Below, piece by piece: positions 1 to 64,000 of a DNA stretch of 64,000 nucleotides. Each line of letters starts with the position of its first letter. Positions within the stretch are counted from its first letter, which is position 1. The stretch lies in the IMG/VR virus record IMGVR_UViG_3300043827_000628, positions 1 to 64,000 of that record; one strand, 5' to 3'. Position numbers and translations under genes: made by a program. Origin of the DNA: a virus. The notes below the pieces were generated by a model, which saw only the letters and a program-made list of their open reading frames with translations, was not told the origin of the DNA and did no database searches.

Positions 1-1110
1 TCATATTTTGCCATGCGCAAAACTTTCATACATGCTGTTAGAGCTAACTTTTACAATTTTAATCTTATTCGTCCAAATTCCACCTCTCATTTCTTCTATC
101 GATCTAAAACCAAGATAACTCATCGCGCTTCTAAGACCATTTACAAAATCATATACAACATCCTCTAATGATTTGTTTTCTATAAGAGGAATAAGAGTAT
201 TGTCACCCTCAACAAAAAGATTCTTTTTGGTTCCGTCATATAATTCATAATCTTCAACAACGTCTTTGCTTGCCATTCCTCTATATTTTACAAATAATTT
301 GCCATCTTTTTCTATTATGTTTTCTTCATCTACGATATCTGCTAAACCTGCAAATATTCTACCGCAAATCGCTCCATCTGCACCCGCTGCAACAGCTTTA
401 ACTAAATCTCTTGGGTTTCTAATTCCTCCATCTGCAAGAATACTTGGTCTACTTTCTTCTTTAGGATTTTCATGTCTAAAGTAATCTAAATTTGCTAGTT
501 GAAAGTTTCTAACAGCTTTCCATGCATAGTATAGACCTGTAATGCTAGGGCATCCTATACCAGTCTTAATCTGAGTAAGACACATACTTCCTGGGCCGAT
601 TAGATGTCTAAATCCATCCGCCTCTAAATTTGCAAGACGATAAACGCTTTCTTTTGTAAGAGTATTTCCTACAATAATATCTTGGGTATAAGAAGATTGC
701 TTATACCATATAAGCAAATCTTCTACATTTTGAGATAATCCATTAGCTGTATCTAAGAAAAATATATCTGTATATGGTGCAATTATTGGCAACCTTGTCG
801 GAAAATCTTTTAGACCAATTGCGTTAATACAAAAATTACTCTGGTCTTTTATGTATTTTGATTTATTAGCTTGCTGCTCTGGAGTCATAAATCTATGCAA
901 TACTCCAGCGCCGCCAATTTTATTTATTTTTATGCAAGACTTAACAGAAGATACTGTATCCATAGGAGAAAGAATAATCGGTATATCAATATATTTGTTC
1001 TTGCATATTTTTGTGATTGTGCTGACTTCTTTTCTAGATGCTATATTAGAAAAGTTTGGTAATAACGCTATATCATCATAGCCTAATCCTTCTTCAATGT
1101 GTATTTTCAT
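1..1110 (-). CDS. IMP dehydrogenase / GMP reductase family protein
   Basis: A 369-residue TIM-barrel enzyme of the IMPDH/GMPR family, acting in purine nucleotide interconversion. The catalytic loop GPGSMCLTQ puts the nucleophile at about Cys177. The phosphate-binding segment ADGGIRNPRDL and the late YRGMASKD match IMPDH (YRGMGS). There are no CBS domains: bacterial IMPDH is usually near 490 residues, while GMP reductase is near 345, so this is either a GMP reductase or a CBS-less IMPDH. Sequence alone does not settle the reaction direction. The gene is the last of a tightly packed leftward operon with dCMP deaminase and a dUTPase-like protein, which suggests dNTP pool remodelling. The TGA stop occupies the first three bases of the window, so the gene is complete. 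Confidence 0.9.
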   Translation of the reverse strand: MKIHIEEGLGYDDIALLPNFSNIASRKEVSTITKICKNKYIDIPIILSPMDTVSSVKSCIKINKIGGAGVLHRFMTPEQQANKSKYIKDQSNFCINAIGLKDFPTRLPIIAPYTDIFFLDTANGLSQNVEDLLIWYKQSSYTQDIIVGNTLTKESVYRLANLEADGFRHLIGPGSMCLTQIKTGIGCPSITGLYYAWKAVRNFQLANLDYFRHENPKEESRPSILADGGIRNPRDLVKAVAAGADGAICGRIFAGLADIVDEENIIEKDGKLFVKYRGMASKDVVEDYELYDGTKKNLFVEGDNTLIPLIENKSLEDVVYDFVNGLRSAMSYLGFRSIEEMRGGIWTNKIKIVKVSSNSMYESFAHGKI

Positions 1111-1111
1111 A

Positions 1112-1408
1112 TTAAAACTCTAAGATAGACTTATCCTTTCTTTTCACATGTATAATCTGCACTTCTTCCTCTTTCTTAATCTTTTGTATGTCTTCTTTTG
1201 TTAAAAACTTATCTAAATTATTTCTAATATTATCTAAATAAGCTATAGAATTCTTATGGCAAGGGCATGACGGATTTTTAGAAATTTTTTCATAGAGTTC
1301 AGCAAAAATCTTCAATTGTCCATCTATACCTTTAAGGTTATAGGAATGGATCATTATAACTAATTCCCAGTGATGCTCTATTAAAAGTGTGTCTTTATCT
1401 GGATTCAT
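1112..1408 (-). CDS. hypothetical protein with a CPCH motif
   Basis: A 98-residue protein I do not recognise. It is mostly helical and charged, has a central CPCHKN motif (about residues 48-53) and a lysine/glutamate-rich C-terminal half. Two Cys and one His are too few for a full zinc site without a partner. It lies one base upstream of the IMPDH-like gene and overlaps the end of the preceding membrane-protein gene by 14 bases, so it is a co-transcribed operon member. No function is assigned. Confidence 0.6.
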   Translation of the reverse strand: MNPDKDTLLIEHHWELVIMIHSYNLKGIDGQLKIFAELYEKISKNPSCPCHKNSIAYLDNIRNNLDKFLTKEDIQKIKKEEEVQIIHVKRKDKSILEF

Positions 1409-1733
1409 ATTTTGATAATAGTAGTATTATTTTAAAGTATACTATACTTAATATATAAATCAAGCCAAAAAATTTTAAATCTATAAAATATACAAATGGC
1501 AATACTAACCAAAAATTTAAACAATAGGTACATGTAACTAATCTCACAAAAAAACAATTATAGTTAATAGATAAAAAGTTTACGAAAGAACTTACAACTC
1601 CAGCATTTTGAGCTTTTTTGTATTGCTTAACAATTGGTAAAAAGAAAAAATATTCAACAAAAACATTTGTCTGAAACCACACTAATAAAACGAAAGATAT
1701 AAAGAAAGATGCCAAAATTGCGTCAAGAATCAT
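1395..1733 (-). CDS. small integral membrane protein with a CxxC-W motif
   Basis: A 112-residue, very hydrophobic protein with three or four predicted membrane spans (about residues 5-25, 50-65, 72-88 and 90-106). Between the last spans is CTYCLNFW. This resembles small phage and bacterial membrane proteins with a C-x-x-C-x-x-x-W signature (DUF1360-like, from memory, not checked). It sits in the leftward operon between the exported repeat protein (4-base overlap) and the CPCH protein. A role in the host envelope is inferred from topology only. Confidence 0.6.
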   Translation of the reverse strand: MILDAILASFFISFVLLVWFQTNVFVEYFFFLPIVKQYKKAQNAGVVSSFVNFLSINYNCFFVRLVTCTYCLNFWLVLPFVYFIDLKFFGLIYILSIVYFKIILLLSKYESR

Positions 1734-2224
1734 TCTGGTGTTTCTGGATTATAAGACGGCTTGGTATCTCGTCTTAATGATTTTGAATATGTATAGCTAG
1801 AGCCTTCTATTGCGCTTGATTTCATATTTTGTTGTCTAGGCTCAATTGAAGTATGATTATAGATTAGTTTATCTGTGGGTTTTTCTTCTGCGGGTTCTAA
1901 AGCTGAAATATATCTATCTGGAAATTGTCTAGGAAAAACGCTATTAGTACTTGTAGTTCTATAAACTCCCCATTTTTGATTTGGATGATTGATTCCATAG
2001 TTTTCTTTACGAACGATATAAGTTGGAAATTGTCTATGAAAAATTGTGTTTGTACCAAAAGATTCAAATATCCAATATTCCTTGTCGCTCATCTTTCTAA
2101 TAGTCATTGATGGAAATTGTCGAGGAAAAACGCTATTTGTAGATGTTGTTCTTGTTATATAAGCTTCTTGATATTGCGCAAAAGTAGAATTTACAAATAT
2201 TAAAAATAATAATATATATTTCAT
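1730..2224 (-). CDS. exported protein with three FPRQFP-type repeats
   Basis: The start at 2224 is chosen because its ATG overlaps the upstream TGA stop (ATGA), and because it begins a good signal peptide (MKYILLFLIFVNSTFA, cleavage before QYQ). A longer frame from 2272 would bury that signal. The mature part carries three copies of a repeat, TTSTNSVFPRQFP twice and FGTNTIFHRQFP once, spaced about 33-35 residues apart. The C-terminal third is polar and probably disordered. No enzyme motif is seen. A phage-encoded exported repeat protein inside a nucleotide-metabolism operon is unusual; it may act in the host periplasm or at the cell surface. Confidence 0.65.
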   Translation of the reverse strand: MKYILLFLIFVNSTFAQYQEAYITRTTSTNSVFPRQFPSMTIRKMSDKEYWIFESFGTNTIFHRQFPTYIVRKENYGINHPNQKWGVYRTTSTNSVFPRQFPDRYISALEPAEEKPTDKLIYNHTSIEPRQQNMKSSAIEGSSYTYSKSLRRDTKPSYNPETPE

Positions 2225-2646
2225 GTTGTATCTTTTATTGAGTATTTTGTTATAGGAAATATAAGTAGCCAAGCAATTCTATCTCCGACATAAATATCAA
2301 TTTTAGTTTTTTCTCCAAAAAATCTTTCATGATCTGACATCATAATTGGACCTTTAGGTATATTAACATTCATTACCGCTAATTCCAATTCTTTTTTATC
2401 AGATGGTAATAAAATTTCTGAAAATGCATATAGTCCATTTTTAATATATAAATCTTTTTTAGATTGTACCAAACCAAAATATCCTTCTGGAACCTCTATC
2501 TCTAAAAAGGTTTTAATAAGTTTTCTTTCTCCTGGTGGAATATAACATCTTTCAGCACTAGATATAGAATATATAAATTCATCATGATCTTCTGTAAGAT
2601 TTTTTGCTTTGTCGTATAATCTTTTAAATTTAATTTCAGGATTCAT
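2221..2646 (-). CDS. dUTPase-superfamily protein, active site degenerate
   Basis: A 141-residue protein that follows the trimeric dUTPase / dCTP deaminase fold pattern: IPPGERKLIKTFLEIEVPEGYFGLV (motif 1 region), then QSKKDLYIKNGLYAF, and a terminal VGDRIAWLLIFPI strand like the GDRIAQLV of dUTPases. The catalytic motif that normally reads G-V-I-D-x-D-Y-R-G is replaced by LYAFSEILLPSDKKEL, so the conserved Asp is absent. The C-terminal glycine-rich P-loop-like motif is also missing. It may be a non-catalytic or regulatory relative, or have other nucleotide specificity. It lies directly downstream of dCMP deaminase with an 11-base overlap. Confidence 0.6.
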   Translation of the reverse strand: MNPEIKFKRLYDKAKNLTEDHDEFIYSISSAERCYIPPGERKLIKTFLEIEVPEGYFGLVQSKKDLYIKNGLYAFSEILLPSDKKELELAVMNVNIPKGPIMMSDHERFFGEKTKIDIYVGDRIAWLLIFPITKYSIKDTT

Positions 2647-3052
2647 ATTTTATTAAATTAATATTGTGAAATTTAAATACATCTTTAGATATGCAATCTC
2701 TTTCGTAATCTTCTAAGTATAAAACTTTTGAAATATTGTGTGATGCTATCATATTAGCGCAACTTGGGCAAGGTAAAAGAGTAACAGCTAAAAGATATGC
2801 CTTATGAATATCAACATTAGCTAGGGCATTTACTTCAGCATGAATTATATAATTTCTTCTATTCTCCCTATCACTCCAAAAATCTTGGCCTTTCGTATGA
2901 CCAGTCCTAATCCCATTATAGCCAACTCCAAGTACTCTGCCATTTTTATCTAATACACAAGCCCCCACTTTCTTATGAGGATCTTCTGATCTTTTAGATG
3001 CAGTAATAGCTATCTTAATTGCCATTTGATCAAATGATATTCTATTTTCCAT
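2636..3052 (-). CDS. deoxycytidylate (dCMP) deaminase
   Basis: A 138-residue zinc-dependent deaminase that would convert dCMP to dUMP, feeding thymidylate synthesis by the ThyX encoded at 43611. The zinc and catalytic motifs are intact: HAE at residues 71-73 and PCPSC at 94-98. The N-terminal region (ASKRSEDPHKKVGACVLDKNGRVLGVGYNG) is typical of the dCMP deaminase family rather than cytidine deaminase. The start at 3052 has an AGGGG Shine-Dalgarno sequence six bases upstream. It is the second gene of the leftward operon that starts near 3134. Confidence 0.92.
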   Translation of the reverse strand: MENRISFDQMAIKIAITASKRSEDPHKKVGACVLDKNGRVLGVGYNGIRTGHTKGQDFWSDRENRRNYIIHAEVNALANVDIHKAYLLAVTLLPCPSCANMIASHNISKVLYLEDYERDCISKDVFKFHNINLIKYES

Positions 3053-3125
3053 TAAGACCCCTACAGTTGTTTAAGATTAAGTAAAGAAATATACTAAATA
3101 ATATTATATTCGATAGAGCTTCCAT
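3042..3125 (-). CDS. 27-residue single-span membrane peptide
   Basis: A small frame starting MEALSNIILF and continuing through a hydrophobic span (about residues 6-18) to CRGLNGK. It ends 11 bases inside the dCMP deaminase gene, the same overlap style used throughout this operon. A longer frame running to 3278 would cross the divergent promoter and the + strand gene, so the 3125 start is preferred. The -10 hexamer TAAGAT on this strand ends nine bases upstream, giving a very short leader. The function is unknown; expression is inferred from position only. Confidence 0.45.
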   Translation of the reverse strand: MEALSNIILFSIFLYLILNNCRGLNGK

Positions 3126-3133
3126 ATTTAAAT

Positions 3134-3162
3134 ATCTTAACATTTTTATTATAAAAATGCAA
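3134..3162 (-). promoter_or_regulatory. sigma70-like promoter of the leftward operon
   Basis: On the minus strand, TTGCAT (3162-3157) is followed after exactly 17 bases by TAAGAT (3139-3134), with TG just before the -10. It faces the operon 3125 to 1. The same interval carries an opposing TATAAT for the + strand gene. Confidence 0.6.
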
Positions 3163-3171
3163 GTATTTTTA

Positions 3172-3177
3172 TATAAT
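3172..3177 (+). promoter_or_regulatory. -10-like TATAAT before the 142-residue gene
   Basis: TATAAT ends eight bases before the ATG at 3186. There is no good -35 hexamer at 16-18 bases and no Shine-Dalgarno sequence, so the transcript would be leaderless or nearly so if this is the -10 box. Confidence 0.4.
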
Positions 3178-3185
3178 ATAACTGG

Positions 3186-3614
3186 ATGACTATTGTTGAG
3201 GCTGCAAATAAGATTATAGAACATTTCAATAAAAAAGAGTCTTTTTGCATGGAAGAAGACTACAGAGACTTGATGCAAATATCCGAAACTCCAGATGAAG
3301 ATAAGATAGCTTTTATACTGGCCTTAGAAGATCTAGAGAAGAATGATTTTGTAAAATCTCATAACTATAATAAAAAAAGAATTTATATATTAAAAAAACC
3401 TTTAAATTCATTTGATCAAAACATTACTCTCAGTGGTTTTACTTGTAATATGATAGGCAAAGTTATAAATGATTTCTGCGATAAGATAAAAGATAAAAGA
3501 GATTATTGTGATACCAGAAATATTAATGAAAAAGATATAAGAAATTTAATATTTTTAGCTTCTTTAAATACAACAACTAACCAAGGAAATGAAAATGTAA
3601 TTGACAAAGTCTAA
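3186..3614 (+). CDS. hypothetical protein, possibly winged-helix-like
   Basis: A 142-residue protein I do not recognise. The first 80 residues read as helices followed by a short beta hairpin (FVKSHNYNKKRIYILKK), which could be a winged-helix-like fold, but no family is identified. The C-terminal part is charged (DFCDKIKDKRDYCDTRNINEKDI). It is the first gene of the rightward block before dNMP kinase. The kinase promoter lies in its last codons, so the two may be transcribed separately. Confidence 0.6.
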   Translation: MTIVEAANKIIEHFNKKESFCMEEDYRDLMQISETPDEDKIAFILALEDLEKNDFVKSHNYNKKRIYILKKPLNSFDQNITLSGFTCNMIGKVINDFCDKIKDKRDYCDTRNINEKDIRNLIFLASLNTTTNQGNENVIDKV

Positions 3615-3629
3615 AAGATGTGGTAGTAT
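3601..3629 (+). promoter_or_regulatory. sigma70-like promoter of the dNMP kinase gene
   Basis: TTGACA (3601-3606), a 17-base spacer, and TAGTAT (3624-3629) with TG one base upstream of the -10. This is one of the best host-type promoters in the window. It begins inside the 3' end of the preceding gene and lies nine bases before the kinase ATG. Confidence 0.7.
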
Positions 3630-3636
3630 ATACTAC
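3623..3636. promoter_or_regulatory. palindromic operator candidate
   Basis: GTAGTATATACTAC is a perfect 14-base palindrome. It covers the -10 box and the expected transcription start of the 3601 promoter, the usual place for a repressor operator. No regulator gene is identified nearby, so the function is inferred from symmetry and position. Confidence 0.4.
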
Positions 3637-3638
3637 TA

Positions 3639-4232
3639 ATGCAAAATAAAATTATTGGGGTTTCTGGATGTGCAAGATCTGGCAAAGATACGTTCTTTAA
3701 TATATTAAAAAAATATATTCCGGAAGTAGAACAAGTTGCATTAGCTTTCGAATTAAAAAAAGACTTAGATGATTTTTTGAAATCTAAAATAGGAATATCT
3801 GTATTTACAGACGATACAAAAGAAAAAAACCTAATTCGTGGTTTAATGGTAGAATACGGAAAAATAAAAAGACAACAAACTGAAGGAACTTATTGGACTT
3901 GCTTAGCTCAAAAGAAAATTAATGAAATATTAAGGAGTGATAAGATTCCTGTTGTTACAGATGTAAGATATGACATTTACCCAAAAGATGAGTTCTTTTG
4001 GTTGAAAGAGCAAAACAATGGGGCGCTAGTACATATTACTCGGATGTTTGGAAATGATGAAATTCCACCTGCTAACGAAGAAGAATCTATTAATAATGAA
4101 AAGTTAAAAACTAAAGCTGATTATTCTATAAGATGGAATACTGTAGAACCCAATCATAAAGCTTTAGATGATAATCATCTTAATGAAAATGTAAAAGGGT
4201 TTATAAAATACTATGCAAAATTTAGAAAATAA
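3639..4232 (+). CDS. deoxynucleoside monophosphate kinase-like protein
   Basis: A 197-residue P-loop kinase that would phosphorylate dNMPs for phage DNA synthesis. The Walker A motif GCARSGKDT is at residues 10-18, followed by a helical lid region (MVEYGKIKRQQTEGTYWTCLA) and VVTDVRYDIYPKDEFFWLKE, a pattern shared with T4 gp1-type dNMP kinases (IxDVRFxxExxxI). The C-terminal region ADYSIRWN resembles the ADxxIxN core of that family. The length is slightly below T4 gp1 (about 241). It overlaps the sigma-like gene by 20 bases. Confidence 0.8.
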   Translation: MQNKIIGVSGCARSGKDTFFNILKKYIPEVEQVALAFELKKDLDDFLKSKIGISVFTDDTKEKNLIRGLMVEYGKIKRQQTEGTYWTCLAQKKINEILRSDKIPVVTDVRYDIYPKDEFFWLKEQNNGALVHITRMFGNDEIPPANEEESINNEKLKTKADYSIRWNTVEPNHKALDDNHLNENVKGFIKYYAKFRK

Positions 4233-4818
4233 AACTGATAAATATTTAGTACGAAAAGTCCAAAAAGAAAACTGCGAAGATAGTTTAAAGATATTAATAA
4301 ATAGACATACGCCGATATGTTTTAAAATATATAAAAAATATATTGCATCTTTTAATATTAAAAATATAGATGTAAATGAAATATATCAGCAAAAAGATTA
4401 TATAATATATAGAACTATTAAGTCTTTCAAAAATAATAAAAAAACTAAATTTTCTACTTGGTTAGCTAATCAAATAAGATATCAATGTTTAAACGCTATC
4501 AATAAAAAAGAAGATCTTACATATATGAATTATCCTGAACTTCAATTTATCATAGATAAAGCGCAACCTAAAGATAATAACAATGAAAAATTAAACGAAT
4601 TAAGAGAATATATCAATTCATTGCTGCAGCAATTAAAAGATAGAAGAATATCAAAAATATTTAATATGCGTTATTTTGAAACAGATTTGAATCAGACGTG
4701 GACTAAAATTGGTAAAAGAATGAATATGAGCACTCAAAATGCAATCAATCTTCATAATAAAGGCGTTCGAATATTAAAAAATAAATTGACAAGTAAGGAT
4801 TTGTTTGATAGAATTTAA
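4213..4818 (+). CDS. sigma70/ECF-like RNA polymerase sigma factor
   Basis: A 201-residue protein with the two-domain layout of a small sigma factor. Residues about 20-98 look like region 2 (ILINRHTPICFKIYKKYI, then KTKFSTWLANQIRYQCLNAINKK, matching the F-x-T-W-L-x-x-I-x-R-N pattern). Residues about 140-195 look like a region 4 helix-turn-helix (MRYFETDLNQTWTKIGKRMNMSTQNAINLHNKGVRILK). Such a protein would direct host RNA polymerase to phage promoters, as T4 gp55 does. The GTGTAA motif found before many genes here is a possible target. That link is inferred. Confidence 0.75.
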   Translation: MQNLENKTDKYLVRKVQKENCEDSLKILINRHTPICFKIYKKYIASFNIKNIDVNEIYQQKDYIIYRTIKSFKNNKKTKFSTWLANQIRYQCLNAINKKEDLTYMNYPELQFIIDKAQPKDNNNEKLNELREYINSLLQQLKDRRISKIFNMRYFETDLNQTWTKIGKRMNMSTQNAINLHNKGVRILKNKLTSKDLFDRI

Positions 4819-4839
4819 AAATAAGGAGATACAAAATAA

Positions 4840-5160
4840 ATGAAAGAAAATAACAAAACTGATTGGTCGAAGTTAGAACTAGGTGCTCTTTGGAAGAGAA
4901 AGAGCGCGACCCAAACATATCTAAGTGGATATATTAAAGTCGATGAGCTTGGTACTCAAAAAGAAGTTAAGGTTATAGTTTTCTCTAATAAGAGTAAAAA
5001 GGATAATGAGAAAGCTCCAGATTTTAGAGTATATCTATCTGAGCCAAGAAATACTTCTTCTGAAGATTCAACAAAAGCTCCAGTAAAGAATCAAGTAAAA
5101 CTTGTTCAAAAGAAAGCACCAGTTACTGTATCGGAATTTGAAGACGAAGATATTCTGTGA
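4840..5160 (+). CDS. DUF736-like phage protein with acidic tail
   Basis: A 106-residue protein. Its core (LGALWKRKSATQTYLSGYI, then VFSNKSKKDNEKAPDFRVYLSEPR) matches small DUF736-type proteins common in phages and plasmids, whose function is unknown. The C-terminus is acidic (EFEDEDIL), a feature often seen in ssDNA-binding or replication-associated proteins. A strong Shine-Dalgarno sequence, AAGGAGAT, precedes the ATG. The stop overlaps the GTG start of the next gene (GTGA), implying translational coupling. Confidence 0.7.
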   Translation: MKENNKTDWSKLELGALWKRKSATQTYLSGYIKVDELGTQKEVKVIVFSNKSKKDNEKAPDFRVYLSEPRNTSSEDSTKAPVKNQVKLVQKKAPVTVSEFEDEDIL

Positions 5161-6245
5161 GCAAAAACTTAGCATTACATTTACCTGTTAATGCTGTAAG
5201 TTTCGGGCAGGTTTCAGTTGGTATTCTTAGAGAATTCTACAGAAGAAAACTGGAGCCTTGCCTATTTTTAATTGGTAATCAAGCAGATCTTGGCGTCTAT
5301 AATGTAGATTCTGATTTTTCACAGTGGATACAGAATTGTATTAATAAATCTCTAAAAGATCACAAAAGATCAAATCCTATATTTAAACTATGGCATATCA
5401 ATGGATCTTTTGAGTCTTATAGTGATAAGCAAATTCTTTTATCATTTTACGAGCTTGATTCTCCAACCGCAGAAGAGATTAATATTCTAAAGAATAATCA
5501 CAAGGTATTAGTATCATCAGAATATACGAAAAAAGTTTTTGAAGATAGTGGAAGTTTAAATGTTGATTATCTACCATTAGCGTTTGATTCTCATAGTTTT
5601 TCCGTAAAGGATACTGCTAAAGTTCTTAATGACAGAATCACTTTTAATGTAGTTGGTAAATTGGAAAGAAGAAAGCATCATGCAAAAATAATTAAATCTT
5701 GGGCAAGTAAATATGGTAATAAAAAAGATTACTATTTAAATTGCTCTATCTATAATCACTTTATTAAACCAGAGGATCAACAGAAGCTAATTGCATCTAT
5801 TTTAGAAAATCAGAAGTTTTTCAATATTAACTTCTTGGGCTTTATGCCTACAAATAGCATTTATAATGATTATCTAAATTCAGCAGATGTTATTATTGGC
5901 ATGAGTGGAGGCGAAGGTTGGGGATTGCCAGAGTTTAATAGTCTATGCTTGGGTAAGCATGGAGTTATATTAAATGCTCATGCATATAAAAGCTGGGCTA
6001 ATGAAGAAAATTCTGTTCTAGTAAATCCCAGCGGTAAAATTCAATCTTATGACAACCTGTTCTTTAAGAAAGGTACTCCATATAATCAAGGCAATATCTT
6101 TGATTTTAATCATAATGAATTCCTTTCCGCCTGTGATAAAGCTGTAGAAAGAGTTAAATCTAATAGAGTAAATCAAGCTGGTTTAAAATTACAAAATAAA
6201 TTTACTTATCAAAAAATGGTTGACTCCATATTAAGTTATGCCTGA
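5157..6245 (+). CDS. glycosyltransferase, GT4-like (GT-B fold)
   Basis: A 362-residue protein with a GT-B fold pattern. The N-terminal acceptor domain includes HLPVNAVSFGQVSVGILREFY and LLSFYELDSPTAEEINIL. The nucleotide-sugar domain begins near residue 160 (FNVVGKLERRKHHAKIIKSW) and contains the GT4 signature MSGGEGWGLPEFNSLCLGKHGVILNAHAYKSW, with the E-x7-E-like element at about residues 253-260. It starts with GTG overlapping the upstream TGA. It probably glycosylates a host surface or phage component; the substrate cannot be read from the sequence. Confidence 0.8.
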   Translation: MSKNLALHLPVNAVSFGQVSVGILREFYRRKLEPCLFLIGNQADLGVYNVDSDFSQWIQNCINKSLKDHKRSNPIFKLWHINGSFESYSDKQILLSFYELDSPTAEEINILKNNHKVLVSSEYTKKVFEDSGSLNVDYLPLAFDSHSFSVKDTAKVLNDRITFNVVGKLERRKHHAKIIKSWASKYGNKKDYYLNCSIYNHFIKPEDQQKLIASILENQKFFNINFLGFMPTNSIYNDYLNSADVIIGMSGGEGWGLPEFNSLCLGKHGVILNAHAYKSWANEENSVLVNPSGKIQSYDNLFFKKGTPYNQGNIFDFNHNEFLSACDKAVERVKSNRVNQAGLKLQNKFTYQKMVDSILSYA

Positions 6246-6588
6246 GTATCTCTATCAGAATCCAGATACTGAAGAAGTTAAAAGTATTATTCAAAGTATT
6301 CATGATGTCCATGAGTATATTGATAACAAAGGAGTTAAATGGCTTAGAGTATATACTGTCCCACAGATGGGCGTAGATACAAAGATGGATTCATCAACAG
6401 ATTCTAAAACATTTTCAGAAAAGACCAAGAATAAGAGAGGTACTTTAGGAGATCTTTTTGATCAGAGCAAAGAATTATCTGAGGCTAGGAAAAAGATGTA
6501 CGGAAAAGATCCAGTCAAGAAGAAGTATTGGGATGACTGGAGCAAAAAGCGTAAAGGCAAAAAACATCCAGAGATGTTTAAGGATTAA
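6238..6588 (+). CDS. conserved phage protein, MPEYLYxNPxT type
   Basis: A 116-residue protein beginning MPEYLYQNPDTEEVKSIIQS, followed by HEYIDNKGVKWLRVYTVPQMGVDTK. The N-terminus resembles FmdB-type proteins, but the C-x-x-C zinc ribbon is absent. The C-terminal half is very basic (KKYWDDWSKKRKGKKHPEMF). I recall similar small proteins in other large phages, with no known function. It overlaps the glycosyltransferase gene by eight bases and is the last rightward gene before a convergent pair, with only two bases between the facing stops. Confidence 0.65.
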   Translation: MPEYLYQNPDTEEVKSIIQSIHDVHEYIDNKGVKWLRVYTVPQMGVDTKMDSSTDSKTFSEKTKNKRGTLGDLFDQSKELSEARKKMYGKDPVKKKYWDDWSKKRKGKKHPEMFKD

Positions 6589-6590
6589 AT

Positions 6591-6854
6591 TTAAACAAAA
6601 TTTAAATCTAATTCTAGCTTACTTACTGCTTGTCCTCTATCAAATCTTTTGATAAAATTTGTTCCTTCTTTTGGGATTTCAGCATGATAAGATTTACCAT
6701 TATTAAGACTAATCTTAATGTGATCTGCTAAAACAGAAACAGTTTTTAGATTACGAATATTATCTTTAAGAGAACGAGCTATTGCACAATTTTCTGGATT
6801 AGCTAATTCGCCTTCTTTAATATTCTTATTTGTTACTTTGATTTGTTTATTCAT
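6591..6854 (-). CDS. conserved small phage hypothetical
   Basis: An 87-residue protein (MNKQIKVTNKNIKEGELANPENCAIARSL...). The pattern of a short basic strand, an NPENCAIARSL segment, a beta-rich middle and a terminal FIKRFDRGQAVSKLELDL is one I recall from uncharacterised phage and bacterial proteins. The conserved Cys is about residue 23. A very strong ribosome binding site (AGAGGAGG) precedes the start, suggesting high translation. It overlaps the stop of the upstream gene. Confidence 0.65.
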   Translation of the reverse strand: MNKQIKVTNKNIKEGELANPENCAIARSLKDNIRNLKTVSVLADHIKISLNNGKSYHAEIPKEGTNFIKRFDRGQAVSKLELDLNFV

Positions 6855-7492
6855 TCTTTTACCTCCTCTATTTTATACTCATAGTTATCATTATCTTCTG
6901 TTACCCATTTTGGGCAATTCTCTACGGTATAAATCTCACTATTGACTTTACGCTCTATTAAATTTTGGCCTTGTTTTGTAACATAATTTGGATCATATAC
7001 TTTGATTCTATTATTAGGCTGTATTCCAAAATTACCATTATCTAATTGTATTACATGCCCACATTTATGTTGTCCAGGATTTTCACTAAATCCAAAATTG
7101 AGTTCATTGAAATCACTATGAGCCCAATCTAAAGTAAATAAATAGGTTCCTAAATATTCTTTGCCACTTCTAGCTAAAAATTTAATTTTTTTATTTTGTA
7201 ATAATGAGAATTTTGTTACGGCTATATGATAGCTAAAACTATCCCATAGTTCTAATTCATGAAGATCTTGCTCTAGTGTTCCTTCTTTTGTGCAAAACGC
7301 ACTAATAGGTGCATGCCACCAAATCCCACCGTCTTCCATCAAAAAATTAAAAAGTGGTACTTGACTTGGCAGACTAGTGACTCCAAAGATTAGGCATGAA
7401 AAATATTTATCGTGAGAATCCTTTTGATTTCTTAAGTAATTTCCGCGAACAAAACATTCAATCGGGGGTATGTTAGCGTTTAAAAATGCCAT
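6851..7492 (-). CDS. conserved phage hypothetical protein
   Basis: A 213-residue protein starting MAFLNANIPPIECFVRGNYL. It has a well-conserved-looking globular core (LMEDGGIWWHAPISAFC, DLHELELWDSFSYHIAVTKF, CGHVIQLDNGNFGIQPNNRI). I recall close relatives in other large phages but no function. The motif GTGTAAATAA lies 17 bases before the start on the same strand and there is no Shine-Dalgarno sequence, as for other genes of the putative late class. Confidence 0.65.
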   Translation of the reverse strand: MAFLNANIPPIECFVRGNYLRNQKDSHDKYFSCLIFGVTSLPSQVPLFNFLMEDGGIWWHAPISAFCTKEGTLEQDLHELELWDSFSYHIAVTKFSLLQNKKIKFLARSGKEYLGTYLFTLDWAHSDFNELNFGFSENPGQHKCGHVIQLDNGNFGIQPNNRIKVYDPNYVTKQGQNLIERKVNSEIYTVENCPKWVTEDNDNYEYKIEEVKE

Positions 7493-7499
7493 CGTTAAT

Positions 7500-7509
7500 T
7501 TATTTACAC
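7500..7509 (-). promoter_or_regulatory. GTGTAA-class promoter motif
   Basis: GTGTAAATAA on the minus strand. The first G is 17 bases before the start codon at 7492. It is one half of a divergent pair with 7525, the clearest evidence that the motif is directional. Confidence 0.6.
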
Positions 7510-7524
7510 ATTATTTAGTATTTC

Positions 7525-7534
7525 GTGTAAATAT
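7525..7534 (+). promoter_or_regulatory. GTGTAA-class promoter motif
   Basis: GTGTAAATAT on the plus strand, 24 bases before the phoH start. It is paired with the opposite-strand copy at 7500-7509 in a 56-base intergenic region. Confidence 0.6.
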
Positions 7535-7548
7535 GAATATAAAGTTTA

Positions 7549-8292
7549 ATGTCTAAAAAACACAAGCAAAAGTCACAAGACAAGTCGCCAATAGTTCCTC
7601 AAAGAGATAAAATTGAAGGTTTTTTAGATGTTCGCGAATTACAATGGACTCATAACCAAAAAAAATTCATAGAATTAATACAGAATAAAGAAACAAAAGT
7701 CGTATTCTGTAAGGGACCAGCGGGCACAGCTAAGAGTTTATTATCTGTATATTCTGCTTTAAAAACCCTTAGTGATAAGAAAATAGGCGAGATTTTCTAT
7801 ATACGTAATCCAGTAGAGAGTTCTACCCACAATCTTGGATTTTTAAAAGGCGATCTGCATAGCAAGTTAGACCCATATTTACAACCATTAATGGATAAAT
7901 TACATGAATTATTGCCAAAACAACAAGTTGAGAGATTATTAAGGGAAGAAAGAGTAAAGGGTCTTCCCGTAGGATTCCTTAGAGGATTAAGCATAAATGC
8001 CAGTTATATAATATGTGACGAAGCTCAAAATTTAAGTATACATGATCTACTATTAATAACTACGAGAATGGGTAGATTTAGTAAATTAATACTAATTGGC
8101 GACATTAGACAATCAGATATTAAAAATAGTGGTTTTGAAAATATATATAATTTATTTGATGATAAGAAAAGTAAAGATAAGGGAATATATACATTTAAAT
8201 TTGGTACAGATGATATTATGAGAAATGATATTCTTGGCTATATTATTGAAAAATTTGAAGAACTATCTGCCAAGAACAGTACACGTAAATAA
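7549..8292 (+). CDS. phoH: PhoH-like ATPase
   Basis: A 247-residue P-loop ATPase of the PhoH family, related to superfamily 1 helicase cores and very common in marine and freshwater phages. Walker A is CKGPAGTAKSLL (about residues 53-64). Next come the family segment RNPVESSTHNLGFLKGDL and Walker B with IICDEAQNLS, then LILIGDIRQSD. A role in RNA metabolism or phosphate-stress response has been proposed for the family but is not established. It opens the rightward block leading to terminase and portal, preceded by a GTGTAA motif. Confidence 0.9.
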   Translation: MSKKHKQKSQDKSPIVPQRDKIEGFLDVRELQWTHNQKKFIELIQNKETKVVFCKGPAGTAKSLLSVYSALKTLSDKKIGEIFYIRNPVESSTHNLGFLKGDLHSKLDPYLQPLMDKLHELLPKQQVERLLREERVKGLPVGFLRGLSINASYIICDEAQNLSIHDLLLITTRMGRFSKLILIGDIRQSDIKNSGFENIYNLFDDKKSKDKGIYTFKFGTDDIMRNDILGYIIEKFEELSAKNSTRK

Positions 8293-8338
8293 AGTTTAAA
8301 ATTAGAAAAAAGTATATTTAGAACCTATAATCTTACAT

Positions 8339-8710
8339 ATGCCAAAAATATATTGTAGTAATTGCGGTAATCTAATCCAATATAATGATGTTAAACCCAA
8401 TTTTTGTCAAAAATGTGGAGCAAATATAGCTTCTGGAAAAGTACAAATTAGTGCACAACCGCAAATAAAAATTATTCAAGAGTCTAGACCAAGAGTCAGC
8501 AATTTAAATTGGGATATAGAAATACAAAAACCTAGAGGCGAAAAACTAAAAGATTTAGCTAAAGGGGAAAAGGTTAATATTGATTTTAGGCAGACAGATG
8601 AAAATCTTTCTAAAGAAGAATTTCTAAAACAATTTCAAAAAGAAGCAGGTACTTTACGCAGAGGAAATCAAAATTATCAAGCTTCTGATGAAGAACCAGA
8701 AGATGCGTGA
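8339..8710 (+). CDS. zinc ribbon protein
   Basis: A 123-residue protein with an N-terminal zinc ribbon of four cysteines (C6, C9, C23, C26; CSNCG and CQKCG). The remainder is charged and probably disordered (QPQIKIIQESRPRVSN, then an acidic C-terminus ASDEEPEDA). It overlaps the start of the second sigma-like gene (GTGA), so the two are translationally coupled. It might work with that factor as a transcription co-factor; this is inferred from coupling only. A TATAAT lies about 10 bases before the start. Confidence 0.65.
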   Translation: MPKIYCSNCGNLIQYNDVKPNFCQKCGANIASGKVQISAQPQIKIIQESRPRVSNLNWDIEIQKPRGEKLKDLAKGEKVNIDFRQTDENLSKEEFLKQFQKEAGTLRRGNQNYQASDEEPEDA

Positions 8711-9384
8711 AAAAACCAACATTTGAAAATAAATTCAACGAAATAAATACTGAAATCTACAAGCGAAAGCATAAGTGGAATTTAACATCACTTGCTTGGA
8801 TGGACTTTGATGATGTTGCACAAATTTTAAGAATACATATACATAAAAAATGGAATATGTATGATCCAAAACAGCCACTTGCTCCTTGGATTAATAGAAT
8901 TGTTAGTAATCAAATCAAAAATCTTATTCGTAATAATTACGGAAATTATTCTCGTCCATGTTTAAAGTGTGCAGCTGCAGAAAATGAGGAACATTGTAAT
9001 ATTTATGGCAAACAATGTAATGCTTGTCCACTTTATGCTGCTTGGGAAAAGAATAAGAAGAACGCGCATGATACTAAATTACCACTCGCTTTAGAAAATC
9101 ATACTAAAGAAGTTCATGAGATGCAAGATGGTAAAATTAATATTGAAGAGAGTGCAAATAACATCCATCGTAAAATGCAGCAAGTATTAAAACCAACTGA
9201 ATGGAAAGTATATAAACTTTTATATATTGAACACAAGGATGAAGATCAAGTCGCTGCAAGCATGGGTTACAAAACTAATGAAAAAAATCGTGCTCCTGGA
9301 TATAAGCAAGTACAGAATATTAAAAAAACTATAATGACAAAAGTAAAAAAATATATTTATAGCGATGAAATAGACATTCAATGA
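8707..9384 (+). CDS. sigma-like transcription factor with cysteine-rich insert
   Basis: A 225-residue protein. Residues about 35-80 (DFDDVAQILRIHIHKKWNMYDPKQPLAPWINRIVSNQIKNLIRNNY) resemble sigma region 2, with the P-L-A-P-W-I-x-R-I pattern. A cysteine-rich insert follows (CLKC, then CNIYGKQCNACPLY, six Cys). The C-terminal part (LKPTEWKVYKLLYIEHKDEDQVAASMGYKT, then KQVQNIKKTIMTKVKKYI) resembles region 4 with a helix-turn-helix. It could be a late sigma factor analogous to T4 gp55. The start is GTG. It is located just before the packaging genes. Confidence 0.65.
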   Translation: MKKPTFENKFNEINTEIYKRKHKWNLTSLAWMDFDDVAQILRIHIHKKWNMYDPKQPLAPWINRIVSNQIKNLIRNNYGNYSRPCLKCAAAENEEHCNIYGKQCNACPLYAAWEKNKKNAHDTKLPLALENHTKEVHEMQDGKINIEESANNIHRKMQQVLKPTEWKVYKLLYIEHKDEDQVAASMGYKTNEKNRAPGYKQVQNIKKTIMTKVKKYIYSDEIDIQ

Positions 9385-10460
9385 ATGATGTAATTTTAAC
9401 AGATGATCATAAAAAGAAAATTCTTGATGAATGGAATTCTAGACCTTCTAATCCTCCTTCTCTTGCAGAATTAACTAAATTAATATTTGGAGAAGGATTT
9501 GATGGTCGAAGTCAGCAAGGCAAATTAATTAAAAATTATCTTGCTTCAAGACAGATCATTCCAAAAAAAAGCCATGAATATGAAGCTAAAGGATTAATTG
9601 AGCTTACTGAAGAGCAAAAAGAATATGTAAGTAATAATTGCTCCACAATGACAGCTGTAGAGATGGCTAGAATAATATTTAAAAATAATGATCTTACAAA
9701 TTTAAACCAAGAAACAAGAACTGTGGGCGAATATATTAAAACTTTAGATACTAAAATAGTATATTCTAATCCTAATGAAATACCAGAAGGAAATTATAAA
9801 CCTCCAACAACCCAAAATAGATGTTTAGCTAGAATTAATAAATATGTTCATGAAGGTATTGATGAGGCTAAATTAACAGGAAAACAAAAAAGAGATATAC
9901 AATCTTTAATTGGATATCTTCATACGTATCGCTTTTTACATCAAATTAATACGTATCAGGACGAAAGTGAAAGAGAATTATTTGAGAGTAGTTTTATAAG
10001 ATACACTTTTGATAAAAATGATCTTACTCAAGAGGAAGTAGATCAATATATTGTTCTTGCTACAGAGGTGGTTATATCATCTAATATACAAGAAACAATC
10101 CAAGCTCTTCAGTTACAACTTGATCAAGCTGTAGAATCTGGAGATAGAATTTCAATGTCTCTCGTAGAAGCTATTAGCACTGCTCGAAATGAATATAATC
10201 AATCTGTTACTAGACAACAGAAACTTTTAAGCGATCTTAAAGTAAAACGAAGCGAAAGATTAAGTAGGCAAGTAAAAGAAAATGCATCAATATTAAATCT
10301 TGTTGAACTTTGGAAAGAAGAAGAAAGTAGAAAAGAAATGATCCGATTAGCAGAGATGCGTAAAGAATTGCTTGCTAAAGAAGTAGAAAGACTAAGTACC
10401 ATAGATGAAGTTAAAGCTAGAATTATGGGTATATCTAAGGATGAAGTCTTGAACGGCTGA
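9381..10460 (+). CDS. putative small terminase subunit / coiled-coil protein
   Basis: A 359-residue protein with two repeated N-terminal helix-turn-helix-like segments (about residues 3-55 and 72-130; compare LAELTKLIFGEGFDGRSQQGKLIKNYL with AVEMARIIFKNNDLTNLNQETRTVGEYI). A long C-terminal coiled coil follows (about residues 225-345, with heptads such as LQLQLDQAVE and LLSDLKVKRSERLSRQV). DNA-binding plus oligomerisation domains directly upstream of the nuclease and TerL fit a small terminase, but no family match is recognised. The start overlaps the upstream stop (ATGA). Confidence 0.45.
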   Translation: MNDVILTDDHKKKILDEWNSRPSNPPSLAELTKLIFGEGFDGRSQQGKLIKNYLASRQIIPKKSHEYEAKGLIELTEEQKEYVSNNCSTMTAVEMARIIFKNNDLTNLNQETRTVGEYIKTLDTKIVYSNPNEIPEGNYKPPTTQNRCLARINKYVHEGIDEAKLTGKQKRDIQSLIGYLHTYRFLHQINTYQDESERELFESSFIRYTFDKNDLTQEEVDQYIVLATEVVISSNIQETIQALQLQLDQAVESGDRISMSLVEAISTARNEYNQSVTRQQKLLSDLKVKRSERLSRQVKENASILNLVELWKEEESRKEMIRLAEMRKELLAKEVERLSTIDEVKARIMGISKDEVLNG

Positions 10461-10461
10461 A

Positions 10462-11394
10462 ATGCAAATTGAATGTAAAATTTGTAATGAAATTTTTGCA
10501 GTAGATAAATTTCTTCATCTGCATTTAAAAGCTCATAAAATAACTACTGCAAAATATTATCAAAAGTATTATCCAAGACATGACATTTTGTCTGGAGAGA
10601 TGATTAATTTTAAAAATAAAGATCAATATTTTATAGATGATTTTAATAATAAAAATAATCTAAAAGCTTATGTAAAAAATTTAGAACCAGAAAAGTTAGA
10701 AGAGTTTCTAAAAGGTTTACTGCTTAAAAGAAAAGAAAGAAAGAATCTTATTTATTCTCCAACTCAAGTAGAATTAAGGTCTTTAATTATGCCCTCCATT
10801 GTTACTTTTAATAAATATAAATTAAATTATTATAAAATATGTGAAGATATTGGTTTGAAAAATAAATTTCAAAAATATAATAATGAAGAGTTAAAATTTG
10901 AAGAATCTGACAAATATCAAATAATGATTGATACTAGAGAGCAAAATCCTTTAAGATTTAGATATCAGCAACAAGTAGTTAAATTAGATTTTGGAGACTA
11001 TACATTAAATGATATTGAAAAGTGTTGCTTTACAGCTATAGAAAGAAAGAATTTATCTGATTTCATCGGCACTATGAGTGCAGGTTACGATAGATTTAAT
11101 AATGAGATAGAACGAGCTAAAAACGCTAATTACTACCTTGTAATACTAATTGAAGAGTCTTTAGCAGATTCTCTCTCATTTAATTATTTACCTCATATAT
11201 CCAAAAAGATTAAAGCTACTCCAGAGTTTATATTTCATAGAGTAAGAGAATTAAATCAAAGATATGATAATATACAATTTGTATTTGCTGATGGCAGAAG
11301 AAAGGCTTCTGAATTGCTTGTCAAAATATTGACTGGCAATTGCTTTCATAAAAAATATGATTTGCAATTATTAGTTGATCTGGGTATAATTTAG
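10462..11394 (+). CDS. zinc-finger / ERCC4-type nuclease fusion
   Basis: A 310-residue protein. The N-terminus carries a C2H2-type finger (C5, C8, H21, H25) of the MucR/Ros kind. The C-terminal half is an ERCC4 (XPF-type) nuclease: IMIDTREQNPL (Asp157), LDFGDYTLN (178-180), and the catalytic IERKNLSDFIGTM (ERK at 194-196), followed by a cyclable helical region. Such nucleases cut branched or structured DNA. Its location between the putative small terminase and TerL suggests a role in resolving branched concatemers before packaging, or in recombination; this is inference. Confidence 0.8.
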   Translation: MQIECKICNEIFAVDKFLHLHLKAHKITTAKYYQKYYPRHDILSGEMINFKNKDQYFIDDFNNKNNLKAYVKNLEPEKLEEFLKGLLLKRKERKNLIYSPTQVELRSLIMPSIVTFNKYKLNYYKICEDIGLKNKFQKYNNEELKFEESDKYQIMIDTREQNPLRFRYQQQVVKLDFGDYTLNDIEKCCFTAIERKNLSDFIGTMSAGYDRFNNEIERAKNANYYLVILIEESLADSLSFNYLPHISKKIKATPEFIFHRVRELNQRYDNIQFVFADGRRKASELLVKILTGNCFHKKYDLQLLVDLGII

Positions 11395-11395
11395 T

Positions 11396-13228
11396 ATGTG
11401 GCATTGTCCAGAAAAATATATTAGAAAAGATTTAATAGACATCAATAAACAGTTATTGCAAATCAAAGGGCCCATGCTGGATAAAGAAGCTAAAGTAAGT
11501 TTAGCTAAATTTTTAAGAGCAAATCTAGGATTAACTACGGAGTTAATTAGTGGAATAAAATTATCTCCTTATCAAGAAGTTAATTTAAAAGCTTTTTTTA
11601 ATCGTAATTTTAATATGTGCGTATGGGGCCGAGGATGTTCTAAATCATTTATTGCAAGCGTATATTGTTTCTTACAATGCATATTTGAACCTAATTCAAA
11701 AATATTAATTGCTGGTCCAACATTTCGAACAGCTAGAAATATTTTTACTAACTTAGAAAAAATTGTTAATAGCAAAGAAGCTCAATTACTACAACAAGCT
11801 TTTGGTATTAAAAGCAAAAGAAACGATCTATTTGAATGGGAGATTAATGGCGGTAATATTGTGGCTATTCCTCTCAATGGTGAAAAAGTCCGAGGTTTTC
11901 GAGCTAATGTTCTTGTGCTTGACGAGTTTTTACTTATACCAGAAGATATCATTAAAAATGTATTGATGCCATTCTTAGTAGCGCCACAGAATATGAAAGA
12001 GCGTATTCAAATTAGAGAAATGGAAGATAAACTTATACAGGAAGGTATAATGAAAGAAGAAGACAGAATGGTATTTCCAAATAAATCAAAGATGATAGCA
12101 TTATCTTCTGCTAGTTATACATTCGAGAACCTTTACAAGACATACAAAGAGTGGATTGCAAATATTTATTCTGAAGAAGCGGTTAAAGATGCTACATACT
12201 TTGTAAGCCAAATGGGATACGAAGCTTTGCCAGAAGAAATGGTTGATAAAACAATTATTGAAGAAGCTCAAGCTGGTGGCTTAAGTCATAGTGGATTTCT
12301 TAGAGAATATTGCGCTCAATTTACAGATGGTAGTGATAGTTATTTTTCAGCTAAAAAAATGCATGAATGTACTATACCAGATGGTGATTCTCCTACTTCA
12401 AAAATTTATGGCGATAAAGATAAAAAATATATACTCGCTATTGATCCTAGTTTTAGTAATAGTCCAAGCTCAGATTATTTTGCTATGAGTATTATTGAAT
12501 TGGATGAAGAAAAGAAAGATGGCATACTTGTACATTCTTATGCTGTAGCTGGTGGAGATTTAAAGAATCATATAATATACTTTCATTATCTTATGACAAA
12601 CTTTAATGTAGATATGGTTATCATTGATAATGCAGGTTATCAGTTTATTGATTCTGCAAATGAAAATGAATTATTCCGCAAGTCTGGAATAGAATTAAAA
12701 TTCTTTGAAGTTAACTCTGATACTGAAAGCGTTGAGTATGATCGCATGATTAAAGATGCAAAAAGACAATACAATAAAGAAACAAAAAGAATTTGTTTTA
12801 AACAGATGTTTACTACTGATTTCATACGCAAAGGAAATGAATATCTACAAGCATCTATAGATCATAAAAAGATATGGTTTGCTAGCCGTATATGTGCTAA
12901 TGGAGAAGCTTTTGGAAGAGTCACGGGTTCGAATCTAAATATTGAAACAACTGGTTTTGATAATTTGATAGATTTTGTGGAAAATCAAGATGATATGATA
13001 TATGGTACTAAAAAGGAATGCAATCTTATAGAAGTAAGAAGTACAAGCCGTGGAATCCAATCATTTGATTTGCCTCAACACCTTAAACGAAATACCAGCG
13101 CACACAGAGCTAGAAAAGACAGATATACAGCTCTTATGTTGGGAAATTGGGCAAGTAAAATTTTCTTTGATATGGCTAAAGTACAAGATAAAGTTGAAAA
13201 TGAAACATTTAGACCTATAATGTTATAA
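11396..13228 (+). CDS. terL: terminase large subunit
   Basis: A 610-residue packaging motor. The ATPase domain has Walker A WGRGCSKSFIA (about residues 77-87), Walker B NVLVLDEFLLIP (about 169-180), and a coupling segment KSKMIALSSASYTFENLYKTY. The RNase H-like nuclease domain begins at about residue 345 with LAIDPSFSNSPSSDYFAMSII (catalytic Asp). A second acidic site is at VDMVIIDNAGYQF, and the third is probably in the TGFDNLIDF region. Length and order are typical of T4-like TerL. It is followed by the portal gene with a GTGTAA motif between them. Confidence 0.92.
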   Translation: MWHCPEKYIRKDLIDINKQLLQIKGPMLDKEAKVSLAKFLRANLGLTTELISGIKLSPYQEVNLKAFFNRNFNMCVWGRGCSKSFIASVYCFLQCIFEPNSKILIAGPTFRTARNIFTNLEKIVNSKEAQLLQQAFGIKSKRNDLFEWEINGGNIVAIPLNGEKVRGFRANVLVLDEFLLIPEDIIKNVLMPFLVAPQNMKERIQIREMEDKLIQEGIMKEEDRMVFPNKSKMIALSSASYTFENLYKTYKEWIANIYSEEAVKDATYFVSQMGYEALPEEMVDKTIIEEAQAGGLSHSGFLREYCAQFTDGSDSYFSAKKMHECTIPDGDSPTSKIYGDKDKKYILAIDPSFSNSPSSDYFAMSIIELDEEKKDGILVHSYAVAGGDLKNHIIYFHYLMTNFNVDMVIIDNAGYQFIDSANENELFRKSGIELKFFEVNSDTESVEYDRMIKDAKRQYNKETKRICFKQMFTTDFIRKGNEYLQASIDHKKIWFASRICANGEAFGRVTGSNLNIETTGFDNLIDFVENQDDMIYGTKKECNLIEVRSTSRGIQSFDLPQHLKRNTSAHRARKDRYTALMLGNWASKIFFDMAKVQDKVENETFRPIML

Positions 13229-13232
13229 ATAG

Positions 13233-13242
13233 GTGTAATTTT
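13233..13242 (+). promoter_or_regulatory. GTGTAA-class promoter motif
   Basis: GTGTAATTTT in the 29-base gap between TerL and portal, with its first G 25 bases before the portal ATG. It suggests separate late transcription of the portal gene. Confidence 0.5.
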
Positions 13243-13257
13243 TAAAAATAACTAAAA

Positions 13258-15138
13258 ATGGCTAAAAAAGACGAAAATAACCCAAAACTAACTAACTTTA
13301 CTACTAGCACAGAGCCTCTTATGGCTGGATCTGGATTTAAAGAAATAAAAGCTAGTGATAAAGCTCGTAGAAACAGAGCTGGTACTATAGAGAGAACAGA
13401 TAAATACTCTAATATATCGAATGGATTAATACCATTTAATAGAGCAGCTAACAATATTTATAGTGCTTCTAATATGGACATAAGAGACGCTGTTATTTTA
13501 TGTCAAAAATGCTATTATAATTTTGCTATATTTAGAAACACAGTTGATTTAATGACAGAGTTTAGCAGTAGCAAAATATATTTTAAAGGCGGTAGCCAAA
13601 AGAGTCGTGATTTTTTTGAAGCATTATTTGATAAAATTAATCTATGGAGTTTCCAAGATAAATTTTTTCGCGAATACTATCGCTCTGGAAATGTATTTAT
13701 ATATCGCTTTGATACTAACATTAAAGAAGATGATTTAATTAAAATTACTCAAACCTTTGGAGTTAGTAAAGCTGCTTCTGTTATTCTTCCTGCTAGATAT
13801 ATAATTATTAATCCTGCTGATATTCAAATTGGCGGTAATATAAGTTTTGTTACAAATAGATTTTATAAAGTATTAAGTGATTATGAATTAGAAAGACTTC
13901 GTCATCCAAGAACAGATGAAGATAAAGAAGTCTATGATTCTCTTCCTCAAGAAGTAAAAGACAACATTCAAAAGAAAACTAGTACAGCTACTATGCCTCT
14001 TGATACTCATAGACTTGTAGCTGTATTCTACAAGAAACAAGATTATGAACCATTTGCTGTTCCAATGGGATATCCTGTGCTTGAAGATATTAATGCTAAA
14101 GCTGAGATGCGTAAAATGGATATGGCAGTTACAAGAACAACTCAACAAGCAATTCTTCTTGTTACTATGGGAACAGATCCAGAAAAAGGCGGCGTTAATC
14201 AAAAAAATCTTGAAGCTATGCAATCTCTGTTTCAAAATGAAAGCGTTGGCAGAGTTCTTATAGCAGACTATACAACAAAAGCAGAGTTTGTTATTCCTGC
14301 TATTGCAGATATTCTTGATCCTAAAAAATATGAAGTAATTGATAAAGATATTCAAATTGGATTAAATAATATTTTAATTGGAAGTGAAAAATTTGCAAAT
14401 ACTAGCATTAAAGTTCAAGTATTTATTGAAAGATTAAAACAAGCTAGAGAAGCATTTATTAATGAGTTTCTTTTTCCAGAGATTGTAAGAATAAGTAAAG
14501 GTTTAGGATTTAAAAATTATCCCACTCCATACTTTGAAGACATTGATCTTAAAGATGATATTCAATATGCTAGAATATATAATAGATTAGTTGAGCTTGG
14601 AGTATTGACGCCAGAAGAAGGTCTTAAAGCTATTGAAACTGGTAGATTACCAGATCCAGAATCTTCTTTTGAGAGCCAAGTTAAATACAAAGAATTTCGT
14701 GATCAAGGATATTACAATCCAGTAATTGGCGGCAATCAGTCTCAATCTGGAAGACCTAGCGGTACAAATGGCATATCTCAAACATCTAAAAATATTTCTC
14801 CAGTTGGTACTGGAAAACAATCCAAAGCTGAATTTAGTTCTAAAAAAGTCACAGATAATTTCGCATTAGCTTCTTTGTTAGAAGACCATGTGACAGATTT
14901 AGTTAAGCAAAAATTTAAAATTAAGAGACTTAATAAGCAACAAAAATCCATCATAGACGATATTACAAAAATGATTATTGTTAATGAAAATTCAGATAAA
15001 TGGATTGAAAGTGCAAGTAGCTATGTAGAAAATCCAGTAGATAAGAATGAAGATAATATTAAATCTACAATTGAAATAGCTTCAAATCATCAAGTAGACA
15101 GCTATATAGCTGGTATATTAAGAAATAGTAAAGTTTAA
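13258..15138 (+). CDS. portal protein
   Basis: A 626-residue protein directly downstream of TerL, the usual place for portal. It has the family pattern of a charged N-terminus, then NMDIRDAVILCQKCYYNFAIFRNTVDLMTEFSSSKIYFKGG (wing/clip entry), a central stem region (KMDMAVTRTTQQAILLVTMG), EKFANTSIKVQVFIERLKQAREAFINEFLFPEIVRI near residue 375-410, and DDIQYARIYNRLVELGVLTPEEGLKAIETGRLPD, typical of phage portals. The C-terminal 120 residues are polar and variable. It would form the dodecameric DNA channel at one capsid vertex. Its stop shares TTAA with the convergent gene. Confidence 0.85.
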   Translation: MAKKDENNPKLTNFTTSTEPLMAGSGFKEIKASDKARRNRAGTIERTDKYSNISNGLIPFNRAANNIYSASNMDIRDAVILCQKCYYNFAIFRNTVDLMTEFSSSKIYFKGGSQKSRDFFEALFDKINLWSFQDKFFREYYRSGNVFIYRFDTNIKEDDLIKITQTFGVSKAASVILPARYIIINPADIQIGGNISFVTNRFYKVLSDYELERLRHPRTDEDKEVYDSLPQEVKDNIQKKTSTATMPLDTHRLVAVFYKKQDYEPFAVPMGYPVLEDINAKAEMRKMDMAVTRTTQQAILLVTMGTDPEKGGVNQKNLEAMQSLFQNESVGRVLIADYTTKAEFVIPAIADILDPKKYEVIDKDIQIGLNNILIGSEKFANTSIKVQVFIERLKQAREAFINEFLFPEIVRISKGLGFKNYPTPYFEDIDLKDDIQYARIYNRLVELGVLTPEEGLKAIETGRLPDPESSFESQVKYKEFRDQGYYNPVIGGNQSQSGRPSGTNGISQTSKNISPVGTGKQSKAEFSSKKVTDNFALASLLEDHVTDLVKQKFKIKRLNKQQKSIIDDITKMIIVNENSDKWIESASSYVENPVDKNEDNIKSTIEIASNHQVDSYIAGILRNSKV

Positions 15139-15590
15139 GATTCTGGAGTAGGTTCTACAATAGATTGTGGCGCTGGTTCAATAACCGGTATAACTGGCTT
15201 AGGATTATTTGTTTTAACTTCTAAACAGGCTGCTACATAAGAATTCATCTGAGAACTATCGCCATTTTGCATTTTTACAAAAGCATCTGCAAATTCACCA
15301 AGAGGAGGATAATTCTCTCTTCTTTTATTCAAAACATAATTTAATTTTCCTTCATAACTAATTTCATCTTTTTTATAAATTTTATAGCATTCTTTTTCTG
15401 TTAATTCATAATGACTAAAAGATACTGATTCTTTAGATGGGTCGTTAAATAATTGATTATCATAAAATTCTCTTAATACATAACCACCATCAAAATTTTT
15501 TGATATTAATCCCCAATTTTCAATTTCTTCTCTATAATGAGGTTCTCCTATGCTACCATTTGAAGATATATAAACATATAGTTTTTGCAT
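15135..15590 (-). CDS. fibre-associated / tail fibre chaperone-like protein
   Basis: A 151-residue protein downstream of the fibre genes. The C-terminal half (RRENYPPLGEFADAFVKMQNGDSSQMNSYVAACLEVKTNNPKP) follows the Y-P-P/S-x-x-x-x-x-D-A...V-K-x-x-x-P-K-P pattern common in short proteins encoded next to phage tail fibres, some of which are assembly chaperones. The last 20 residues are proline/glutamate-rich. The assignment rests on this pattern and on location. Its stop overlaps the portal stop in the palindrome TTAA. Confidence 0.5.
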   Translation of the reverse strand: MQKLYVYISSNGSIGEPHYREEIENWGLISKNFDGGYVLREFYDNQLFNDPSKESVSFSHYELTEKECYKIYKKDEISYEGKLNYVLNKRRENYPPLGEFADAFVKMQNGDSSQMNSYVAACLEVKTNNPKPVIPVIEPAPQSIVEPTPES

Positions 15591-15593
15591 ATA

Positions 15594-15604
15594 ATATATT
15601 ACAC
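15594..15604 (-). promoter_or_regulatory. GTGTAA-class promoter motif
   Basis: GTGTAATATAT on the minus strand, first G 14 bases before the ATG at 15590. No Shine-Dalgarno sequence lies between motif and start. Confidence 0.6.
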
Positions 15605-15608
15605 TCCT

Positions 15609-17933
15609 TTAGCGTGCATTTGCATATTTGAAGGGTGTTTCGGCGAAGGCGGCGAAGATGTAGGTACCGCCGGTTGCGTTGCCGTCATTTCCTGCTAGTC
15701 TTAACTTAAATCCATTAGAAAGAAAATCAATAGTAGCGGTTGATCCACCAAAGTTTTCAGTATTAGGGATTCTCGAGACTAAATAATTCTTCCCAACATT
15801 GAAGCTATCCCTTGCGCTGTCATAAATAAGCCATCCAAGCGTGTCTGCGGCATCTGTGCGCTTGTGCATAACCCACCTCGGCCTAAACCCGCAATACACA
15901 AACGGTCCGTCAGCCAACCCGTTGCCAGCATAGCTTCCAAACTTGCTGAAGCCTTCGACTTCGGCGAAGAGGTAAGCGATCATATTATTTCCATTGCCAT
16001 TTGAAGACAAATTTGTTCCAACGCTAAATACCGAACTTGTCGGCGCAGTGCTATTCCATACGTTTGGATAGCTCGCCTGTGAGTCTGGAACATCCAAAAA
16101 CACTGAATTTTGAGGAGACGAAAGAGATGAATGGTAAACGCACCAATTAGTTGCCCCAGAAAAATTTCTGTTTTTTACGATTATCATCTTTGGCGCAACC
16201 CCAAGATTATGAGCAATCGTCCTGCTCGTCGCATTACCCGTATAGTTGACAATATCCATCCCCGCTATCGGAGCCTCGTCCCAAGCCCAAGCGACAAAGG
16301 TTGATCCGTTATTATTGTTTTCTGATTCTGTTCCTAGCGTAAACCCAGACGAGTCAAGAGTTACTGTTGTGGATGCCTCTGCGCCAGTTGTGTCGGATCG
16401 GAGCCTCTTCCCGCTTCTTTGCGTGTCAAATATATTGTGGCTTTGGGCTAGGTTTCTTCCTTTTGTCCAAAGAAGGTCAGGGGAAAAGCCAAGCCCCGAA
16501 ATTGTTTGCGTGGCTCCCGTCCCCGTGTACGTCACCACATCCATGTAACTGCTGGGCTTCTTGATAACTGGCGTGGGCAGGTTGGTCGTGCAAAGGGCCT
16601 TGAAGCCGGAGGGGGCGGGGTAGGCGAAGGGGCGTTGGCCGAAGTTGAGGACTGTTGCTCCAGCCGATTGGAAGACACCAACAACAGGAAAGACGGTATT
16701 GCTCAAAAGATTTGAAAAAGCTACGCCCTGACTAGCGCCATTTTTGTAAAATGTTATCTCCCCAGCATCCATGTTTAGCGCAATGCCTATAACATCATTT
16801 GTTGTCCATGGCTCACCATAGGAACTAGAAGACCCACCACCATTTCTCTTTGTACCATCGTCCGACCTGTATCTCCAAGCTGTTGATGCTATTCCGGGTT
16901 CGGTTGATATATCATATAAATTTGTTGCAACTCCAACAATACCGGCCGTCCCACCGCCATAAGTAAGCTCCCAATACCATTTTCCGCTTGAAACTGCCAT
17001 TGTCCCAAGGACTCCATTCCAAACATTTGCTTGAGTTAAGTTTAAATTTCCATTTGCAAGTGTTATTACGCTTCCCTTGGCCAGCGGATTCAAGGTGCAA
17101 TAATTATTAGTAGGACTATCACTCTTTTGATTTAATGAACTCATATTATTAAGAGTCCAATTATTATTATTCCCAGAACTATCTGTTCCGAGTGCAGCCG
17201 AATTATTAAATTTTAAATTAAATCCTGTTGTTCCGTAAGTACCGAGATATCTTTTAGGAACCCAAGTATTTGTGCGGTTACTAGCGGTAGCAAAAGCTGT
17301 TGGAGGAAGTGCTTGACCATCTATAAAATGAGTTTCTGCAACATATCCATCCAAATAATAATCAAAACCATGAAAGTAAAAACCTATAATATGAGGTATT
17401 GCAAGATTAAAAGCACTTTCCCAAGAGTAATTTAAAGAAAAAGTTGGATCAGTAATAAATGTACCTCGGACTCCATTAACATAAAATCTAAATCTTTCAG
17501 ATTGAGCTAAATTTGAACTGTCCCAATTTACTACAAGATGATACCAAGCGCTAGGATCACGAAAAACTTGATTAGAATAAAAAACATTATACCTAAAATG
17601 AAATACTAAACGATCTGTATTGCCAGTAGAGGTACCTGCAATAAAGAAAATATTATAATTTCCAGGAGAGTTACCAACTCCAGTATTGTAACTGTGCCAT
17701 AACATATCTCCATAATTTGTTCTTGAAATGTTTCCTCTCTTAAACCACATGCTAAGAGTTGCAGTAGTTGAACTTCCAGCAGAAGTAAAAGTTCTACTTA
17801 AATATTGATTTGATCCATTAAAAGAGCAACTATTATTTATAGGTTCAGTAATTGTAGGAGCAATACCAACTTCTCCTGGTGATCTTATTATTTTTGGCTC
17901 ATTTGGCGGTACTATATATTTAAAATCACTCAT
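15609..17933 (-). CDS. tail fibre / receptor-binding protein, paralogue 1
   Basis: A 774-residue fibre protein. Residues about 35-230 form a LamG/concanavalin-like jellyroll (ATLSMWFKRGNISR, AWYHLVVNWDSSN, VAETHFIDGQAL). Residues about 300-440 are SPRY-like (SSGKWYWELTYGGG, NDVIGIALNMDAGEITFYKNG). From about 460 comes a C-terminal module beginning PTPVIKKPSSYMDVVTYTGTG, shared with the next two genes. It ends with FKYANAR, and similar ends (FKYSRAR, LKYALAR) close the paralogues. It probably binds host surface glycans. The C-terminal DNA is GC-richer than the N-terminal DNA. Confidence 0.7.
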   Translation of the reverse strand: MSDFKYIVPPNEPKIIRSPGEVGIAPTITEPINNSCSFNGSNQYLSRTFTSAGSSTTATLSMWFKRGNISRTNYGDMLWHSYNTGVGNSPGNYNIFFIAGTSTGNTDRLVFHFRYNVFYSNQVFRDPSAWYHLVVNWDSSNLAQSERFRFYVNGVRGTFITDPTFSLNYSWESAFNLAIPHIIGFYFHGFDYYLDGYVAETHFIDGQALPPTAFATASNRTNTWVPKRYLGTYGTTGFNLKFNNSAALGTDSSGNNNNWTLNNMSSLNQKSDSPTNNYCTLNPLAKGSVITLANGNLNLTQANVWNGVLGTMAVSSGKWYWELTYGGGTAGIVGVATNLYDISTEPGIASTAWRYRSDDGTKRNGGGSSSSYGEPWTTNDVIGIALNMDAGEITFYKNGASQGVAFSNLLSNTVFPVVGVFQSAGATVLNFGQRPFAYPAPSGFKALCTTNLPTPVIKKPSSYMDVVTYTGTGATQTISGLGFSPDLLWTKGRNLAQSHNIFDTQRSGKRLRSDTTGAEASTTVTLDSSGFTLGTESENNNNGSTFVAWAWDEAPIAGMDIVNYTGNATSRTIAHNLGVAPKMIIVKNRNFSGATNWCVYHSSLSSPQNSVFLDVPDSQASYPNVWNSTAPTSSVFSVGTNLSSNGNGNNMIAYLFAEVEGFSKFGSYAGNGLADGPFVYCGFRPRWVMHKRTDAADTLGWLIYDSARDSFNVGKNYLVSRIPNTENFGGSTATIDFLSNGFKLRLAGNDGNATGGTYIFAAFAETPFKYANAR
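16412..16595. repeat. 184-base fibre cassette, copy 1
   Basis: This block, inside the first fibre gene, is nearly identical to 18781-18964 (I see one mismatch) and 21102-21285 (about three mismatches). It encodes the PTPVIKKPSSYMDVVTYTG to IFDTQRSGKR region. Identity extends to synonymous positions. Confidence 0.85.
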
Positions 17934-17936
17934 AAA

Positions 17937-17946
17937 ATATTTACAC
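17937..17946 (-). promoter_or_regulatory. GTGTAA-class promoter motif
   Basis: GTGTAAATAT on the minus strand, first G 13 bases before the ATG of fibre paralogue 1. Confidence 0.6.
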
Positions 17947-17947
17947 T

Positions 17948-20302
17948 TTAGCGAGCAAGAGCATATTTTAAAGGAGTCTCGGCGAAGGCGGCGAAGATGT
18001 GCTTTCCGCCAGCAGAATTCCCATTAAATGAATTTGTTGACCTAAACTTAAATCCATTTGAATTAAAGTCTATTAGCGCATTTCCAGTAAATTCAGCGAT
18101 AGATCCGTTTGGTTGTAATTGAGCAGAAGCAACATTAAAAGAATCTCTCGATGTGTCGTAAATAATCCAGTTTTCCATCGCATCAACTCTTTTCCCAATA
18201 ATAAGTTTTGGCCTAAACCCGCAATACACAAACGGTCCGTCAGCCGACCCGTTGCCGGTGTAACTGCCAAAAAAAGAGTACCCGGCTACTGGGGCGAATA
18301 CATAAGCAACAAAGTTATTGCCGACGACAACTGGACCATCTCCCACCAAAGAAAATGTTGTCGAGGTGGACGCTGCCCACATGGTTGCATACGTTTGTTC
18401 TCCAAAAACGTTGAACTGTAAATACGCAATTGTTTCATTACTCAATCCTTGGTGCCAAATTTGCCAGTTTTGAGAGTTTGATAGGTTTTTAACAATGTAC
18501 ATTGCAGGCTTAACGCCCAACCCATGACCGTAGGAATTTGTGCCACCTGCACACGTCGCGGTAACAATCGAGAACCCCGCACTGATGTTAGCCCTCACCT
18601 GACTAGTGATGGAGCCTTGTGTGTTGGATACGGTGGAGCTGCCGGCATCCCAGCACCAGGCGACAAAGGTTGATCCGTTATTATTGCTTTCTGATTCTGC
18701 TCCTAGCGTAAAGCCATTTGCCCCAAGCGTAACGGTTGTCGAGGCTTCGGGAAACATTTGGTCAGATCGGAGCCTCTTACCGCTTCTTTGCGTGTCAAAT
18801 ATATTGTGGCTTTGGGCGAGGTTTCTTCCTTTTGTCCAAAGAAGGTCAGGGGAAAAGCCAAGCCCCGAAATTGTTTGCGTGGCTCCCGTCCCCGTGTACG
18901 TCACCACATCCATGTAACTGCTGGGCTTCTTGATAACTGGCGTGGGCAGGTTGGTCGTGCAAAGAGCTCTAAATCCAGACGGTGGAGTATATGTAAAAGA
19001 TCTTTGGCCAGCATTAAACTGAACTTTTTTGCTATTTGCTGATGCTTCTGCACCAAACATCCAATTACCAGAATAAGTTGTGTAAGATGATCCGCTAACA
19101 GTAAATTGTAAAGAATTACCTTTATAAAAACTAACAGATCCATTATCTGCATCCACAGCAACGCCAATAACATCATTGAGTCCATATGTTGCTCCGCCAG
19201 AAGATCCTATTGTGCCATTAACATTTCTATTTGCGTTATCTATATATGCAATAGTTTGTATGCCACTAGTAGTAGTTATCATGCTAATACTACCGCCAAT
19301 AAAATTAGTATCTACTCCAATAACTCCTACAGCAAAAGTTCCTCCTACTCCAACAGAATCTAATGGAGTAAATTCAGCATACCATTTTCCAGTTCTTGGT
19401 ATAGCAAAAGTTGTGCCTTGAGCACGATTATTTGTAGAAACTAAAACTATATTATTATTTGATAATGTAATTGCTGAATTTTTACTTAATAGATTATAAG
19501 TAGGATAATTATTGGTTGGACTATCAACAAATATATTACTAGTATCCATTCCTCCGTTAATTGAAAAATTATTTCCATTACCAGAAAAATCTCTTCCGAT
19601 TGTGGAAGAACTAGTATTATCGCCAAAATTAATATAGTATCCATTTATACCATATAAACCAGTATATTTTTTTGGTTTCCAAACAAAATCTCTTTGATTA
19701 TCAAAATATCCAAAACTATGTGCATCTAAAGACTGATTATCTATAAAATTAATTTCAGTCATATAGAATCGACTTGTATGACTCAAATACTGCACATAAG
19801 AAGCTCTATTAATACCATAAGATGTCTCTGCTGTATATGATTCTGTGGAAAATGATCTTATTCTTTCACCATTAACATATAATCTTTGTCTTTCTGAAGA
19901 TATAGAATTATTTGAATCCCAAACTGCAACTATATGATACCAAGACGATGGGTCTCGAAATACTCGGGTAGTGATTAATCTTCCATAATATGCTCCTGCA
20001 AAATTATAAAGATCCAACGCATCATCTATTGTAAATTGTAACACTGTGCTAGTTGATGCTCCATCCCAACCAGTAATAATTTGTTGCGCAGATTGATTTA
20101 TTGTTTTTTTAATCCAGCAACTAAAAGTCCATGATTTTAGATTTCCACTAACGCTTGGTGTTCTTGTAAAATATTGGTTATTATTAAAAATACAACTTCT
20201 TCCTATCTGATAGTTATTATATAATCCTTTTGAAATATTAGCTTGACTAGTTTTTTCAACATAACTCTTGGTATTTGCATCGATATAAAAGAAATCGCTC
20301 AT
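17948..20302 (-). CDS. tail fibre / receptor-binding protein, paralogue 2
   Basis: A 784-residue paralogue of the flanking fibre genes. The N-terminal LamG-like jellyroll includes SWTFSCWIKKTINQSAQQIIT and SSWYHIVAVWDSNNS. The middle SPRY-like domain includes TGKWYAEFTPLDSVGVG and NDVIGVAVDADNGSVSFYKGN. The C-terminal module begins LPTPVIKKPSSYMDVVTYTG and carries GWFRPK-like FVYCGFRPKLIIGKR. It has an extra stretch after SFVAWCWDAG (SSTVSNTQGSITSQVRANISAGF) that the others lack. Its ATG overlaps the upstream TAA by one base (TAATG), giving termination-reinitiation. A role in receptor binding is inferred from domains. Confidence 0.7.
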   Translation of the reverse strand: MSDFFYIDANTKSYVEKTSQANISKGLYNNYQIGRSCIFNNNQYFTRTPSVSGNLKSWTFSCWIKKTINQSAQQIITGWDGASTSTVLQFTIDDALDLYNFAGAYYGRLITTRVFRDPSSWYHIVAVWDSNNSISSERQRLYVNGERIRSFSTESYTAETSYGINRASYVQYLSHTSRFYMTEINFIDNQSLDAHSFGYFDNQRDFVWKPKKYTGLYGINGYYINFGDNTSSSTIGRDFSGNGNNFSINGGMDTSNIFVDSPTNNYPTYNLLSKNSAITLSNNNIVLVSTNNRAQGTTFAIPRTGKWYAEFTPLDSVGVGGTFAVGVIGVDTNFIGGSISMITTTSGIQTIAYIDNANRNVNGTIGSSGGATYGLNDVIGVAVDADNGSVSFYKGNSLQFTVSGSSYTTYSGNWMFGAEASANSKKVQFNAGQRSFTYTPPSGFRALCTTNLPTPVIKKPSSYMDVVTYTGTGATQTISGLGFSPDLLWTKGRNLAQSHNIFDTQRSGKRLRSDQMFPEASTTVTLGANGFTLGAESESNNNGSTFVAWCWDAGSSTVSNTQGSITSQVRANISAGFSIVTATCAGGTNSYGHGLGVKPAMYIVKNLSNSQNWQIWHQGLSNETIAYLQFNVFGEQTYATMWAASTSTTFSLVGDGPVVVGNNFVAYVFAPVAGYSFFGSYTGNGSADGPFVYCGFRPKLIIGKRVDAMENWIIYDTSRDSFNVASAQLQPNGSIAEFTGNALIDFNSNGFKFRSTNSFNGNSAGGKHIFAAFAETPLKYALAR
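18781..18964. repeat. 184-base fibre cassette, copy 2
   Basis: Second copy of the shared block, inside fibre paralogue 2. Upstream of it (18660-18780) similarity continues with paralogue 3, including the segment encoding ANGFTLGAESE. Confidence 0.85.
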
Positions 20303-22638
20303 TATCTTGCCCTCGAATATTTAAATGAATGTTCTGCAAAGGCGGCGAAGATGTATGTGGCATTTGTATTGAGCGAGGCTCCTAAATTCCGCAGTTTGAA
20401 CCCGTTAGACAAAAGATCCAAGCCAAGATAGGTTGACTCGGAGCCTGGGGTGCTTGCGTTAAGATATGGGCCCATAACGTTATAACCTTGTCTGGTGGAG
20501 TCGAATATGTTCCAGTGAGTATCAAAAGAACTTACGGAGCTACTTTTAACCATCAACCACCTCGGCCTAAACCCGCAATACACAAACGGTCCGTCAGCCG
20601 ACCCGTTGCCAGTATAGCTTCCAAACTTGCTGAAGCCTTCGACTTCGGCGAAGAAGTAAGCTATAAAACTTTCTCCACTAGCAACTACATCATTATGTAA
20701 TCCTATATCAATTGCGCTTGCTCCTCTTCCTATCCAATTGTTGTAAAATGATACAGTTCTTGATGCGGTTCCGTTTAAAAGAAGATAATAATATTCAGAA
20801 TCTGTAGGAGATGATCCTACTCCTTGATGATAAACATACCAACCTCTTGCGCCAGTTAAACTTTTGATAATAACCATAGCTGGAGCTTTTCCCAAATTAT
20901 GGGAAATATTATTTGAATAACCATTACCAGTATAAGAAACAATATCCATCCCCGCTATCGGAGCCTCGTCCCAAGCCCAAGCGACAAAGGTTGATCCGTT
21001 ATTATTGTTTTCTGATTCTGTTCCTAGCGTAAAGCCATTTGCCCCAAGCGTAACGGTTGTCGAGGCTTCGGGCAACGTTTGGTCAGATCGGAGCCTCTTA
21101 CCGCTTCTTTGCGTGTCAAATATATTGTGGTTTTGAGCGAGGTTTCTTCCTTTTGTCCAAAGAAGGTCAGGGGAAAAGCCAAGCCCCGAAATTGTTTGCG
21201 TGGCTCCCGTCCCCGTGTACGTCACCACATCCATGTAACTGCTGGGCTTCTTGATAACTGGCGTGGGCAGGTTGGTCGTGCAGAGGGCCTTGAAGCCGGA
21301 GGGGGCGGGGTAGACAAATGGGCGTTGGCCGAAGTTGACGGTTAGACCAATGTTGGCGGAAATTGTATCATCGCCTACCACAGGAAAATATGTCCCGGCG
21401 GCAATACTCGTGTAAGCATTGCCTTGAGATACATTGTTTTTGTAAAAAGTTAACGTACCGTTATCTGCATCAAAGGCGATCCCAACTATATCGCCATTAG
21501 CAAGTATTGAACCATATGAAGACAAGGTGTTATTGTTTCTTTTGTTGCTGCCACCTGAATACGAAGCCCATACCCAGGAATACGCGTCAACACCCCCGTA
21601 ACTTGCAAGATTTGCTTGATTTGTGGCTATACCGGTTGCACAGTGATTGGATGTGGTAGTAACTTCCCAATACCATTTTCCGCTGGACATTCCAATTGTC
21701 CCAAGAATCAACCCATATCCGCTTCCGCTGCTGGTGACCTGCAGGTTTCCATTTGCCGGAGCTTGTATGTCTCCACCCTTTGCTAACGGATTGAGCGTGC
21801 AATAATTATTAGTAGGACTATCACTTACAACAAAATTATTTATCCCATCAGAACTATAACCATTTAATTTCCAGTTATTACCGTTGCCACTTTTATCTCT
21901 TATTAATTCACTAAAACTAGAATCATTTAGTGGCAAATAAAATCCATTTGTTCCATATGTTCCAGAGTACCTTTTTGGTTGCCAAATGCCAATACTATCA
22001 GTATAACCAAAATTTTCTGGACCAAGGGCTTGGCCTTCAATCCAATGCATTTCTGCAATATATCCATCGTAATACAGGTTTCTTGGCACGGATGAGGCAC
22101 CAATACTGTGGTCATACATTTGATTGTAATGAGTCTGTGTATTTTGATTTGGATATGTTGAGACAGAAAAAGATGTAACTTTAACTCCATTTACATACAT
22201 CTTAAGCCGCTCTGTGCTTGTGGCATTTGCCGTGTCTATTACATATACTAAGTGATACCAAGCTGATGGATCTCTTAAAACCTGATTTGACTGAAGAGTA
22301 TAATTGCTTGTAAGGCCAGCAGAGTTCATAAACAAACAATCGTCCTGAATCCCCATTTGGCTTGTTGATAAATAGATGTGGTTTCCAGCACAAAATATTC
22401 TTGGATAATATGCCGATCCTAAAACACCCCTCTTGATCCAGACAGAAAGTGTTGCTGTTTGAGCGTTTGAGCTTGTCGCTGGCGTTCTATTCAAAAATTG
22501 AGAACTGCCACTATTAAAAATTAAACTCTTATACTGTTTTACTGATGGTCCAAGAACACTATTAACGCCAATTGCTCCAAGACTTGAGCCACTTTTAACA
22601 CTTCCTGATATATCAAATAATTTAAATGGTTTAAACAT
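20302..22638 (-). CDS. tail fibre / receptor-binding protein, paralogue 3
   Basis: A 778-residue fibre protein with the same order as its two neighbours: LamG-like jellyroll (TATLSVWIKRGVLGSAYYP, AWYHLVYVIDTANATSTERLKMYVNGVKV), SPRY-like domain (SSGKWYWEVTTTSNHCATGIAT, NGDIVGIAFDADNGTLTFYKNN) and the shared C-terminal module. Its C-terminal end keeps the EVEGFSKFGSYTGNGSADGPFVYCGFRPRW segment also in paralogue 1. The start at 22638 overlaps the upstream stop by eight bases. Three consecutive paralogues suggest expansion of host range or assembly into a hetero-oligomeric fibre. Confidence 0.7.
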   Translation of the reverse strand: MFKPFKLFDISGSVKSGSSLGAIGVNSVLGPSVKQYKSLIFNSGSSQFLNRTPATSSNAQTATLSVWIKRGVLGSAYYPRIFCAGNHIYLSTSQMGIQDDCLFMNSAGLTSNYTLQSNQVLRDPSAWYHLVYVIDTANATSTERLKMYVNGVKVTSFSVSTYPNQNTQTHYNQMYDHSIGASSVPRNLYYDGYIAEMHWIEGQALGPENFGYTDSIGIWQPKRYSGTYGTNGFYLPLNDSSFSELIRDKSGNGNNWKLNGYSSDGINNFVVSDSPTNNYCTLNPLAKGGDIQAPANGNLQVTSSGSGYGLILGTIGMSSGKWYWEVTTTSNHCATGIATNQANLASYGGVDAYSWVWASYSGGSNKRNNNTLSSYGSILANGDIVGIAFDADNGTLTFYKNNVSQGNAYTSIAAGTYFPVVGDDTISANIGLTVNFGQRPFVYPAPSGFKALCTTNLPTPVIKKPSSYMDVVTYTGTGATQTISGLGFSPDLLWTKGRNLAQNHNIFDTQRSGKRLRSDQTLPEASTTVTLGANGFTLGTESENNNNGSTFVAWAWDEAPIAGMDIVSYTGNGYSNNISHNLGKAPAMVIIKSLTGARGWYVYHQGVGSSPTDSEYYYLLLNGTASRTVSFYNNWIGRGASAIDIGLHNDVVASGESFIAYFFAEVEGFSKFGSYTGNGSADGPFVYCGFRPRWLMVKSSSVSSFDTHWNIFDSTRQGYNVMGPYLNASTPGSESTYLGLDLLSNGFKLRNLGASLNTNATYIFAAFAEHSFKYSRAR
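21102..21285. repeat. 184-base fibre cassette, copy 3
   Basis: Third copy of the shared block. The adjacent segment 20942-21033 is essentially identical to 16252-16345 in paralogue 1, while 21033-21101 matches paralogue 2 better, so copy 3 looks mosaic. Confidence 0.85.
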
Positions 22639-23677
22639 TTATGCCAGTCTCTCCGAATACCATTAGATTAACAGCGCCAGATGTAGTTGTAGAGAACTGA
22701 AGACTATCATTAGCACTTTCTAATCTATTCAAAATCATATTATATTCTTCTCCAAGAATTAATGTGTCTGCACCAGATAGAGTCAATTCAAGAATCTGAT
22801 TTCCACTGTTCGCGGTTCCGATAGAGCCAGCAACATTACGAACATCATGAACTTTTACCGTTTCAACACTTGATGAAGTGTTATGAAATAGCATATTATA
22901 TATATTCATCTTTGATGTATTGCTAACATAACCAGAAGGAATACTTGATATTCCAGTTATACTAACAATATCTCTCATACGAATACTTGATGCTGTTCCT
23001 GTTTCACCTATCATCTTTATATTTAAAGATCCATAAATACCTGCAGCATCAATAATTGCTTGTATTGTATCGTTTGTTCTAGAAAGAACAATACCATTTG
23101 GAACCAGTAATCTTAAAGCAGATTTTCCTGGTAAATCAACGTCTAAAATTTTGTATTGCACTTCAGATACATTAACTTGACTGCCTGTTGATGGTACATA
23201 AAACATTTGAGTATTAACAAGAGTATCATTGCTATTCATTATATCAATTCTACGCAATAAAGAAATTGTGTTACTCGGATTTGTATATAATCTATGACCA
23301 CCAGTAGTAATTCCAGTAATTTGATTAAAAATAAGATTATTAACAGTAAAGTTGCCAGCTGTAGAAGTTTCACCAACTATGCCTGTAAGAAGTGACCCAT
23401 CACCAGAAAATTTAGTAGCTTTAAGAACTCCAACCACTTGCATCTTAACACCAGCATCAGGAGTTGGAATACCAACAGTAATAAATCCTGTAACATCTAA
23501 ATCGCCAGTAATATCAACAGAATTTAATTTAGTACTACCAGTGATGTCAATATTATTAAAGTAACTGGTACCAGTGGTGTTAATATTATTAAAGTAACTG
23601 GTACCAGTGGTGTAAATATTATTAAAGTAACTGGTATCAGAGGTGCGGATAGATTCAATCTGTAGCGTTCTTGGCAT
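22631..23677 (-). CDS. tail fibre-like protein with N-terminal TSYFNNI repeats
   Basis: A 348-residue beta-rich protein. Residues about 13-46 are three near-identical 11-residue repeats (TSYFNNI plus xTTG or xITG), followed by VDITGDLDVTGFITVG and a KATKFSGDGSLLTGI motif, a pattern typical of triple-beta-helical phage fibres. The middle contains LYTNPSNTISLLRRIDIMN. The C-terminus ends VNLMVFGETGINV. It may be the shaft or connector for the three downstream fibre paralogues, with which it overlaps. A GTGTAATATT motif precedes it. Confidence 0.65.
   Translation of the reverse strand: MPRTLQIESIRTSDTSYFNNIYTTGTSYFNNINTTGTSYFNNIDITGSTKLNSVDITGDLDVTGFITVGIPTPDAGVKMQVVGVLKATKFSGDGSLLTGIVGETSTAGNFTVNNLIFNQITGITTGGHRLYTNPSNTISLLRRIDIMNSNDTLVNTQMFYVPSTGSQVNVSEVQYKILDVDLPGKSALRLLVPNGIVLSRTNDTIQAIIDAAGIYGSLNIKMIGETGTASSIRMRDIVSITGISSIPSGYVSNTSKMNIYNMLFHNTSSSVETVKVHDVRNVAGSIGTANSGNQILELTLSGADTLILGEEYNMILNRLESANDSLQFSTTTSGAVNLMVFGETGINV
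23550..23648. repeat. three 33-base tandem repeats inside the fibre gene
   Basis: The 33-base unit (containing TATTATTAAAGTAACTGGTA) occurs three times in a row with a few substitutions and encodes the 11-residue TSYFNNI repeat. It is in frame, so copy number could change fibre length without a frameshift. Confidence 0.85.
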
Positions 23678-23680
23678 ATA

Positions 23681-23692
23681 GGAATATTACAC
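23681..23692 (-). promoter_or_regulatory. GTGTAA-class promoter motif
   Basis: GTGTAATATTCC on the minus strand, first G 15 bases before the ATG at 23677. It faces away from the ribonucleotide reductase genes. Confidence 0.55.
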
Positions 23693-23790
23693 CATCTTTC
23701 CAGACTTAATCTAAAAATACACTTAAAAAAGTAAAAAAGAATTTATTGTTGATAACAGAAAGTTTTTTACTTTCCTTATCTATAAGAACG

Positions 23791-23800
23791 CTGTAATATA
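23791..23800 (+). promoter_or_regulatory. CTGTAA variant of the GTGTAA motif before nrdA
   Basis: CTGTAATATA, 25 bases before the nrdA ATG. A short inverted repeat, GAAAG...CTTTC, lies upstream near 23759-23775. Confidence 0.4.
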
Positions 23801-23815
23801 GAATTTAGTCTCTTT

Positions 23816-26077
23816 ATGAATAAAAATATTTTAGTAAAAAAACGCAACGGCATAACAGAAAAATTTGATATAGAAAAAATTCACAGAATCATAAGTTGGG
23901 CAATAAAAGATCTTTCTGGAGTAAGTCTAACCGATATAGAAATAAATGCAAAAATCAATCTGCATGAAGGAATTAGCACAAAAGAAATCCATAAACTACT
24001 AATAGAAAGTGCTGCAAATCTTGTATCTATATCTAATCCAAATTATCAATATGTAGCTAGTAGACTTTTAAACTATCAATTAAGAAAAGAAGTATGGAAA
24101 GGCAAGCATGCTCCAAGACTTTTAGAATTTATACAAAATGGTATAAAAAATAAAACATATGACCCTATCCTACTTCAAAAGTACACAGAAGATGAATTGA
24201 ATAAAATTGGTGAATTTATAGATCACGATAGAGATTATAATTTTACTTATGCTGGTATAAAACAATTATGTGATAAATATTTAATTAAAAATAGAACTAC
24301 GGGAATTATTTATGAGACTCCACAATTTGCTTACATATTAATAGCATCTTATGCTTTTATAAATTATCCAGTTGAAACTAGATTAAATTATGTACGCAAA
24401 TTCTATGATGCTATCAGCAAGCATAAAATTAATCTTCCAACGCCAGTAATGGCTGGAGTAAGAACTAGTAGTAGAAATTATGCTAGTTGCTGTCTTATTG
24501 GAGTAGATGATACAAGAGAAAGTATTACTGCAAGTGCTACTGCTGTTAGTATGGCTACTGCAAATAGATGTGGTATTGGAATAGACGTAAGTAAAATCCG
24601 AGCACTTGGTTCTCCTATTAAAAATGGTGAAGTTGTACATACTGGTTTAATTCCATTCTTAAAAATCTATGAGAGTAGCGTTAAAGCTTGGCAACAAAAT
24701 GGATTAAGAGGCGGTAGCGCAACTTGCAATATTCAATGGTGGCATTATGAAATCGAAGATATAATTGTACTAAAAAATAATGCTGGTACAGATGATAACA
24801 GAGTTCGTAAATTAGATTATACAGTTGGTATGAGTAAATTATTCTATGATAGAGTTTTGAAAGACGAAGATATAACTTTATTCAATAATGCAGAAGTTCC
24901 AGAGTTATACGAATCATGGGGCACAAAAAACTTTGATAAAGTATACAAAGAATGTGAAAGTAAAAAATTAAAAATCAAAAAGAAAGTATCTGCTCGTAAA
25001 CTTTTCTCATTAATCATCAAAGAAAGAGTAGAAACAGGAAGAATTTATATTTTAAATGTAGACCATGCTAATGAACATGGAGCTTGGTCTGATAAAGTTA
25101 CCATGAGCAACCTTTGCACAGAAGTTATTCATCCAACCATTCCATTAAATGATTATCATGATAAAGAAGGCGAAATTGGAATGTGTATCCTTTCGGCAGT
25201 CAATATGCTAGAAATTAAAAACTGGCAAGATCTTGAAAAGACTTGCGATCTTATCGTAAGATTTCTTGATGAAATCATTGAACTTCAAGACTATTTTAAT
25301 ATCGCTGCTGAAAATTTTGCTAAAAAACGTCGTAGTTTAGGAGTAGGAATTACTAATCTTGCAGCTTATTTTGCTAAGAATGAATTAAAATATAACTCTG
25401 ACAACACATTATCAGTTTTAGATGAATGGATGGAATATTTTCAATATTATCTTTTAAAAGCTAGTCTTCAATTATCTAAAGAAAAAAGCAAATGTGAAAA
25501 ATTTAATCATACAAAATATTCAAAAGGTATTCTTCCTATTGATACTTATAAAGATAAATTAGATGAAATTTGTAAAAGAAAATTATCTCTTGATTGGGAA
25601 TCTCTTAGAAAAGAAATAAAAGAACATGGACTAAGACATTCAACATTATCTGCTTGTATGCCTTGTGAAAGCAGTTCTGTTATTCAATCCTCAACAAATG
25701 GAGTTGAACCTATCAGAAGCTTAATTACTTATAAAATGAGTAAAATGGGTAAGCTTCCAGTATTAGTTCCAGGAATAGGAAAATATGAAGGTAATTACGA
25801 ACTTGCTTATGATTTTAAAGATAACTCTGGATTATTAAAAGTAAATGCAATTATACAAAAATATATTGACATGGCTATATCAACTAATGTGTACTATAAT
25901 TATTCTCATTATGAAAACAATGTTCTTCCAGATGCAAAAGTCATGAAAGAGATTATACAAGCATATTCTTTAGGCCTTATTAGCCTTTATTATAATAATA
26001 CCGATGATGGCGATAAGGAACAATTGGTAAATCAAAAAGAAGATCGCGATTGTTCATCAGGCGCGTGTAAATTGTAA
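23816..26077 (+). CDS. nrdA: ribonucleoside-diphosphate reductase alpha subunit, class Ia
   Basis: A 753-residue large subunit that reduces ribonucleoside diphosphates to deoxyribonucleotides. The N-terminal ATP-cone is KKRNGITEKFDIEKIHRIISWAI. Active-site elements are NYASCCLIGVDD (first cysteine of the redox pair), SNLCTEVIHP (Asn, Cys radical, Glu) and IGMCILSAVNM (second cysteine). LSACMPCESSSVIQSSTNGVEP is the phosphate-binding region. The C-terminal CSSGACKL provides the dithiol shuttle. All catalytic residues I can place are present. nrdB follows after three bases, as an operon. Confidence 0.95.
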   Translation: MNKNILVKKRNGITEKFDIEKIHRIISWAIKDLSGVSLTDIEINAKINLHEGISTKEIHKLLIESAANLVSISNPNYQYVASRLLNYQLRKEVWKGKHAPRLLEFIQNGIKNKTYDPILLQKYTEDELNKIGEFIDHDRDYNFTYAGIKQLCDKYLIKNRTTGIIYETPQFAYILIASYAFINYPVETRLNYVRKFYDAISKHKINLPTPVMAGVRTSSRNYASCCLIGVDDTRESITASATAVSMATANRCGIGIDVSKIRALGSPIKNGEVVHTGLIPFLKIYESSVKAWQQNGLRGGSATCNIQWWHYEIEDIIVLKNNAGTDDNRVRKLDYTVGMSKLFYDRVLKDEDITLFNNAEVPELYESWGTKNFDKVYKECESKKLKIKKKVSARKLFSLIIKERVETGRIYILNVDHANEHGAWSDKVTMSNLCTEVIHPTIPLNDYHDKEGEIGMCILSAVNMLEIKNWQDLEKTCDLIVRFLDEIIELQDYFNIAAENFAKKRRSLGVGITNLAAYFAKNELKYNSDNTLSVLDEWMEYFQYYLLKASLQLSKEKSKCEKFNHTKYSKGILPIDTYKDKLDEICKRKLSLDWESLRKEIKEHGLRHSTLSACMPCESSSVIQSSTNGVEPIRSLITYKMSKMGKLPVLVPGIGKYEGNYELAYDFKDNSGLLKVNAIIQKYIDMAISTNVYYNYSHYENNVLPDAKVMKEIIQAYSLGLISLYYNNTDDGDKEQLVNQKEDRDCSSGACKL

Positions 26078-26080
26078 TCA

Positions 26081-27145
26081 ATGAAAAGCGTTTTAAATCT
26101 AAAAAATATAGATCATACTAAACAGCCCCTATTCTTTGGAGAAGATCTTAATCTACAAAGATATGATAAATTTAAGTATCCTATTTTCTTTGAATTATTT
26201 AAGAAGCAAGAGGAATTCTTCTGGTGGCCCCATGAGATAGCTCTTAATAAGGATAGAAGCGATTATAAAGAATTAGCTGGTCAAGAAAGATTTGTATTTG
26301 ATACTAATTTAAAATTCCAAACTCTTGGAGACTCTATGCTTTCAAGAAGTATCCATTCTCTTAAAGATTATGTAAGTAATCCAGAACTTGAAATTTGTAT
26401 GAATACATGGCAAAGATTTGAAGGAATCCACAGCTATTCTTACTCTTATTTACTTAATAATGTACATCCAGATGCCAGCAAATTTTTTGATAGTATAATG
26501 GATGACAAAGAAATTGTATCAAGAGTAGAGCTTATAAGAAATAATTTTGATAAAATACTTGGCGATGATGATAAAAAAGATTTAAAACAAAAAATATTTG
26601 ATTGCATACTTTCAGTTAATGTAATGGAAGGTCTTGTATTCTATGCGAGTTTTGCTTGTTCATTTTATTTTGGATATAGAGGTAAAATGGAAGGTAATGC
26701 AAAGATTATTAAGTTTATTCAAAGAGATGAAGCTTTACATTTTGCTACAACTCAAAACTTAATTAAAATATTAAGAGAAGAGGATAAAGAAGGATTTACT
26801 TCTATAGTTAAAAAAAGTGAAGATAAAATATATGCATTTTATGAACAAGCAGCTAAGAGTGAAATATCTTGGGCAGAGTACTTGTTCAAAGATGGTTCTT
26901 TACTTGGATTAAATTCTGAAGTTTTAGGAGGTTATGCAAAATGGCTTTGCGATGCTAGATTACGAAGTTTAGGTTATAAGAAAATTTTTAATTGCAAAGA
27001 TAATCCTATATCTGGATGGTTAGACAGTTATCTTGATAGTAGTAAAGTCCAAGTGGCACCACAAGAAACGGAAATTTCTGCATATAAAATAGGGGCAAGA
27101 AAAACTGATATTTCTGATGATGATTTTAGCGATATGAAATTATAA
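26081..27145 (+). CDS. nrdB: ribonucleoside-diphosphate reductase beta subunit, class Ia
   Basis: A 354-residue R2 subunit that generates the tyrosyl radical for NrdA. Metal ligands are in place: Asp in FQTLGDSMLSRS, Glu and His in RFEGIHSYSYSYL, Glu in NVMEGLVFYAS, and Glu and His in FIQRDEALHFA. The Tyr four residues after the first His matches the radical tyrosine of E. coli R2, so this is not a tyrosine-less variant. The C-terminus carries the flexible tail (DISDDDFSDMKL) that docks on the alpha subunit. It is co-transcribed with nrdA. Confidence 0.95.
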   Translation: MKSVLNLKNIDHTKQPLFFGEDLNLQRYDKFKYPIFFELFKKQEEFFWWPHEIALNKDRSDYKELAGQERFVFDTNLKFQTLGDSMLSRSIHSLKDYVSNPELEICMNTWQRFEGIHSYSYSYLLNNVHPDASKFFDSIMDDKEIVSRVELIRNNFDKILGDDDKKDLKQKIFDCILSVNVMEGLVFYASFACSFYFGYRGKMEGNAKIIKFIQRDEALHFATTQNLIKILREEDKEGFTSIVKKSEDKIYAFYEQAAKSEISWAEYLFKDGSLLGLNSEVLGGYAKWLCDARLRSLGYKKIFNCKDNPISGWLDSYLDSSKVQVAPQETEISAYKIGARKTDISDDDFSDMKL

Positions 27146-27156
27146 TACAGTCTAAA

Positions 27157-27167
27157 GTGTATTGTAT
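27157..27167 (+). promoter_or_regulatory. GTGTAT variant of the GTGTAA motif
   Basis: GTGTATTGTAT with the first G exactly 14 bases before the GTG start at 27171, the most common spacing of this motif class. Confidence 0.4.
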
Positions 27168-27170
27168 AGT

Positions 27171-27371
27171 GTGATAGAAAATAAAAAAAAGAAAAAAGTA
27201 AATCAACTTACTATTAAAGAATGTGAAGCTATTTTACAAAGATTGGCTAGACAAGTCGAATGTAAATATTATCAACATATTCTAGAGCATTATAGAAGGC
27301 TTTTACCTCCTCATTCTGCAGCTTTTGAATTAGTAAAAATACCAAATGATGGTTATGCTACTTTACCGTAA
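27171..27371 (+). CDS. small basic hypothetical protein
   Basis: A 66-residue protein starting at GTG (VIENKKKKKVNQLTIKECEAILQRL). A TTG at 27162 would add three residues, but the GTGTAT motif at its usual 14-base spacing supports the GTG. It is helical, with a lysine-rich N-terminus and CEAILQRLARQVECKYYQHILEHYRRLL in the middle. No function is recognised. It lies between nrdB and a membrane-anchored coiled-coil gene. Confidence 0.55.
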   Translation: MIENKKKKKVNQLTIKECEAILQRLARQVECKYYQHILEHYRRLLPPHSAAFELVKIPNDGYATLP

Positions 27372-27397
27372 TTTTAATTAAAAATAATAAAATACAA

Positions 27398-27410
27398 GTG
27401 TAAATATATA
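27398..27410 (+). promoter_or_regulatory. GTGTAA-class promoter motif
   Basis: GTGTAAATATATA, first G 14 bases before the ATG at 27412. No Shine-Dalgarno sequence is present. Confidence 0.6.
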
Positions 27411-27411
27411 T

Positions 27412-27750
27412 ATGAATTTCGACATGGGCACATTATTCAATATAGTTCTTGGGGCTCTCACATTTTTAGGAGGATGGTTATTTACTAGAGTATTTTCGCT
27501 TATTGATAATCAAGACGAATTATTAAATAAACTAAATGAAAAAATATTTTCTGATTTTATAACTTTAAGAAAAGAAGTAGAGTCAGAAGGTCGTAAACAT
27601 CAACAAGAAATAGCTGATTTGGCTCTTAAAGTAAGCACAACTTATGTGACAAAAGAATCATTTGAAGCTTATTTTGATAGAATCGAAGCAAAACTTGATC
27701 GTAATTTTGAGACTATTCAACAACATTTAATTAATAAAAATAAAAATTAA
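27412..27750 (+). CDS. membrane-anchored coiled-coil protein
   Basis: A 112-residue protein with one N-terminal transmembrane span (about residues 6-27, TLFNIVLGALTFLGGWLFTRVF) followed by a long amphipathic coiled coil (about 30-108, with LLNKLNEKIF and FDRIEAKLDRNFETIQQHL). This topology is seen in several small phage proteins, including some lysis accessory proteins, but no family is identified and there is no adjacent endolysin. It is preceded by a GTGTAA motif, suggesting late expression. Confidence 0.6.
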   Translation: MNFDMGTLFNIVLGALTFLGGWLFTRVFSLIDNQDELLNKLNEKIFSDFITLRKEVESEGRKHQQEIADLALKVSTTYVTKESFEAYFDRIEAKLDRNFETIQQHLINKNKN

Positions 27751-27760
27751 CTGTAATAGT
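27751..27760 (+). promoter_or_regulatory. CTGTAA variant of the GTGTAA motif
   Basis: CTGTAATAGT immediately after the stop of the coiled-coil gene, 14 bases before the GTG start at 27765. Confidence 0.4.
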
Positions 27761-27764
27761 TAAT

Positions 27765-28280
27765 GTGATCGTTTCCGAAATAGATATAAATTTCTTCGCT
27801 AAAAAATTAAATTTGTCAGAAGAAAAAACTTTTCTTCTTTTGCAAGACCCAGATTGTCTACCAGAAATTTTGAATAAAATATCAGATCAAGATATAAATG
27901 GAATAATTGATATAAGTTTTCCAGTTTTTACAGAGCTAACAATATTCAAGTATTCTAAAGACATAGAATGTTCTTTTCAAGAAAAAGAATACGTTTCAGA
28001 AGCTGTAAGTAATAAATTTTATAATTTAATAGAATATCCATTACAAAACAAATATTTCTTTCAGTTAGAGCATAATGAAGATACTGCAAAATCTGTTTTA
28101 GTATTTCTAGGATTTTTCTATAAGAGTTTAGAAAAGCTCAGAAGATCATACCCCTCTGAAAGTATATATTATGGTATAGCTAAGAGTGGATTTGAGAATG
28201 CAGAAAGAGATGAAGTATCTTATCATTTAAAAGATTGGATCAAAGTCTTAAGAAGAATACATAATGAAGTCTGGTACTAA
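27765..28280 (+). CDS. hypothetical protein
   Basis: A 171-residue protein starting at GTG. It is largely alpha-helical, with a short acidic N-terminal region (IDINFFAKKLNLSEEKTFLLLQDPDCLPEILNKI) resembling a small helical domain and a C-terminal segment ERDEVSYHLKDWIKVLRRIHNEVWY. I recognise no family. The GTG is chosen because the overlapping ATG runs straight into TGA, and because the CTGTAA motif sits at the usual spacing. The stretch downstream, to 28678, has no convincing gene. Confidence 0.55.
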   Translation: MIVSEIDINFFAKKLNLSEEKTFLLLQDPDCLPEILNKISDQDINGIIDISFPVFTELTIFKYSKDIECSFQEKEYVSEAVSNKFYNLIEYPLQNKYFFQLEHNEDTAKSVLVFLGFFYKSLEKLRRSYPSESIYYGIAKSGFENAERDEVSYHLKDWIKVLRRIHNEVWY

Positions 28281-28357
28281 TATCTTAACATATATTATTA
28301 TACTTTTCTTTGATATCCCATAGAAGACTTTCCCTCAGAAATTTCTTGAAGTTATGT

Positions 28358-28483
28358 TTAGTCTTTTGTCTCTACTTTTCTTTTGACTCCCATTTCCTTC
28401 TTTTGAAGGAACAGACTACGGCACTTATAGATGGGCGAGGTGGCTTGCCCCTGTACATACTGCCGTCCCATACAGCCACACAT
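28358..28483 (-). CDS. doubtful 41-residue frame within the structured region
   Basis: A minus-strand frame starting MCGCMGRQYVQGQ and ending KRKVETKD. It is cysteine-containing and basic. It lacks a ribosome binding site and overlaps the inverted repeats described at 28394-28560, so an RNA may be the real product. It is recorded because the segment is otherwise unexplained. Confidence 0.15.
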   Translation of the reverse strand: MCGCMGRQYVQGQATSPIYKCRSLFLQKKEMGVKRKVETKD

Positions 28484-28560
28484 TAACTTCTAAGCCATCT
28501 TATGCACAAAGAAGGTTTTCATAGTTGCAAGTCTTCACAGCATTGCTATCTCTGTAGACA
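28394..28560. ncRNA. candidate structured RNA, strand unknown
   Basis: The roughly 400-base gap 28281-28678 holds no convincing gene. In 28381-28500 I count 57 G+C in 120 bases (about 47 percent), well above the AT-rich surroundings. There is a perfect 7-base-pair hairpin with a TTTT loop (28394-28411). There is also a nested fold: ACGGCA (28418-28423) pairs with TGCCGT (28461-28466), enclosing GGGCGA (28433-28438) paired with TTGCCC (28445-28450). A further hairpin lies near 28530-28558 (GCAA with TTGC, flanked by ATA with TAT). It lies upstream of the tmRNA gene. No known RNA family is recognised: RNase P, 6S and group I core motifs were looked for and not seen. Confidence 0.4.
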
Positions 28561-28678
28561 AAGGACTAAATAATTTTCTATAAAACTATCAAAATTGCCT
28601 ATAATTAGAAGGCTATGTCAATAGCTTATAATACAAAAATCTTTGAATTTTGTCAAATGTTTTTATATAATTTTTTTT

Positions 28679-28894
28679 ATGGAAGCGATAAGAAATGAAA
28701 AAGCTTGGATAAAATATAAAAAACAAAAAGCTTTAAATTATAATATTGATGAAAAAGATATAGACGCTAATTATTATCCAGATCAATATCCATGCCTAGC
28801 ACAACAGTACTTGAGTTCAGATGCGAATGGAATTAGATTAAAGTTTATATTTGTTTATAAAAAAGATTGTCAAAAGTTGATAGGTAAAGTATAA
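28679..28894 (+). CDS. small hypothetical protein
   Basis: A 71-residue protein starting MEAIRNEKAWIKYKKQKAL. The start at 28679 is preferred over an upstream ATG that would add a hydrophobic leader read from promoter-like A/T sequence. It is basic and helical at the N-terminus, with a DANYYPDQYPCLAQQYLSSD middle. No function is recognised. It sits between the candidate structured RNA and the tmRNA gene. Confidence 0.5.
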   Translation: MEAIRNEKAWIKYKKQKALNYNIDEKDIDANYYPDQYPCLAQQYLSSDANGIRLKFIFVYKKDCQKLIGKV

Positions 28895-28927
28895 TTTGTG
28901 TAAGTAATTTTATAGTTCTTTCTCATT

Positions 28928-29346
28928 GGGCCAGACTTGGTTTCGATTTTAGGAATCGAAATTAAAATGCAAGTAGAGTTGAAGTGGACTCTTTAAACAA
29001 CTTCAAAATACTTAACTGCCAAACCAGCTAAGTTAAAGGGCAGCTTCTCCTTGAGAGTTTCTCACAAGAAGAACTCCCTAATCGCAGCCTAAAACTCTGC
29101 GACCTGTTACCTACGACACATCTACTAGGATAATGGGTATTTAGATGTATTAATTTAAATCCTTTTTATTTAATTTTTAAATTAATTATATTGGGTAGAT
29201 TTGACCAAGGTTAGATCTATTATAAAATAAATAGCTATAGCCCGATTGCCTGTTCGACACTATAGCGAAAAAACGGAATAGGCTAAACTTGTAGTATTTT
29301 AATTTAAGTTCACTAAAAGACGGGGATTCAATCTCCCCCTGGTCCA
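28928..29346 (+). ncRNA. ssrA: transfer-messenger RNA (tmRNA)
   Basis: The ends form a tRNA-like domain. The acceptor 5' strand GGGCCAG (28928-28934) pairs with CTGGTCC (29339-29345) with one G-U, followed by discriminator A; CCA is not encoded. The T arm is GGGGA-TTCAATC-TCCCC (29322-29338). The 5' GACTTGGTTTCGA and 3' CTAAACTTGTAGTA segments match conserved tmRNA sequence. Pseudoknot 1 is visible: AGAG (28975-28978) with CTCT (28989-28992), interleaved with TTGAAG (28979-28984) with CTTCAA (29001-29006). Eleven bases later a GCC resume codon (29018) opens a 24-codon tag frame, beginning AKPAKLKG and ending NSLIAA, with TAA at 29090-29092. It tags stalled polypeptides for proteolysis and rescues ribosomes. 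Its length (419) is above the usual 350-400. No smpB gene is in the window. Confidence 0.92.
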
Positions 29347-29398
29347 AGTAAACGATTCCTTTGCTCTCCAATTTTATTAGTATACTTTTTAGTTATAA

Positions 29399-29410
29399 GT
29401 GTAATAAATA
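29399..29410 (+). promoter_or_regulatory. GTGTAA-class promoter motif
   Basis: GTGTAATAAATA, first G 16 bases before the ATG at 29415. Its position decides the start of the downstream gene against a longer frame from 29361. Confidence 0.6.
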
Positions 29411-29414
29411 TATT

Positions 29415-29816
29415 ATGGCCAATATTAACATTAACGATCATTCAGAAAAACGTATATCACTAGCTTATGATCCTACTACAGATTCTTATAAAGCTCAAGA
29501 AATATTAACCATAGACGACCTTACTTCTAAAGGTTCAACAATATCTAATTTTGCTATTAGTGGTGCAAATGGTACAGTTTTATTAGCGAATAAAAACAGA
29601 GAAGAATTTTATGTCCAAAACCTTGCTACTGGAGCACTATATGTTAAATATGGCGCTAATGCACATAGTAGTAGTTTTAATTTTCTGTTAGCTGGAAATA
29701 CATCTGCTAACGCTGGCGATGGTGGAAGTTTAAGCGATCTTAATTATAGTGGTATAGTAAGTGTTAGCGGGGCAAATGCATCTACTCCAAGTTATATAGT
29801 TTGGGAACGTTTATAA
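29415..29816 (+). CDS. virion-associated / head decoration-like protein
   Basis: A 133-residue protein starting MANININDHSEKR. The segments EEFYVQNLATGALYVKYGANAHSSSFNFLLAG and AGDGGSLSDLNYSGIVSVSGANA follow a pattern common in small phage structural proteins (the (L/Y)-x-V-K-x-G-x-x-A-S-x-x-x-F-x-x-x-L-x-x-G signature), often annotated as head fibre or decoration proteins. An upstream in-frame ATG at 29361 is rejected because the GTGTAA motif would then be inside the gene. It is followed after one base by the 422-residue protein. Confidence 0.55.
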   Translation: MANININDHSEKRISLAYDPTTDSYKAQEILTIDDLTSKGSTISNFAISGANGTVLLANKNREEFYVQNLATGALYVKYGANAHSSSFNFLLAGNTSANAGDGGSLSDLNYSGIVSVSGANASTPSYIVWERL

Positions 29817-29817
29817 T

Positions 29818-31086
29818 ATGAATAGAAAGGAACTAGAAATTGATTTTAGTTCTAGTCTAAGTGCTAAAAAAAAGAAAGCACCTCTTAATAAACCATTTCG
29901 TCTTCCCTCTGGAAGCAAAAAGAAATTTGGCGTATATGTAAAAAATGATAAGGGTAATATTGTAATGGTAAAATTTGGTGATCCAAATATGTCTATTAAA
30001 AGAGATAATCCAGCCAGAAGGAAAGCGTATAGGTCAAGACACGGTTGCGATAATCCAGGCCCAAAAACTAAAGCAAATTATTGGAGCTGTAAGATGTGGA
30101 GCGCAAAACCAGTTAGCAAAATTACTGGAAGCGAAGAAATTACTTTAGAAGTAGAGATTCAAGCTAAAAGCAAAGGTCTTTGGTATAACATTCAACAAAA
30201 AAAGAAAAGAATGGGCAAAAACTATCGTCCAGCACCAAAAGGCTCTAAAGACCGTCCAACTCAAGAAGCTCTTAAAAAAGCCCAAGCTAATGATTATTTA
30301 AATGAAGAATATGAATGGGATGGTGAAACAGAATTTGATCAAGCCGAACTTATAAAAATGGACGCCTCATTAGCTCAAGTTGAAGAAGTAGAAGACGAGC
30401 TTGAAGACTATAAAGAAGATTTTTATGGCATGATAGTTGGATCAATTAATTCTATTTACCAACATGCCAAAAATGTAATGGATAAAGTTAATGACCCAAT
30501 GGTTAAAGAAAATCTTACCGAACCATTTTTACAATCTATGGCCGCTTTAGCAGAAGACTACATGATTACAATTCATAATTATGTAATGTTTAATAAAGAA
30601 AATGAAGAACCTGAAGAAATGGAAGAAATGAAAGGCGCAACAATGTTTAAAGTTGGAGATAAAGTTCGCAATGTAAATTCAGATTGTAAGCATTATGGTA
30701 GTGAAGGAGTCGTTAAAGAAATACGTACTCTACCAGAAGACATGGGATATGCAGTACTTTACGAATGCACAAACGAAGGCTCAAATTGGAAAAAAGGCGA
30801 TATGCTTGGCAAAACAGAGATTCAATTACAGAAGATTGAAGCCAAGTGGAGTGTCAAATATAAAAGAAGCATAGATTGTAATAATCCAAAAGGATTCAGT
30901 CAAAAACAATACTGCAATAATAAAGCCTCAGAATGTGAATACGAGAATGATGAAGAATATAAGAAAATGATAGCAGCAGACGGTAAAAAGTTTAATGAAT
31001 TTTTAAAGCAATGCATTCCAACAAAACAGGGGGATGATAAAGCCAAGTTTAAATCTTGCCTACAAGACTACAAAAATAAAAAATAA
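29818..31086 (+). CDS. phage protein with RHxCD...YWSCKxW motif, possibly virion-associated
   Basis: A 422-residue multi-domain protein. The N-terminal half has a lysine-rich leader (KKKKAPLNKPFRLPSGSKKKF) and KFGDPNMSIKRDNPARRKAYRSRHGCDNPGPKTKANYWSCKMW, a motif I recall from other large-phage proteins but cannot name. Residues about 180-265 are acidic and helical. Residues about 275-330 are KOW-like (FKVGDKVRNVNSDCKHYGSEGVVKEI). The C-terminal region has SIDCNNPKGFSQKQYC, a second cysteine motif. It lies after the decoration-like gene, so a virion or head-maturation role is possible but unproven. Confidence 0.55.
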   Translation: MNRKELEIDFSSSLSAKKKKAPLNKPFRLPSGSKKKFGVYVKNDKGNIVMVKFGDPNMSIKRDNPARRKAYRSRHGCDNPGPKTKANYWSCKMWSAKPVSKITGSEEITLEVEIQAKSKGLWYNIQQKKKRMGKNYRPAPKGSKDRPTQEALKKAQANDYLNEEYEWDGETEFDQAELIKMDASLAQVEEVEDELEDYKEDFYGMIVGSINSIYQHAKNVMDKVNDPMVKENLTEPFLQSMAALAEDYMITIHNYVMFNKENEEPEEMEEMKGATMFKVGDKVRNVNSDCKHYGSEGVVKEIRTLPEDMGYAVLYECTNEGSNWKKGDMLGKTEIQLQKIEAKWSVKYKRSIDCNNPKGFSQKQYCNNKASECEYENDEEYKKMIAADGKKFNEFLKQCIPTKQGDDKAKFKSCLQDYKNKK

Positions 31087-31105
31087 ATTGAACACAATCT
31101 CCCTT

Positions 31106-31116
31106 GTGTAATCTAT
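31106..31116 (+). promoter_or_regulatory. GTGTAA-class promoter motif with Shine-Dalgarno
   Basis: GTGTAATCTAT, 19 bases before the GTG start at 31125. Unlike most sites of this class, an AGGAGA ribosome binding site follows it. Confidence 0.5.
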
Positions 31117-31124
31117 AGGAGATA

Positions 31125-31658
31125 GTGAATAAGCTTAAAAATTTATTCAATTGGTTTGGATGGAAAAGTAAACTAACATTAGCACTTTTAATAAATGGGA
31201 CAATAGCTTATTATGGAATTCAATTTGGGTTTTATTTAGCAAAAGATCATAGTATATCTAAACTTCCTAATTCTTGCTTTGTTGATTCTGTGGCATTTGC
31301 TTCTTATGCTAATTATATATTATCTAGTAAAAATACATGGGCTCAAATTTATGCTTTTCAATATCATTATACAGATGAATTAAATAATTTTTCAACTATT
31401 TTTAATAAAAATTTAATAGAGTACACAGCTTCTATACCCAAGTATAGAGGACACTCAATATGCGTTTTCGAATATAAAGGTATACTTTGGGTTTATGATA
31501 GTAATCATGGAACAATGCCAGTTGGTGTTGCTGGTAATAGATCAGAGTATCAAATAAGAATAACAAAATGGATTGAAAAGAAATACAAAGCTATAGTTTT
31601 CCACAGCATACTAATAGACGATGATGCAGAAAGAACTAAAGCATGGATAGAAGAGTAA
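31125..31658 (+). CDS. membrane-anchored putative cysteine peptidase-like protein
   Basis: A 177-residue protein starting at GTG behind AGGAGA. One N-terminal transmembrane span (about residues 17-40) leads to a domain with a Cys-His-Asp arrangement: C51 in LPNSCFVDSVAFA, H110 in RGHSICVFEYKG, and D125 in ILWVYDSNHG. The order and the beta-strand context match papain-like and C39/transglutaminase-like folds. It may cleave or modify host envelope or phage proteins; the function is inferred. It overlaps the next small membrane gene, suggesting a membrane-protein cassette (31125-32079). Confidence 0.55.
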   Translation: MNKLKNLFNWFGWKSKLTLALLINGTIAYYGIQFGFYLAKDHSISKLPNSCFVDSVAFASYANYILSSKNTWAQIYAFQYHYTDELNNFSTIFNKNLIEYTASIPKYRGHSICVFEYKGILWVYDSNHGTMPVGVAGNRSEYQIRITKWIEKKYKAIVFHSILIDDDAERTKAWIEE

Positions 31659-31828
31659 CCAAATTAATAAGAGATGTTAAATTAATAGCGCCGTCTTGTA
31701 ATAACACAGAGCATTTTATAGCTGAATTTTGGAAATATCACAAAAGAAAAAACAAGAAAAGAAACATCTTCTGGTTTTCTGTTTTGGCTGTAATCTTCTT
31801 TATATGTTGGATTTTATCAAAAAATTAA
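31643..31828 (+). CDS. small membrane protein
   Basis: A 61-residue protein: a basic cytoplasmic N-terminus (MDRRVTKLIRDVKLIAPS...KYHKRKNKKRN) followed by a single C-terminal span (IFWFSVLAVIFFICWILS). It starts 16 bases inside the end of the peptidase-like gene and overlaps the next membrane-protein gene. The topology resembles tail-anchored or holin-accessory peptides, but no family is assigned. Confidence 0.5.
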   Translation: MDRRVTKLIRDVKLIAPSCNNTEHFIAEFWKYHKRKNKKRNIFWFSVLAVIFFICWILSKN

Positions 31829-32079
31829 AGGATTGGTGGAATGAACTACAACATTACAAGAAGTTCTTTTTTATTGTTTTTATTCCAGCTATTTTGTTTA
31901 CAATTTACGGAGTCAGCGATTTTTACCTTAATTATTTTGATCTTTTGTCTAAAGAGCACCATATGGGATTTTTTCTTAGGTTCTTTTTTCCGATCTCTTT
32001 AGGTCTTTTAGTTACCAGTTTAGAATATAGAAAAAGAAAAAGATTAATAAAAGACATTAAAGACTATCTTGATAAATAA
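31804..32079 (+). CDS. two-span membrane protein
   Basis: A 91-residue protein from the ATG at 31804 (MLDFIKKLKDWWNELQHYKK). A longer frame from 31729 lies entirely inside the upstream gene and is less likely. There are two transmembrane spans (about residues 20-40 and 52-72) and a basic C-terminal tail (YRKRKRLIKDIKDYLDK). With the two preceding genes it forms a membrane cassette. It may be a holin-type protein, but there is no motif evidence. Confidence 0.5.
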   Translation: MLDFIKKLKDWWNELQHYKKFFFIVFIPAILFTIYGVSDFYLNYFDLLSKEHHMGFFLRFFFPISLGLLVTSLEYRKRKRLIKDIKDYLDK

Positions 32080-32154
32080 TTATTTAATTCTCTCTTTTAA
32101 ATAAAGTATATAAACTAAAACTGTACCACAAATTAGCCAAGAAGCCAGTGTCAT
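32080..32154 (-). CDS. 24-residue single-span membrane micro-protein
   Basis: A minus-strand frame, MTLASWLICGTVLVYILYLK followed by ERIK. It is a clean hydrophobic helix with a positive C-terminus. Its stop abuts the facing stop of the plus-strand gene without a gap, the same packing used at other convergent junctions here. There is no Shine-Dalgarno sequence. It is too short for usual gene callers. Expression is unproven. Confidence 0.35.
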   Translation of the reverse strand: MTLASWLICGTVLVYILYLKERIK

Positions 32155-32168
32155 ATAAAAAGATTACA

Positions 32169-32199
32169 CTTAGCACCAAGGCTTGAACTTGACGCTAAG
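32169..32199. terminator. hairpin between convergent transcription units
   Basis: CTTAGC pairs with GCTAAG and CAAG with CTTG across a symmetric AC/AC internal loop, with a seven-base loop. It lies between the Hsp20 stop and the micro-protein start. There is no long T run, so intrinsic termination is uncertain; RNA processing or protein binding are alternatives. Confidence 0.35.
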
Positions 32200-32206
32200 A
32201 TTATTA

Positions 32207-32557
32207 TTAGTCTATTTTAATTTTATTTTGTAGTTTTTTATTTTCTTTAACGAAGGTAATAGTTAGCAAACCATCCTCATGCTTTGCTTTAACTTCAAAA
32301 AGATCTACTTTTCTAGGCAAGTAAAAAGATTTTTCATATTTTACTTTGCCTTCTTTTCTAGTTGCCTTAATTGTTAGATATTCTTGATTTGTTGTAATAT
32401 CAATATTTTCTTTCTTGAATCCTGCGAGAGGAATTTCAAGAGAATACTGATCATTTTCTAAAACAAAGTCAGAATAATTATTATAACTTAAAGTCTCATT
32501 TAATATATTATCAAATATATCTAGTGGACTTCTTCCATTTCTTAGTGTCAATAGCAT
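32207..32557 (-). CDS. Hsp20 small heat-shock protein
   Basis: A 116-residue alpha-crystallin-type chaperone, common in large aquatic phages. The core runs from QYSLEIPLAGFKKENIDITTNQEYLTIKATRKEG to VDLFEVKAKHEDGLLTITFVKEN, with the ending pattern H-x-D-G-L-L-x-I. The N-terminal region is short, and there is no I-x-I motif at the C-terminus, so higher oligomers may be limited. An excellent Shine-Dalgarno sequence (AAAGGAGG) precedes the start. It is transcribed divergently from the 32722 gene. Confidence 0.88.
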   Translation of the reverse strand: MLLTLRNGRSPLDIFDNILNETLSYNNYSDFVLENDQYSLEIPLAGFKKENIDITTNQEYLTIKATRKEGKVKYEKSFYLPRKVDLFEVKAKHEDGLLTITFVKENKKLQNKIKID

Positions 32558-32606
32558 ATTTTTCTATGCCTCCTTTATTTATATTTATAAGCAAGATCTA
32601 TGCCAA

Positions 32607-32620
32607 GTCTCTACAGAGAC
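32607..32620. promoter_or_regulatory. inverted repeat in the divergent hsp20 region
   Basis: GTCTCTACAGAGAC: six-base arms with a two-base centre. It lies between the divergent hsp20 and 32722 genes, where an operator or heat-shock-type control element would be expected. The function is inferred. Confidence 0.35.
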
Positions 32621-32706
32621 AAAATAGTAATATAGAGTCAAAATGACATAATAATTAATTTGGCTACATTGACAAAATGGCTCACTTCGAGTTTGAAATA
32701 TTTTAT

Positions 32707-32721
32707 GTGTATATATTATAT
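32707..32721 (+). promoter_or_regulatory. GTGTAT variant of the GTGTAA motif
   Basis: GTGTATATATTATAT runs up to the ATG at 32722, with its first G 15 bases before the start. It supports that start over an upstream in-frame ATG at 32677. Confidence 0.45.
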
Positions 32722-33147
32722 ATGCCAATACCCCAAAAAAAAGATAACGAAAAACAAGGTGATTATATGGGGCGTTGCATGGAATTCATGAAAGATGAGA
32801 AATATCCTCAAAAACAAAAAGTCGCAATTTGCTTAAATACATTTAATTCTCCAAAAAAGAAAAGTAAAGGCACAAATGTAGAAATCGACTTTACTGAACA
32901 GATTAAGGAATTGAAAGAGAAGAAAGCAAAAGAAGAAGCAGAAAAACAAGCAAAATCAGAGCCAGTAACTGAACCAGTTGTGGAACAAAAAGTAGAAGCT
33001 CCTGCACCAGTTGTAGTAGAGCAAAAAGTTGAGCCAGAATCAGAAGTTAAAGTAGAAACCCCAGTTGTTGAACCAACACATAATGCAGTAACTGCACCAG
33101 CTAAACAAGTATCAGAAGTCAAAGTAGAAGAAAATAAAACTTCTTGA
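32722..33147 (+). CDS. MPIPxxxxNE-type phage protein with E/V/P-rich tail
   Basis: A 141-residue protein. The N-terminus (MPIPQKKDNEKQGDYMGRCMEFM, then KYPQKQKVAICLNTF) matches a widespread phage motif, M-P-I-P-x-x-x-x-N-E...R-C-M...Q-K-x-A-V/I-C, found at the start of several virion or prohead-associated proteins; its function is unknown. The rest is low-complexity, rich in Glu, Val, Pro and Lys (EPVVEQKVEAPAPVVVEQKV) and probably disordered. The start at 32722 is chosen from the adjacent GTGTAT motif. Confidence 0.6.
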   Translation: MPIPQKKDNEKQGDYMGRCMEFMKDEKYPQKQKVAICLNTFNSPKKKSKGTNVEIDFTEQIKELKEKKAKEEAEKQAKSEPVTEPVVEQKVEAPAPVVVEQKVEPESEVKVETPVVEPTHNAVTAPAKQVSEVKVEENKTS

Positions 33148-33172
33148 TTTATTAATATAAATATCCTATAAT
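33144..33172 (+). promoter_or_regulatory. sigma70-like promoter of the surface-sugar cluster
   Basis: TTGATT (33144-33149), a 17-base spacer, and TATAAT (33167-33172). The leader to the first ATG (33254) is about 75 bases, longer than elsewhere in this window. Confidence 0.6.
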
Positions 33173-33253
33173 ACAGGATATGTTTTTAATTACCGGTGGA
33201 TCAGATTTAATAGAATAAGCTTAAAGAAGGCATTTTAAATAAATGTTGATAAT

Positions 33254-34195
33254 ATGAATATAGCAGTTCGACTTGAAGGTGGTCTGGGTGATTGTCTGCT
33301 AGGCAATAGATTTGTTCCAGCCATCAAAGAAAAATACAAAGAAGCAGCTGTAACCGCCTATATAGACAGCGAAGGTAAAACCTTTCAAAAAGAGGGATTA
33401 AGCATATTATATCCTTCTATGTATAAACAGATAAATATTATAGAAAGAAAAAAATATAAATCATTTTGGGTGGACTGCCAATTTGGTACAGATAATTATT
33501 ACGGAGCATTAGAAAATGTTCCAGACAATATTCAAGAAGAATTTAAGAGCTATGATAAATTTTACGATTTACATATAGATTCTTTGAAATGGATAGATAT
33601 GGATTTTGATTGGCTAAGATATTATAGATTTTTTCCAAAACCAGAGCTGCAAATAGAAAATAATAAAGGAGATTATATTGTATTTCATTTAATATCTTCT
33701 ACATCTGTAGGTCATAGGTTAGAAGATTGGTATATAGAGAGATTAGTTAAAGAAGCAGCATTAAAAAATAAAGTATATCTGATATCAACCGAAGACACAA
33801 ACTGTTTTTACGATAAGGTTAAAGATATAGAAAATGTGCATTTGTTTAACGGCTCAATTAAAGAGGTCTGTGAATTAATATCAAATGCAAAATTAATGCT
33901 ATCAACAGATAGCGGATTTAGATATATAGCCTATGGATATGGTATTCCCACGTTAACTTATTCAAAACAATCAACTCAACCATTCACTTCTATACCAAGT
34001 CATCAAATAAGATGGCTAATGTTTCCAGAAACATGCTTTCCACTAAATTACGATGCAATAAATATCGTAGATATAATTAATAAAATAATTGAAAATAGAG
34101 GATATATTTTACTTCCATACTTTAAAGATTTTAATATACAAGCAGTGAAAAGAATTTATGCAATTAATAAAGAAAAGAGTATAATTACAAAATAA
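33254..34195 (+). CDS. GT9-like (heptosyltransferase-fold) glycosyltransferase
   Basis: A 313-residue GT-B protein. The N-terminus MNIAVRLEGGLGDCLLGNRFVPAIKEKY matches the G-x-G-D-x-(L/V) start of ADP-heptose:LPS heptosyltransferases. The C-terminal domain has LISNAKLMLSTDSGFRYIAYGYGIPTLTY, the D-S/T-G...A-x-x-x-G-x-P-x-x family signature. It opens a cluster of sugar-modifying genes that could remodel host LPS or decorate the virion. The donor sugar cannot be inferred. Confidence 0.75.
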   Translation: MNIAVRLEGGLGDCLLGNRFVPAIKEKYKEAAVTAYIDSEGKTFQKEGLSILYPSMYKQINIIERKKYKSFWVDCQFGTDNYYGALENVPDNIQEEFKSYDKFYDLHIDSLKWIDMDFDWLRYYRFFPKPELQIENNKGDYIVFHLISSTSVGHRLEDWYIERLVKEAALKNKVYLISTEDTNCFYDKVKDIENVHLFNGSIKEVCELISNAKLMLSTDSGFRYIAYGYGIPTLTYSKQSTQPFTSIPSHQIRWLMFPETCFPLNYDAINIVDIINKIIENRGYILLPYFKDFNIQAVKRIYAINKEKSIITK

Positions 34196-34199
34196 ATTT

Positions 34200-34847
34200 A
34201 TGAATGAATTTGATCTATATAAAGATTATATAAATAGAGGATGTGTAGCTTATGATATTGGAGCGCATATTGGACAAATAGCCGTCCAGATGTTACAAAA
34301 AGAAGCTAAAGTTTACGCATTTGAACCTTCTCCAAATAATTTTCCAATCTTAAAAGCAAATTGCGAAAGATTGGGAATTAAATGTTTTGATGTAGCCTTA
34401 CATGACAAAAATTATTCATGTTTAACTCAATTTAAAGATTGTAGAACTGATTATACAGACAGTAATGGCAAAAAGAACGACACAATACAGCAAATTTATT
34501 ATGTTATTTTAGAAGATTTTATAAAAAGTAACGATCTAGAACTTCCAGATTTTATTAAACTCGATATCGAAGGTATGGAAAGTCTAGTTCTTAAAACTTT
34601 TAAATTTCTATTTGAAGGTAAGAGACCAATTCTATATGTAGAAATTCATGCTCAATCAAGGAACTTAGACAATCAAAATTATCCAGATAATCCACATTGG
34701 GTATGGCCAGAAGATGGAGGTTTCAATTTCAATAATTTAAAAAATTATAATTATAATATAATTATCAATAATAAAATTTTAGACATTAATCAAGATTGGA
34801 ATCCTAAAGAAAATTCTCATTCAAATATGATATTAAAACCAATATGA
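34200..34847 (+). CDS. FkbM-family methyltransferase
   Basis: A 215-residue SAM-dependent methyltransferase. Motif I is VAYDIGAHIGQIAVQML, followed by VYAFEPSPNNFPILKANC and, in the second half, DFIKLDIEGMESLVLKTF and PILYVEIHAQ, the FkbM signatures. These enzymes O-methylate sugars or related small substrates, in keeping with the cluster. It starts four bases after the upstream stop and overlaps the truncated GT34-like gene (ATGA). Confidence 0.85.
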   Translation: MNEFDLYKDYINRGCVAYDIGAHIGQIAVQMLQKEAKVYAFEPSPNNFPILKANCERLGIKCFDVALHDKNYSCLTQFKDCRTDYTDSNGKKNDTIQQIYYVILEDFIKSNDLELPDFIKLDIEGMESLVLKTFKFLFEGKRPILYVEIHAQSRNLDNQNYPDNPHWVWPEDGGFNFNNLKNYNYNIIINNKILDINQDWNPKENSHSNMILKPI

Positions 34848-35218
34848 TATACGATAAAAAAAGAATATGTATCGCATCGATTCATACAGCGAATATGAAT
34901 CCTTTAGCGGAAATCACTTGGGATAAAAATAAAAAGATCTATTGTGATTTTAAAGGATATAGTTACGAAGTCAGAGAGCAAGCTACATGGAGAAAAGAAG
35001 AATATAAAGATTTAATTAAGATTATTCCACAGAAATATATGAATGCTTATCCATATAGTGAAATTAGAGAGCATCCAAATGGTCTAGAAGATGCAACAGG
35101 AATAAATGGAGATTGGAAACCAGGAGACTTAATTATCCATGTGGCAGGATTTGGAATTGATTTTTATAAAGAGTGCGTAAATCATTTAAGAAGCTATAAT
35201 AGTAGGGTAGTAAAATAG
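34844..35218 (+). pseudogene. internally deleted GT34-like galactosyltransferase remnant
   Basis: A 124-residue frame joining both ends of a GT34 (GMA12/MNN10-like) enzyme. The N-terminal part is RICIASIHTANMNPLAEITWDKNKKIYCDFKGYSYEV. The C-terminal part is IKIIPQKYMNAYPYSEI, then NGDWKPGDLIIHVAGF. Full-length relatives are, from memory, about 220-260 residues. The missing centre would hold the D-x-D metal site and the E-Q acceptor region. The reading frame is intact, so the peptide may be made, but it should lack catalysis. Confidence 0.55.
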
Positions 35219-35254
35219 TAGAAGTTTATCTTATAGATAATATAATATTAATAT

Positions 35255-35917
35255 ATGGAGTTGAGTTTTTTTAAAAGATATGAGAACGGAGATCGAGCTC
35301 TAGGTTCTAGATTATCTACATTTAAGATTGCTCTTTCTCTTTTAGATCATACTAAAAATAATAATTTTATTGAAACAGGCACTACTAGAAAAAATTATTT
35401 AACCACCCCAGACGTATGTGAAAGAGCAGCAGATGGTGGATCTACGTTAATCTTTGCCGATTATGTTTCTAGATTTGGAGGGCATGTTTGGACCTGTGAT
35501 ATAGAAAAAAAGAATATAGAGAATTGTAAAATAGCTACAGAACAATATCAAAAATCTATTACTTACGTAGTTGATGATTCTTTAAATTTTTTAAATAATT
35601 TTAATCAGAAAATAGACTTTTTATATTTAGATTCTGTAGATAGTCATTTGCCGAATGCTAATGAGCACCAATTAAAAGAAATAAAATTAGCGTATAAAAA
35701 TTTACATAATAAAAGTATAATTCTTTTAGATGATCTTGGAAGTAAAACTAATTTATCAATACCTTTTCTTAAAGATAAAAATTGGTGTCAAATATTAATT
35801 GATGTGCCAAGACCAGCACGATATAATAATCTTATGCAAGGGATATTCGTAAAAGAAGAATTTTTATATATAGATCATAGTTCAATTCCAGAAGATAAAA
35901 GATTTAAAGATGTGTGA
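35255..35917 (+). CDS. class I SAM-dependent methyltransferase
   Basis: A 220-residue Rossmann-fold protein. NNFIETGTTRKN is the glycine-rich motif I. Further elements are VWTCDIEKKNIENCKIA (acidic motif II), ITYVVDDSLNFLNNF and IDFLYLDSVDSHLPNANEHQLKEIKLAYKNLHNKSIILLDDLG (motif IV with substrate and metal-like Asp residues). The pattern is close to Methyltransf_24-type sugar or lipid methyltransferases. It is preceded by a run of ATAATATAATATTAATAT and has no Shine-Dalgarno sequence. Confidence 0.75.
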   Translation: MELSFFKRYENGDRALGSRLSTFKIALSLLDHTKNNNFIETGTTRKNYLTTPDVCERAADGGSTLIFADYVSRFGGHVWTCDIEKKNIENCKIATEQYQKSITYVVDDSLNFLNNFNQKIDFLYLDSVDSHLPNANEHQLKEIKLAYKNLHNKSIILLDDLGSKTNLSIPFLKDKNWCQILIDVPRPARYNNLMQGIFVKEEFLYIDHSSIPEDKRFKDV

Positions 35918-35923
35918 AAATAG

Positions 35924-35935
35924 CTGTAATAAATA
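35924..35935 (+). promoter_or_regulatory. CTGTAA variant of the GTGTAA motif
   Basis: CTGTAATAAATA, 18 bases before the ATG of the 60-residue gene at 35942. Confidence 0.35.
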
Positions 35936-35941
35936 TATAGT

Positions 35942-36124
35942 ATGAATTTTATTAATAAATATCAAAAACATAATCTAGGTAAATATAGTTATCTAGAGCC
36001 TATTATAAATTCTAATATAGATAATTTTGTACAATTTGGCAAAAACAACAACTATAAAATTTTAAAAATTCATGTAGGAGATTCTCAGCCTGTAGATTCT
36101 TTTATTGTATACGAAAAGATATAA
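35942..36124 (+). CDS. 60-residue hypothetical protein
   Basis: MNFINKYQKHNLGKYSYLEPIINSNIDNF, then a C-terminal KILKIHVGDSQPVDSFIVYEKI, is a complete short frame with beta-strand character at the end. I do not recognise it. It may be a small protein or another remnant in this sugar cluster. It is followed after three bases by a truncated gene. Confidence 0.4.
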   Translation: MNFINKYQKHNLGKYSYLEPIINSNIDNFVQFGKNNNYKILKIHVGDSQPVDSFIVYEKI

Positions 36125-36127
36125 AAA

Positions 36128-36310
36128 ATGAAAGTAGCATTACAGATGGCTGCAAATCCTAGATCTTTTAAAAGATGTTACGCTTCTCTTAAAGATAATA
36201 TATTAAACACATTAAATCCAGATATATTTATTCATACTTGGAATTTAAAAGGTCGAGAAAGACCAGACGTTGTTACTGATGGTTCTTGCGAAGAATATAT
36301 AGAATTCTAA
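36128..36310 (+). pseudogene. N-terminal fragment of a glycosyltransferase-like gene
   Basis: A 60-residue frame. The start (MKVALQMAANPRSFKRCYASLKDNILNTLNPDIFIHTW) matches the first 45 residues of a larger phage and virus family that I recall as M-K-V-A-I-C-x-S-G-Q-P-R-S-F...H-T-W, normally well over 200 residues. After FIHTW the frame carries unrelated sequence and stops at 36310. No continuation is seen in the other frames up to 36348. It is most probably a truncated remnant. Confidence 0.5.
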
Positions 36311-36348
36311 AAGTTTAGGAATATACCGCCTCATGTTTCTATAAATTT

Positions 36349-37149
36349 ATGATTTACGATTGTTTTACATTTTTTAATGAATTAGATTTATTAGAAATAA
36401 GATTGAATACCTTAAACGATATTGTGGATAAATTTATTCTTGTAGAAGCATCAAAAACGCAATCTTTACTAGATAAGCCCTTTTATTTTGAAGAAAATAA
36501 AGACAGATATTCAAAATTTTTAGACAAAATCATCCATATAAAAGTCACCGATTATCCCAAGAAAGATGGATGGGCCATGGAAAATTATCAAAGGAACTGC
36601 ATTGTTCATGGTCTAAAGAAGGCGGATTTAAAAGAGAACGATATTATTGGTATTTCAGATCTAGACGAAATTTGGGCACCAAAAATTAAAGATAAATTTG
36701 AAGAGTATTTTAGTCAAGTAAAATTTTTATCTGTAGGTATGAAATATATAGTCTTTTATCTTAACCTAGAAACTGTGGACAAGAATTGGATAGGGACGAT
36801 ATTTGTTCAAGCCAAAGATTTAATTCATTATAGCCCTCAGAATCTTCGAAATATAAAAGATCACGTTTCTCATGTCGAAGAGGCAGGATGGCATTTTGGA
36901 TATCAAGGAGGCAAAGAAAAGGTATATCAAAAGTATCTTTCATGTATAGAGCCTTTAGATAAATCTAAACTACCAACTAAAGAAGTATTTTATAAAGAAT
37001 TTGAAGAAAGAATTAAAAATGAAGGCAGTTTTATATATTCAGATAATTTATCGGATCAATCTATTAAATTAAAAAAAATAAATATAGAAGAAAATCTTCC
37101 AAAATATTTAATCGAAAACCAAGAAAAATATAAACACATGTTTGTATGA
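36349..37149 (+). CDS. GT17-family glycosyltransferase
   Basis: A 266-residue protein of the beta-1,4-N-acetylglucosaminyltransferase (GT17) type. The diagnostic N-terminus YDCFTFFNELDLLEIRLNTL is followed by DKFILVEASKTQS, NYQRNCIVHGL and the D-x-D-containing IIGISDLDEIW. The C-terminal half has GWHFGYQGG and a basic tail. It transfers GlcNAc-type sugars; the acceptor is unknown. A second member of the same family is at 39082. The stop overlaps the next start by four bases (ATGA). Confidence 0.8.
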   Translation: MIYDCFTFFNELDLLEIRLNTLNDIVDKFILVEASKTQSLLDKPFYFEENKDRYSKFLDKIIHIKVTDYPKKDGWAMENYQRNCIVHGLKKADLKENDIIGISDLDEIWAPKIKDKFEEYFSQVKFLSVGMKYIVFYLNLETVDKNWIGTIFVQAKDLIHYSPQNLRNIKDHVSHVEEAGWHFGYQGGKEKVYQKYLSCIEPLDKSKLPTKEVFYKEFEERIKNEGSFIYSDNLSDQSIKLKKINIEENLPKYLIENQEKYKHMFV

Positions 37150-38003
37150 AAATACTTCTTTTAGGATATAGAGGATATGTAGGTAATAAGTTTTTTATTT
37201 TCTTAAAAAGAAAAGATTTAGAAGTATTTCCGTTAAGCAGAGAGAACTTTAATCTTTTAGATGAGAATAAATTATATAATGTAGTCAAAAATGTAAATCC
37301 AGACTTCATTATAAATTGTGCGGGATATACTGGTAAGCCAAATGTTGATGCTTGCGAATCAAACAAACAAGCCTGCTGGCACGGAAATGTTACATTACCA
37401 AAAATTATTTCAAAAATTTGTAATTCGTTAAAGATAAAATATATACAATTATCCAGTGGTTGTATATATAGCGGGTCAAAAAATGGACAAGGTTTTACGG
37501 AAGAAGATCCGCCTAATTTCTGTTTCGATAAACCTCCCTCTTCTTATTATAGTGGTACAAAGGCCGTAGCAGAGGATATTTTAATAAAAGATCCATACGC
37601 TTATATATGCAGATTACGTATACCTTTTAATAACGAAAAAGATCAAAAGAATTATATAACTAAATTATTGAATTATGATATCCTTTTGAATGCTCAAAAT
37701 TCGCTATCAAATATAGATGAATTTATTGAAGCATGTTTTTATTTACTAGAGAAGAATTGCGATACAGGTATATATAATATAACTAATTCTGGGTGGATTG
37801 ATACAAAACAAATTACTAGTATGTTAAACGAATATAAGACAAAAAAACAATTTAAATTTTTTGAAAATGAAAATGATTTTTACTCAAAAGTAGCAATAAC
37901 TCCAAGGTCTAATTGCATTTTAGATAATTCCAAGCTTATAAAGACGGGATATAAAATGAAAGGCATTAAAGATTCTTTATTAGAATCAATAAAAAAATAT
38001 TAA
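37146..38003 (+). CDS. RmlD-like NAD(P)-dependent sugar reductase
   Basis: A 285-residue extended SDR enzyme. The nucleotide-binding start is ILLLGYRGYVGNKFFIFL (G-x-x-G-x-x-G). The following segments include NPDFIINCAGYTGKPNVDACE, LSSGCIYSG and the catalytic SYYSGTKAVAED (Y-x-x-x-K). The pattern is closest to dTDP-4-dehydrorhamnose reductase (RmlD), but the C-terminal region is short and rhamnose genes rmlABC are not present here. Together with the GDP-mannose dehydratase next door, it may make a deoxy sugar. Confidence 0.7.
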   Translation: MKILLLGYRGYVGNKFFIFLKRKDLEVFPLSRENFNLLDENKLYNVVKNVNPDFIINCAGYTGKPNVDACESNKQACWHGNVTLPKIISKICNSLKIKYIQLSSGCIYSGSKNGQGFTEEDPPNFCFDKPPSSYYSGTKAVAEDILIKDPYAYICRLRIPFNNEKDQKNYITKLLNYDILLNAQNSLSNIDEFIEACFYLLEKNCDTGIYNITNSGWIDTKQITSMLNEYKTKKQFKFFENENDFYSKVAITPRSNCILDNSKLIKTGYKMKGIKDSLLESIKKY

Positions 38004-38015
38004 TATAATAGATAT

Positions 38016-39065
38016 ATGAGTAAGAATATTATTATTACTGGTATTACAGGTCAAGACGGATCTTATATGGTAGATTATTTATTGAAAAATACAGATTACA
38101 ATATTGTTGGAATTAGGCGCAGAAGCTCAAATCCAAATTTACAAAACCTCAAACATAATTTAAATAATAGTAGATTCAAGATGTTGATTGCCGATCTTTC
38201 CGATAGCAATTCAATAGATGAGATTGTTAAGGAAATTATACCACATTATTTTATTAATTTTGCCGCCCAGTCTTTCGTTGGAAGTAGTTGGCAAATACCA
38301 CTTCAAACATTTGACGCCACAGCTTTAGGAGTTTTAAGATGTTTGGAAGCGATTAGAAAATATGCGCCAAAATGTAGGTTTTATTCTGCAGGTTCAAGCG
38401 AGGAAATGGGAGACGTTTTATATACACCTCAAGATTTAAATCATCCAATTAGACCTAGAAGCCCTTATGGAGCAGCAAAAGCAGCGGCAAGACATATAAC
38501 TAAGGTCTACAGAGAATCTTACGATCTTTTCGCTATACATTCTATACTTTACAACCATGAAAGCGAAAGAAGGGGCGAAGAATTTGTTACGAGAAAAATA
38601 TCTAAAGGGGTAGCAAATATTTTTAAAGCAATAAAAAACAATGAAGAAATAAAGCCAATAGAATTGGGAAATCTTGACTCAAAAAGAGATTGGAGTCATG
38701 CAGAAGATTTTATCGAAGGAATTTGGCTGATGTTAAATCAATCAAGCCCAAAGGAATATATTTTATCTTCTAATGAAACTCATACCATAAGAGAGTTTAT
38801 ACAAGAAGCATTTAAAGTAATTGATATTGAAGGGCATTGGATATATACTGGAGATGGCAGAGCAGAAGATGAAGCCTTTTATTTAAAAACAGAAAAAGAA
38901 AATTATATATCACTTGTTAAAGTAAATCCTAAGTTTTATCGTCCAGCAGAAGTTAATTTATTACAGGGAGATTCTTCAATCGCTAGACAAGAACTAAATT
39001 GGACACCAAAAAATTCGTTTAAAGATCTAGTTCGCAGGATGGTCAATTCAGACTTAAATCAGTAG
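38016..39065 (+). CDS. gmd: GDP-mannose 4,6-dehydratase
   Basis: A 349-residue SDR that converts GDP-mannose to GDP-4-keto-6-deoxymannose. The start IIITGITGQDGSYMVDYLL is the Gmd signature. Further features are the NFAAQSFVGSSW region, catalytic AGSSEEMGD and SPYGAAKAAARH (Tyr and Lys), and SILYNHESERRGEEFVTRKISKGVANI, typical of Gmd. The product feeds GDP-fucose, GDP-rhamnose or perosamine synthesis. A downstream reductase may be the adjacent RmlD-like gene. Confidence 0.92.
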   Translation: MSKNIIITGITGQDGSYMVDYLLKNTDYNIVGIRRRSSNPNLQNLKHNLNNSRFKMLIADLSDSNSIDEIVKEIIPHYFINFAAQSFVGSSWQIPLQTFDATALGVLRCLEAIRKYAPKCRFYSAGSSEEMGDVLYTPQDLNHPIRPRSPYGAAKAAARHITKVYRESYDLFAIHSILYNHESERRGEEFVTRKISKGVANIFKAIKNNEEIKPIELGNLDSKRDWSHAEDFIEGIWLMLNQSSPKEYILSSNETHTIREFIQEAFKVIDIEGHWIYTGDGRAEDEAFYLKTEKENYISLVKVNPKFYRPAEVNLLQGDSSIARQELNWTPKNSFKDLVRRMVNSDLNQ

Positions 39066-39067
39066 TA

Positions 39068-39077
39068 GTGTAATTCT
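39068..39077 (+). promoter_or_regulatory. GTGTAA-class promoter motif
   Basis: GTGTAATTCT, first G 14 bases before the GTG start at 39082. Confidence 0.5.
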
Positions 39078-39081
39078 TAGT

Positions 39082-40047
39082 GTGGATAATTTATTAAAAA
39101 GATTTGAAGTAAATAAATTTTTTTTTAAAAATAAAAATAAATATAAAATATATGATTGCTTTCTATTTTTAAATGAGAATGATCTACTAGAAATTAGATT
39201 AAATGAGTTGTCAGATGTAGTAGATTATTTTATTATTGTGGAGTCAAAGTTAACATTTACAAAACATGCAAAGCCATTTAATTTTGATATACAAAGATTC
39301 GCAAAATTTAAAGATCAAATTATTTATATTCAAGATGAACAATATATCAAATCCCCAAACCCATGGGAAACAGAAAAATATCAAAGAAATAAATTAATAG
39401 AAGGATTAAATTTGCCATATTTAGATATAAAAGCCTCACAACAAGATCTAATAATATTGAGTGATTTAGATGAAATTCCCAAGAAAGAGTCAATAAAAGA
39501 TGTCTTTTTTGAAATATATAAAAATAATAAAAAGTATGTTAAATTAAATCTTAAAAGCTTTAGATATGCAATTAACAACCAGATGATTACAGATCAAGAA
39601 TGGGCTGGACCAACCTGTACAAAAAGAATTGATATATCTACAATGCAAGAATTAAGAAAAGAGAATAATGCATTTTATATTAAAAATTCTGGTTGGCATT
39701 ATTCATGGATGGGAAATCCAGAAGATATTATATACAAGCTTAGATCCTATTCTCATAAAGAAAACGACAAATGGCCTAATAATGATGTAAGTTTTATTAA
39801 GGAAAGGATTAGTAAAGGATATTCATGCCTAGGGCATGAAGAATGTCTATTTAAAATTATAGATTTAAACAAGAAAAATTGCTCAAAGTATGTCTTGAAA
39901 AACAAAGAAAAATATGATAAACTAATATTTAAGCATGAAAAAAGTTCCATCTGGGCACAAATTACTTCATTATATCATAAAAAAGTTTGTGAAATCAAAG
40001 AATATTCCTTGGGGATACGAAATAAATCAAGCAAAAAAATTAATTAA
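39082..40047 (+). CDS. GT17-family glycosyltransferase, second copy
   Basis: A 321-residue protein starting at GTG, chosen from the GTGTAA motif at the usual 14-base spacing. It has the same GT17 pattern as 36349: YDCFLFLNENDLLEIRLNEL, DYFIIVESKLTFT, KYQRNKLIEGL and LIILSDLDEIPKKE. It is longer at both ends. The C-terminal region (SSIWAQITSLYHKK) overlaps the next frame by 113 bases, which is unusual here. It closes the surface-sugar cluster. Confidence 0.78.
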   Translation: MDNLLKRFEVNKFFFKNKNKYKIYDCFLFLNENDLLEIRLNELSDVVDYFIIVESKLTFTKHAKPFNFDIQRFAKFKDQIIYIQDEQYIKSPNPWETEKYQRNKLIEGLNLPYLDIKASQQDLIILSDLDEIPKKESIKDVFFEIYKNNKKYVKLNLKSFRYAINNQMITDQEWAGPTCTKRIDISTMQELRKENNAFYIKNSGWHYSWMGNPEDIIYKLRSYSHKENDKWPNNDVSFIKERISKGYSCLGHEECLFKIIDLNKKNCSKYVLKNKEKYDKLIFKHEKSSIWAQITSLYHKKVCEIKEYSLGIRNKSSKKIN

Positions 40048-40279
40048 ATTTGAAGAGAACGCTTGGTTTTGGCTCAAAATTAAATCAAAAGAATTAAAAT
40101 CTTTAGATTGGCTATTATCTTATAAAGGAAAAAAGTTTCTTTTAAAAGAAAAAGCGTTATTAGATGTTGACAAAACTAATAAAATCACATATAATTTAAA
40201 AGATGATAAAATCGGAAATGATAAACCTATCGTAAAAAAACCAAAAACATTAAAGGAGTTTTTAAATGGCAAGACCTAA
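39935..40279 (+). CDS. small basic phage protein
   Basis: A 114-residue basic protein ending 14 bases inside recA. Its core, WGYEINQAKKLIKFEENAWFWLKIKSKELKSLDWLLSYKGKKFL, looks like a real small domain. The ATG at 39935 overlaps the upstream glycosyltransferase gene by 113 bases and has no ribosome binding site. A GTG at 39989 (FVKSKNIP...) would shorten the overlap. The true start is uncertain and the function unknown. Linkage to recA suggests a DNA-metabolism role. Confidence 0.5.
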   Translation: MKKVPSGHKLLHYIIKKFVKSKNIPWGYEINQAKKLIKFEENAWFWLKIKSKELKSLDWLLSYKGKKFLLKEKALLDVDKTNKITYNLKDDKIGNDKPIVKKPKTLKEFLNGKT

Positions 40280-41408
40280 AGCAGTTGTAGAAGAAGTAGC
40301 TCAAGGACCTATATCAAATGATAGGTTAAAAGCATTTTTAAAAGATAATAAAGAAGACCATTATAATTTTGAAGATGAAATTTACTATAAAGTATCATCT
40401 GGCAGCTTAAATTTAGATTTTGTAATGGGAGGAGGATTTAGTCCGGGGTTACATAGATTTCTTGGAATGAATGAAGGTGGAAAAACATCCGAAGCCTTAG
40501 AAGTCATGAAAAACTTCCTTAAAACAGTTACAAATGCAAGAGGAGTTTTAATTAAAGCTGAAGGTAGACTCTCAAAAGAGATTCAAGAAAGGTCGGGAAT
40601 CGAATATATAACAGATCCGGACAAATGGAAAGACGGAAATTGTTTTGTATTTGAATGTAATATATTTGAAACAGTTTCAGAATTGATGCTTGAACTTGTA
40701 AAAAATAACCCTGAAAATAAAAAATATTTATTCATTTTAGATTCTGTAGACGGATTAATGCCAAAAAATGACGTAGGGAAAACTCTATCAGACGCAACGA
40801 AGGTCGCTGGTGGAGCAGTAATATCCTCAGTTTTAATGAAAAAAATGTCTATCGCCTTATCTAAGAGAGGTCACATGGCAATCTTTATTAGCCAAGTTCG
40901 ATCAGATATTAAACTTGATCCATATGCAGTAAATAAAGATATCAGACAAACTACTGCTACAGGCGGAAATGCATTATTACATTTTGCAAATTGGATTATT
41001 GAATTTGAGCCACGTTTTAATAGAGATCTTATATTAGAGAAACCAAACGAGAAATACGACTCAATTAAGAATAAAATTATTGGTCATACAGCAAAACTTA
41101 CAATTAAAAAGTCGACAAATGAAACAACAAATCATAAAGTAGAGTATCCAATTAAGTATGGACGTAAAAGCGGAACATCTATTTGGAGAGAATATGAAAT
41201 TATTGATCAACTTATCGCTTGGCAATTTGTTACAGCAAAAGGAGCTTGGATTACAGTAGGTGATGATCTAATCAAAGAATTAAAAGATGCAAATCTAGAT
41301 TTAACTAAACAACATCAAGGAATAGATAATTTTAGAAAATATTTAGAAGAAAATCCAAAGATCACAGAATATTTATTTGATAAATATAAAAAATTAATAC
41401 CTGCATGA
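40266..41408 (+). CDS. recA: RecA-like recombinase
   Basis: A 380-residue strand-exchange ATPase. Walker A is GMNEGGKTSEAL (about residues 63-74). The catalytic Glu is in ARGVLIKAEGRLSKE and Walker B is KYLFILDSVDGLMPKND. Loop 2-like sequence is IRQTTATGGNALLHFANWIIEF. The degree of divergence is typical of phage UvsX/RecA proteins. A good ribosome binding site (AAAGGAG) precedes the ATG. The gene is followed by a nuclease gene with a 4-base overlap, consistent with a recombination module. Confidence 0.9.
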   Translation: MARPKAVVEEVAQGPISNDRLKAFLKDNKEDHYNFEDEIYYKVSSGSLNLDFVMGGGFSPGLHRFLGMNEGGKTSEALEVMKNFLKTVTNARGVLIKAEGRLSKEIQERSGIEYITDPDKWKDGNCFVFECNIFETVSELMLELVKNNPENKKYLFILDSVDGLMPKNDVGKTLSDATKVAGGAVISSVLMKKMSIALSKRGHMAIFISQVRSDIKLDPYAVNKDIRQTTATGGNALLHFANWIIEFEPRFNRDLILEKPNEKYDSIKNKIIGHTAKLTIKKSTNETTNHKVEYPIKYGRKSGTSIWREYEIIDQLIAWQFVTAKGAWITVGDDLIKELKDANLDLTKQHQGIDNFRKYLEENPKITEYLFDKYKKLIPA

Positions 41409-41824
41409 GGTTATATAGCGTAAACGGAAAGCTTGTAAACAAAAATGTTTCAAGATATCTTGTTGATTGGGATAAATCCAGCAGAAGTAAAATTCAATTT
41501 AATATAAAAAAATTTTTTGAACAATACTGGAAAAGTCATATTGTATATGAAGAGTTTCCTGTTTATGGATCTTTAATGAAAGTTGATTTACTTAACGCTA
41601 CAAAAAAAATCGCAATTGAAGTTAATGGCGAGCAACATGAAAATTTTAATGAATTTTTTCACGCAAATTCGCGGATAAATTATTTGCAAAGCATAAAAAG
41701 AGATTGCAAAAAAGCAGAATGGTTAGAAAAAAATAATTTTAAATTTATTGAATTGTATCAAAAAGATTTAAAAAATTTATCGCCAAATTTCTTCTTAGAA
41801 AATTTCGATATAAACATATTTTAG
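41405..41824 (+). CDS. PD-(D/E)XK endonuclease, Vsr/DUF559-like
   Basis: A 139-residue nuclease. The catalytic core is SLMKVDLLNATKKIAIEVNGEQHENF, giving Asp, Glu and the N-G-E-Q-H element, followed by SIKRDCKKAEWLEKNNFKFIELYQKDL. This matches Vsr or DUF559-type very-short-patch-like nucleases. It is coupled to recA (ATGA overlap), suggesting a role in recombination or repair rather than restriction. The target is unknown. Confidence 0.75.
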   Translation: MRLYSVNGKLVNKNVSRYLVDWDKSSRSKIQFNIKKFFEQYWKSHIVYEEFPVYGSLMKVDLLNATKKIAIEVNGEQHENFNEFFHANSRINYLQSIKRDCKKAEWLEKNNFKFIELYQKDLKNLSPNFFLENFDINIF

Positions 41825-41833
41825 TGTAAAATT
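41824..41833 (+). promoter_or_regulatory. GTGTAA-class promoter motif
   Basis: GTGTAAAATT overlaps the upstream TAG stop. Its first G is 14 bases before the GTG start at 41838. Confidence 0.5.
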
Positions 41834-41837
41834 TTAT

Positions 41838-42086
41838 GTGCAGAAAGATTTTCCGAAGTCGTTGCTTGAATCATTAAATGAAAATTCATTTGGAGGATTT
41901 ATTTTATTTAATTTTAATGCGGAAGGTGATCCTCAAGTAATGACAAAATTTGATAATCAATTAAATGCTATGGCTTTACAGCAATATGTTAATTATTGGG
42001 CAGAAGCTATGAACTCATTAAATATAGAATGCACAATACAAAATATTGCAGAGATCGGCAAAAAGAAACGCAAGAAAAAAGATTAG
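41838..42086 (+). CDS. small hypothetical protein with basic tail
   Basis: An 82-residue protein starting at GTG. The middle (GGFILFNFNAEGDPQVMTKFDNQLNAMALQQYVNYWAEAM) resembles a small alpha/beta domain. The C-terminus is basic (GKKKRKKKD). I do not recognise it. An overlapping ATG reads a different, short frame and is rejected. It lies between the recombination and helicase genes. Confidence 0.5.
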   Translation: MQKDFPKSLLESLNENSFGGFILFNFNAEGDPQVMTKFDNQLNAMALQQYVNYWAEAMNSLNIECTIQNIAEIGKKKRKKKD

Positions 42087-42115
42087 TTGACTTAAAAATA
42101 AATGCAAGATAAACT
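42087..42115 (+). promoter_or_regulatory. sigma70-like promoter of the helicase operon
   Basis: TTGACT (42087-42092), a 17-base spacer, and TAAACT (42110-42115). It lies nine bases before the dnaB-like ATG. Confidence 0.55.
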
Positions 42116-42123
42116 TATATAGT

Positions 42124-43614
42124 ATGCCTATATATTCTATTCAAGTAGAGCGTCATGTTTTAGGAGGACTGATTAGAAATCCAGAAATATTTTTTGATGT
42201 TTCAAGATTTATATCTGAAAAAGATTTTTTTAACGATGTTCATACAACAATATTTTCTTGTATTAAAGATGAGCTTAATAAAAATAATAAGATAGATAAA
42301 GTTTTATTGGCGCAAAAGATAAAAAATCTTGGAATATCCTTTAAAGATGAAATTGACATTTTCTCTTATATAGAGGCTTTATTTTTAACACAAATAAACG
42401 TACAAGGAACATTGAATGCTTGCAAAGAGCTTAGTAAAATAAAGGTTCGTAGGGAACTGTTTGAAACAGCAGAAAATGTTAAGAAATATGTAAAAGATAA
42501 TCCAGAAGATGGAATTGATTCAATAGTATCAAAAGTAGATGAAATCTATAATAATAAAGTATCTCAATATTATATTGAAGGCGAGCCAGTAAATCTTTTT
42601 GAAGAAATGGAGAATATTATTGAAGAGATCGGTAACAATCCAAGAGAAGAGACGGGTTTAAAGACCCCTTATAATAATTTTAATAATTTATATGGAGGAC
42701 TAAAACAAGGGAATATTTATTCTATAGTAAGTAGACCTGGACAAGGAAAATCAACTTGGCTTAATGATATTGCATATAAAACAGCTAATATGTGCAATAA
42801 AAATACAAAAGCCTTAATTCTAGATACCGAAATGTCTACTCTTGATACGCAAATGAGATTAGTAGCAAGTATTTCTGGAGTACCCTTATGGTTTATTGAA
42901 ACGGGCAATTGGAGAAAGAATCCAGAGATGATTCAAAAAGTAAGAGATGCTTGGCCAAAGGTCAAGGGAATGACGCATTATCATTATCATGTTGCAAATA
43001 AGAATATTGATGAAGTTGCTTCAATTATTCGCAGATGGTATTATACCAAAGCCGGTAGAGGTAAGCAAGCCTTGATTGCATATGACTATATAAAATTAAC
43101 TGGTGAAAAAGTTAGCCAAAATTGGGCAGAGCACCAAGCGATTGGTGAAAAGATTGACAAGCTTAAAAGAATTTCAGAGGAAATTAAATGTCCAGTTATT
43201 ACTGCGATGCAATTAAACAGAACTGGAGAAAACTTTAATAGAAGTGCAAATCAAGTAACAGACGATAGTTCTGCTATTGCATTATCAGATCGTATGCAAT
43301 GGTTCGCTTCATTTGTAGGCATCTTTAGAAGAAAAACTCAAGACGAAATCCAAACAGATGGAGAACAGTTTGGCACACATAAATTAATTGCAATTAAAAC
43401 AAGATTCCAAGGCAGAGAAGGCACAGGGCATCATGATTTAGTTCGCCGAAGAACTGGCGAAAATGAATTCAAATACTTTAATAATTACATAAACTTTGAA
43501 GTAGGTAATTTTAACGTAGAAGAAAGAGGAACTTTGCGTGAAATCGTAGATGCAGAAAATGAAAGACTAGATTTTGATCAAGGCGGTCAAAATGAAGATG
43601 GAGAATTATTATGA
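42124..43614 (+). CDS. dnaB: replicative DNA helicase, DnaB-like
   Basis: A 496-residue hexameric helicase. The N-terminal domain starts SIQVERHVLGGLIRNPEIFF (DnaB-like). The linker leads to a RecA-like ATPase with Walker A SIVSRPGQGKSTWLNDIAY (about residues 199-217), ALILDTEMSTLDTQMRL (H1a), Walker B QALIAYDYIKLTG and CPVITAMQLNR (H3 region), and a terminal arginine finger region (AIKTRFQGREGTG). It unwinds DNA at the fork. It is linked to primase and polymerase genes downstream. Confidence 0.92.
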   Translation: MPIYSIQVERHVLGGLIRNPEIFFDVSRFISEKDFFNDVHTTIFSCIKDELNKNNKIDKVLLAQKIKNLGISFKDEIDIFSYIEALFLTQINVQGTLNACKELSKIKVRRELFETAENVKKYVKDNPEDGIDSIVSKVDEIYNNKVSQYYIEGEPVNLFEEMENIIEEIGNNPREETGLKTPYNNFNNLYGGLKQGNIYSIVSRPGQGKSTWLNDIAYKTANMCNKNTKALILDTEMSTLDTQMRLVASISGVPLWFIETGNWRKNPEMIQKVRDAWPKVKGMTHYHYHVANKNIDEVASIIRRWYYTKAGRGKQALIAYDYIKLTGEKVSQNWAEHQAIGEKIDKLKRISEEIKCPVITAMQLNRTGENFNRSANQVTDDSSAIALSDRMQWFASFVGIFRRKTQDEIQTDGEQFGTHKLIAIKTRFQGREGTGHHDLVRRRTGENEFKYFNNYINFEVGNFNVEERGTLREIVDAENERLDFDQGGQNEDGELL

Positions 43615-44267
43615 ATGTAAAATTAATATCTATAACTCAACCATATATTGATGGCATCAATAATGCCGAAGACTTGGTTGCTTATTGTGCAAGAGTCAGC
43701 AATCCATCCAATCAAATGAATACGGAGACTGCACCAAGATTGTTGAGCTTCTTAATCAAGCATAAGCATTGGTCCCCTTTTGAACTTGTAGATATGACAG
43801 TAGAAATAAAGACAAGTAGAGCTATAGCTGCACAAATTTTGAGGCATCGCTCATTTTCTTTTCAAGAATTTAGTCAAAGATATAGCGTAGCTGCAGAGTT
43901 TGAGGATATTGAATTAAGATTACAGGGCGATAAAAATAGACAAGTTGGTGAGAATCTTATGCCAGTCACAAATCCTGCATACAAAAATATTAGCAATTTA
44001 ATTGGAGAATCAATAGCATTATCTCATCATTGTTATGAAACGATGATTGAAAATGGCGTAGCGAAAGAAGTAGCAAGAATGGTTTTACCACTTACAACAG
44101 AAACAACAATGTATATGAAAGGTTCTCTGCGAAGCTGGATTCATTATCTTGAGCTAAGAACAGAGCAAAACACGCAAAAAGAACACAGAATAATTGCAGA
44201 TAGATGTAAGAAAATCTTTATTAAAGAATTTCCTCTCATTAGCGAAGCTTTACAATGGAAAACATAA
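43611..44267 (+). CDS. thyX: FAD-dependent thymidylate synthase
   Basis: A 218-residue ThyX that makes dTMP from dUMP using FAD and methylene-THF. The signature RHRSFSFQEFSQRYS fits the R-H-R-x(7)-S-x-R-Y-S form and lies at about residues 78-92. LPLTTETTMYMKGSLRSWIHYLELR is the second conserved region. It overlaps the dnaB stop (ATGA) and the primase start, so it is part of the replication operon. Together with dCMP deaminase it supports phage thymidine supply. Confidence 0.95.
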   Translation: MNVKLISITQPYIDGINNAEDLVAYCARVSNPSNQMNTETAPRLLSFLIKHKHWSPFELVDMTVEIKTSRAIAAQILRHRSFSFQEFSQRYSVAAEFEDIELRLQGDKNRQVGENLMPVTNPAYKNISNLIGESIALSHHCYETMIENGVAKEVARMVLPLTTETTMYMKGSLRSWIHYLELRTEQNTQKEHRIIADRCKKIFIKEFPLISEALQWKT

Positions 44268-45163
44268 AAGAAATTTTATCGAATCTTGGATATAACCTTA
44301 AGGAATATTCTAAGGAATATCGTACAAGACCATTGTATAGAGATTCAGATAATGAAAATGTATTAGTTATTTATAAAGATTCTGGAAGATGGGTAGATTT
44401 TAAAGAAAATTTAACTGGTAATTTACAAGACCTAGTTAGGATTACCTTAAATTTATCTAATAATGTAGAAGCAAAAGAATGGATTAGTCAAAAAGCCCCA
44501 AATACAAATACTTATACTGTATATAAAAAACCAGAAATCAAACAAGTAAAATGCTATTCTCCAGAAGTTTTACTTAAACTTGTCAAAGACCACGGTTTTT
44601 GGAACAAACGAAGTATATCAAATGAAACAATGGAAGCATTTGAAGGAGGAATCTTGCAAGAAGGCAGAATGAAAGGCAGATATGTTTTTCCAATTTTTGA
44701 TAAGGAAAGACAATTGATTGGAGTTGCGGGTAGAGATATTCTTAATAGAAGCGAAAAAATATGTCCTAAATGGAAACTTGTGGGTGATAAAATTAATTGG
44801 AAATATCCATTACAAGTAAATTTAAAAATATTATCTGAATCAAAAAGTGTTATTTTAATTGAAAGTATTGGAGATATGTTGGCCTTATGGGAAGCAGGAA
44901 TTAAAAATACAATTGTTACATTTGGATTAAATTTAAATACAGGAATATTAAATACTTTATTAATATTGAATCCAAGTAAAATCTATATATCATTTAATAA
45001 TGATTCAACTAAAAATAATGCTGGCAATTTGGCAGCCGAAAAAGCAAAAGAAAAATTATTGAAACATTTTGATAAACATCAAATATCAATAATATTACCC
45101 ACACAAAAAGACTTTGGAGAAATGACAAGACAAGAAATTATTCAATGGAAAACAAATCTATAA
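44255..45163 (+). CDS. DnaG-type primase with Toprim domain
   Basis: A 302-residue primase-like protein. The N-terminal region YRDSDNENVLVIYKDSGRWVDFKENLTGN resembles a zinc-less core of the phage primase N-terminal domain. The central Toprim fold has GVAGRDIL, SVILIESIGDMLALWEAG (catalytic Glu) and KIYISFNNDSTKNNAG (N-D in place of D-x-D). There is no CHC2 zinc finger and no helicase-binding C-terminal domain, so it is a minimal form. It overlaps thyX at the start and the next nuclease gene at the end. Confidence 0.75.
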   Translation: MENIKEILSNLGYNLKEYSKEYRTRPLYRDSDNENVLVIYKDSGRWVDFKENLTGNLQDLVRITLNLSNNVEAKEWISQKAPNTNTYTVYKKPEIKQVKCYSPEVLLKLVKDHGFWNKRSISNETMEAFEGGILQEGRMKGRYVFPIFDKERQLIGVAGRDILNRSEKICPKWKLVGDKINWKYPLQVNLKILSESKSVILIESIGDMLALWEAGIKNTIVTFGLNLNTGILNTLLILNPSKIYISFNNDSTKNNAGNLAAEKAKEKLLKHFDKHQISIILPTQKDFGEMTRQEIIQWKTNL

Positions 45164-46137
45164 AAATTTTATCGGCTTCAAGAATTAAAACTCTAGAAAC
45201 ATGCTCTTGGGTCTATTGGAATAATTATCACACTAAAGTTCCTCAAACCCAAAATGATGGGGCATTAAGAGGCATAGTATGTCATAAGATATTTGAAATT
45301 CTATCAAATAAAAAGCATAAAAAACATTTTAACTCAATAATAAAAAAGAACTCTATAAAAGGTAGTAAAGCTATAGAAAGATTAACTAAAAAATTAATAA
45401 ATCAGGCTCCGTTAGATATGAACAATTTTGAAATAATTGATGAAATGATTCTAGTTGGATTAAAACATGATTTTTATGGTGAAGACGGCAAAATCGTATC
45501 TCCAGAATATGCTTTTGAGATCAAAAGTGAAAATCCAAAATACCATGTTAAAGGATTTATTGATAAGCCTATTAAAATCAAAAATAAAATGCTTATAATT
45601 GACTACAAGAGCTCCAAAGCTAAATTTAGGGGTGATGACCTTGAAGCCAATATTCAAGCAATGATGTATAGTTTAGCTAGTAAAAAATTATGGCCTAAAC
45701 TTAAGCCTATAGTTCGTTTTTTATTTTTAAGATTTCCAAAACAACCAGTCCAAGAACTTGAATTTGATGATAATCAAATAAAAGGATTCGAACATTATCT
45801 TGAATATGTCAATGCCCATATTAATAATTTTAATATTGATAGTGCACAATCTAATTTTGCAGTAGACAATCCTAAAAGCAAATGGATGTGCGGTGTTGGT
45901 AATTGGAAATGTCCATACAAAGATTTATTTGAATATTACGTTAAATTAAATGATAAGGATGAAATCATTGAATCTAATTTCGATGGTAAATTTAAAGTTA
46001 TAGAAGGATTTAAAATAGAAAAAAGAAAATACGCTGGATGTCCAAGGTTTAATAATGTTTCCATCAATCAATCAACAGATGATATTTTAGATGAAATTAC
46101 ATCAAAATCAAAAGACGCATTTGATGATTTATCTTGA
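45145..46137 (+). CDS. PD-(D/E)XK nuclease, Cas4/RecB-like
   Basis: A 330-residue exonuclease-like protein. The N-terminus is LSASRIKTLETCSWVYW (Cys), followed by GALRGIVCHKIFEIL (His), VKGFIDKPIKIKNKMLIIDYKSSKAKF (motif II Asp and motif III D-x-K) and AMMYSLA (Q/Y motif). C-terminal cysteines (CGVGNWKCPY and AGCPRF), with the N-terminal Cys, could bind an Fe-S cluster as in Cas4 and AddB. It overlaps the primase gene by 19 bases. A role in end processing or recombination is inferred. Confidence 0.75.
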   Translation: MENKSIKILSASRIKTLETCSWVYWNNYHTKVPQTQNDGALRGIVCHKIFEILSNKKHKKHFNSIIKKNSIKGSKAIERLTKKLINQAPLDMNNFEIIDEMILVGLKHDFYGEDGKIVSPEYAFEIKSENPKYHVKGFIDKPIKIKNKMLIIDYKSSKAKFRGDDLEANIQAMMYSLASKKLWPKLKPIVRFLFLRFPKQPVQELEFDDNQIKGFEHYLEYVNAHINNFNIDSAQSNFAVDNPKSKWMCGVGNWKCPYKDLFEYYVKLNDKDEIIESNFDGKFKVIEGFKIEKRKYAGCPRFNNVSINQSTDDILDEITSKSKDAFDDLS

Positions 46138-46162
46138 CATATCAACTAAAATATAGTATAAA
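46134..46162 (+). promoter_or_regulatory. sigma70-like promoter before the polymerase genes
   Basis: TTGACA (46134-46139), a 17-base spacer, and TATAAA (46157-46162). The -35 overlaps the upstream TGA stop region. It is the closest to consensus in this window along with that at 3601. Confidence 0.7.
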
Positions 46163-46168
46163 TAAAAC

Positions 46169-46930
46169 ATGTGTAATATAATACCTTTATTTAAAAGTCA
46201 TTTTTCAATAGGTAAAAGTATATTGACTCTTGAAGAAAAAAATGAAGAAGAGAATGAACCAGATTCAATCATACAAATTGCTAGAGACAACAAGTTAAAA
46301 AAGGTATTTCTTGTCGAGGACTGTTTTAGTGGTTTTCTGCAAGCTTATAAAAATCTAAAAGCAGTGAATATTGATCTCGTATTCGGTATTAAATTTGTAT
46401 TTTGTGATAATATAGCAAATAAGAACGAGGAAGAATTAAAAAAGCATCATAAATTAATATTATTTGCTAATGGTGACGAAGGATACACAACATTAATTAA
46501 ATTATGGACAAAAGCTAATACTGATGGTTTTTACTATACGCCTAGATTGGATATGAATATTTTAAAAGAAAACTTTAATGATGGTATTAAAATTGCTATA
46601 CCATTTTATGATAATTTTATATTTAACAATTCTTTGAAAGGATATCAATGTCTGCCTTTTATTGAAAACTATAAACCATTTGTTTTTATAGAAAATAATA
46701 AATTAATTTTTGATGGTTTAATCAAGAATAAGATGGAAGATTTTGCAAAATTAAACAAATTAGATTTAATAAAAACAAAGAGTATTTATTACAAAAATAA
46801 AAAAGATTTTAAAAGTTTTCTAACTTTTAGATGCATTAATAATCGAACCACCTTGAACAAACCAGAAATGGAACATATGTCTAGTAATGAATTTTGTTTC
46901 GAAAGTTGGAAGGAGCAAAATCATGGATGA
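46169..46930 (+). CDS. PHP-like domain of DNA polymerase III alpha, separate protein
   Basis: A 253-residue protein that resembles the N-terminal PHP part of DnaE. Elements include FKSHFSIGKSILTLEE (where DnaE has L-H-x-H-S-x-Y-S), IIQIARDNKLKKVFLVEDCFSGFLQAYKNLKAVNIDLVFGIKFVFC (matching A-x-x-x-G-h-x-A-h-A-I-T-D...G-h-E-h), and HHKLILFANGDEGYTTLIKLWTKA. The metal ligands are largely lost, so it would be a structural domain. It lies upstream of the exonuclease and polymerase genes and presumably assembles with them. Confidence 0.65.
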   Translation: MCNIIPLFKSHFSIGKSILTLEEKNEEENEPDSIIQIARDNKLKKVFLVEDCFSGFLQAYKNLKAVNIDLVFGIKFVFCDNIANKNEEELKKHHKLILFANGDEGYTTLIKLWTKANTDGFYYTPRLDMNILKENFNDGIKIAIPFYDNFIFNNSLKGYQCLPFIENYKPFVFIENNKLIFDGLIKNKMEDFAKLNKLDLIKTKSIYYKNKKDFKSFLTFRCINNRTTLNKPEMEHMSSNEFCFESWKEQNHG

Positions 46931-47564
46931 ACATCTTTTAAGATTTGATAAAAGTAAGACTTTTTTATTTATAGATTGCGAGACATTTAATTTATGTTTG
47001 AATTTTTGTCATAATCTACCTTGGGAAATTGCTATGTTAAAATGTCAAAGCGACAGAATCATAGATTCTAAAGACATTTATTTAAAATGGAAAACTCATT
47101 TAAAAATAAGTAAAGATGCAGCAAAAATTACAAGATTTGATCCTAAAACAATAAAAAAAAATGGTATTGATCCCGAAGCATTTTTTCCTACATTAAAAGA
47201 TTGGATAGATAAGACAGATTATATTGTTGGTCATAATATAATAGGATTTGATCTATATATAATAAATGAATATTATAAATTTATGGGTATAAATCCAATT
47301 GATTTTTTGTCTAAATCTATAGATACGAATTTATTGTATAAAGGAATCAAGACGGGAATATCTTATGATTCTAAAAAAGAAAGTTTACAAGAATATATGT
47401 ATAAACTTTACCATACGAAATTTAAAAATGTAAGGACAAATTTAACTGCTGCTGGAAAAGATTTAGATATTCAGCATGATTATGAATCTTTGCACAATGC
47501 GCTCTCAGATCTAGAGTTGAATTTCAAAGTCTGGAATAAAATTAAATATATGGTCAACATTTGA
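46923..47564 (+). CDS. DnaQ-like 3'-5' exonuclease
   Basis: A 213-residue DEDDh exonuclease, the probable proofreading subunit. Exo I is FLFIDCETFNL (D-x-E), Exo II is IVGHNIIGFDLYII and Exo III is LHNALSDLELNF (H and D). The start at 46923 has a good ribosome binding site (AAGGAG) seven bases upstream and overlaps the PHP gene stop by eight bases; a longer frame from 46887 is less likely. It lies between the PHP and polymerase genes, forming a split polymerase III operon. Confidence 0.85.
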   Translation: MDEHLLRFDKSKTFLFIDCETFNLCLNFCHNLPWEIAMLKCQSDRIIDSKDIYLKWKTHLKISKDAAKITRFDPKTIKKNGIDPEAFFPTLKDWIDKTDYIVGHNIIGFDLYIINEYYKFMGINPIDFLSKSIDTNLLYKGIKTGISYDSKKESLQEYMYKLYHTKFKNVRTNLTAAGKDLDIQHDYESLHNALSDLELNFKVWNKIKYMVNI

Positions 47565-47593
47565 TTGCGTTCTAGATAAAAAAGGAATATAAT
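47565..47593 (+). promoter_or_regulatory. sigma70-like promoter before the polymerase subunit genes
   Basis: TTGCGT (47565-47570), a 17-base spacer, and TATAAT (47588-47593). It lies nine bases before the ATG at 47602. Confidence 0.6.
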
Positions 47594-47601
47594 AACTAAT
47601 T

Positions 47602-47856
47602 ATGGCATCAATGGATTTTATATACGATATTCTCAATAAATTTGAGAAAGAAAATATTGATTATCTTTTAATAACATTGCAACATGGAAAAACTAATAGT
47701 AAAGCAGATGTATTTTATTCATTGAACAATGAAGAAAAATCATTTATAGCTCTTAAACAAGGACTAACAGAGTTTCAATCAAATTTAGATAGATCTATCA
47801 ACAGACACAGTTCAAACAAAAAACGTAAAAGAAAAAAGGATGATGACGAATATTGA
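47602..47856 (+). CDS. small polymerase-linked hypothetical protein
   Basis: An 84-residue protein with a helical core (MDFIYDILNKFEKENIDYLLITLQHGKT) and a basic-then-acidic tail (KKRKRKKDDDEY). It overlaps the polymerase gene by 17 bases, so it is co-translated with it. I recognise no family. It may be an accessory of the split polymerase; this is inferred from position only. Confidence 0.5.
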   Translation: MASMDFIYDILNKFEKENIDYLLITLQHGKTNSKADVFYSLNNEEKSFIALKQGLTEFQSNLDRSINRHSSNKKRKRKKDDDEY

Positions 47857-50377
47857 TTTTATAAATTCATTTAAAAAGATTGAATTGCCTCTCTATGGGG
47901 TAAGACTTCCGGAATTTAAAGTTAAATCAGAGTACAAAAGGAATCTAGGTTTATCTGAAGATGCCTCTAATACCAACTTTTTAAAGAAATTGGCATATTC
48001 AAAATTGCCTATAGGTAAAGAATATAAAAAGCGTCTTGATTATGAGTTCGAGATTATCGAAGACTTAGGATTTATTGATTATATTATTTTGGTTTGGCTG
48101 GTCATCAATTACTGCAAAGAAAATAAAATTCCTACAGGTCTAGGAAGAGGAAGCGCAGCTGGAAGTCTTATTTTATTTTTAATAGGAGTAACTAAAATTG
48201 ATCCTATTAAACATGATCTTTACTTCGAAAGGTTTATATCTAAAATTAGAGCGAAAAAGCAAACTGTAGATGGAATAACATATTTGGACGGAAGTTTGAT
48301 GTGTGATGTTGATTTGGATATCTGTTATTATAATCGTCATAAAGTAATTGATTTCTTGAACGAAATATTTCCAAATAGAATTAGTAAAATACTGACATTT
48401 AACACGCTTAGTGGAAAATTATTAATCAAAGAGTGTGGAAAAATAGTAGAAGAAAAAAGTGAAACAGAGATGACTAGTGTTAGCTCCTTGATTCCAAAGA
48501 TATTCGGGCAGGTAAAAGACATTTCTGAAGCTTATCAAGATGTTGGAAAATTTAAAGAGTGGTGTGATGAAAATCTTGAGATTTATAGTATAGCTCTGAA
48601 ATTAAGAAACTTAATTAAGAATAAAGGCGTTCACCCTTCTGGAGTTCAGATTTCTCATAGTCCTTTGTCAGAAACTTGCCCATTAGAATTATCCTCAGAC
48701 AAAGAACAAGTAAGTGCTTTTGATATGAATGATATCAGTCAGTTTAATGTTAAGCTAGACCTTTTAGGCTTAAGAAGTGTTTCTGTAGTTTATGATGTAT
48801 GCAGTATGATAAATAAAAACATTGAAGATATAGATACAGAAGATAATTTTATATATCAACAATTACAATTTTTAAGAAATCCACATGGACTATTTCAAAT
48901 TGAAGCAGACACAAATTTTAAAGTTTGCAAAAAAGTTAAGCCAAGAAATTCAGAAGAGTTAAGCGCGGTACTAGCTTTAGCAAGACCTGGAGCTTTGCAA
49001 TTCGTAGATCAATATGCAAAATATGTAGAGACTGGAGAATTCCAATCTATCCATCCATTCTTTGATGATATTTTAAAACGAACAGGTGGAGTAGCTTTGT
49101 ATCAAGAGCAGCTAATGCAAATGGCGAGTAAGATAGGTTTTACTTTAGACGAAGCAGAAATATTGAGAAGAATTGTAGGAAAGAAAAAGACCGAAGAGAT
49201 CAAAACCTGGAAAGAAAAAATCGAAAAGAAATGCGTTAAAAATAATTTACCAAAAGAAGTAGGTGAAGTTCTATGGAAAATTCTAGAAGACTCTGCAAAC
49301 TATTCTTTTAATGCAAGTCATAGTCAAAGTTATGCAGCACTAGCTGCAATTACTATCTACTTAAAATTTAAGTATCCTAAAGAATTTTTCTTATCCCTAC
49401 TTAAAATGACTAGATTTGAACCCGATCCAATAACTGAAATATCTAAGATCCATAAAGAGATGGATTTGTTTGATATTAAATTATTACCTCCACACATCAT
49501 TAAATCTGAAATGGACTTTAGTGTTGAAGAAAATAATATAAGATTTGGACTTCTTTCAATAAAAGGTATTTCAGACAAATCAATTGAAAGACTAAATAAT
49601 TTTAGAAATAAGTATGCTACAAAATTTGACGTATTTAAATCTGCGCAGCAAGCAAAATTATCTATTAGAGTTTTATCTCCTCTCATACAAGCTGGAGCGT
49701 TAGAAAACTTTAAACAATCAAGAAGCAAAGTTGTATTAGAAGCTCAATTATGGAATATACTGACTCAAAATGAGCAAAAATATGCTATGATGTATGGAGA
49801 AAAGTTTGATTACGATTTATTCAAAATTATTAAATTTCTTAGCGCCACAAAAGACGAAAAAGGTAAATTCATAATTAAAGAAACCAGACTTGAAACAATT
49901 AGAAAATCTTATGATCCATATAAAAAGATATATGAGCAGAATAGCAAGAATGAAAGATTCGCTAATTGGTATTATGAAAATAAATTATTAGGTTATACAT
50001 ATAACACCACACTAAAAGATATTTTTTCAGATCAAAAGCCAGATCTTCTTAATATAAGAGAGATCAATGAAGCTCCTCAAAATCTACCAGTATTATTTAT
50101 AGGAGTTATTAAAGATCAATATTTAGGTACATCTAATAATAGTAAGAAAACAAGGTATTTAAGATTAAATGTTCAAGATGAGACATCAACAATCAATACT
50201 CTTATATTTAATGATAAGATTGAGGAATGTAAAGAGATGAACAGTTTTCTACCTAAAGAAAATAATATTGTTATTGTAAAAGGCAAAAAGAAAAGTGAAG
50301 ATGCTGTTTTTGCGGATCTTATAGCTGTTCAAGATCATAAAATATTTATGAAATTAGGCGAAATTAAAGAAAAATAA
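47840..50377 (+). CDS. dnaE: DNA polymerase III alpha, polymerase core
   Basis: An 845-residue family C polymerase lacking its PHP domain. Fingers and palm features include IPTGLGRGSAAGSLILFLIGVTKIDP (the G-R-G-S motif), SLMCDVDLDICYYNRHKVI (catalytic Asp158 and Asp160), VHPSGVQISHSPL and GLFQIEADTNF. The C-terminal half contains LARPGALQFVDQYA, GGVALYQEQLMQMASKIGFT and YSFNASHSQSYAALAA, then an HhH-like region and an OB-fold (LPVLFIGVIKDQYLGTSNN). DnaE is normally about 1,160 residues with the PHP domain attached. No beta-clamp gene is seen in the window. Confidence 0.9.
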   Translation: MMTNIDFINSFKKIELPLYGVRLPEFKVKSEYKRNLGLSEDASNTNFLKKLAYSKLPIGKEYKKRLDYEFEIIEDLGFIDYIILVWLVINYCKENKIPTGLGRGSAAGSLILFLIGVTKIDPIKHDLYFERFISKIRAKKQTVDGITYLDGSLMCDVDLDICYYNRHKVIDFLNEIFPNRISKILTFNTLSGKLLIKECGKIVEEKSETEMTSVSSLIPKIFGQVKDISEAYQDVGKFKEWCDENLEIYSIALKLRNLIKNKGVHPSGVQISHSPLSETCPLELSSDKEQVSAFDMNDISQFNVKLDLLGLRSVSVVYDVCSMINKNIEDIDTEDNFIYQQLQFLRNPHGLFQIEADTNFKVCKKVKPRNSEELSAVLALARPGALQFVDQYAKYVETGEFQSIHPFFDDILKRTGGVALYQEQLMQMASKIGFTLDEAEILRRIVGKKKTEEIKTWKEKIEKKCVKNNLPKEVGEVLWKILEDSANYSFNASHSQSYAALAAITIYLKFKYPKEFFLSLLKMTRFEPDPITEISKIHKEMDLFDIKLLPPHIIKSEMDFSVEENNIRFGLLSIKGISDKSIERLNNFRNKYATKFDVFKSAQQAKLSIRVLSPLIQAGALENFKQSRSKVVLEAQLWNILTQNEQKYAMMYGEKFDYDLFKIIKFLSATKDEKGKFIIKETRLETIRKSYDPYKKIYEQNSKNERFANWYYENKLLGYTYNTTLKDIFSDQKPDLLNIREINEAPQNLPVLFIGVIKDQYLGTSNNSKKTRYLRLNVQDETSTINTLIFNDKIEECKEMNSFLPKENNIVIVKGKKKSEDAVFADLIAVQDHKIFMKLGEIKEK

Positions 50378-50414
50378 CTTGATTTATAATTTAGTAATTG
50401 ATATCATATAATAT

Positions 50415-50996
50415 ATGATACAAATTTATAAACCTACTCCTCGTAATACTGGCACTGCTTGTAGCTTTTCCTTTAATAATTTAGATGGTAATTTTTATTT
50501 AAATTTAATTAAACAAGCTTCTTGGAATGACCAAAAAAAGATAGGTAGCTTTTCCGAGAACGCCCAAAATCCAGAAAAGAAGGTCGTTGTAAAACTGTCT
50601 AAGATCGAAGTATGTGGTATTCTAGATGCATTAGATAATAATAGAACTACAGATTTCTTTCACAATTCTGAAAACCAAAAATTAGGTATAAAATTTTCTC
50701 CATATATTCGCGATGATAAACAAGTGGGATATAGTTTAAACGTTATTAAAAATTCTAAAACACAGACTACTCAACCTGCGGTTAGCTTTCTCATTGGTTT
50801 TACATTTGCTGAAGCTAGAATGGTAACAGAATATATTAAGTTTGGGCTAAGTCATATATTTTCTACAGAACGCAGTGAAGAGATTAAAAAACTTAAAAAT
50901 GCAAAATCAAAAGCTATTGAGAACAAAAAGCAAAAGGATCAAGTAGAAGATATTGCAGAAGACGGTGATCTTTCTGAAGAAGAAGATCTCTGGTAA
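50415..50996 (+). CDS. putative ssDNA-binding protein (PUR-alpha/PC4-like)
   Basis: A 193-residue protein. The core YKPTPRNTGTACSFSFNNLDGNFYLNLIKQASWN, then KVVVKLSKIEVCGILDALDNN and SFLIGFTFAEARMVTEYIKFGL, resembles the beta-sheet-plus-helix arrangement of whirly/PUR/PC4-type ssDNA-binding proteins in large phages (recalled from memory). The C-terminus is acidic and ends SEEEDLW, like the protein-recruiting tails of SSBs. A TATAAT ends three bases before the ATG. It sits just after the polymerase gene, in keeping with a replication role. Confidence 0.6.
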   Translation: MIQIYKPTPRNTGTACSFSFNNLDGNFYLNLIKQASWNDQKKIGSFSENAQNPEKKVVVKLSKIEVCGILDALDNNRTTDFFHNSENQKLGIKFSPYIRDDKQVGYSLNVIKNSKTQTTQPAVSFLIGFTFAEARMVTEYIKFGLSHIFSTERSEEIKKLKNAKSKAIENKKQKDQVEDIAEDGDLSEEEDLW

Positions 50997-51001
50997 GAAT
51001 A

Positions 51002-52921
51002 ATGCGCAAAAAAGTAGTTTTTCAATCTGATTTTGCTTTGGCAAAAACAGGTTTTGGAAGAAACTCTAAAGCAATATTAAAGTATTTATACAAAACTGGT
51101 AAATATGATCTTATTAATTATTGCTGCGGCATGCAAAAAGGTAATGATCAATTAGATAGAACTCCATGGAAAAGCTTAGGATCATTGCCTAATACTCAGC
51201 AAGAAATAGATAAATTAAACAAAGATCCGCACTTAGCTAGAATAGCAAGTTACGGAGCGTATCTTATTGATGAGATTATTAAAGAAGAAAAACCAGATGT
51301 TTATATTGCTGTGCAGGATATATGGGGAGTAGATTTCGCAATAGATAAACCTTGGTTTAACAAAATCAATTCTGTCATATGGACGACATTAGATTCTTTG
51401 CCCATCTTAGACTCAGCAGTAAAATATGCGCCAAAAATTAAAAATTATTGGATTTGGAGCGATTTTGCAACCCAAGCTTTACATAAGCTTGGACATAAAC
51501 ATGTAAAAACTGTGCATGGAGCATTAGATATAGAAAACTTTTACAGACTATCAAATGAAGATAGGTTAAAACTAAGATCAAAATTTGGCATTGATAAAGA
51601 TAAATTTATAGTAGGTTTTGTATTTAGAAATCAGTTAAGGAAAAGCGTTCCTAATTTATTAGAAGGATATGCTTTATGGAAAAAGAATAACAACATTAAA
51701 AATTCTGGATTATTATTGCATACTCATTTTGGAGAAGGTTGGAACATTATCAAACTTGCAAAAGAGTATGGTATTGATACTAAAGAGATATATACAACTT
51801 ATATTTGTAAAAGTTGCGGCTCTTACGAAGTTAAAAGTTTTGAAGGACAAGATTTAAATTGCAAATTCTGCGACACAGAAAAATCGCAGGTAACTACAAA
51901 TGTAGGTTTAGGTATATCAGAGAAAGAATTAAATGAAGTATACAATCTTATGGATGTATACTGTCATCCATTTACAAGTGGTGGTCAAGAAATACCAATT
52001 CAAGAAGCGAAATTGACAGAACTAATTACCCTTGTAACAAATTATTCCTGTGGCGAAGAGATGTGCAAAAATGAAGCAGCAAGCTTGTCTCTTAATTGGT
52101 TTAAATATAGAGAGCACGGGACAGAATTTATTAAAGCTTCAACTGATCCAAAATCAATAGCAGAAAATATACAGAAAGTATATTTCATGGATCTGGAAAG
52201 TAGATTAAAGCTTGGTAAACAAGCAAGACAATGGACAATAGAGAACTATTCTGTTGAAATTATAGGAAAAATTATTGAAGAATTTATCGACTCTTGTCCG
52301 TTTATTGATAAACAAATGTCTTTCAAGATAGAAGAAAAAAATCCTTATCACACCGTTCCCGAAATTAAAGATGATTCTGAATGGGTAAAATATCTTTATC
52401 ACAATATCTTAAATACAAAAAATGTAGATGAAAAAGATGAAGGACATAAATACTGGATGCAAGAGATAAAGAAGGGAATGAAACGAATAGATATTGAGAA
52501 TTATTTTCGTCAAATAGCTCTTCAAGATAACAATAAAAATAAGACGGTATCTTTTGACGATGTCTTAGATAAAGATGACGCTGGTAAAAGATTACTTTTT
52601 GTCATGCCAGAAAGCATTGGGGATGTATTCTTGTCAACAAGTTTATTCAAATCAATTAAAGAACAATATCCAGAATATAATTTATATGTTGCTACAAAAC
52701 CAGAATATTTTGAAGTATTAGAAGGAAACCCATATATACATAAAACCATACAATACATTTCTCAAATGGATAGTCTAGTTTGGTTAGAAGGAATTGGCTC
52801 ACATAAAGGATATTTTGAAATTGCTCTTTTACCTTATTCTCAGACTCAAAGATTCTTGACATATCTTCATAATGGTAAAACAAATATAGCTTATAAGGAT
52901 TATAAATATGCATCTAGTTGA
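51002..52921 (+). CDS. GT4-like glycosyltransferase fused to the first half of a GT9 domain
   Basis: A 639-residue protein. Residues 1-450 are a GT-B, GT4-like enzyme (FQSDFALAKTGFGRNSKAILKYLY, then LMDVYCHPFTSGGQEIPIQEAKL) with an inserted zinc ribbon (CKSCG near 51810 and CKFC near 51863). The last 110 residues (RLLFVMPESIGDVFLSTSLFKSIKEQYPEYNLYVATKPEYFEVL...) match the N-terminal Rossmann half of a GT9 heptosyltransferase. The frame ends within that domain. The second half is encoded by the next gene, which overlaps by 14 bases. Confidence 0.75.
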   Translation: MRKKVVFQSDFALAKTGFGRNSKAILKYLYKTGKYDLINYCCGMQKGNDQLDRTPWKSLGSLPNTQQEIDKLNKDPHLARIASYGAYLIDEIIKEEKPDVYIAVQDIWGVDFAIDKPWFNKINSVIWTTLDSLPILDSAVKYAPKIKNYWIWSDFATQALHKLGHKHVKTVHGALDIENFYRLSNEDRLKLRSKFGIDKDKFIVGFVFRNQLRKSVPNLLEGYALWKKNNNIKNSGLLLHTHFGEGWNIIKLAKEYGIDTKEIYTTYICKSCGSYEVKSFEGQDLNCKFCDTEKSQVTTNVGLGISEKELNEVYNLMDVYCHPFTSGGQEIPIQEAKLTELITLVTNYSCGEEMCKNEAASLSLNWFKYREHGTEFIKASTDPKSIAENIQKVYFMDLESRLKLGKQARQWTIENYSVEIIGKIIEEFIDSCPFIDKQMSFKIEEKNPYHTVPEIKDDSEWVKYLYHNILNTKNVDEKDEGHKYWMQEIKKGMKRIDIENYFRQIALQDNNKNKTVSFDDVLDKDDAGKRLLFVMPESIGDVFLSTSLFKSIKEQYPEYNLYVATKPEYFEVLEGNPYIHKTIQYISQMDSLVWLEGIGSHKGYFEIALLPYSQTQRFLTYLHNGKTNIAYKDYKYASS

Positions 52922-54080
52922 AACATACGCCTTAAATTGTGGATTAAAAATTGATAAGCCTTTTATATATGAAAAGTATTGCCCAATACCATTCAATAAA
53001 TATATATCTTTTCAACCGTGCAGTAAATATGATTCTAAAAGCTATGATCTTTGGCAAGAAGTAATTAATCAAATTCATCCAAAATTAATAGAAAAAGATA
53101 TTCATATCATTCAAATTGGCGGAAAAGATGAAAAGCCAGTAGATAATTGTTACCACTTGCAAGGGAAAACAACGATTAATCAAGCTGCTTACATTATTAA
53201 AAGGGCAATAATGCACTTTGGAGCAGATAGCTTCGGAGTACATATCGCTAGTAGTTATGATAAACCTATTGTGGCTCTTTATTCTAATGGTAGGCCAGAA
53301 AATGCAGGGCCTTATTTTGGTAATAAAAATAATGTAAAATTAATAGAAATTGACAAGAAAGACCGTAGACCTAGTTATTCGGCCCAAGAAAGTCCCAAGA
53401 CTATTAATGAAATTGATCCAATTGAAGTGGCTAATTCAATATTGAAATTTTTAGATCTAGAAGATGTTAAATTAAAAACATTGTATATTGGGAATGAATA
53501 TCATAGAAAATTAATTGAAGCTGTTCCAGACTCTGTTATATCTGATATCTCTAAACTAGGAGTAAATTCCTTGATTATGAGATTAGATTACGAGTTTAAT
53601 GAAAATGCGCTAGTAGAACAACTGAAAAGAAATAATTGTTCAATCTATACTAATAAGCCAATTAAATATAGTATATTAAATCAATATAAAAATAATATAG
53701 CGCAAATCATTTATAATTTAGATGAAAATCATGATATTAACTTTGTTAAAGATCTGAAAAAATTAGCAAAACCATTTGTGGTTTTGACTTATCTTTCTGA
53801 TGATTTCGTTCAGTCTATTAAATATGATTATATGGAGTATAGTAAAATATTAAAATTAAATAAAACAATTAAAAATAATATACCTCAGTTAAAGGATCGA
53901 GACCTAACAAATGTATATTATAAATCTAATAAAATTACTATAAGTAAAGGAAAAGTATATAATTCTAAAGCTACTTATAAAACTGGTATAATATATGAGG
54001 GTAAACCTATAAAAGTAGTAGATAATCCGGACTTTTGGGAAGAAGCAAAATATTTTTACATATTTGAGTTGACAACTTAA
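52908..54080 (+). CDS. GT9-like C-terminal half with an extra domain
   Basis: A 390-residue protein beginning at ATG inside the end of the previous gene (MHLVETYALNCGLKIDKPFIYEKY). Residues 1-170 are the C-terminal half of a GT9 domain (KYISFQPCSKYDSKSYDLWQEVI, then RAIMHFGADSFGVHIASSYDKPIVALYSNG, the H-x-G...A-x-x-x-x-P-x-V-x-L signature). The last 220 residues (from about DLEDVKLKTLYIGNEYHRKL) are unrecognised. Together the two genes supply one GT9 fold. The frame relation is +1, so either the two chains associate or there is a rare frameshift. Confidence 0.7.
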   Translation: MHLVETYALNCGLKIDKPFIYEKYCPIPFNKYISFQPCSKYDSKSYDLWQEVINQIHPKLIEKDIHIIQIGGKDEKPVDNCYHLQGKTTINQAAYIIKRAIMHFGADSFGVHIASSYDKPIVALYSNGRPENAGPYFGNKNNVKLIEIDKKDRRPSYSAQESPKTINEIDPIEVANSILKFLDLEDVKLKTLYIGNEYHRKLIEAVPDSVISDISKLGVNSLIMRLDYEFNENALVEQLKRNNCSIYTNKPIKYSILNQYKNNIAQIIYNLDENHDINFVKDLKKLAKPFVVLTYLSDDFVQSIKYDYMEYSKILKLNKTIKNNIPQLKDRDLTNVYYKSNKITISKGKVYNSKATYKTGIIYEGKPIKVVDNPDFWEEAKYFYIFELTT

Positions 54081-54103
54081 TAAAATAGTGGTACCATTCT
54101 TAA

Positions 54104-54895
54104 ATGGAAGAATCAATATCTATTAATAGTACAGAGTTAGCTAAAGCGACAATCCAGAATGTTGATGATCTTACTGTTGTTCAACCTAGAGTTAGTCCAC
54201 CAAAGTTCTTTGTAAGAAATTGTTATGGTCTTATTGAAAATGATAATATCAACTATGTATTCAATGATGATGGATCTATCAATTGGAGAGGAATGGTTAA
54301 GCAGCAATATCTTGTACCAAATCGTCAAAGAACACAAGAAACAGATGTTTCAAAATTGGAGGATAAAGATCTTCTTATCCTTTTGGGTGGGATTAAAGAG
54401 CTAGCTCAAATCAGAGGTTTTACAAGTGTTGAATATAAAGTCGTTACAGCAACAGACAATTATTTTGCAACATCTTGTAAGATTACATGGGCTCCTAACT
54501 ATGAGACAGAGAATCGTCCAGTAGTGTTCGAAGCCCTTGCGGATGCTTCTCTTGTGAACACAAAAGACTTTGCTCGTTACTTCTTGGCGGCAATCGCAGA
54601 GAATAGGGCATTTGTTAGATGTGTCCGTAATTTTTTAAAGATTAATATTGTTTCCCAAGAAGAGCTTGGAGATGTAAAACTTGGGCTTGTAGCAAAAGAA
54701 AACTTTGAAAAAGAAAACCCAATGAATCCAACACTTCTTCTAGAGAAGATTATGCAGGATAAAGGGATCACTTTTGATGTTCTAAAAAAGAGATTAGTAA
54801 AAGAAAAATTTGACAGTGCAGATAATTTTAATTCAATTAAAGATGTACCAAAAAGTAAAGTTTTTGAATTAATTGAAAGAATTAAAAAGGTTTAA
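54104..54895 (+). CDS. putative recombination / single-strand annealing protein
   Basis: A 263-residue protein. The central region (LLILLGGIKELAQIRGFTSVEYKVVTATDNYFATSCKITWAP, then VVFEALADASLVNTKDFARYFLAAIAENRAFVRCVRNFLKI) has the length and pattern of Rad52/Sak-type annealing proteins common in phages, and I recall close phage relatives. The C-terminal 80 residues are helical and charged (LLEKIMQDKGITFDVLKKRLVKEKF). The assignment is tentative: no catalytic motif exists in this family. The stop forms TTAA with the facing tail gene. Confidence 0.5.
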   Translation: MEESISINSTELAKATIQNVDDLTVVQPRVSPPKFFVRNCYGLIENDNINYVFNDDGSINWRGMVKQQYLVPNRQRTQETDVSKLEDKDLLILLGGIKELAQIRGFTSVEYKVVTATDNYFATSCKITWAPNYETENRPVVFEALADASLVNTKDFARYFLAAIAENRAFVRCVRNFLKINIVSQEELGDVKLGLVAKENFEKENPMNPTLLLEKIMQDKGITFDVLKKRLVKEKFDSADNFNSIKDVPKSKVFELIERIKKV

Positions 54896-57800
54896 CTAAC
54901 AATTTTTAGCGTACCACTTTGGACGTAAATTGCTCCTCTTGGTAAACCTACCGAAGATGTAGGAATATTATTAACATCAAAATGGATTGGAGAAACTCCA
55001 GGATTTACCCCAGTTATATAAATACCACTAGCAAAATGCATAGTTAATGTATTTGTACCAAGATTTCTTTTTGTAGAAGTTGTGCTATCTCCAAGAACTA
55101 AACACCCACTCTGATTAATATTAATATTTCTACCAACTCCATAACTGTAAGAACCATTGATAATATTATCACTTCCACCAACTATTGCAGAATATGATCC
55201 AGATATGACATTAGATTTTCCTCCTAATATTGCTGAACTTAAACTTTCATTAGGAGTAGATCTATCAGTATTTTGAATATAATTTCTTTCTCCACCTACG
55301 ATAACTGCATTTTGAACACTACCAGTAATTATATTTAAATTACCAGCGAGAACACCGCAGAAAGCAGTCTTTGGGGCTTCAATTTCGCTAACGAAATCAG
55401 AGATAATATTTGAACGACCACCAGGAATAACATTATAATCTCCAAAAATTATATTTTTAACGCCTCCTCCAATAACAGAAACAAGTCCTTTAATATAATT
55501 ACCTGTTCCTCCACCAATTGTAGAACTTCCTACGTCATCAAATCCAAATCCTGCAAGTCTTCCGTATGAACTTTCGCCTAAAAAGTTTCTTGTTAATACT
55601 AAATCTCTTGTTAAGTCTGTTATAATATAATCATAATTTAAATCTAATAATTCTTGACCAGATATATTATCAGAAATTTTTATATTAAATCTGGAACGAT
55701 TAGCAGAAGTAAAGATATTATAATATAAATTATTATTCGAAGTTGCACGACCAAATACTTTGACTTCTGCAGATGCAGAATTTTCAGTACCAATTACAAT
55801 TTCATTCGATAATGTATAATTCTCATAGCCTAATATCTTGCTAACAGCAGAATATTCTTGATATCCTGTGCCCTCTACAGCAAGATAATTAACTCTTACT
55901 CGTTCTCCACTATTTAAATTTTTTGATAATTTTATAGAGAATCCTGTTTTTGTTATATCTTGAATATTAACAATATAATAATTTGTTTCATTTATATTTT
56001 GTAAATTAAATAATACCTCTGGTTTTTTATTCAATGTTAAATTAAATGGAATGTCAAATGTATTTTCTACTCCTGATATAATTGTTGAAGAAGCATAATG
56101 ATATCCAGAGTCAAATGGGTATCGACCAGATCTATAAATACCTATATTAAATCCAATATTTTCAAGGAGATTTGCGCCAAAATTAATATCAAAAGTGTTT
56201 GTACCATGATTTGACGTAGAATAAGGATAGAAATTTTCTCCTGTTATCATCTCATCAATAATTGGAATATATTCAACGCTACTATATCCAGAAAGTAGAT
56301 CTATAGTATAACTTGAATTTCCAAGAGATAATCCAGTACTATATACTTGTAGATTATCATTAATAATCGTACCAGTATAACTTACAGCATCCAAAAAGAT
56401 ATATTCATTCGAAGAATCAATATCATTATTTAATTTTATTTTTAAAATATTTTTTCCTGTTTCACGTATCTTGGCTATATAAAGATCATTTGAATCTGGT
56501 TTGAAAACATTTTGGAAAACATGTGAAGCTCTTGCTATAGGAATATCAAAATGAACTCCAGTACCGAATATCATATTATTAAAAGGTTTAATACTACCGA
56601 TTTCTAAAATTTTGCCGCTATTTTCGTTAACACCTGTAAAGTAGCCTTTGTTTCCTGCGAAGAAATGAACTATAACATTTTCATCTAGATTCTTAGAAAA
56701 TACTATATTAAATCCAGATCTATCAATACCTGTAATGTAATTTTTATAAAAATCTTGAGATTGTATGGTATTTAATACAATTAGATCGTCTGTATCAACA
56801 AAAGGTGTATTAAAATTAATTTTCACATCTTTATTTCCAGCATTAATTCCAGTTTTAAATACTTTAAATTGACAAACCTTATCATCTTCTTGGAAAGACC
56901 CAGAATAAAGATTTTCAGATAAAATGCTTACCCAAGACAATAGATTAATTGTTAAATCTTCTGTATCAAGAATATTAGCAAATTCAACATCATAGCTTGT
57001 AGATGTAATATTACCATATTTAATATCATAGAAATCTTCTTCACCAGTTTTTTCTATGTTATGTAATACAGCTAATTGATTGGTATAAAGAAATAATGGA
57101 TATTTAATATTTAGAATTTGTTGACCTGTTACTGGCACAGAAAAGATTTGATTTCCAATTCCAGCAAGACCAGTTGATAAAGCATCTACAACATTTGCTC
57201 TACCTCCACCAATATTACAAAACGATCCGATAATTTTATTATTCTTTCCGCCAACAATATTAGAGTCTTCAGAATTAAATACGTCAAGACCAGTAATTAA
57301 ATTGTCTTGTCCTGCTACGATTGAAGATCTTTTGGTTCCTGTAGCAAAATTACTTGTGCCGAATATAAATACGTTATCAGAACCAGTTTCAATAACGTTA
57401 TTTAGTCCGAGAGCTACAGAATGGTTAGATCTAACAACATTGTTCGCATTTGTAATATCTCTAGAAGTTGTAAGAATACCAGAAAGTGGTCCAACAATAT
57501 CTAAACCAAGACCATTAAATTTAATATAATTTTCTGAATTTCCAACTCTAAATTTTGGTTTATAAGGATTATCAGTATTGTCATAACCTAAAAAGAATCC
57601 ACTTCCAAGATTTGAATCTATATCATTTACGCTTTTTATAATACCACTAGGAATTCCAAGTCTTCCTACATTAACTAACGATGTGATATTAGACTGTTCT
57701 GCAAGTAAAATTTGAGTAGCTGTAGCGCTGAACTCATTTGAAAAAGCAATCCAATTTATATTTGAAGGACCAGGAATTGAATTAATATTTGTAATTGCTG

Positions 57801-60318
57801 CATACCAGTAATTTGCTCCATTAGGATATTTTACAACATCTCTACGCACATTATCTGCTACATATCCAATAGATGGGTCCCACTCTCCACGATAAACAAT
57901 TCCAGGTCCAGCTAATGATCTTCCAGAAGATCCAAAATTAGCTTGCAATATCATTCCCTCGTTAGGCTTCTCTCCATCAAGAGCTCTTATTTTAATATAA
58001 TAATTTCCACCGCTAGTTGGTACACCATAAATTTGATTAGATGAATTTAAGCTAGGACTTATTCCTGGAGGAAATATTTCTTCTCCAACGCCAGATAAAG
58101 TTGTTGCAGAAATTTCAAAACTTGTTGCTCTTGAAGTTGTTTGAATTTGATAAAAAAATGCTTGGTCCAATGGATTTGTAACAATACTTGGACTTGTAAA
58201 TATATCTGAATTTGGTGGACGATATCCACTAATATTTGCTATTTTAATTTTACGATCTCTAGTTATAATTAAATTTTCATAACCAATACCTGTATCGTAA
58301 TAAGTATTATATAAAAATAACTCTCCGCTCCCTGTAATATCTCCACCTAATTTTGCCTCGATTACTGTATATCCAGTTGTATTATCTCCACCAGTAATCT
58401 GTATTACGTTTTTGCTTACTATTTCTAATGGGTAATAATTTATGTCTTTAAAGCCAAAAATATTTTTTGTGCCACTATAACCACTAAAATAAATCTGATT
58501 AACACTAGAAGCATTGATTCCAGAAATGGTAATATATCCTAAACTATTGTATAACGTATTAGAAGGGGTAACATCAAAGATTGTAGGAAAAATATCTATT
58601 GATTTTTCTGAAGATAAAAGGTATTCATCATTAAATTTATTTCTTTTGATTTTAATTCTTGCTTGAGGATTTTTTACTTCTTTTGGAATTCTGATTCTTA
58701 TACCAGTTGCAGTATTAGATTCTTTTATTCCACTAACTAAATATGAACCTGTAACTGTTGCTAATCCAGTTATTGAAAGAAAATAAATATCTGAATTTGA
58801 AAGATTACCATAATCGCCAGAGGTTGCAGTTGGAGAATAAATTTCTATTTGATCTAAATATTTTGCTCCTTGTACACCAGATAAATATCTTATATTAACA
58901 TTAGCAGGATTAAGTTTAACCGATGCTATAAGTAAATTATTTGTATTTGATGAAGATATTAATGTACCAGAGTTTGGAAAATCCTGAGAAAAAAGTCTAA
59001 GTTCTGTGGTTTTATAATTATCTGGAAGTGAAAAACTAGCACGAGTACCCGTATTGACTACAGAAATTTTATTTCTTAATAGATTTTGTTGCCCTATATT
59101 AATGTAGTTTGTTCTTTGAAGATATTTTCCAGAAATTGAGATAGAAGCTCCTGTACCTAGCAATATATCATTAGGGCTAAATCCACTAACAATAACAGAT
59201 GGATATAAAACATTTAATACTGAAACGCTTTCTGCAGAGCCATATTTTCCAGAAATAAAAATTTTATTAGTCTCTGCATAATTAGGTAATAAGAAATTTA
59301 TTCCTGTATTACCAACTTTATTAAATTGTATATCAAGATCATCTAAGTAAACTTTATCTATAAAACTTAAATTATCTCCAGAGATAGTAATGCTTGTTGA
59401 ATCTACCGTTCCAGTTCTAGGAAAAAATTCGTCAAGATAAGGAATTCCAATTACTTTAAATCCTGTAAATGTATTCTGAACAATATCTTTATATTTTAAA
59501 TTTTCTACTACACCAGAAATCTCCCCTCTTATATTTAAAGGAACTTGGAACTCTATAAATTCTATTTGTTCAGTTGTTAAATATTTTTCATACTCTAAAC
59601 TAACCTTGGCATCTCTACCATTGGCTCCTACCAACTCAATAGGCATAGATAAATCTGGAATAGTAAATATACCTGAATTTAATATATTAAAACTAGCTAA
59701 AGATCCACTGATTCCTGTTGTAGTTACTTCTAAACTAGCCGCTGTATTGGGTAAATAAGTTTTTAGCCCAGAAAAGTATATTATTTCTCCAACATTATAA
59801 CCAGTCCCAAAATCTGTTAATTCTACAGAGGATAATTTATATAATCCACTATCTTGATAAGTAGGTGATACTTCTACACCTTCATTATCAAATAATTTTA
59901 GATTAGGAGAAGGATAAAAATTTGTTCCGCTAACTCGAATATATTGAAAAGGAAAACCAGAAATAAAGTCAATTCCAGAAACTCTTGGTCTATCAACAAT
60001 ATGTAAATCAACAAAATTAGAAGATTTACCATAACTATTAAATAAATATAAATTATATTTCGATGGACTAACACCAGTAGGGATAGTAAACTCTATAGCA
60101 TCTTCATAAATTGTATTATTAATTCCAGAAATATTTTGTTTGTCTTGACCGTAAACATTAAAAAATAGGTCAGAATTGAAAATACTTTGACCAGAAATTT
60201 GTAGAATGTTCTTCTTAAACGCTTCTCCAGAAATAATAATTTTTTCACCAGTAATACCAAATAAATTATTTGATGATATTATTGGCTCGGCTTGTCTTAA
60301 TTCAAAAAATGTACTCAT
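54892..60318 (-). CDS. giant adhesin/tail fibre with IPT/TIG and YadA-like repeats
   Basis: An 1808-residue protein. The first 720 residues hold a series of IPT/TIG Ig-like domains (for example NNLFGITGEKIIISGEAFKK, FPRTGTVDSTSITISGDNLSF, SPNDILLGTGASISISGKYL). A cadherin/Ig-like domain follows at about 720-790, then a chitin-binding-like segment (YRGEWDPSIGYVADNVRRDVVKY) near 800-870. Two blocks of YadA-like left-handed beta-roll repeats lie at about 960-1060 (SNHSVALGLNNVI, SNIVGGKNNKII) and 1585-1765 (SSTIGGGTGNYIKG, SVIGGGVKNII), separated by a beta-rich insert. It probably trimerises and forms a long tail fibre. Confidence 0.75.
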   Translation of the reverse strand: MSTFFELRQAEPIISSNNLFGITGEKIIISGEAFKKNILQISGQSIFNSDLFFNVYGQDKQNISGINNTIYEDAIEFTIPTGVSPSKYNLYLFNSYGKSSNFVDLHIVDRPRVSGIDFISGFPFQYIRVSGTNFYPSPNLKLFDNEGVEVSPTYQDSGLYKLSSVELTDFGTGYNVGEIIYFSGLKTYLPNTAASLEVTTTGISGSLASFNILNSGIFTIPDLSMPIELVGANGRDAKVSLEYEKYLTTEQIEFIEFQVPLNIRGEISGVVENLKYKDIVQNTFTGFKVIGIPYLDEFFPRTGTVDSTSITISGDNLSFIDKVYLDDLDIQFNKVGNTGINFLLPNYAETNKIFISGKYGSAESVSVLNVLYPSVIVSGFSPNDILLGTGASISISGKYLQRTNYINIGQQNLLRNKISVVNTGTRASFSLPDNYKTTELRLFSQDFPNSGTLISSSNTNNLLIASVKLNPANVNIRYLSGVQGAKYLDQIEIYSPTATSGDYGNLSNSDIYFLSITGLATVTGSYLVSGIKESNTATGIRIRIPKEVKNPQARIKIKRNKFNDEYLLSSEKSIDIFPTIFDVTPSNTLYNSLGYITISGINASSVNQIYFSGYSGTKNIFGFKDINYYPLEIVSKNVIQITGGDNTTGYTVIEAKLGGDITGSGELFLYNTYYDTGIGYENLIITRDRKIKIANISGYRPPNSDIFTSPSIVTNPLDQAFFYQIQTTSRATSFEISATTLSGVGEEIFPPGISPSLNSSNQIYGVPTSGGNYYIKIRALDGEKPNEGMILQANFGSSGRSLAGPGIVYRGEWDPSIGYVADNVRRDVVKYPNGANYWYAAITNINSIPGPSNINWIAFSNEFSATATQILLAEQSNITSLVNVGRLGIPSGIIKSVNDIDSNLGSGFFLGYDNTDNPYKPKFRVGNSENYIKFNGLGLDIVGPLSGILTTSRDITNANNVVRSNHSVALGLNNVIETGSDNVFIFGTSNFATGTKRSSIVAGQDNLITGLDVFNSEDSNIVGGKNNKIIGSFCNIGGGRANVVDALSTGLAGIGNQIFSVPVTGQQILNIKYPLFLYTNQLAVLHNIEKTGEEDFYDIKYGNITSTSYDVEFANILDTEDLTINLLSWVSILSENLYSGSFQEDDKVCQFKVFKTGINAGNKDVKINFNTPFVDTDDLIVLNTIQSQDFYKNYITGIDRSGFNIVFSKNLDENVIVHFFAGNKGYFTGVNENSGKILEIGSIKPFNNMIFGTGVHFDIPIARASHVFQNVFKPDSNDLYIAKIRETGKNILKIKLNNDIDSSNEYIFLDAVSYTGTIINDNLQVYSTGLSLGNSSYTIDLLSGYSSVEYIPIIDEMITGENFYPYSTSNHGTNTFDINFGANLLENIGFNIGIYRSGRYPFDSGYHYASSTIISGVENTFDIPFNLTLNKKPEVLFNLQNINETNYYIVNIQDITKTGFSIKLSKNLNSGERVRVNYLAVEGTGYQEYSAVSKILGYENYTLSNEIVIGTENSASAEVKVFGRATSNNNLYYNIFTSANRSRFNIKISDNISGQELLDLNYDYIITDLTRDLVLTRNFLGESSYGRLAGFGFDDVGSSTIGGGTGNYIKGLVSVIGGGVKNIIFGDYNVIPGGRSNIISDFVSEIEAPKTAFCGVLAGNLNIITGSVQNAVIVGGERNYIQNTDRSTPNESLSSAILGGKSNVISGSYSAIVGGSDNIINGSYSYGVGRNININQSGCLVLGDSTTSTKRNLGTNTLTMHFASGIYITGVNPGVSPIHFDVNNIPTSSVGLPRGAIYVQSGTLKIVS

Positions 60319-61976
60319 TCAAATAAACTCCCATCTTCAGAGATCATTTGAATTGCATATCTTCCTGATGGAAAATTTTCAAATGGTATAAGACCGCTTA
60401 ATGTATCATGGCTCATGAGAAGGAAATCTGTTGAAAAACTATTGTTATTCTGTTGATATATGTTATCGGCATATCTAAATTTTACAGATACATAGTTGTA
60501 ATCTCCAGTTCCATCATTTAAAATTACTTTTTTGAAACTTTTGCCAGAAATTATTATGTTTGTTCCTCTTGTTCCAAAAGGAGGGAAAACCCCTGTTGGT
60601 AAAGGACTTTCAAAAAATTTATCATTAGTTTCTACATTGATATCTATAGGTCCTAAAAATCCTATTTTTCCATTTATATAAGACTCTGTATATGGAACTT
60701 TTAATCTAGAAGCATTTTTATTTAAAATTTCGTATTCTGCAATAGGAATTCTTTCAACAAATGTTTCAGCATTTCCGCTATAAAGATATATTTTTTTATA
60801 AAATCCAGATTTTCCAACGTAGCTAAATGTATTATAATCAATTTGATTATTGATAATCGTACAATAATTTAATTTTAAATTATAATTTCCTGTAGCAAAT
60901 GGTATGTTTAAATTAAATCTATCTTTACTTAAATTTGATACATTAGTTTTATATGCATTACCTTGTCCAGAATACTCTACGCTTGTTATAAGAAATGGAG
61001 GATAATTTTTATTTGTAGATAAATTGATACCGGTTATATAAATTCCAGTTCCTATGTTAATACCTGTACTATTGTAAATTCCATTATCAAAATTAATTCC
61101 TGTATTTTGTAATACTAAAAAATTTACATATCCAGTTTCATTAATATTTTTATCAAAATTAATATAAAAATTGTTTACGTTTTTGCCAGATATATATGAA
61201 TCATAATTTAGTCCAGTCATTTCTTGAGTATAAAAAACGGAATAATTTGTATCAGGTAAACTTATGGGTAAATTAACTAAATACGATTGAAAACCTGTAG
61301 GTATAGTATAAGAAAAGGTTTGAAATCCAGTTACTCTTAAAGATGGAAAAGTGAATATATGATTTTCATAATATTTAGAATTTATCAGAGAAATTTGCAC
61401 ATTGATATTTTTACCGCTTGCATTATCATAATCAAATATTTTTTTAACACCATAGAAGCCAGTAGAATTATTTAAATTAATATTTTGAGCGTAAATAAAT
61501 GTTGAATTTTTTAATTCACTTGCGTTAGTAATATTAAATTGACCATTAGAACCCGTAAATATATATTCTATATCATCAAAAATAGGCTGTGCATATAAAT
61601 ATGCCCCAGTTGCTGTATTTATAGCTTTGCCTATTATGTTAATCCATTCTCCAGAAGCAGAATTATTTGGAGTAAAATTTTCAATAAAAGGTATTGGATA
61701 AAAAGTTATAGGATTACCAGTTACTGTAAATTCCGTAGAACTAGCTACGATATTTCCAGATTCTGGATCGTTAGGAATAACTATATTTAAGGTATTAATA
61801 TCAATTAAATTAAAATTACAATTCATTCCTGCTAAAGTAATAGAATCAATATAATCTAAATCATTTCCAAAAATTTGTATATTTTCATTTATATTACCAG
61901 TCGGACTTGAAACTCCGTTGATAAAAGGATTAGGAGGTATAAACTGAAATATTCCTGTAGAAGTTACTAGTCCCAT
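60315..61976 (-). CDS. IPT/TIG-domain virion protein
   Basis: A 553-residue beta-rich protein. IPT/TIG-like domains occur near the N-terminus (FINGVSSPTGNINENIQIFGNDLDYIDSITLAG), in the middle (FIENFTPNNSASGEWINIIGKAI) and at the C-terminus (GVFPPFGTRGTNIIISGKSFKKVILNDG). The central part is rich in Tyr, Asn and Ile strands (NINETGYVNFLVLQNTG). It overlaps the giant adhesin gene (ATGA). It is probably a tail or baseplate-associated fibre connector. No enzymatic motif was found. Confidence 0.6.
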   Translation of the reverse strand: MGLVTSTGIFQFIPPNPFINGVSSPTGNINENIQIFGNDLDYIDSITLAGMNCNFNLIDINTLNIVIPNDPESGNIVASSTEFTVTGNPITFYPIPFIENFTPNNSASGEWINIIGKAINTATGAYLYAQPIFDDIEYIFTGSNGQFNITNASELKNSTFIYAQNINLNNSTGFYGVKKIFDYDNASGKNINVQISLINSKYYENHIFTFPSLRVTGFQTFSYTIPTGFQSYLVNLPISLPDTNYSVFYTQEMTGLNYDSYISGKNVNNFYINFDKNINETGYVNFLVLQNTGINFDNGIYNSTGINIGTGIYITGINLSTNKNYPPFLITSVEYSGQGNAYKTNVSNLSKDRFNLNIPFATGNYNLKLNYCTIINNQIDYNTFSYVGKSGFYKKIYLYSGNAETFVERIPIAEYEILNKNASRLKVPYTESYINGKIGFLGPIDINVETNDKFFESPLPTGVFPPFGTRGTNIIISGKSFKKVILNDGTGDYNYVSVKFRYADNIYQQNNNSFSTDFLLMSHDTLSGLIPFENFPSGRYAIQMISEDGSLFE

Positions 61977-61977
61977 A

Positions 61978-62946
61978 TTATGCTAATGTTAATAGTTTAA
62001 TCTTATTTTCTAGTTTTTTTAATCTAGGTATTTTTACTTTTAATCCAGTCGTACCTATAATTTGAAAATTTGTTGCTTCTGCATCTTCAAAAAAGATTCC
62101 AGCAACACCTTGAAAATTTTCTCCTTTGATAAAAACTTCGTCATTATATCTACCGGATATAGGAAAAAAATCTTCAATTACTGCTTCTTCTAATTGATTA
62201 AATTGACGTATTGTTATTTCAGTAGTTAAATTTTCTTCTACTCTTGCGCCAAAACTTTTCTTTATTAGAAATCCAGTGCAACTATAAGTTTCTGTTATGG
62301 TTGGAGAACTTAATGGTTTTAAACCAAAAGCAATAGCTACTCTTTCTCCAGACACTTTTACAAGTGGATTTAAATTATCGCAATTTATAGTTGCAATTGT
62401 CTCTCTTATACCAAACACTCCACGTTCTTCTTGAATTTTATCTATATGAACTTCTGGACGAATATCTGTGCTATAAATAATATTTGCATTTAAGTAAGAT
62501 CCTGTTATATATTCATTATTAAAGTTGAAAATACTAATATTATTTAAATGAACAAAATTTCTTGCATCATTATTTGTGTCATAAACTGGAACAAAATTTC
62601 CAGTTGGAGATCTAAAAAATATTATATCTGCAGCGCATAAAACAGGATTGTGAGGATTAAATCTTACATTTAAATTTCTTAAATAACCAGTTTGCTTGAT
62701 ACCTCCAAAATCAAACATTAAGCCGTTATCTTCATGAATGTATTTTTTAAGAGGATCTTGCCCACTATAATAGTAACTAAAACTAAGATTTCCTTGAATT
62801 AAGTTATCTGGGCTAATTGTATCTGCGTGTCTTTGATCAACTTCGATATAAGGAGTTACTTGAGCTTCATAAGATAATTGAGCTTCTGTAGCCGTTATAG
62901 GCACATCATTTATTTTGATTAAAAGATTTTTTGCAGAATAGAACAT
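61978..62946 (-). CDS. tail tube-like protein with C-terminal IPT domain
   Basis: A 322-residue protein. Residues 1-250 are beta-rich (MFYSAKNLLIKINDVPITATEAQLSYEAQVTPYIEVD, then GNLSFSYYYSGQDPL, ADIIFFRSP), a pattern resembling phage tail tube or tube-initiator proteins. The last 65 residues form an IPT-like domain (EDFFPISGRYNDEVFIKGENFQGVAGIFFEDAEATNFQ), probably exposed on the virion. The start is one base before the upstream stop. A structural role is inferred. Confidence 0.55.
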   Translation of the reverse strand: MFYSAKNLLIKINDVPITATEAQLSYEAQVTPYIEVDQRHADTISPDNLIQGNLSFSYYYSGQDPLKKYIHEDNGLMFDFGGIKQTGYLRNLNVRFNPHNPVLCAADIIFFRSPTGNFVPVYDTNNDARNFVHLNNISIFNFNNEYITGSYLNANIIYSTDIRPEVHIDKIQEERGVFGIRETIATINCDNLNPLVKVSGERVAIAFGLKPLSSPTITETYSCTGFLIKKSFGARVEENLTTEITIRQFNQLEEAVIEDFFPISGRYNDEVFIKGENFQGVAGIFFEDAEATNFQIIGTTGLKVKIPRLKKLENKIKLLTLA

Positions 62947-62947
62947 T

Positions 62948-63736
62948 TTAGTAGTGCTGAGTTATAGTCTTAGTTGTCCTTACGATATCATCAAGATTTG
63001 ATTCAATCGTAGAATTGTTAATATAAGCGTCTGGCATTTCAATGCTAAATGTGTTTGAGTCTAAAATACCAGAGATATTTATACGTAATGGTATGTTTTC
63101 ACCAGTATAAACTAGTTTTGTAAATAAATTTTCTGTCATATTTACTGTTTCTTGTGCTCGTATTGGTTTTACTTCTATTGGATCTTCATTTCCTAAAGTA
63201 TAAATAGGATTTAAATTAACAGCAAATGTGTAAGTTAGATTATATGTATCTCCATTTAAAGCTTTACCTGAGATAACAGCGCTTTTAGAACTATGAGCTA
63301 TACTATCAGCTGAAGCAGTATTAGGGTTTGTTTTTGTATTTAGATTACCACTTATTTTATTATAAGTAACATAAGTCGTTTGAGCAACGATAACATTATT
63401 AGGTTCAACTTTTAAATTATAATTATTTAAATAACAATTATATCCTGTAATCCCAGCTAAAGCTATAGTTACTCCATTATAAGAAGAGGGAGCAGAAATT
63501 AAATTTTTTATTTCTTTGACTATATTAAACCCAGGGTCACCTGTTGGATTTATAAGATAAGAGAATTGAAATGTACCATTTTTTGGTCCAGTTGTGACTT
63601 GTCTTTTAAAAGGTTTTCTTTTCCCTAAAGTGTAAACTGGGCCTAAAGTTATATCAGTATTTAGACTTGCTGTTGTAGCTAAAACTCCAGTATTGTTAAT
63701 GCTAATTTCACATTGATCGTAATATATTCTTGACAT
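62948..63736 (-). CDS. tail tube-like protein
   Basis: A 262-residue protein with two similar beta-rich halves, each featuring a (G/N)-P-(V/I)-Y-T-L-G segment (LGPVYTLGKRKPF at about 31-43 and LNPIYTLGNEDPI at about 183-195). The first half also has NGTFQFSYLINP, paralleling the GNLSFSYYY of the next gene. This suggests internal duplication and relatedness to the 61978 protein. The fold is probably tail tube-like, but no family can be named. Confidence 0.55.
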   Translation of the reverse strand: MSRIYYDQCEISINNTGVLATTASLNTDITLGPVYTLGKRKPFKRQVTTGPKNGTFQFSYLINPTGDPGFNIVKEIKNLISAPSSYNGVTIALAGITGYNCYLNNYNLKVEPNNVIVAQTTYVTYNKISGNLNTKTNPNTASADSIAHSSKSAVISGKALNGDTYNLTYTFAVNLNPIYTLGNEDPIEVKPIRAQETVNMTENLFTKLVYTGENIPLRINISGILDSNTFSIEMPDAYINNSTIESNLDDIVRTTKTITQHY

Positions 63737-63760
63737 AACCTTTTACCTTATTCCTTTCAT

Positions 63761-63769
63761 AAATTACAC
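63761..63769 (-). promoter_or_regulatory. GTGTAA-class promoter motif, longer leader
   Basis: GTGTAATTT on the minus strand, 33 bases before the ATG at 63736. An AAGG-type ribosome binding sequence lies between them, making this an exception to the usual 13-19 base spacing. Confidence 0.45.
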
Positions 63770-63771
63770 TA

Positions 63772-64000
63772 TCATCTTGATATAACACTTTCGTAAGTTA
63801 ATTGAACCAAAGCGCTTCCATCGGTGTCAGCATTATAATCTTCTTTTATAAGATTAGCGTCTTTGATATTAAAGCTATTAACTACAGTTGAAGTGTTGTG
63901 CTTGTTTAAATTGATATTAAAATCAAAAATATGCTCATTTTTTGGGTAATCAAATAAATTCTTCATTTTATAATCATGTAAAGATATACCAAAGGTTGTG
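63772..64000 (-). CDS. C-terminal part of a virion protein gene (partial)
   Basis: A minus-strand frame open to the window edge. The visible part contains FGISLHDYKMKNLFDYPKN and ends YESVISR. An internal ATG at 63966 would give 64 residues, but the frame continues upstream without a stop and reads like protein, so the gene very probably begins outside the window. The function cannot be given; its position before the tail tube-like genes suggests a structural role. Confidence 0.5.
   Translation of the reverse strand, partial: TTFGISLHDYKMKNLFDYPKNEHIFDFNINLNKHNTSTVVNSFNIKDANLIKEDYNADTDGSALVQLTYESVISR

Follow-up and report, generated by a model that had tools for sequence, protein, structure and literature searches.

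How did three adjacent fibre genes of one phage, otherwise far diverged from one another, come to share an internal block that is almost identical down to its silent sites? The question arises in a window of 64,000 bases, which comprises positions 1-64000 of a 91,349-base IMG/VR virus record and has a GC content of 30.5%. The virus is an uncultured, AT-rich tailed phage of bacteria. The original prediction had read the shared block as a mark of recent gene conversion or of modular acquisition from a GC-richer source, and thus as a possible engine of host-range change.

Overall architecture of the three tandem fibre genes

The program-made list of open reading frames contains three consecutive ORFs of 774, 784 and 778 residues in tandem on the minus strand (Table 1). 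In a codon alignment, the DNA identity is 57% between genes 1 and 2, 60% between genes 1 and 3, and 55% between genes 2 and 3. Each protein is composed of three parts. The C-terminal part belongs to the family DUF7483 (PF24299) in all three genes, with Pfam scores of 283-339 bits against a cut-off of 27 and full-length coverage of the profile (positions 1-330, 1-330 and 1-329). It is preceded by a SPRY domain (PF00622), which scores above the curated cut-off in genes 1 and 3 and under it in gene 2 (19 bits vs 26.3). The AlphaFold2 model of gene 1, an all-beta structure with a pLDDT of 89 and a pTM of 0.89, matches solved SPRY domains with a target-normalised TM-score of up to 0.90. The N-termini of the three proteins were judged to be LamG-like, on the basis of phage homologues annotated as LamG or concanavalin and of the high-confidence all-beta model. 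The PHROGs families also divide the protein, with phrog_27411 covering the front and phrog_24898, annotated as "tail fiber protein", covering the DUF7483 part. This homology to fibres, together with the position in a fibre locus, makes the three genes probable tail-fibre/receptor-binding (or adhesin) genes.

Profile comparison revealed that DUF7483 consists of three tandem repeats of ~100 residues (E 1e-18, 1e-15 and 3e-11), and the model of the isolated domain has a pLDDT of 92.8. The similarity to PDB entries is weak and was not counted as evidence: the best match is the Plasmodium APC-beta domain (PDB 7pln), with an E of 2e-4 and a query TM of 0.27, and PCSK9 chains ranked below it. A literature search on DUF7483 found no paper. 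The domain, until now of unknown function, gains a structural description as three beta repeats, together with a modular context. In some fibres DUF7483 is a repeating unit, since two to four copies or part-copies lie within one long protein in Synechococcus phage S-B68 (contig L249, 19944-24734), phage C72C1 (L251, 249-4673) and Roseobacter phage CRP-1 (L253, 13981-15906).

Table 1. Coordinates of the putative fibre genes, shared segments and surrounding island in the window
Feature	Positions	Strand	Remarks
Putative host-recognition island	15139..23653	.	portal ends at 15138 and nrdA starts at 23816; relatives' homology stops at ~15132-15138 and resumes at 23654
Small last island gene	15135..15590	-	151 aa; 79% relative only in L175
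Fibre gene 1	15609..17933	-	774 aa; LamG-like aa ~35-240, SPRY aa 318-432, DUF7483 aa 459-767 (Pfam, AlphaFold2, PHROGs)
Cassette copy 1	16412..16595	-	first half of DUF7483 repeat 1
LamG/SPRY linker (SPTNNY...NPLAKG)	17074..17123	-	at the GC3 change-point of gene 1; counterpart 21776-21825 in gene 3 (88% identical, repeat family D5)
Fibre gene 2	17948..20302	-	784 aa; architecture as gene 1; LamG-like and SPRY parts AT-rich, DUF7483 GC-rich
3' end of gene 2	17963..18232	-	closest to foreign contigs L010/L017 (78-90% DNA identity); own paralogues 39-67%
Cassette copy 2	18781..18964	-	5' edge 18964, close to the GC3 change-point of gene 2 at 18962
Fibre gene 3	20302..22638	-	778 aa; architecture as gene 1; DUF7483 a mosaic of tracts resembling gene 1 and tracts resembling gene 2
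Gene-1-like tract in gene 3, DGPFVYCGFRPR block	20557..20664	-	start of DUF7483 repeat 3; also 92-93% in L016/L020
Gene-1-like tract in gene 3	20939..21033	-	95 nt exact
Gene-2-like tract in gene 3	21034..21100	-	informative sites almost all shared by genes 2 and 3
Cassette copy 3	21102..21285	-	homogenised cassette in gene 3
Gene-1-like tract in gene 3, upstream of cassette	21286..21345	-	informative sites mostly shared by genes 1 and 3
First gene of island operon	22631..23677	-	348 aa, begins MPRTLQIES; start region common to relatives' long first fibre genes

A homogenised cassette and mosaic tracts within DUF7483

The shared block is a cassette of 184 bp that occupies the 5' edge of DUF7483, in the first half of repeat 1. 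It is 98-99% identical among the three copies and absent elsewhere in the 91,349-base record. The original prediction had placed the copies at 16412, 18781 and 21102, near-identical at synonymous sites as well, which proved right within a few bases; its range of one to three differences is slightly too narrow, as genes 1 and 2 differ at one base, genes 2 and 3 at three, and genes 1 and 3 at four. Within the cassette the three pairs share exact stretches of up to 146, 143 and 146 nt; 2000 site shuffles gave no run longer than 26-29 nt, and runs of 45-46 identical synonymous codons, as seen here, did not occur once in 10,000 shuffles. Where the genes encode the same residue, 1-3 of ~50 codons differ in the cassette core, against roughly 20-80% in most other windows along the genes. 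Synonymous divergence along the aligned genes is not uniform, and silent-site identity is limited to the cassette and its adjoining tracts. In windows of 90 nt the paralogues are 96-100% identical over the cassette, whereas 72-78% is the highest value among 104 homologues in other contigs; conservation of the protein therefore does not explain the cassette. The features by which gene conversion is recognised, namely tracts of silent-site identity, sharp tract ends and otherwise diverged paralogues, are all present.

The 5' edge of the cassette is a module boundary, because Pelagibacter phage HTVC200P carries the LamG+SPRY part and DUF7483 as separate adjacent genes and because the two parts fall into separate PHROG families. 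The lectin gene and the DUF7483 gene of HTVC200P present the same modules in the same order as in the window, where, in contrast, they are fused; a homogenised block is lacking in HTVC200P.

Gene 3 has a patchwork structure downstream of and around its cassette. In the 5' to 3' direction, a gene-1-like tract is followed by a stretch common to all three genes (21282-21101), a gene-2-like tract, a second gene-1-like tract, a mixed segment and a third gene-1-like tract (Table 1). The mosaic predicted for copy 3, with paralogue 1 matched at 20942-21033 and paralogue 2 at 21033-21101, is borne out by the 95 exact nucleotides shared with copy 1 and by the sites at 21034-21100 that genes 2 and 3 have in common; exact matches to copy 2 extend over 21022-21072 and 21078-21130. 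A second shared block, DGPFVYCGFRPR, had been noticed near 15881, 18211 and 20564, and exact runs confirm it, at 15880-15915 and 18210-18245 for genes 1 and 2, and at 18210-18256 and 20564-20610 for genes 2 and 3. This repeat-3 block is weaker evidence of conversion, as the unrelated contigs L016 and L020 are also 87-93% identical to it. Exchange with other phages has probably occurred as well, since the 3' end of gene 2 is nearest to the contigs L010 and L017 and not to its own paralogues.

GC steps at the domain linkers

The GC content at third codon positions (GC3) is 0.18 in the other long ORFs of the genome, compared to 0.42-0.48 in the three DUF7483 modules, and the 25 highest-GC windows of 300 nt in the 64 kb all lie within the three fibre genes. 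The GC-richer character ascribed to the cassette is supported, with part of the peak being family-wide, as detailed below. The AT-richness ascribed to the N-terminal domains holds for the LamG-like part in all three genes (0.14-0.25), whereas the SPRY part is AT-rich in gene 2 only (0.40, 0.11 and 0.45 in genes 1, 2 and 3). Fibre genes of the relatives have a GC3 of 0.07-0.22.

Single change-points of GC3 were located at codon 278 of gene 1 (interval 274-352), codon 447 of gene 2 (440-448) and codon 279 of gene 3 (272-299), and all three are stronger than any of 300 shuffles. The change-points of genes 1 and 3 lie at the LamG/SPRY linker, which belongs to a conserved repeat family (D5). That of gene 2, at 18962, coincides with the cassette edge at 18964 in the SPRY/DUF7483 linker. 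Their location at domain linkers supports the view that GC-richer modules were imported via crossovers in these linkers, in keeping with the predicted modular acquisition from a GC-richer source.

GC-richness intrinsic to DUF7483 was considered as the full cause and ruled out, for the DUF7483 modules of most other AT-rich contigs have a GC3 of only 0.14-0.25. Part of the peak is nonetheless a family-wide habit and not a donor signal, because conserved windows of 25 codons show raised amino-acid-corrected GC3 in all 104 homologues (mean rho 0.42-0.49). These are the DUF7483 homologues in contigs L005-L168, and the silent-site GC of their conserved segments is raised without a rise in between-phage codon identity. 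Biased gene conversion, translation selection or another cause may underlie the raised GC of the conserved segments.

The cassette among multi-copy genomes

The homogenised cassette is lineage-specific, and unusual rather than general, because no such block exists in 15 further genomes or loci where DUF7483 is present in several copies; a general property of multi-copy genomes is thereby ruled out. In 10 contigs with two DUF7483 genes, the longest identical runs measure 9-35 nt, compared to 143-146 nt here. No homogenised block was found in five multi-copy isolate phages (S-B68, GR7B, C72C1, CRP-1 and HTVC200P), of which S-B68, C72C1 and CRP-1 hold their copies within one protein and are therefore not like-for-like controls. 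Among isolate phages no near-DNA match was found, and the search for relatives carrying the same three genes, including one by the portal protein, retrieved no close one. A search of genome contigs for a bacterial source gave three weak matches only.

A variable island between portal and nrdA

The close relatives found by the portal-protein search have portal proteins that are 79-93% identical. Homology to the closest of them ends at the portal stop codon and picks up again at position 23654, among the opening codons (MPRTLQ) of the first fibre gene. The segment that separates portal from nrdA, 8.7 kb in the window, varies in every relative that holds both flanks (n=13), from 0.12 to 9.7 kb. 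It measures 121 bp in L184, 124 bp in L182, 0.55 kb in L172, 7.8 kb in L187 and 9.7 kb in L174, whereas in eight relatives it spans 2.5-3.7 kb and holds mostly glycine-rich and long fibre-like genes. Only L175, a contig that ends early, shares the 151-aa gene of the island, along with the end of a DUF7483 gene that is 54% identical. As these comparisons show, the array fills a hypervariable swap site, probably one for host recognition, where the attachment genes of the relatives are either wholly different or missing. The predicted engine of host-range change is plausible in view of the genomic position and domain content of the three genes.

Several further features of this site were observed. 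In L182 (11875-11999) and L184 (4730-4851) the site is practically empty (~120 bp) where others hold fibre genes. In L174, most of the island is taken up by a single ORF of ~2762 aa (12273-20564) that begins with a LamG-like part and carries DUF7483-like repeats close to its end. The first island gene of the window contains, near its N-terminus, a 33-bp tandem repeat (23536-23645, 3.3 copies) that encodes the 11-residue unit TSYFNNIxTTG. The contig L221 (1-19151, compared with 3258-15138 of the window) is 100% identical to the window over positions 3258-13754 (10.5 kb). Inside an 89-bp stretch of the portal gene that is shared exactly, it changes over to the type of L170, and beginning with the long fibre gene it matches L171 (98-100%); it is either a natural island-swap recombinant or a chimeric assembly.

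Proposed history of the array and alternative explanations

We propose, as the reading that we hold to be fairly probable, that GC-rich modules were imported at conserved linkers and that patchy gene conversion between the tandem copies followed. AT-rich fibre genes would have retained their own LamG-like fronts and acquired from other phages a C-terminal module rich in GC. The crossovers would have fallen in the conserved inter-domain linkers, between SPRY and DUF7483 in gene 2 and between LamG and SPRY in the other two genes. Homologous recombination among the tandem copies would later have overwritten short patches of roughly 50-180 nt, leaving one near-identical cassette in all three genes and the alternating tracts in gene 3. 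Uniformity would thus be maintained in one portion of the three-repeat beta domain, the first half of repeat 1, and the outer regions would remain diverged. Genes for a RecA-family protein (40266-41408) and a PD-(D/E)XK nuclease (45145-46137) are present in the record, and the phage's own RecA-like protein and nuclease might carry out the conversion. Conversion and acquisition had been offered as alternatives. Each finds support, the former in silent-site identity and tract structure, but the either/or does not stand, as the evidence fits both, in sequence.

Module capture alone would dispense with repeated conversion: one GC-rich DUF7483 segment may have been copied into the three genes by ordinary crossovers, or a recent triplication may have had its outer parts replaced later from other phages. 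The GC change-point of gene 2 on the cassette edge and the foreign affinity of its 3' end fit this explanation, yet the tracts that alternate between 1-like and 2-like within 400 bp of gene 3, in addition to a separate patch shared by genes 1 and 3, call for several small events, and the divergence of repeat 2, and of repeat 3 for the most part, is similar to that of the fronts. We regard this explanation as rather unlikely. Repeated import of one donor block would produce much the same pattern, which counts against import followed by conversion. The repeats raise a different concern, that of the assembly. An exact repeat of ~146 nt, near the length of short reads, could have let the assembler mis-pair fibre fronts and backs from the same or co-occurring phages, and the switch of L221 to the L170 type in the 89-bp portal stretch is either real recombination or just such a chimera. 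Nevertheless, the copies are distinct (1-4 differences), the three reading frames are intact and follow one architecture, and mis-pairing swaps flanks and would not in itself make near-identical cassettes with private differences. Moreover, a second record (L004/L169) is 100% identical over a stretch of 12.3 kb that runs through gene 1 and ends inside gene 2; it is the only further record to hold these two genes, one whole and the other in part, and may share the same reads. An artefact is accordingly improbable.

Two further explanations carry very little weight. Were the block constrained at the DNA level, as a regulatory, RNA or recombination signal, it would be conserved and not converted, and the raised GC3 of conserved protein blocks in all 104 homologues would be in line with this. 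Between-phage codon identity, however, is not raised in the conserved blocks (observed/expected 1.07-1.32, unrelated to conservation), which rules out a family-wide conserved anchor at the DNA level, and neither the low identity of the best foreign cassette nor the 15 other multi-copy genomes or loci without the block is as such a constraint would have it; we consider it highly improbable. It is just as hard to credit that the genes are shuffled by a dedicated device, either a diversity-generating retroelement or an invertible fibre switch. A tandem array of fibre paralogues that have a block in common does resemble fibre-switching loci in outline, but the shared blocks are direct repeats, and the inverted repeats of the region are imperfect. 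In the 91-kb record, which is possibly incomplete, there is no match to the reverse transcriptase (RVT_1) looked for as the sign of a diversity-generating retroelement, nor to the serine recombinase (PF00239) or tyrosine integrase (PF00589) looked for as the sign of an invertible switch.

Comparison with known systems

In T-even phages, the exchange of adhesin specificity through recombination at conserved motifs is a classical finding, attributed to Tetart 1998 in PMC10408124. By that account, the T-even adhesins and the present genes both have conserved stretches that serve as crossover points between variable parts; unlike the T-even case so described, the exchange in the window would (also) take place among three tandem paralogues of one genome and leave an internal DUF7483 cassette. 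Conserved DNA motifs around receptor-binding domains have been described (PMC10408124), as have the conserved N-terminal domains of tailspike paralogues in the Ackermannviridae (PMC11414711). Both systems are similar to the array in having several receptor-binding proteins per phage and shared segments proposed for homologous recombination. However, their shared part is the N-terminal attachment region, whereas the cassette lies inside the genes, where the C-terminal domain begins, and it is the N-termini that differ. A hypervariable host-recognition cluster is also described for pelagimyophages and cyanomyophages (PMC7029224). Like the present site, it is a hypervariable island in which fibre genes can be accompanied by glycosyltransferases (as in L187, judged from sequence), but it lies between VrlC and gp14 and averages 34-45 kb, compared to 0.12-9.7 kb between portal and nrdA in a different phage lineage.

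Mosaic fibres that arise between phages are already well known. The patchy homogenisation of an internal block among the tandem fibre paralogues of one genome, with GC steps at the linkers, is much less described, and a literature search on fibre paralogues and gene conversion met gene conversion only as isolated mentions. Such homogenisation could offer a phage the means to reshuffle its host recognition with no other phage involved. A more speculative extension, which we find doubtful, is that the tandem paralogues form a built-in recombination reservoir. The cassette, kept uniform by ongoing conversion, might then act as a shared crossover anchor that re-pairs LamG-like fronts and DUF7483 backs within the genome and takes in new ones, amid an exchange of fibre islands at the population level.

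Outside the island, the window encodes a minus-strand protein of 1808 aa (54892-60318) with repeats that, by eye, resemble YadA-type beta-roll motifs; it has no PHROG match. By eye as well, we take the genes at 1-1110, 32207-32557 and 38016-39065 to be probable members of the IMP dehydrogenase/GMP reductase family, the small heat-shock proteins and the GDP-mannose dehydratase-like proteins, respectively.
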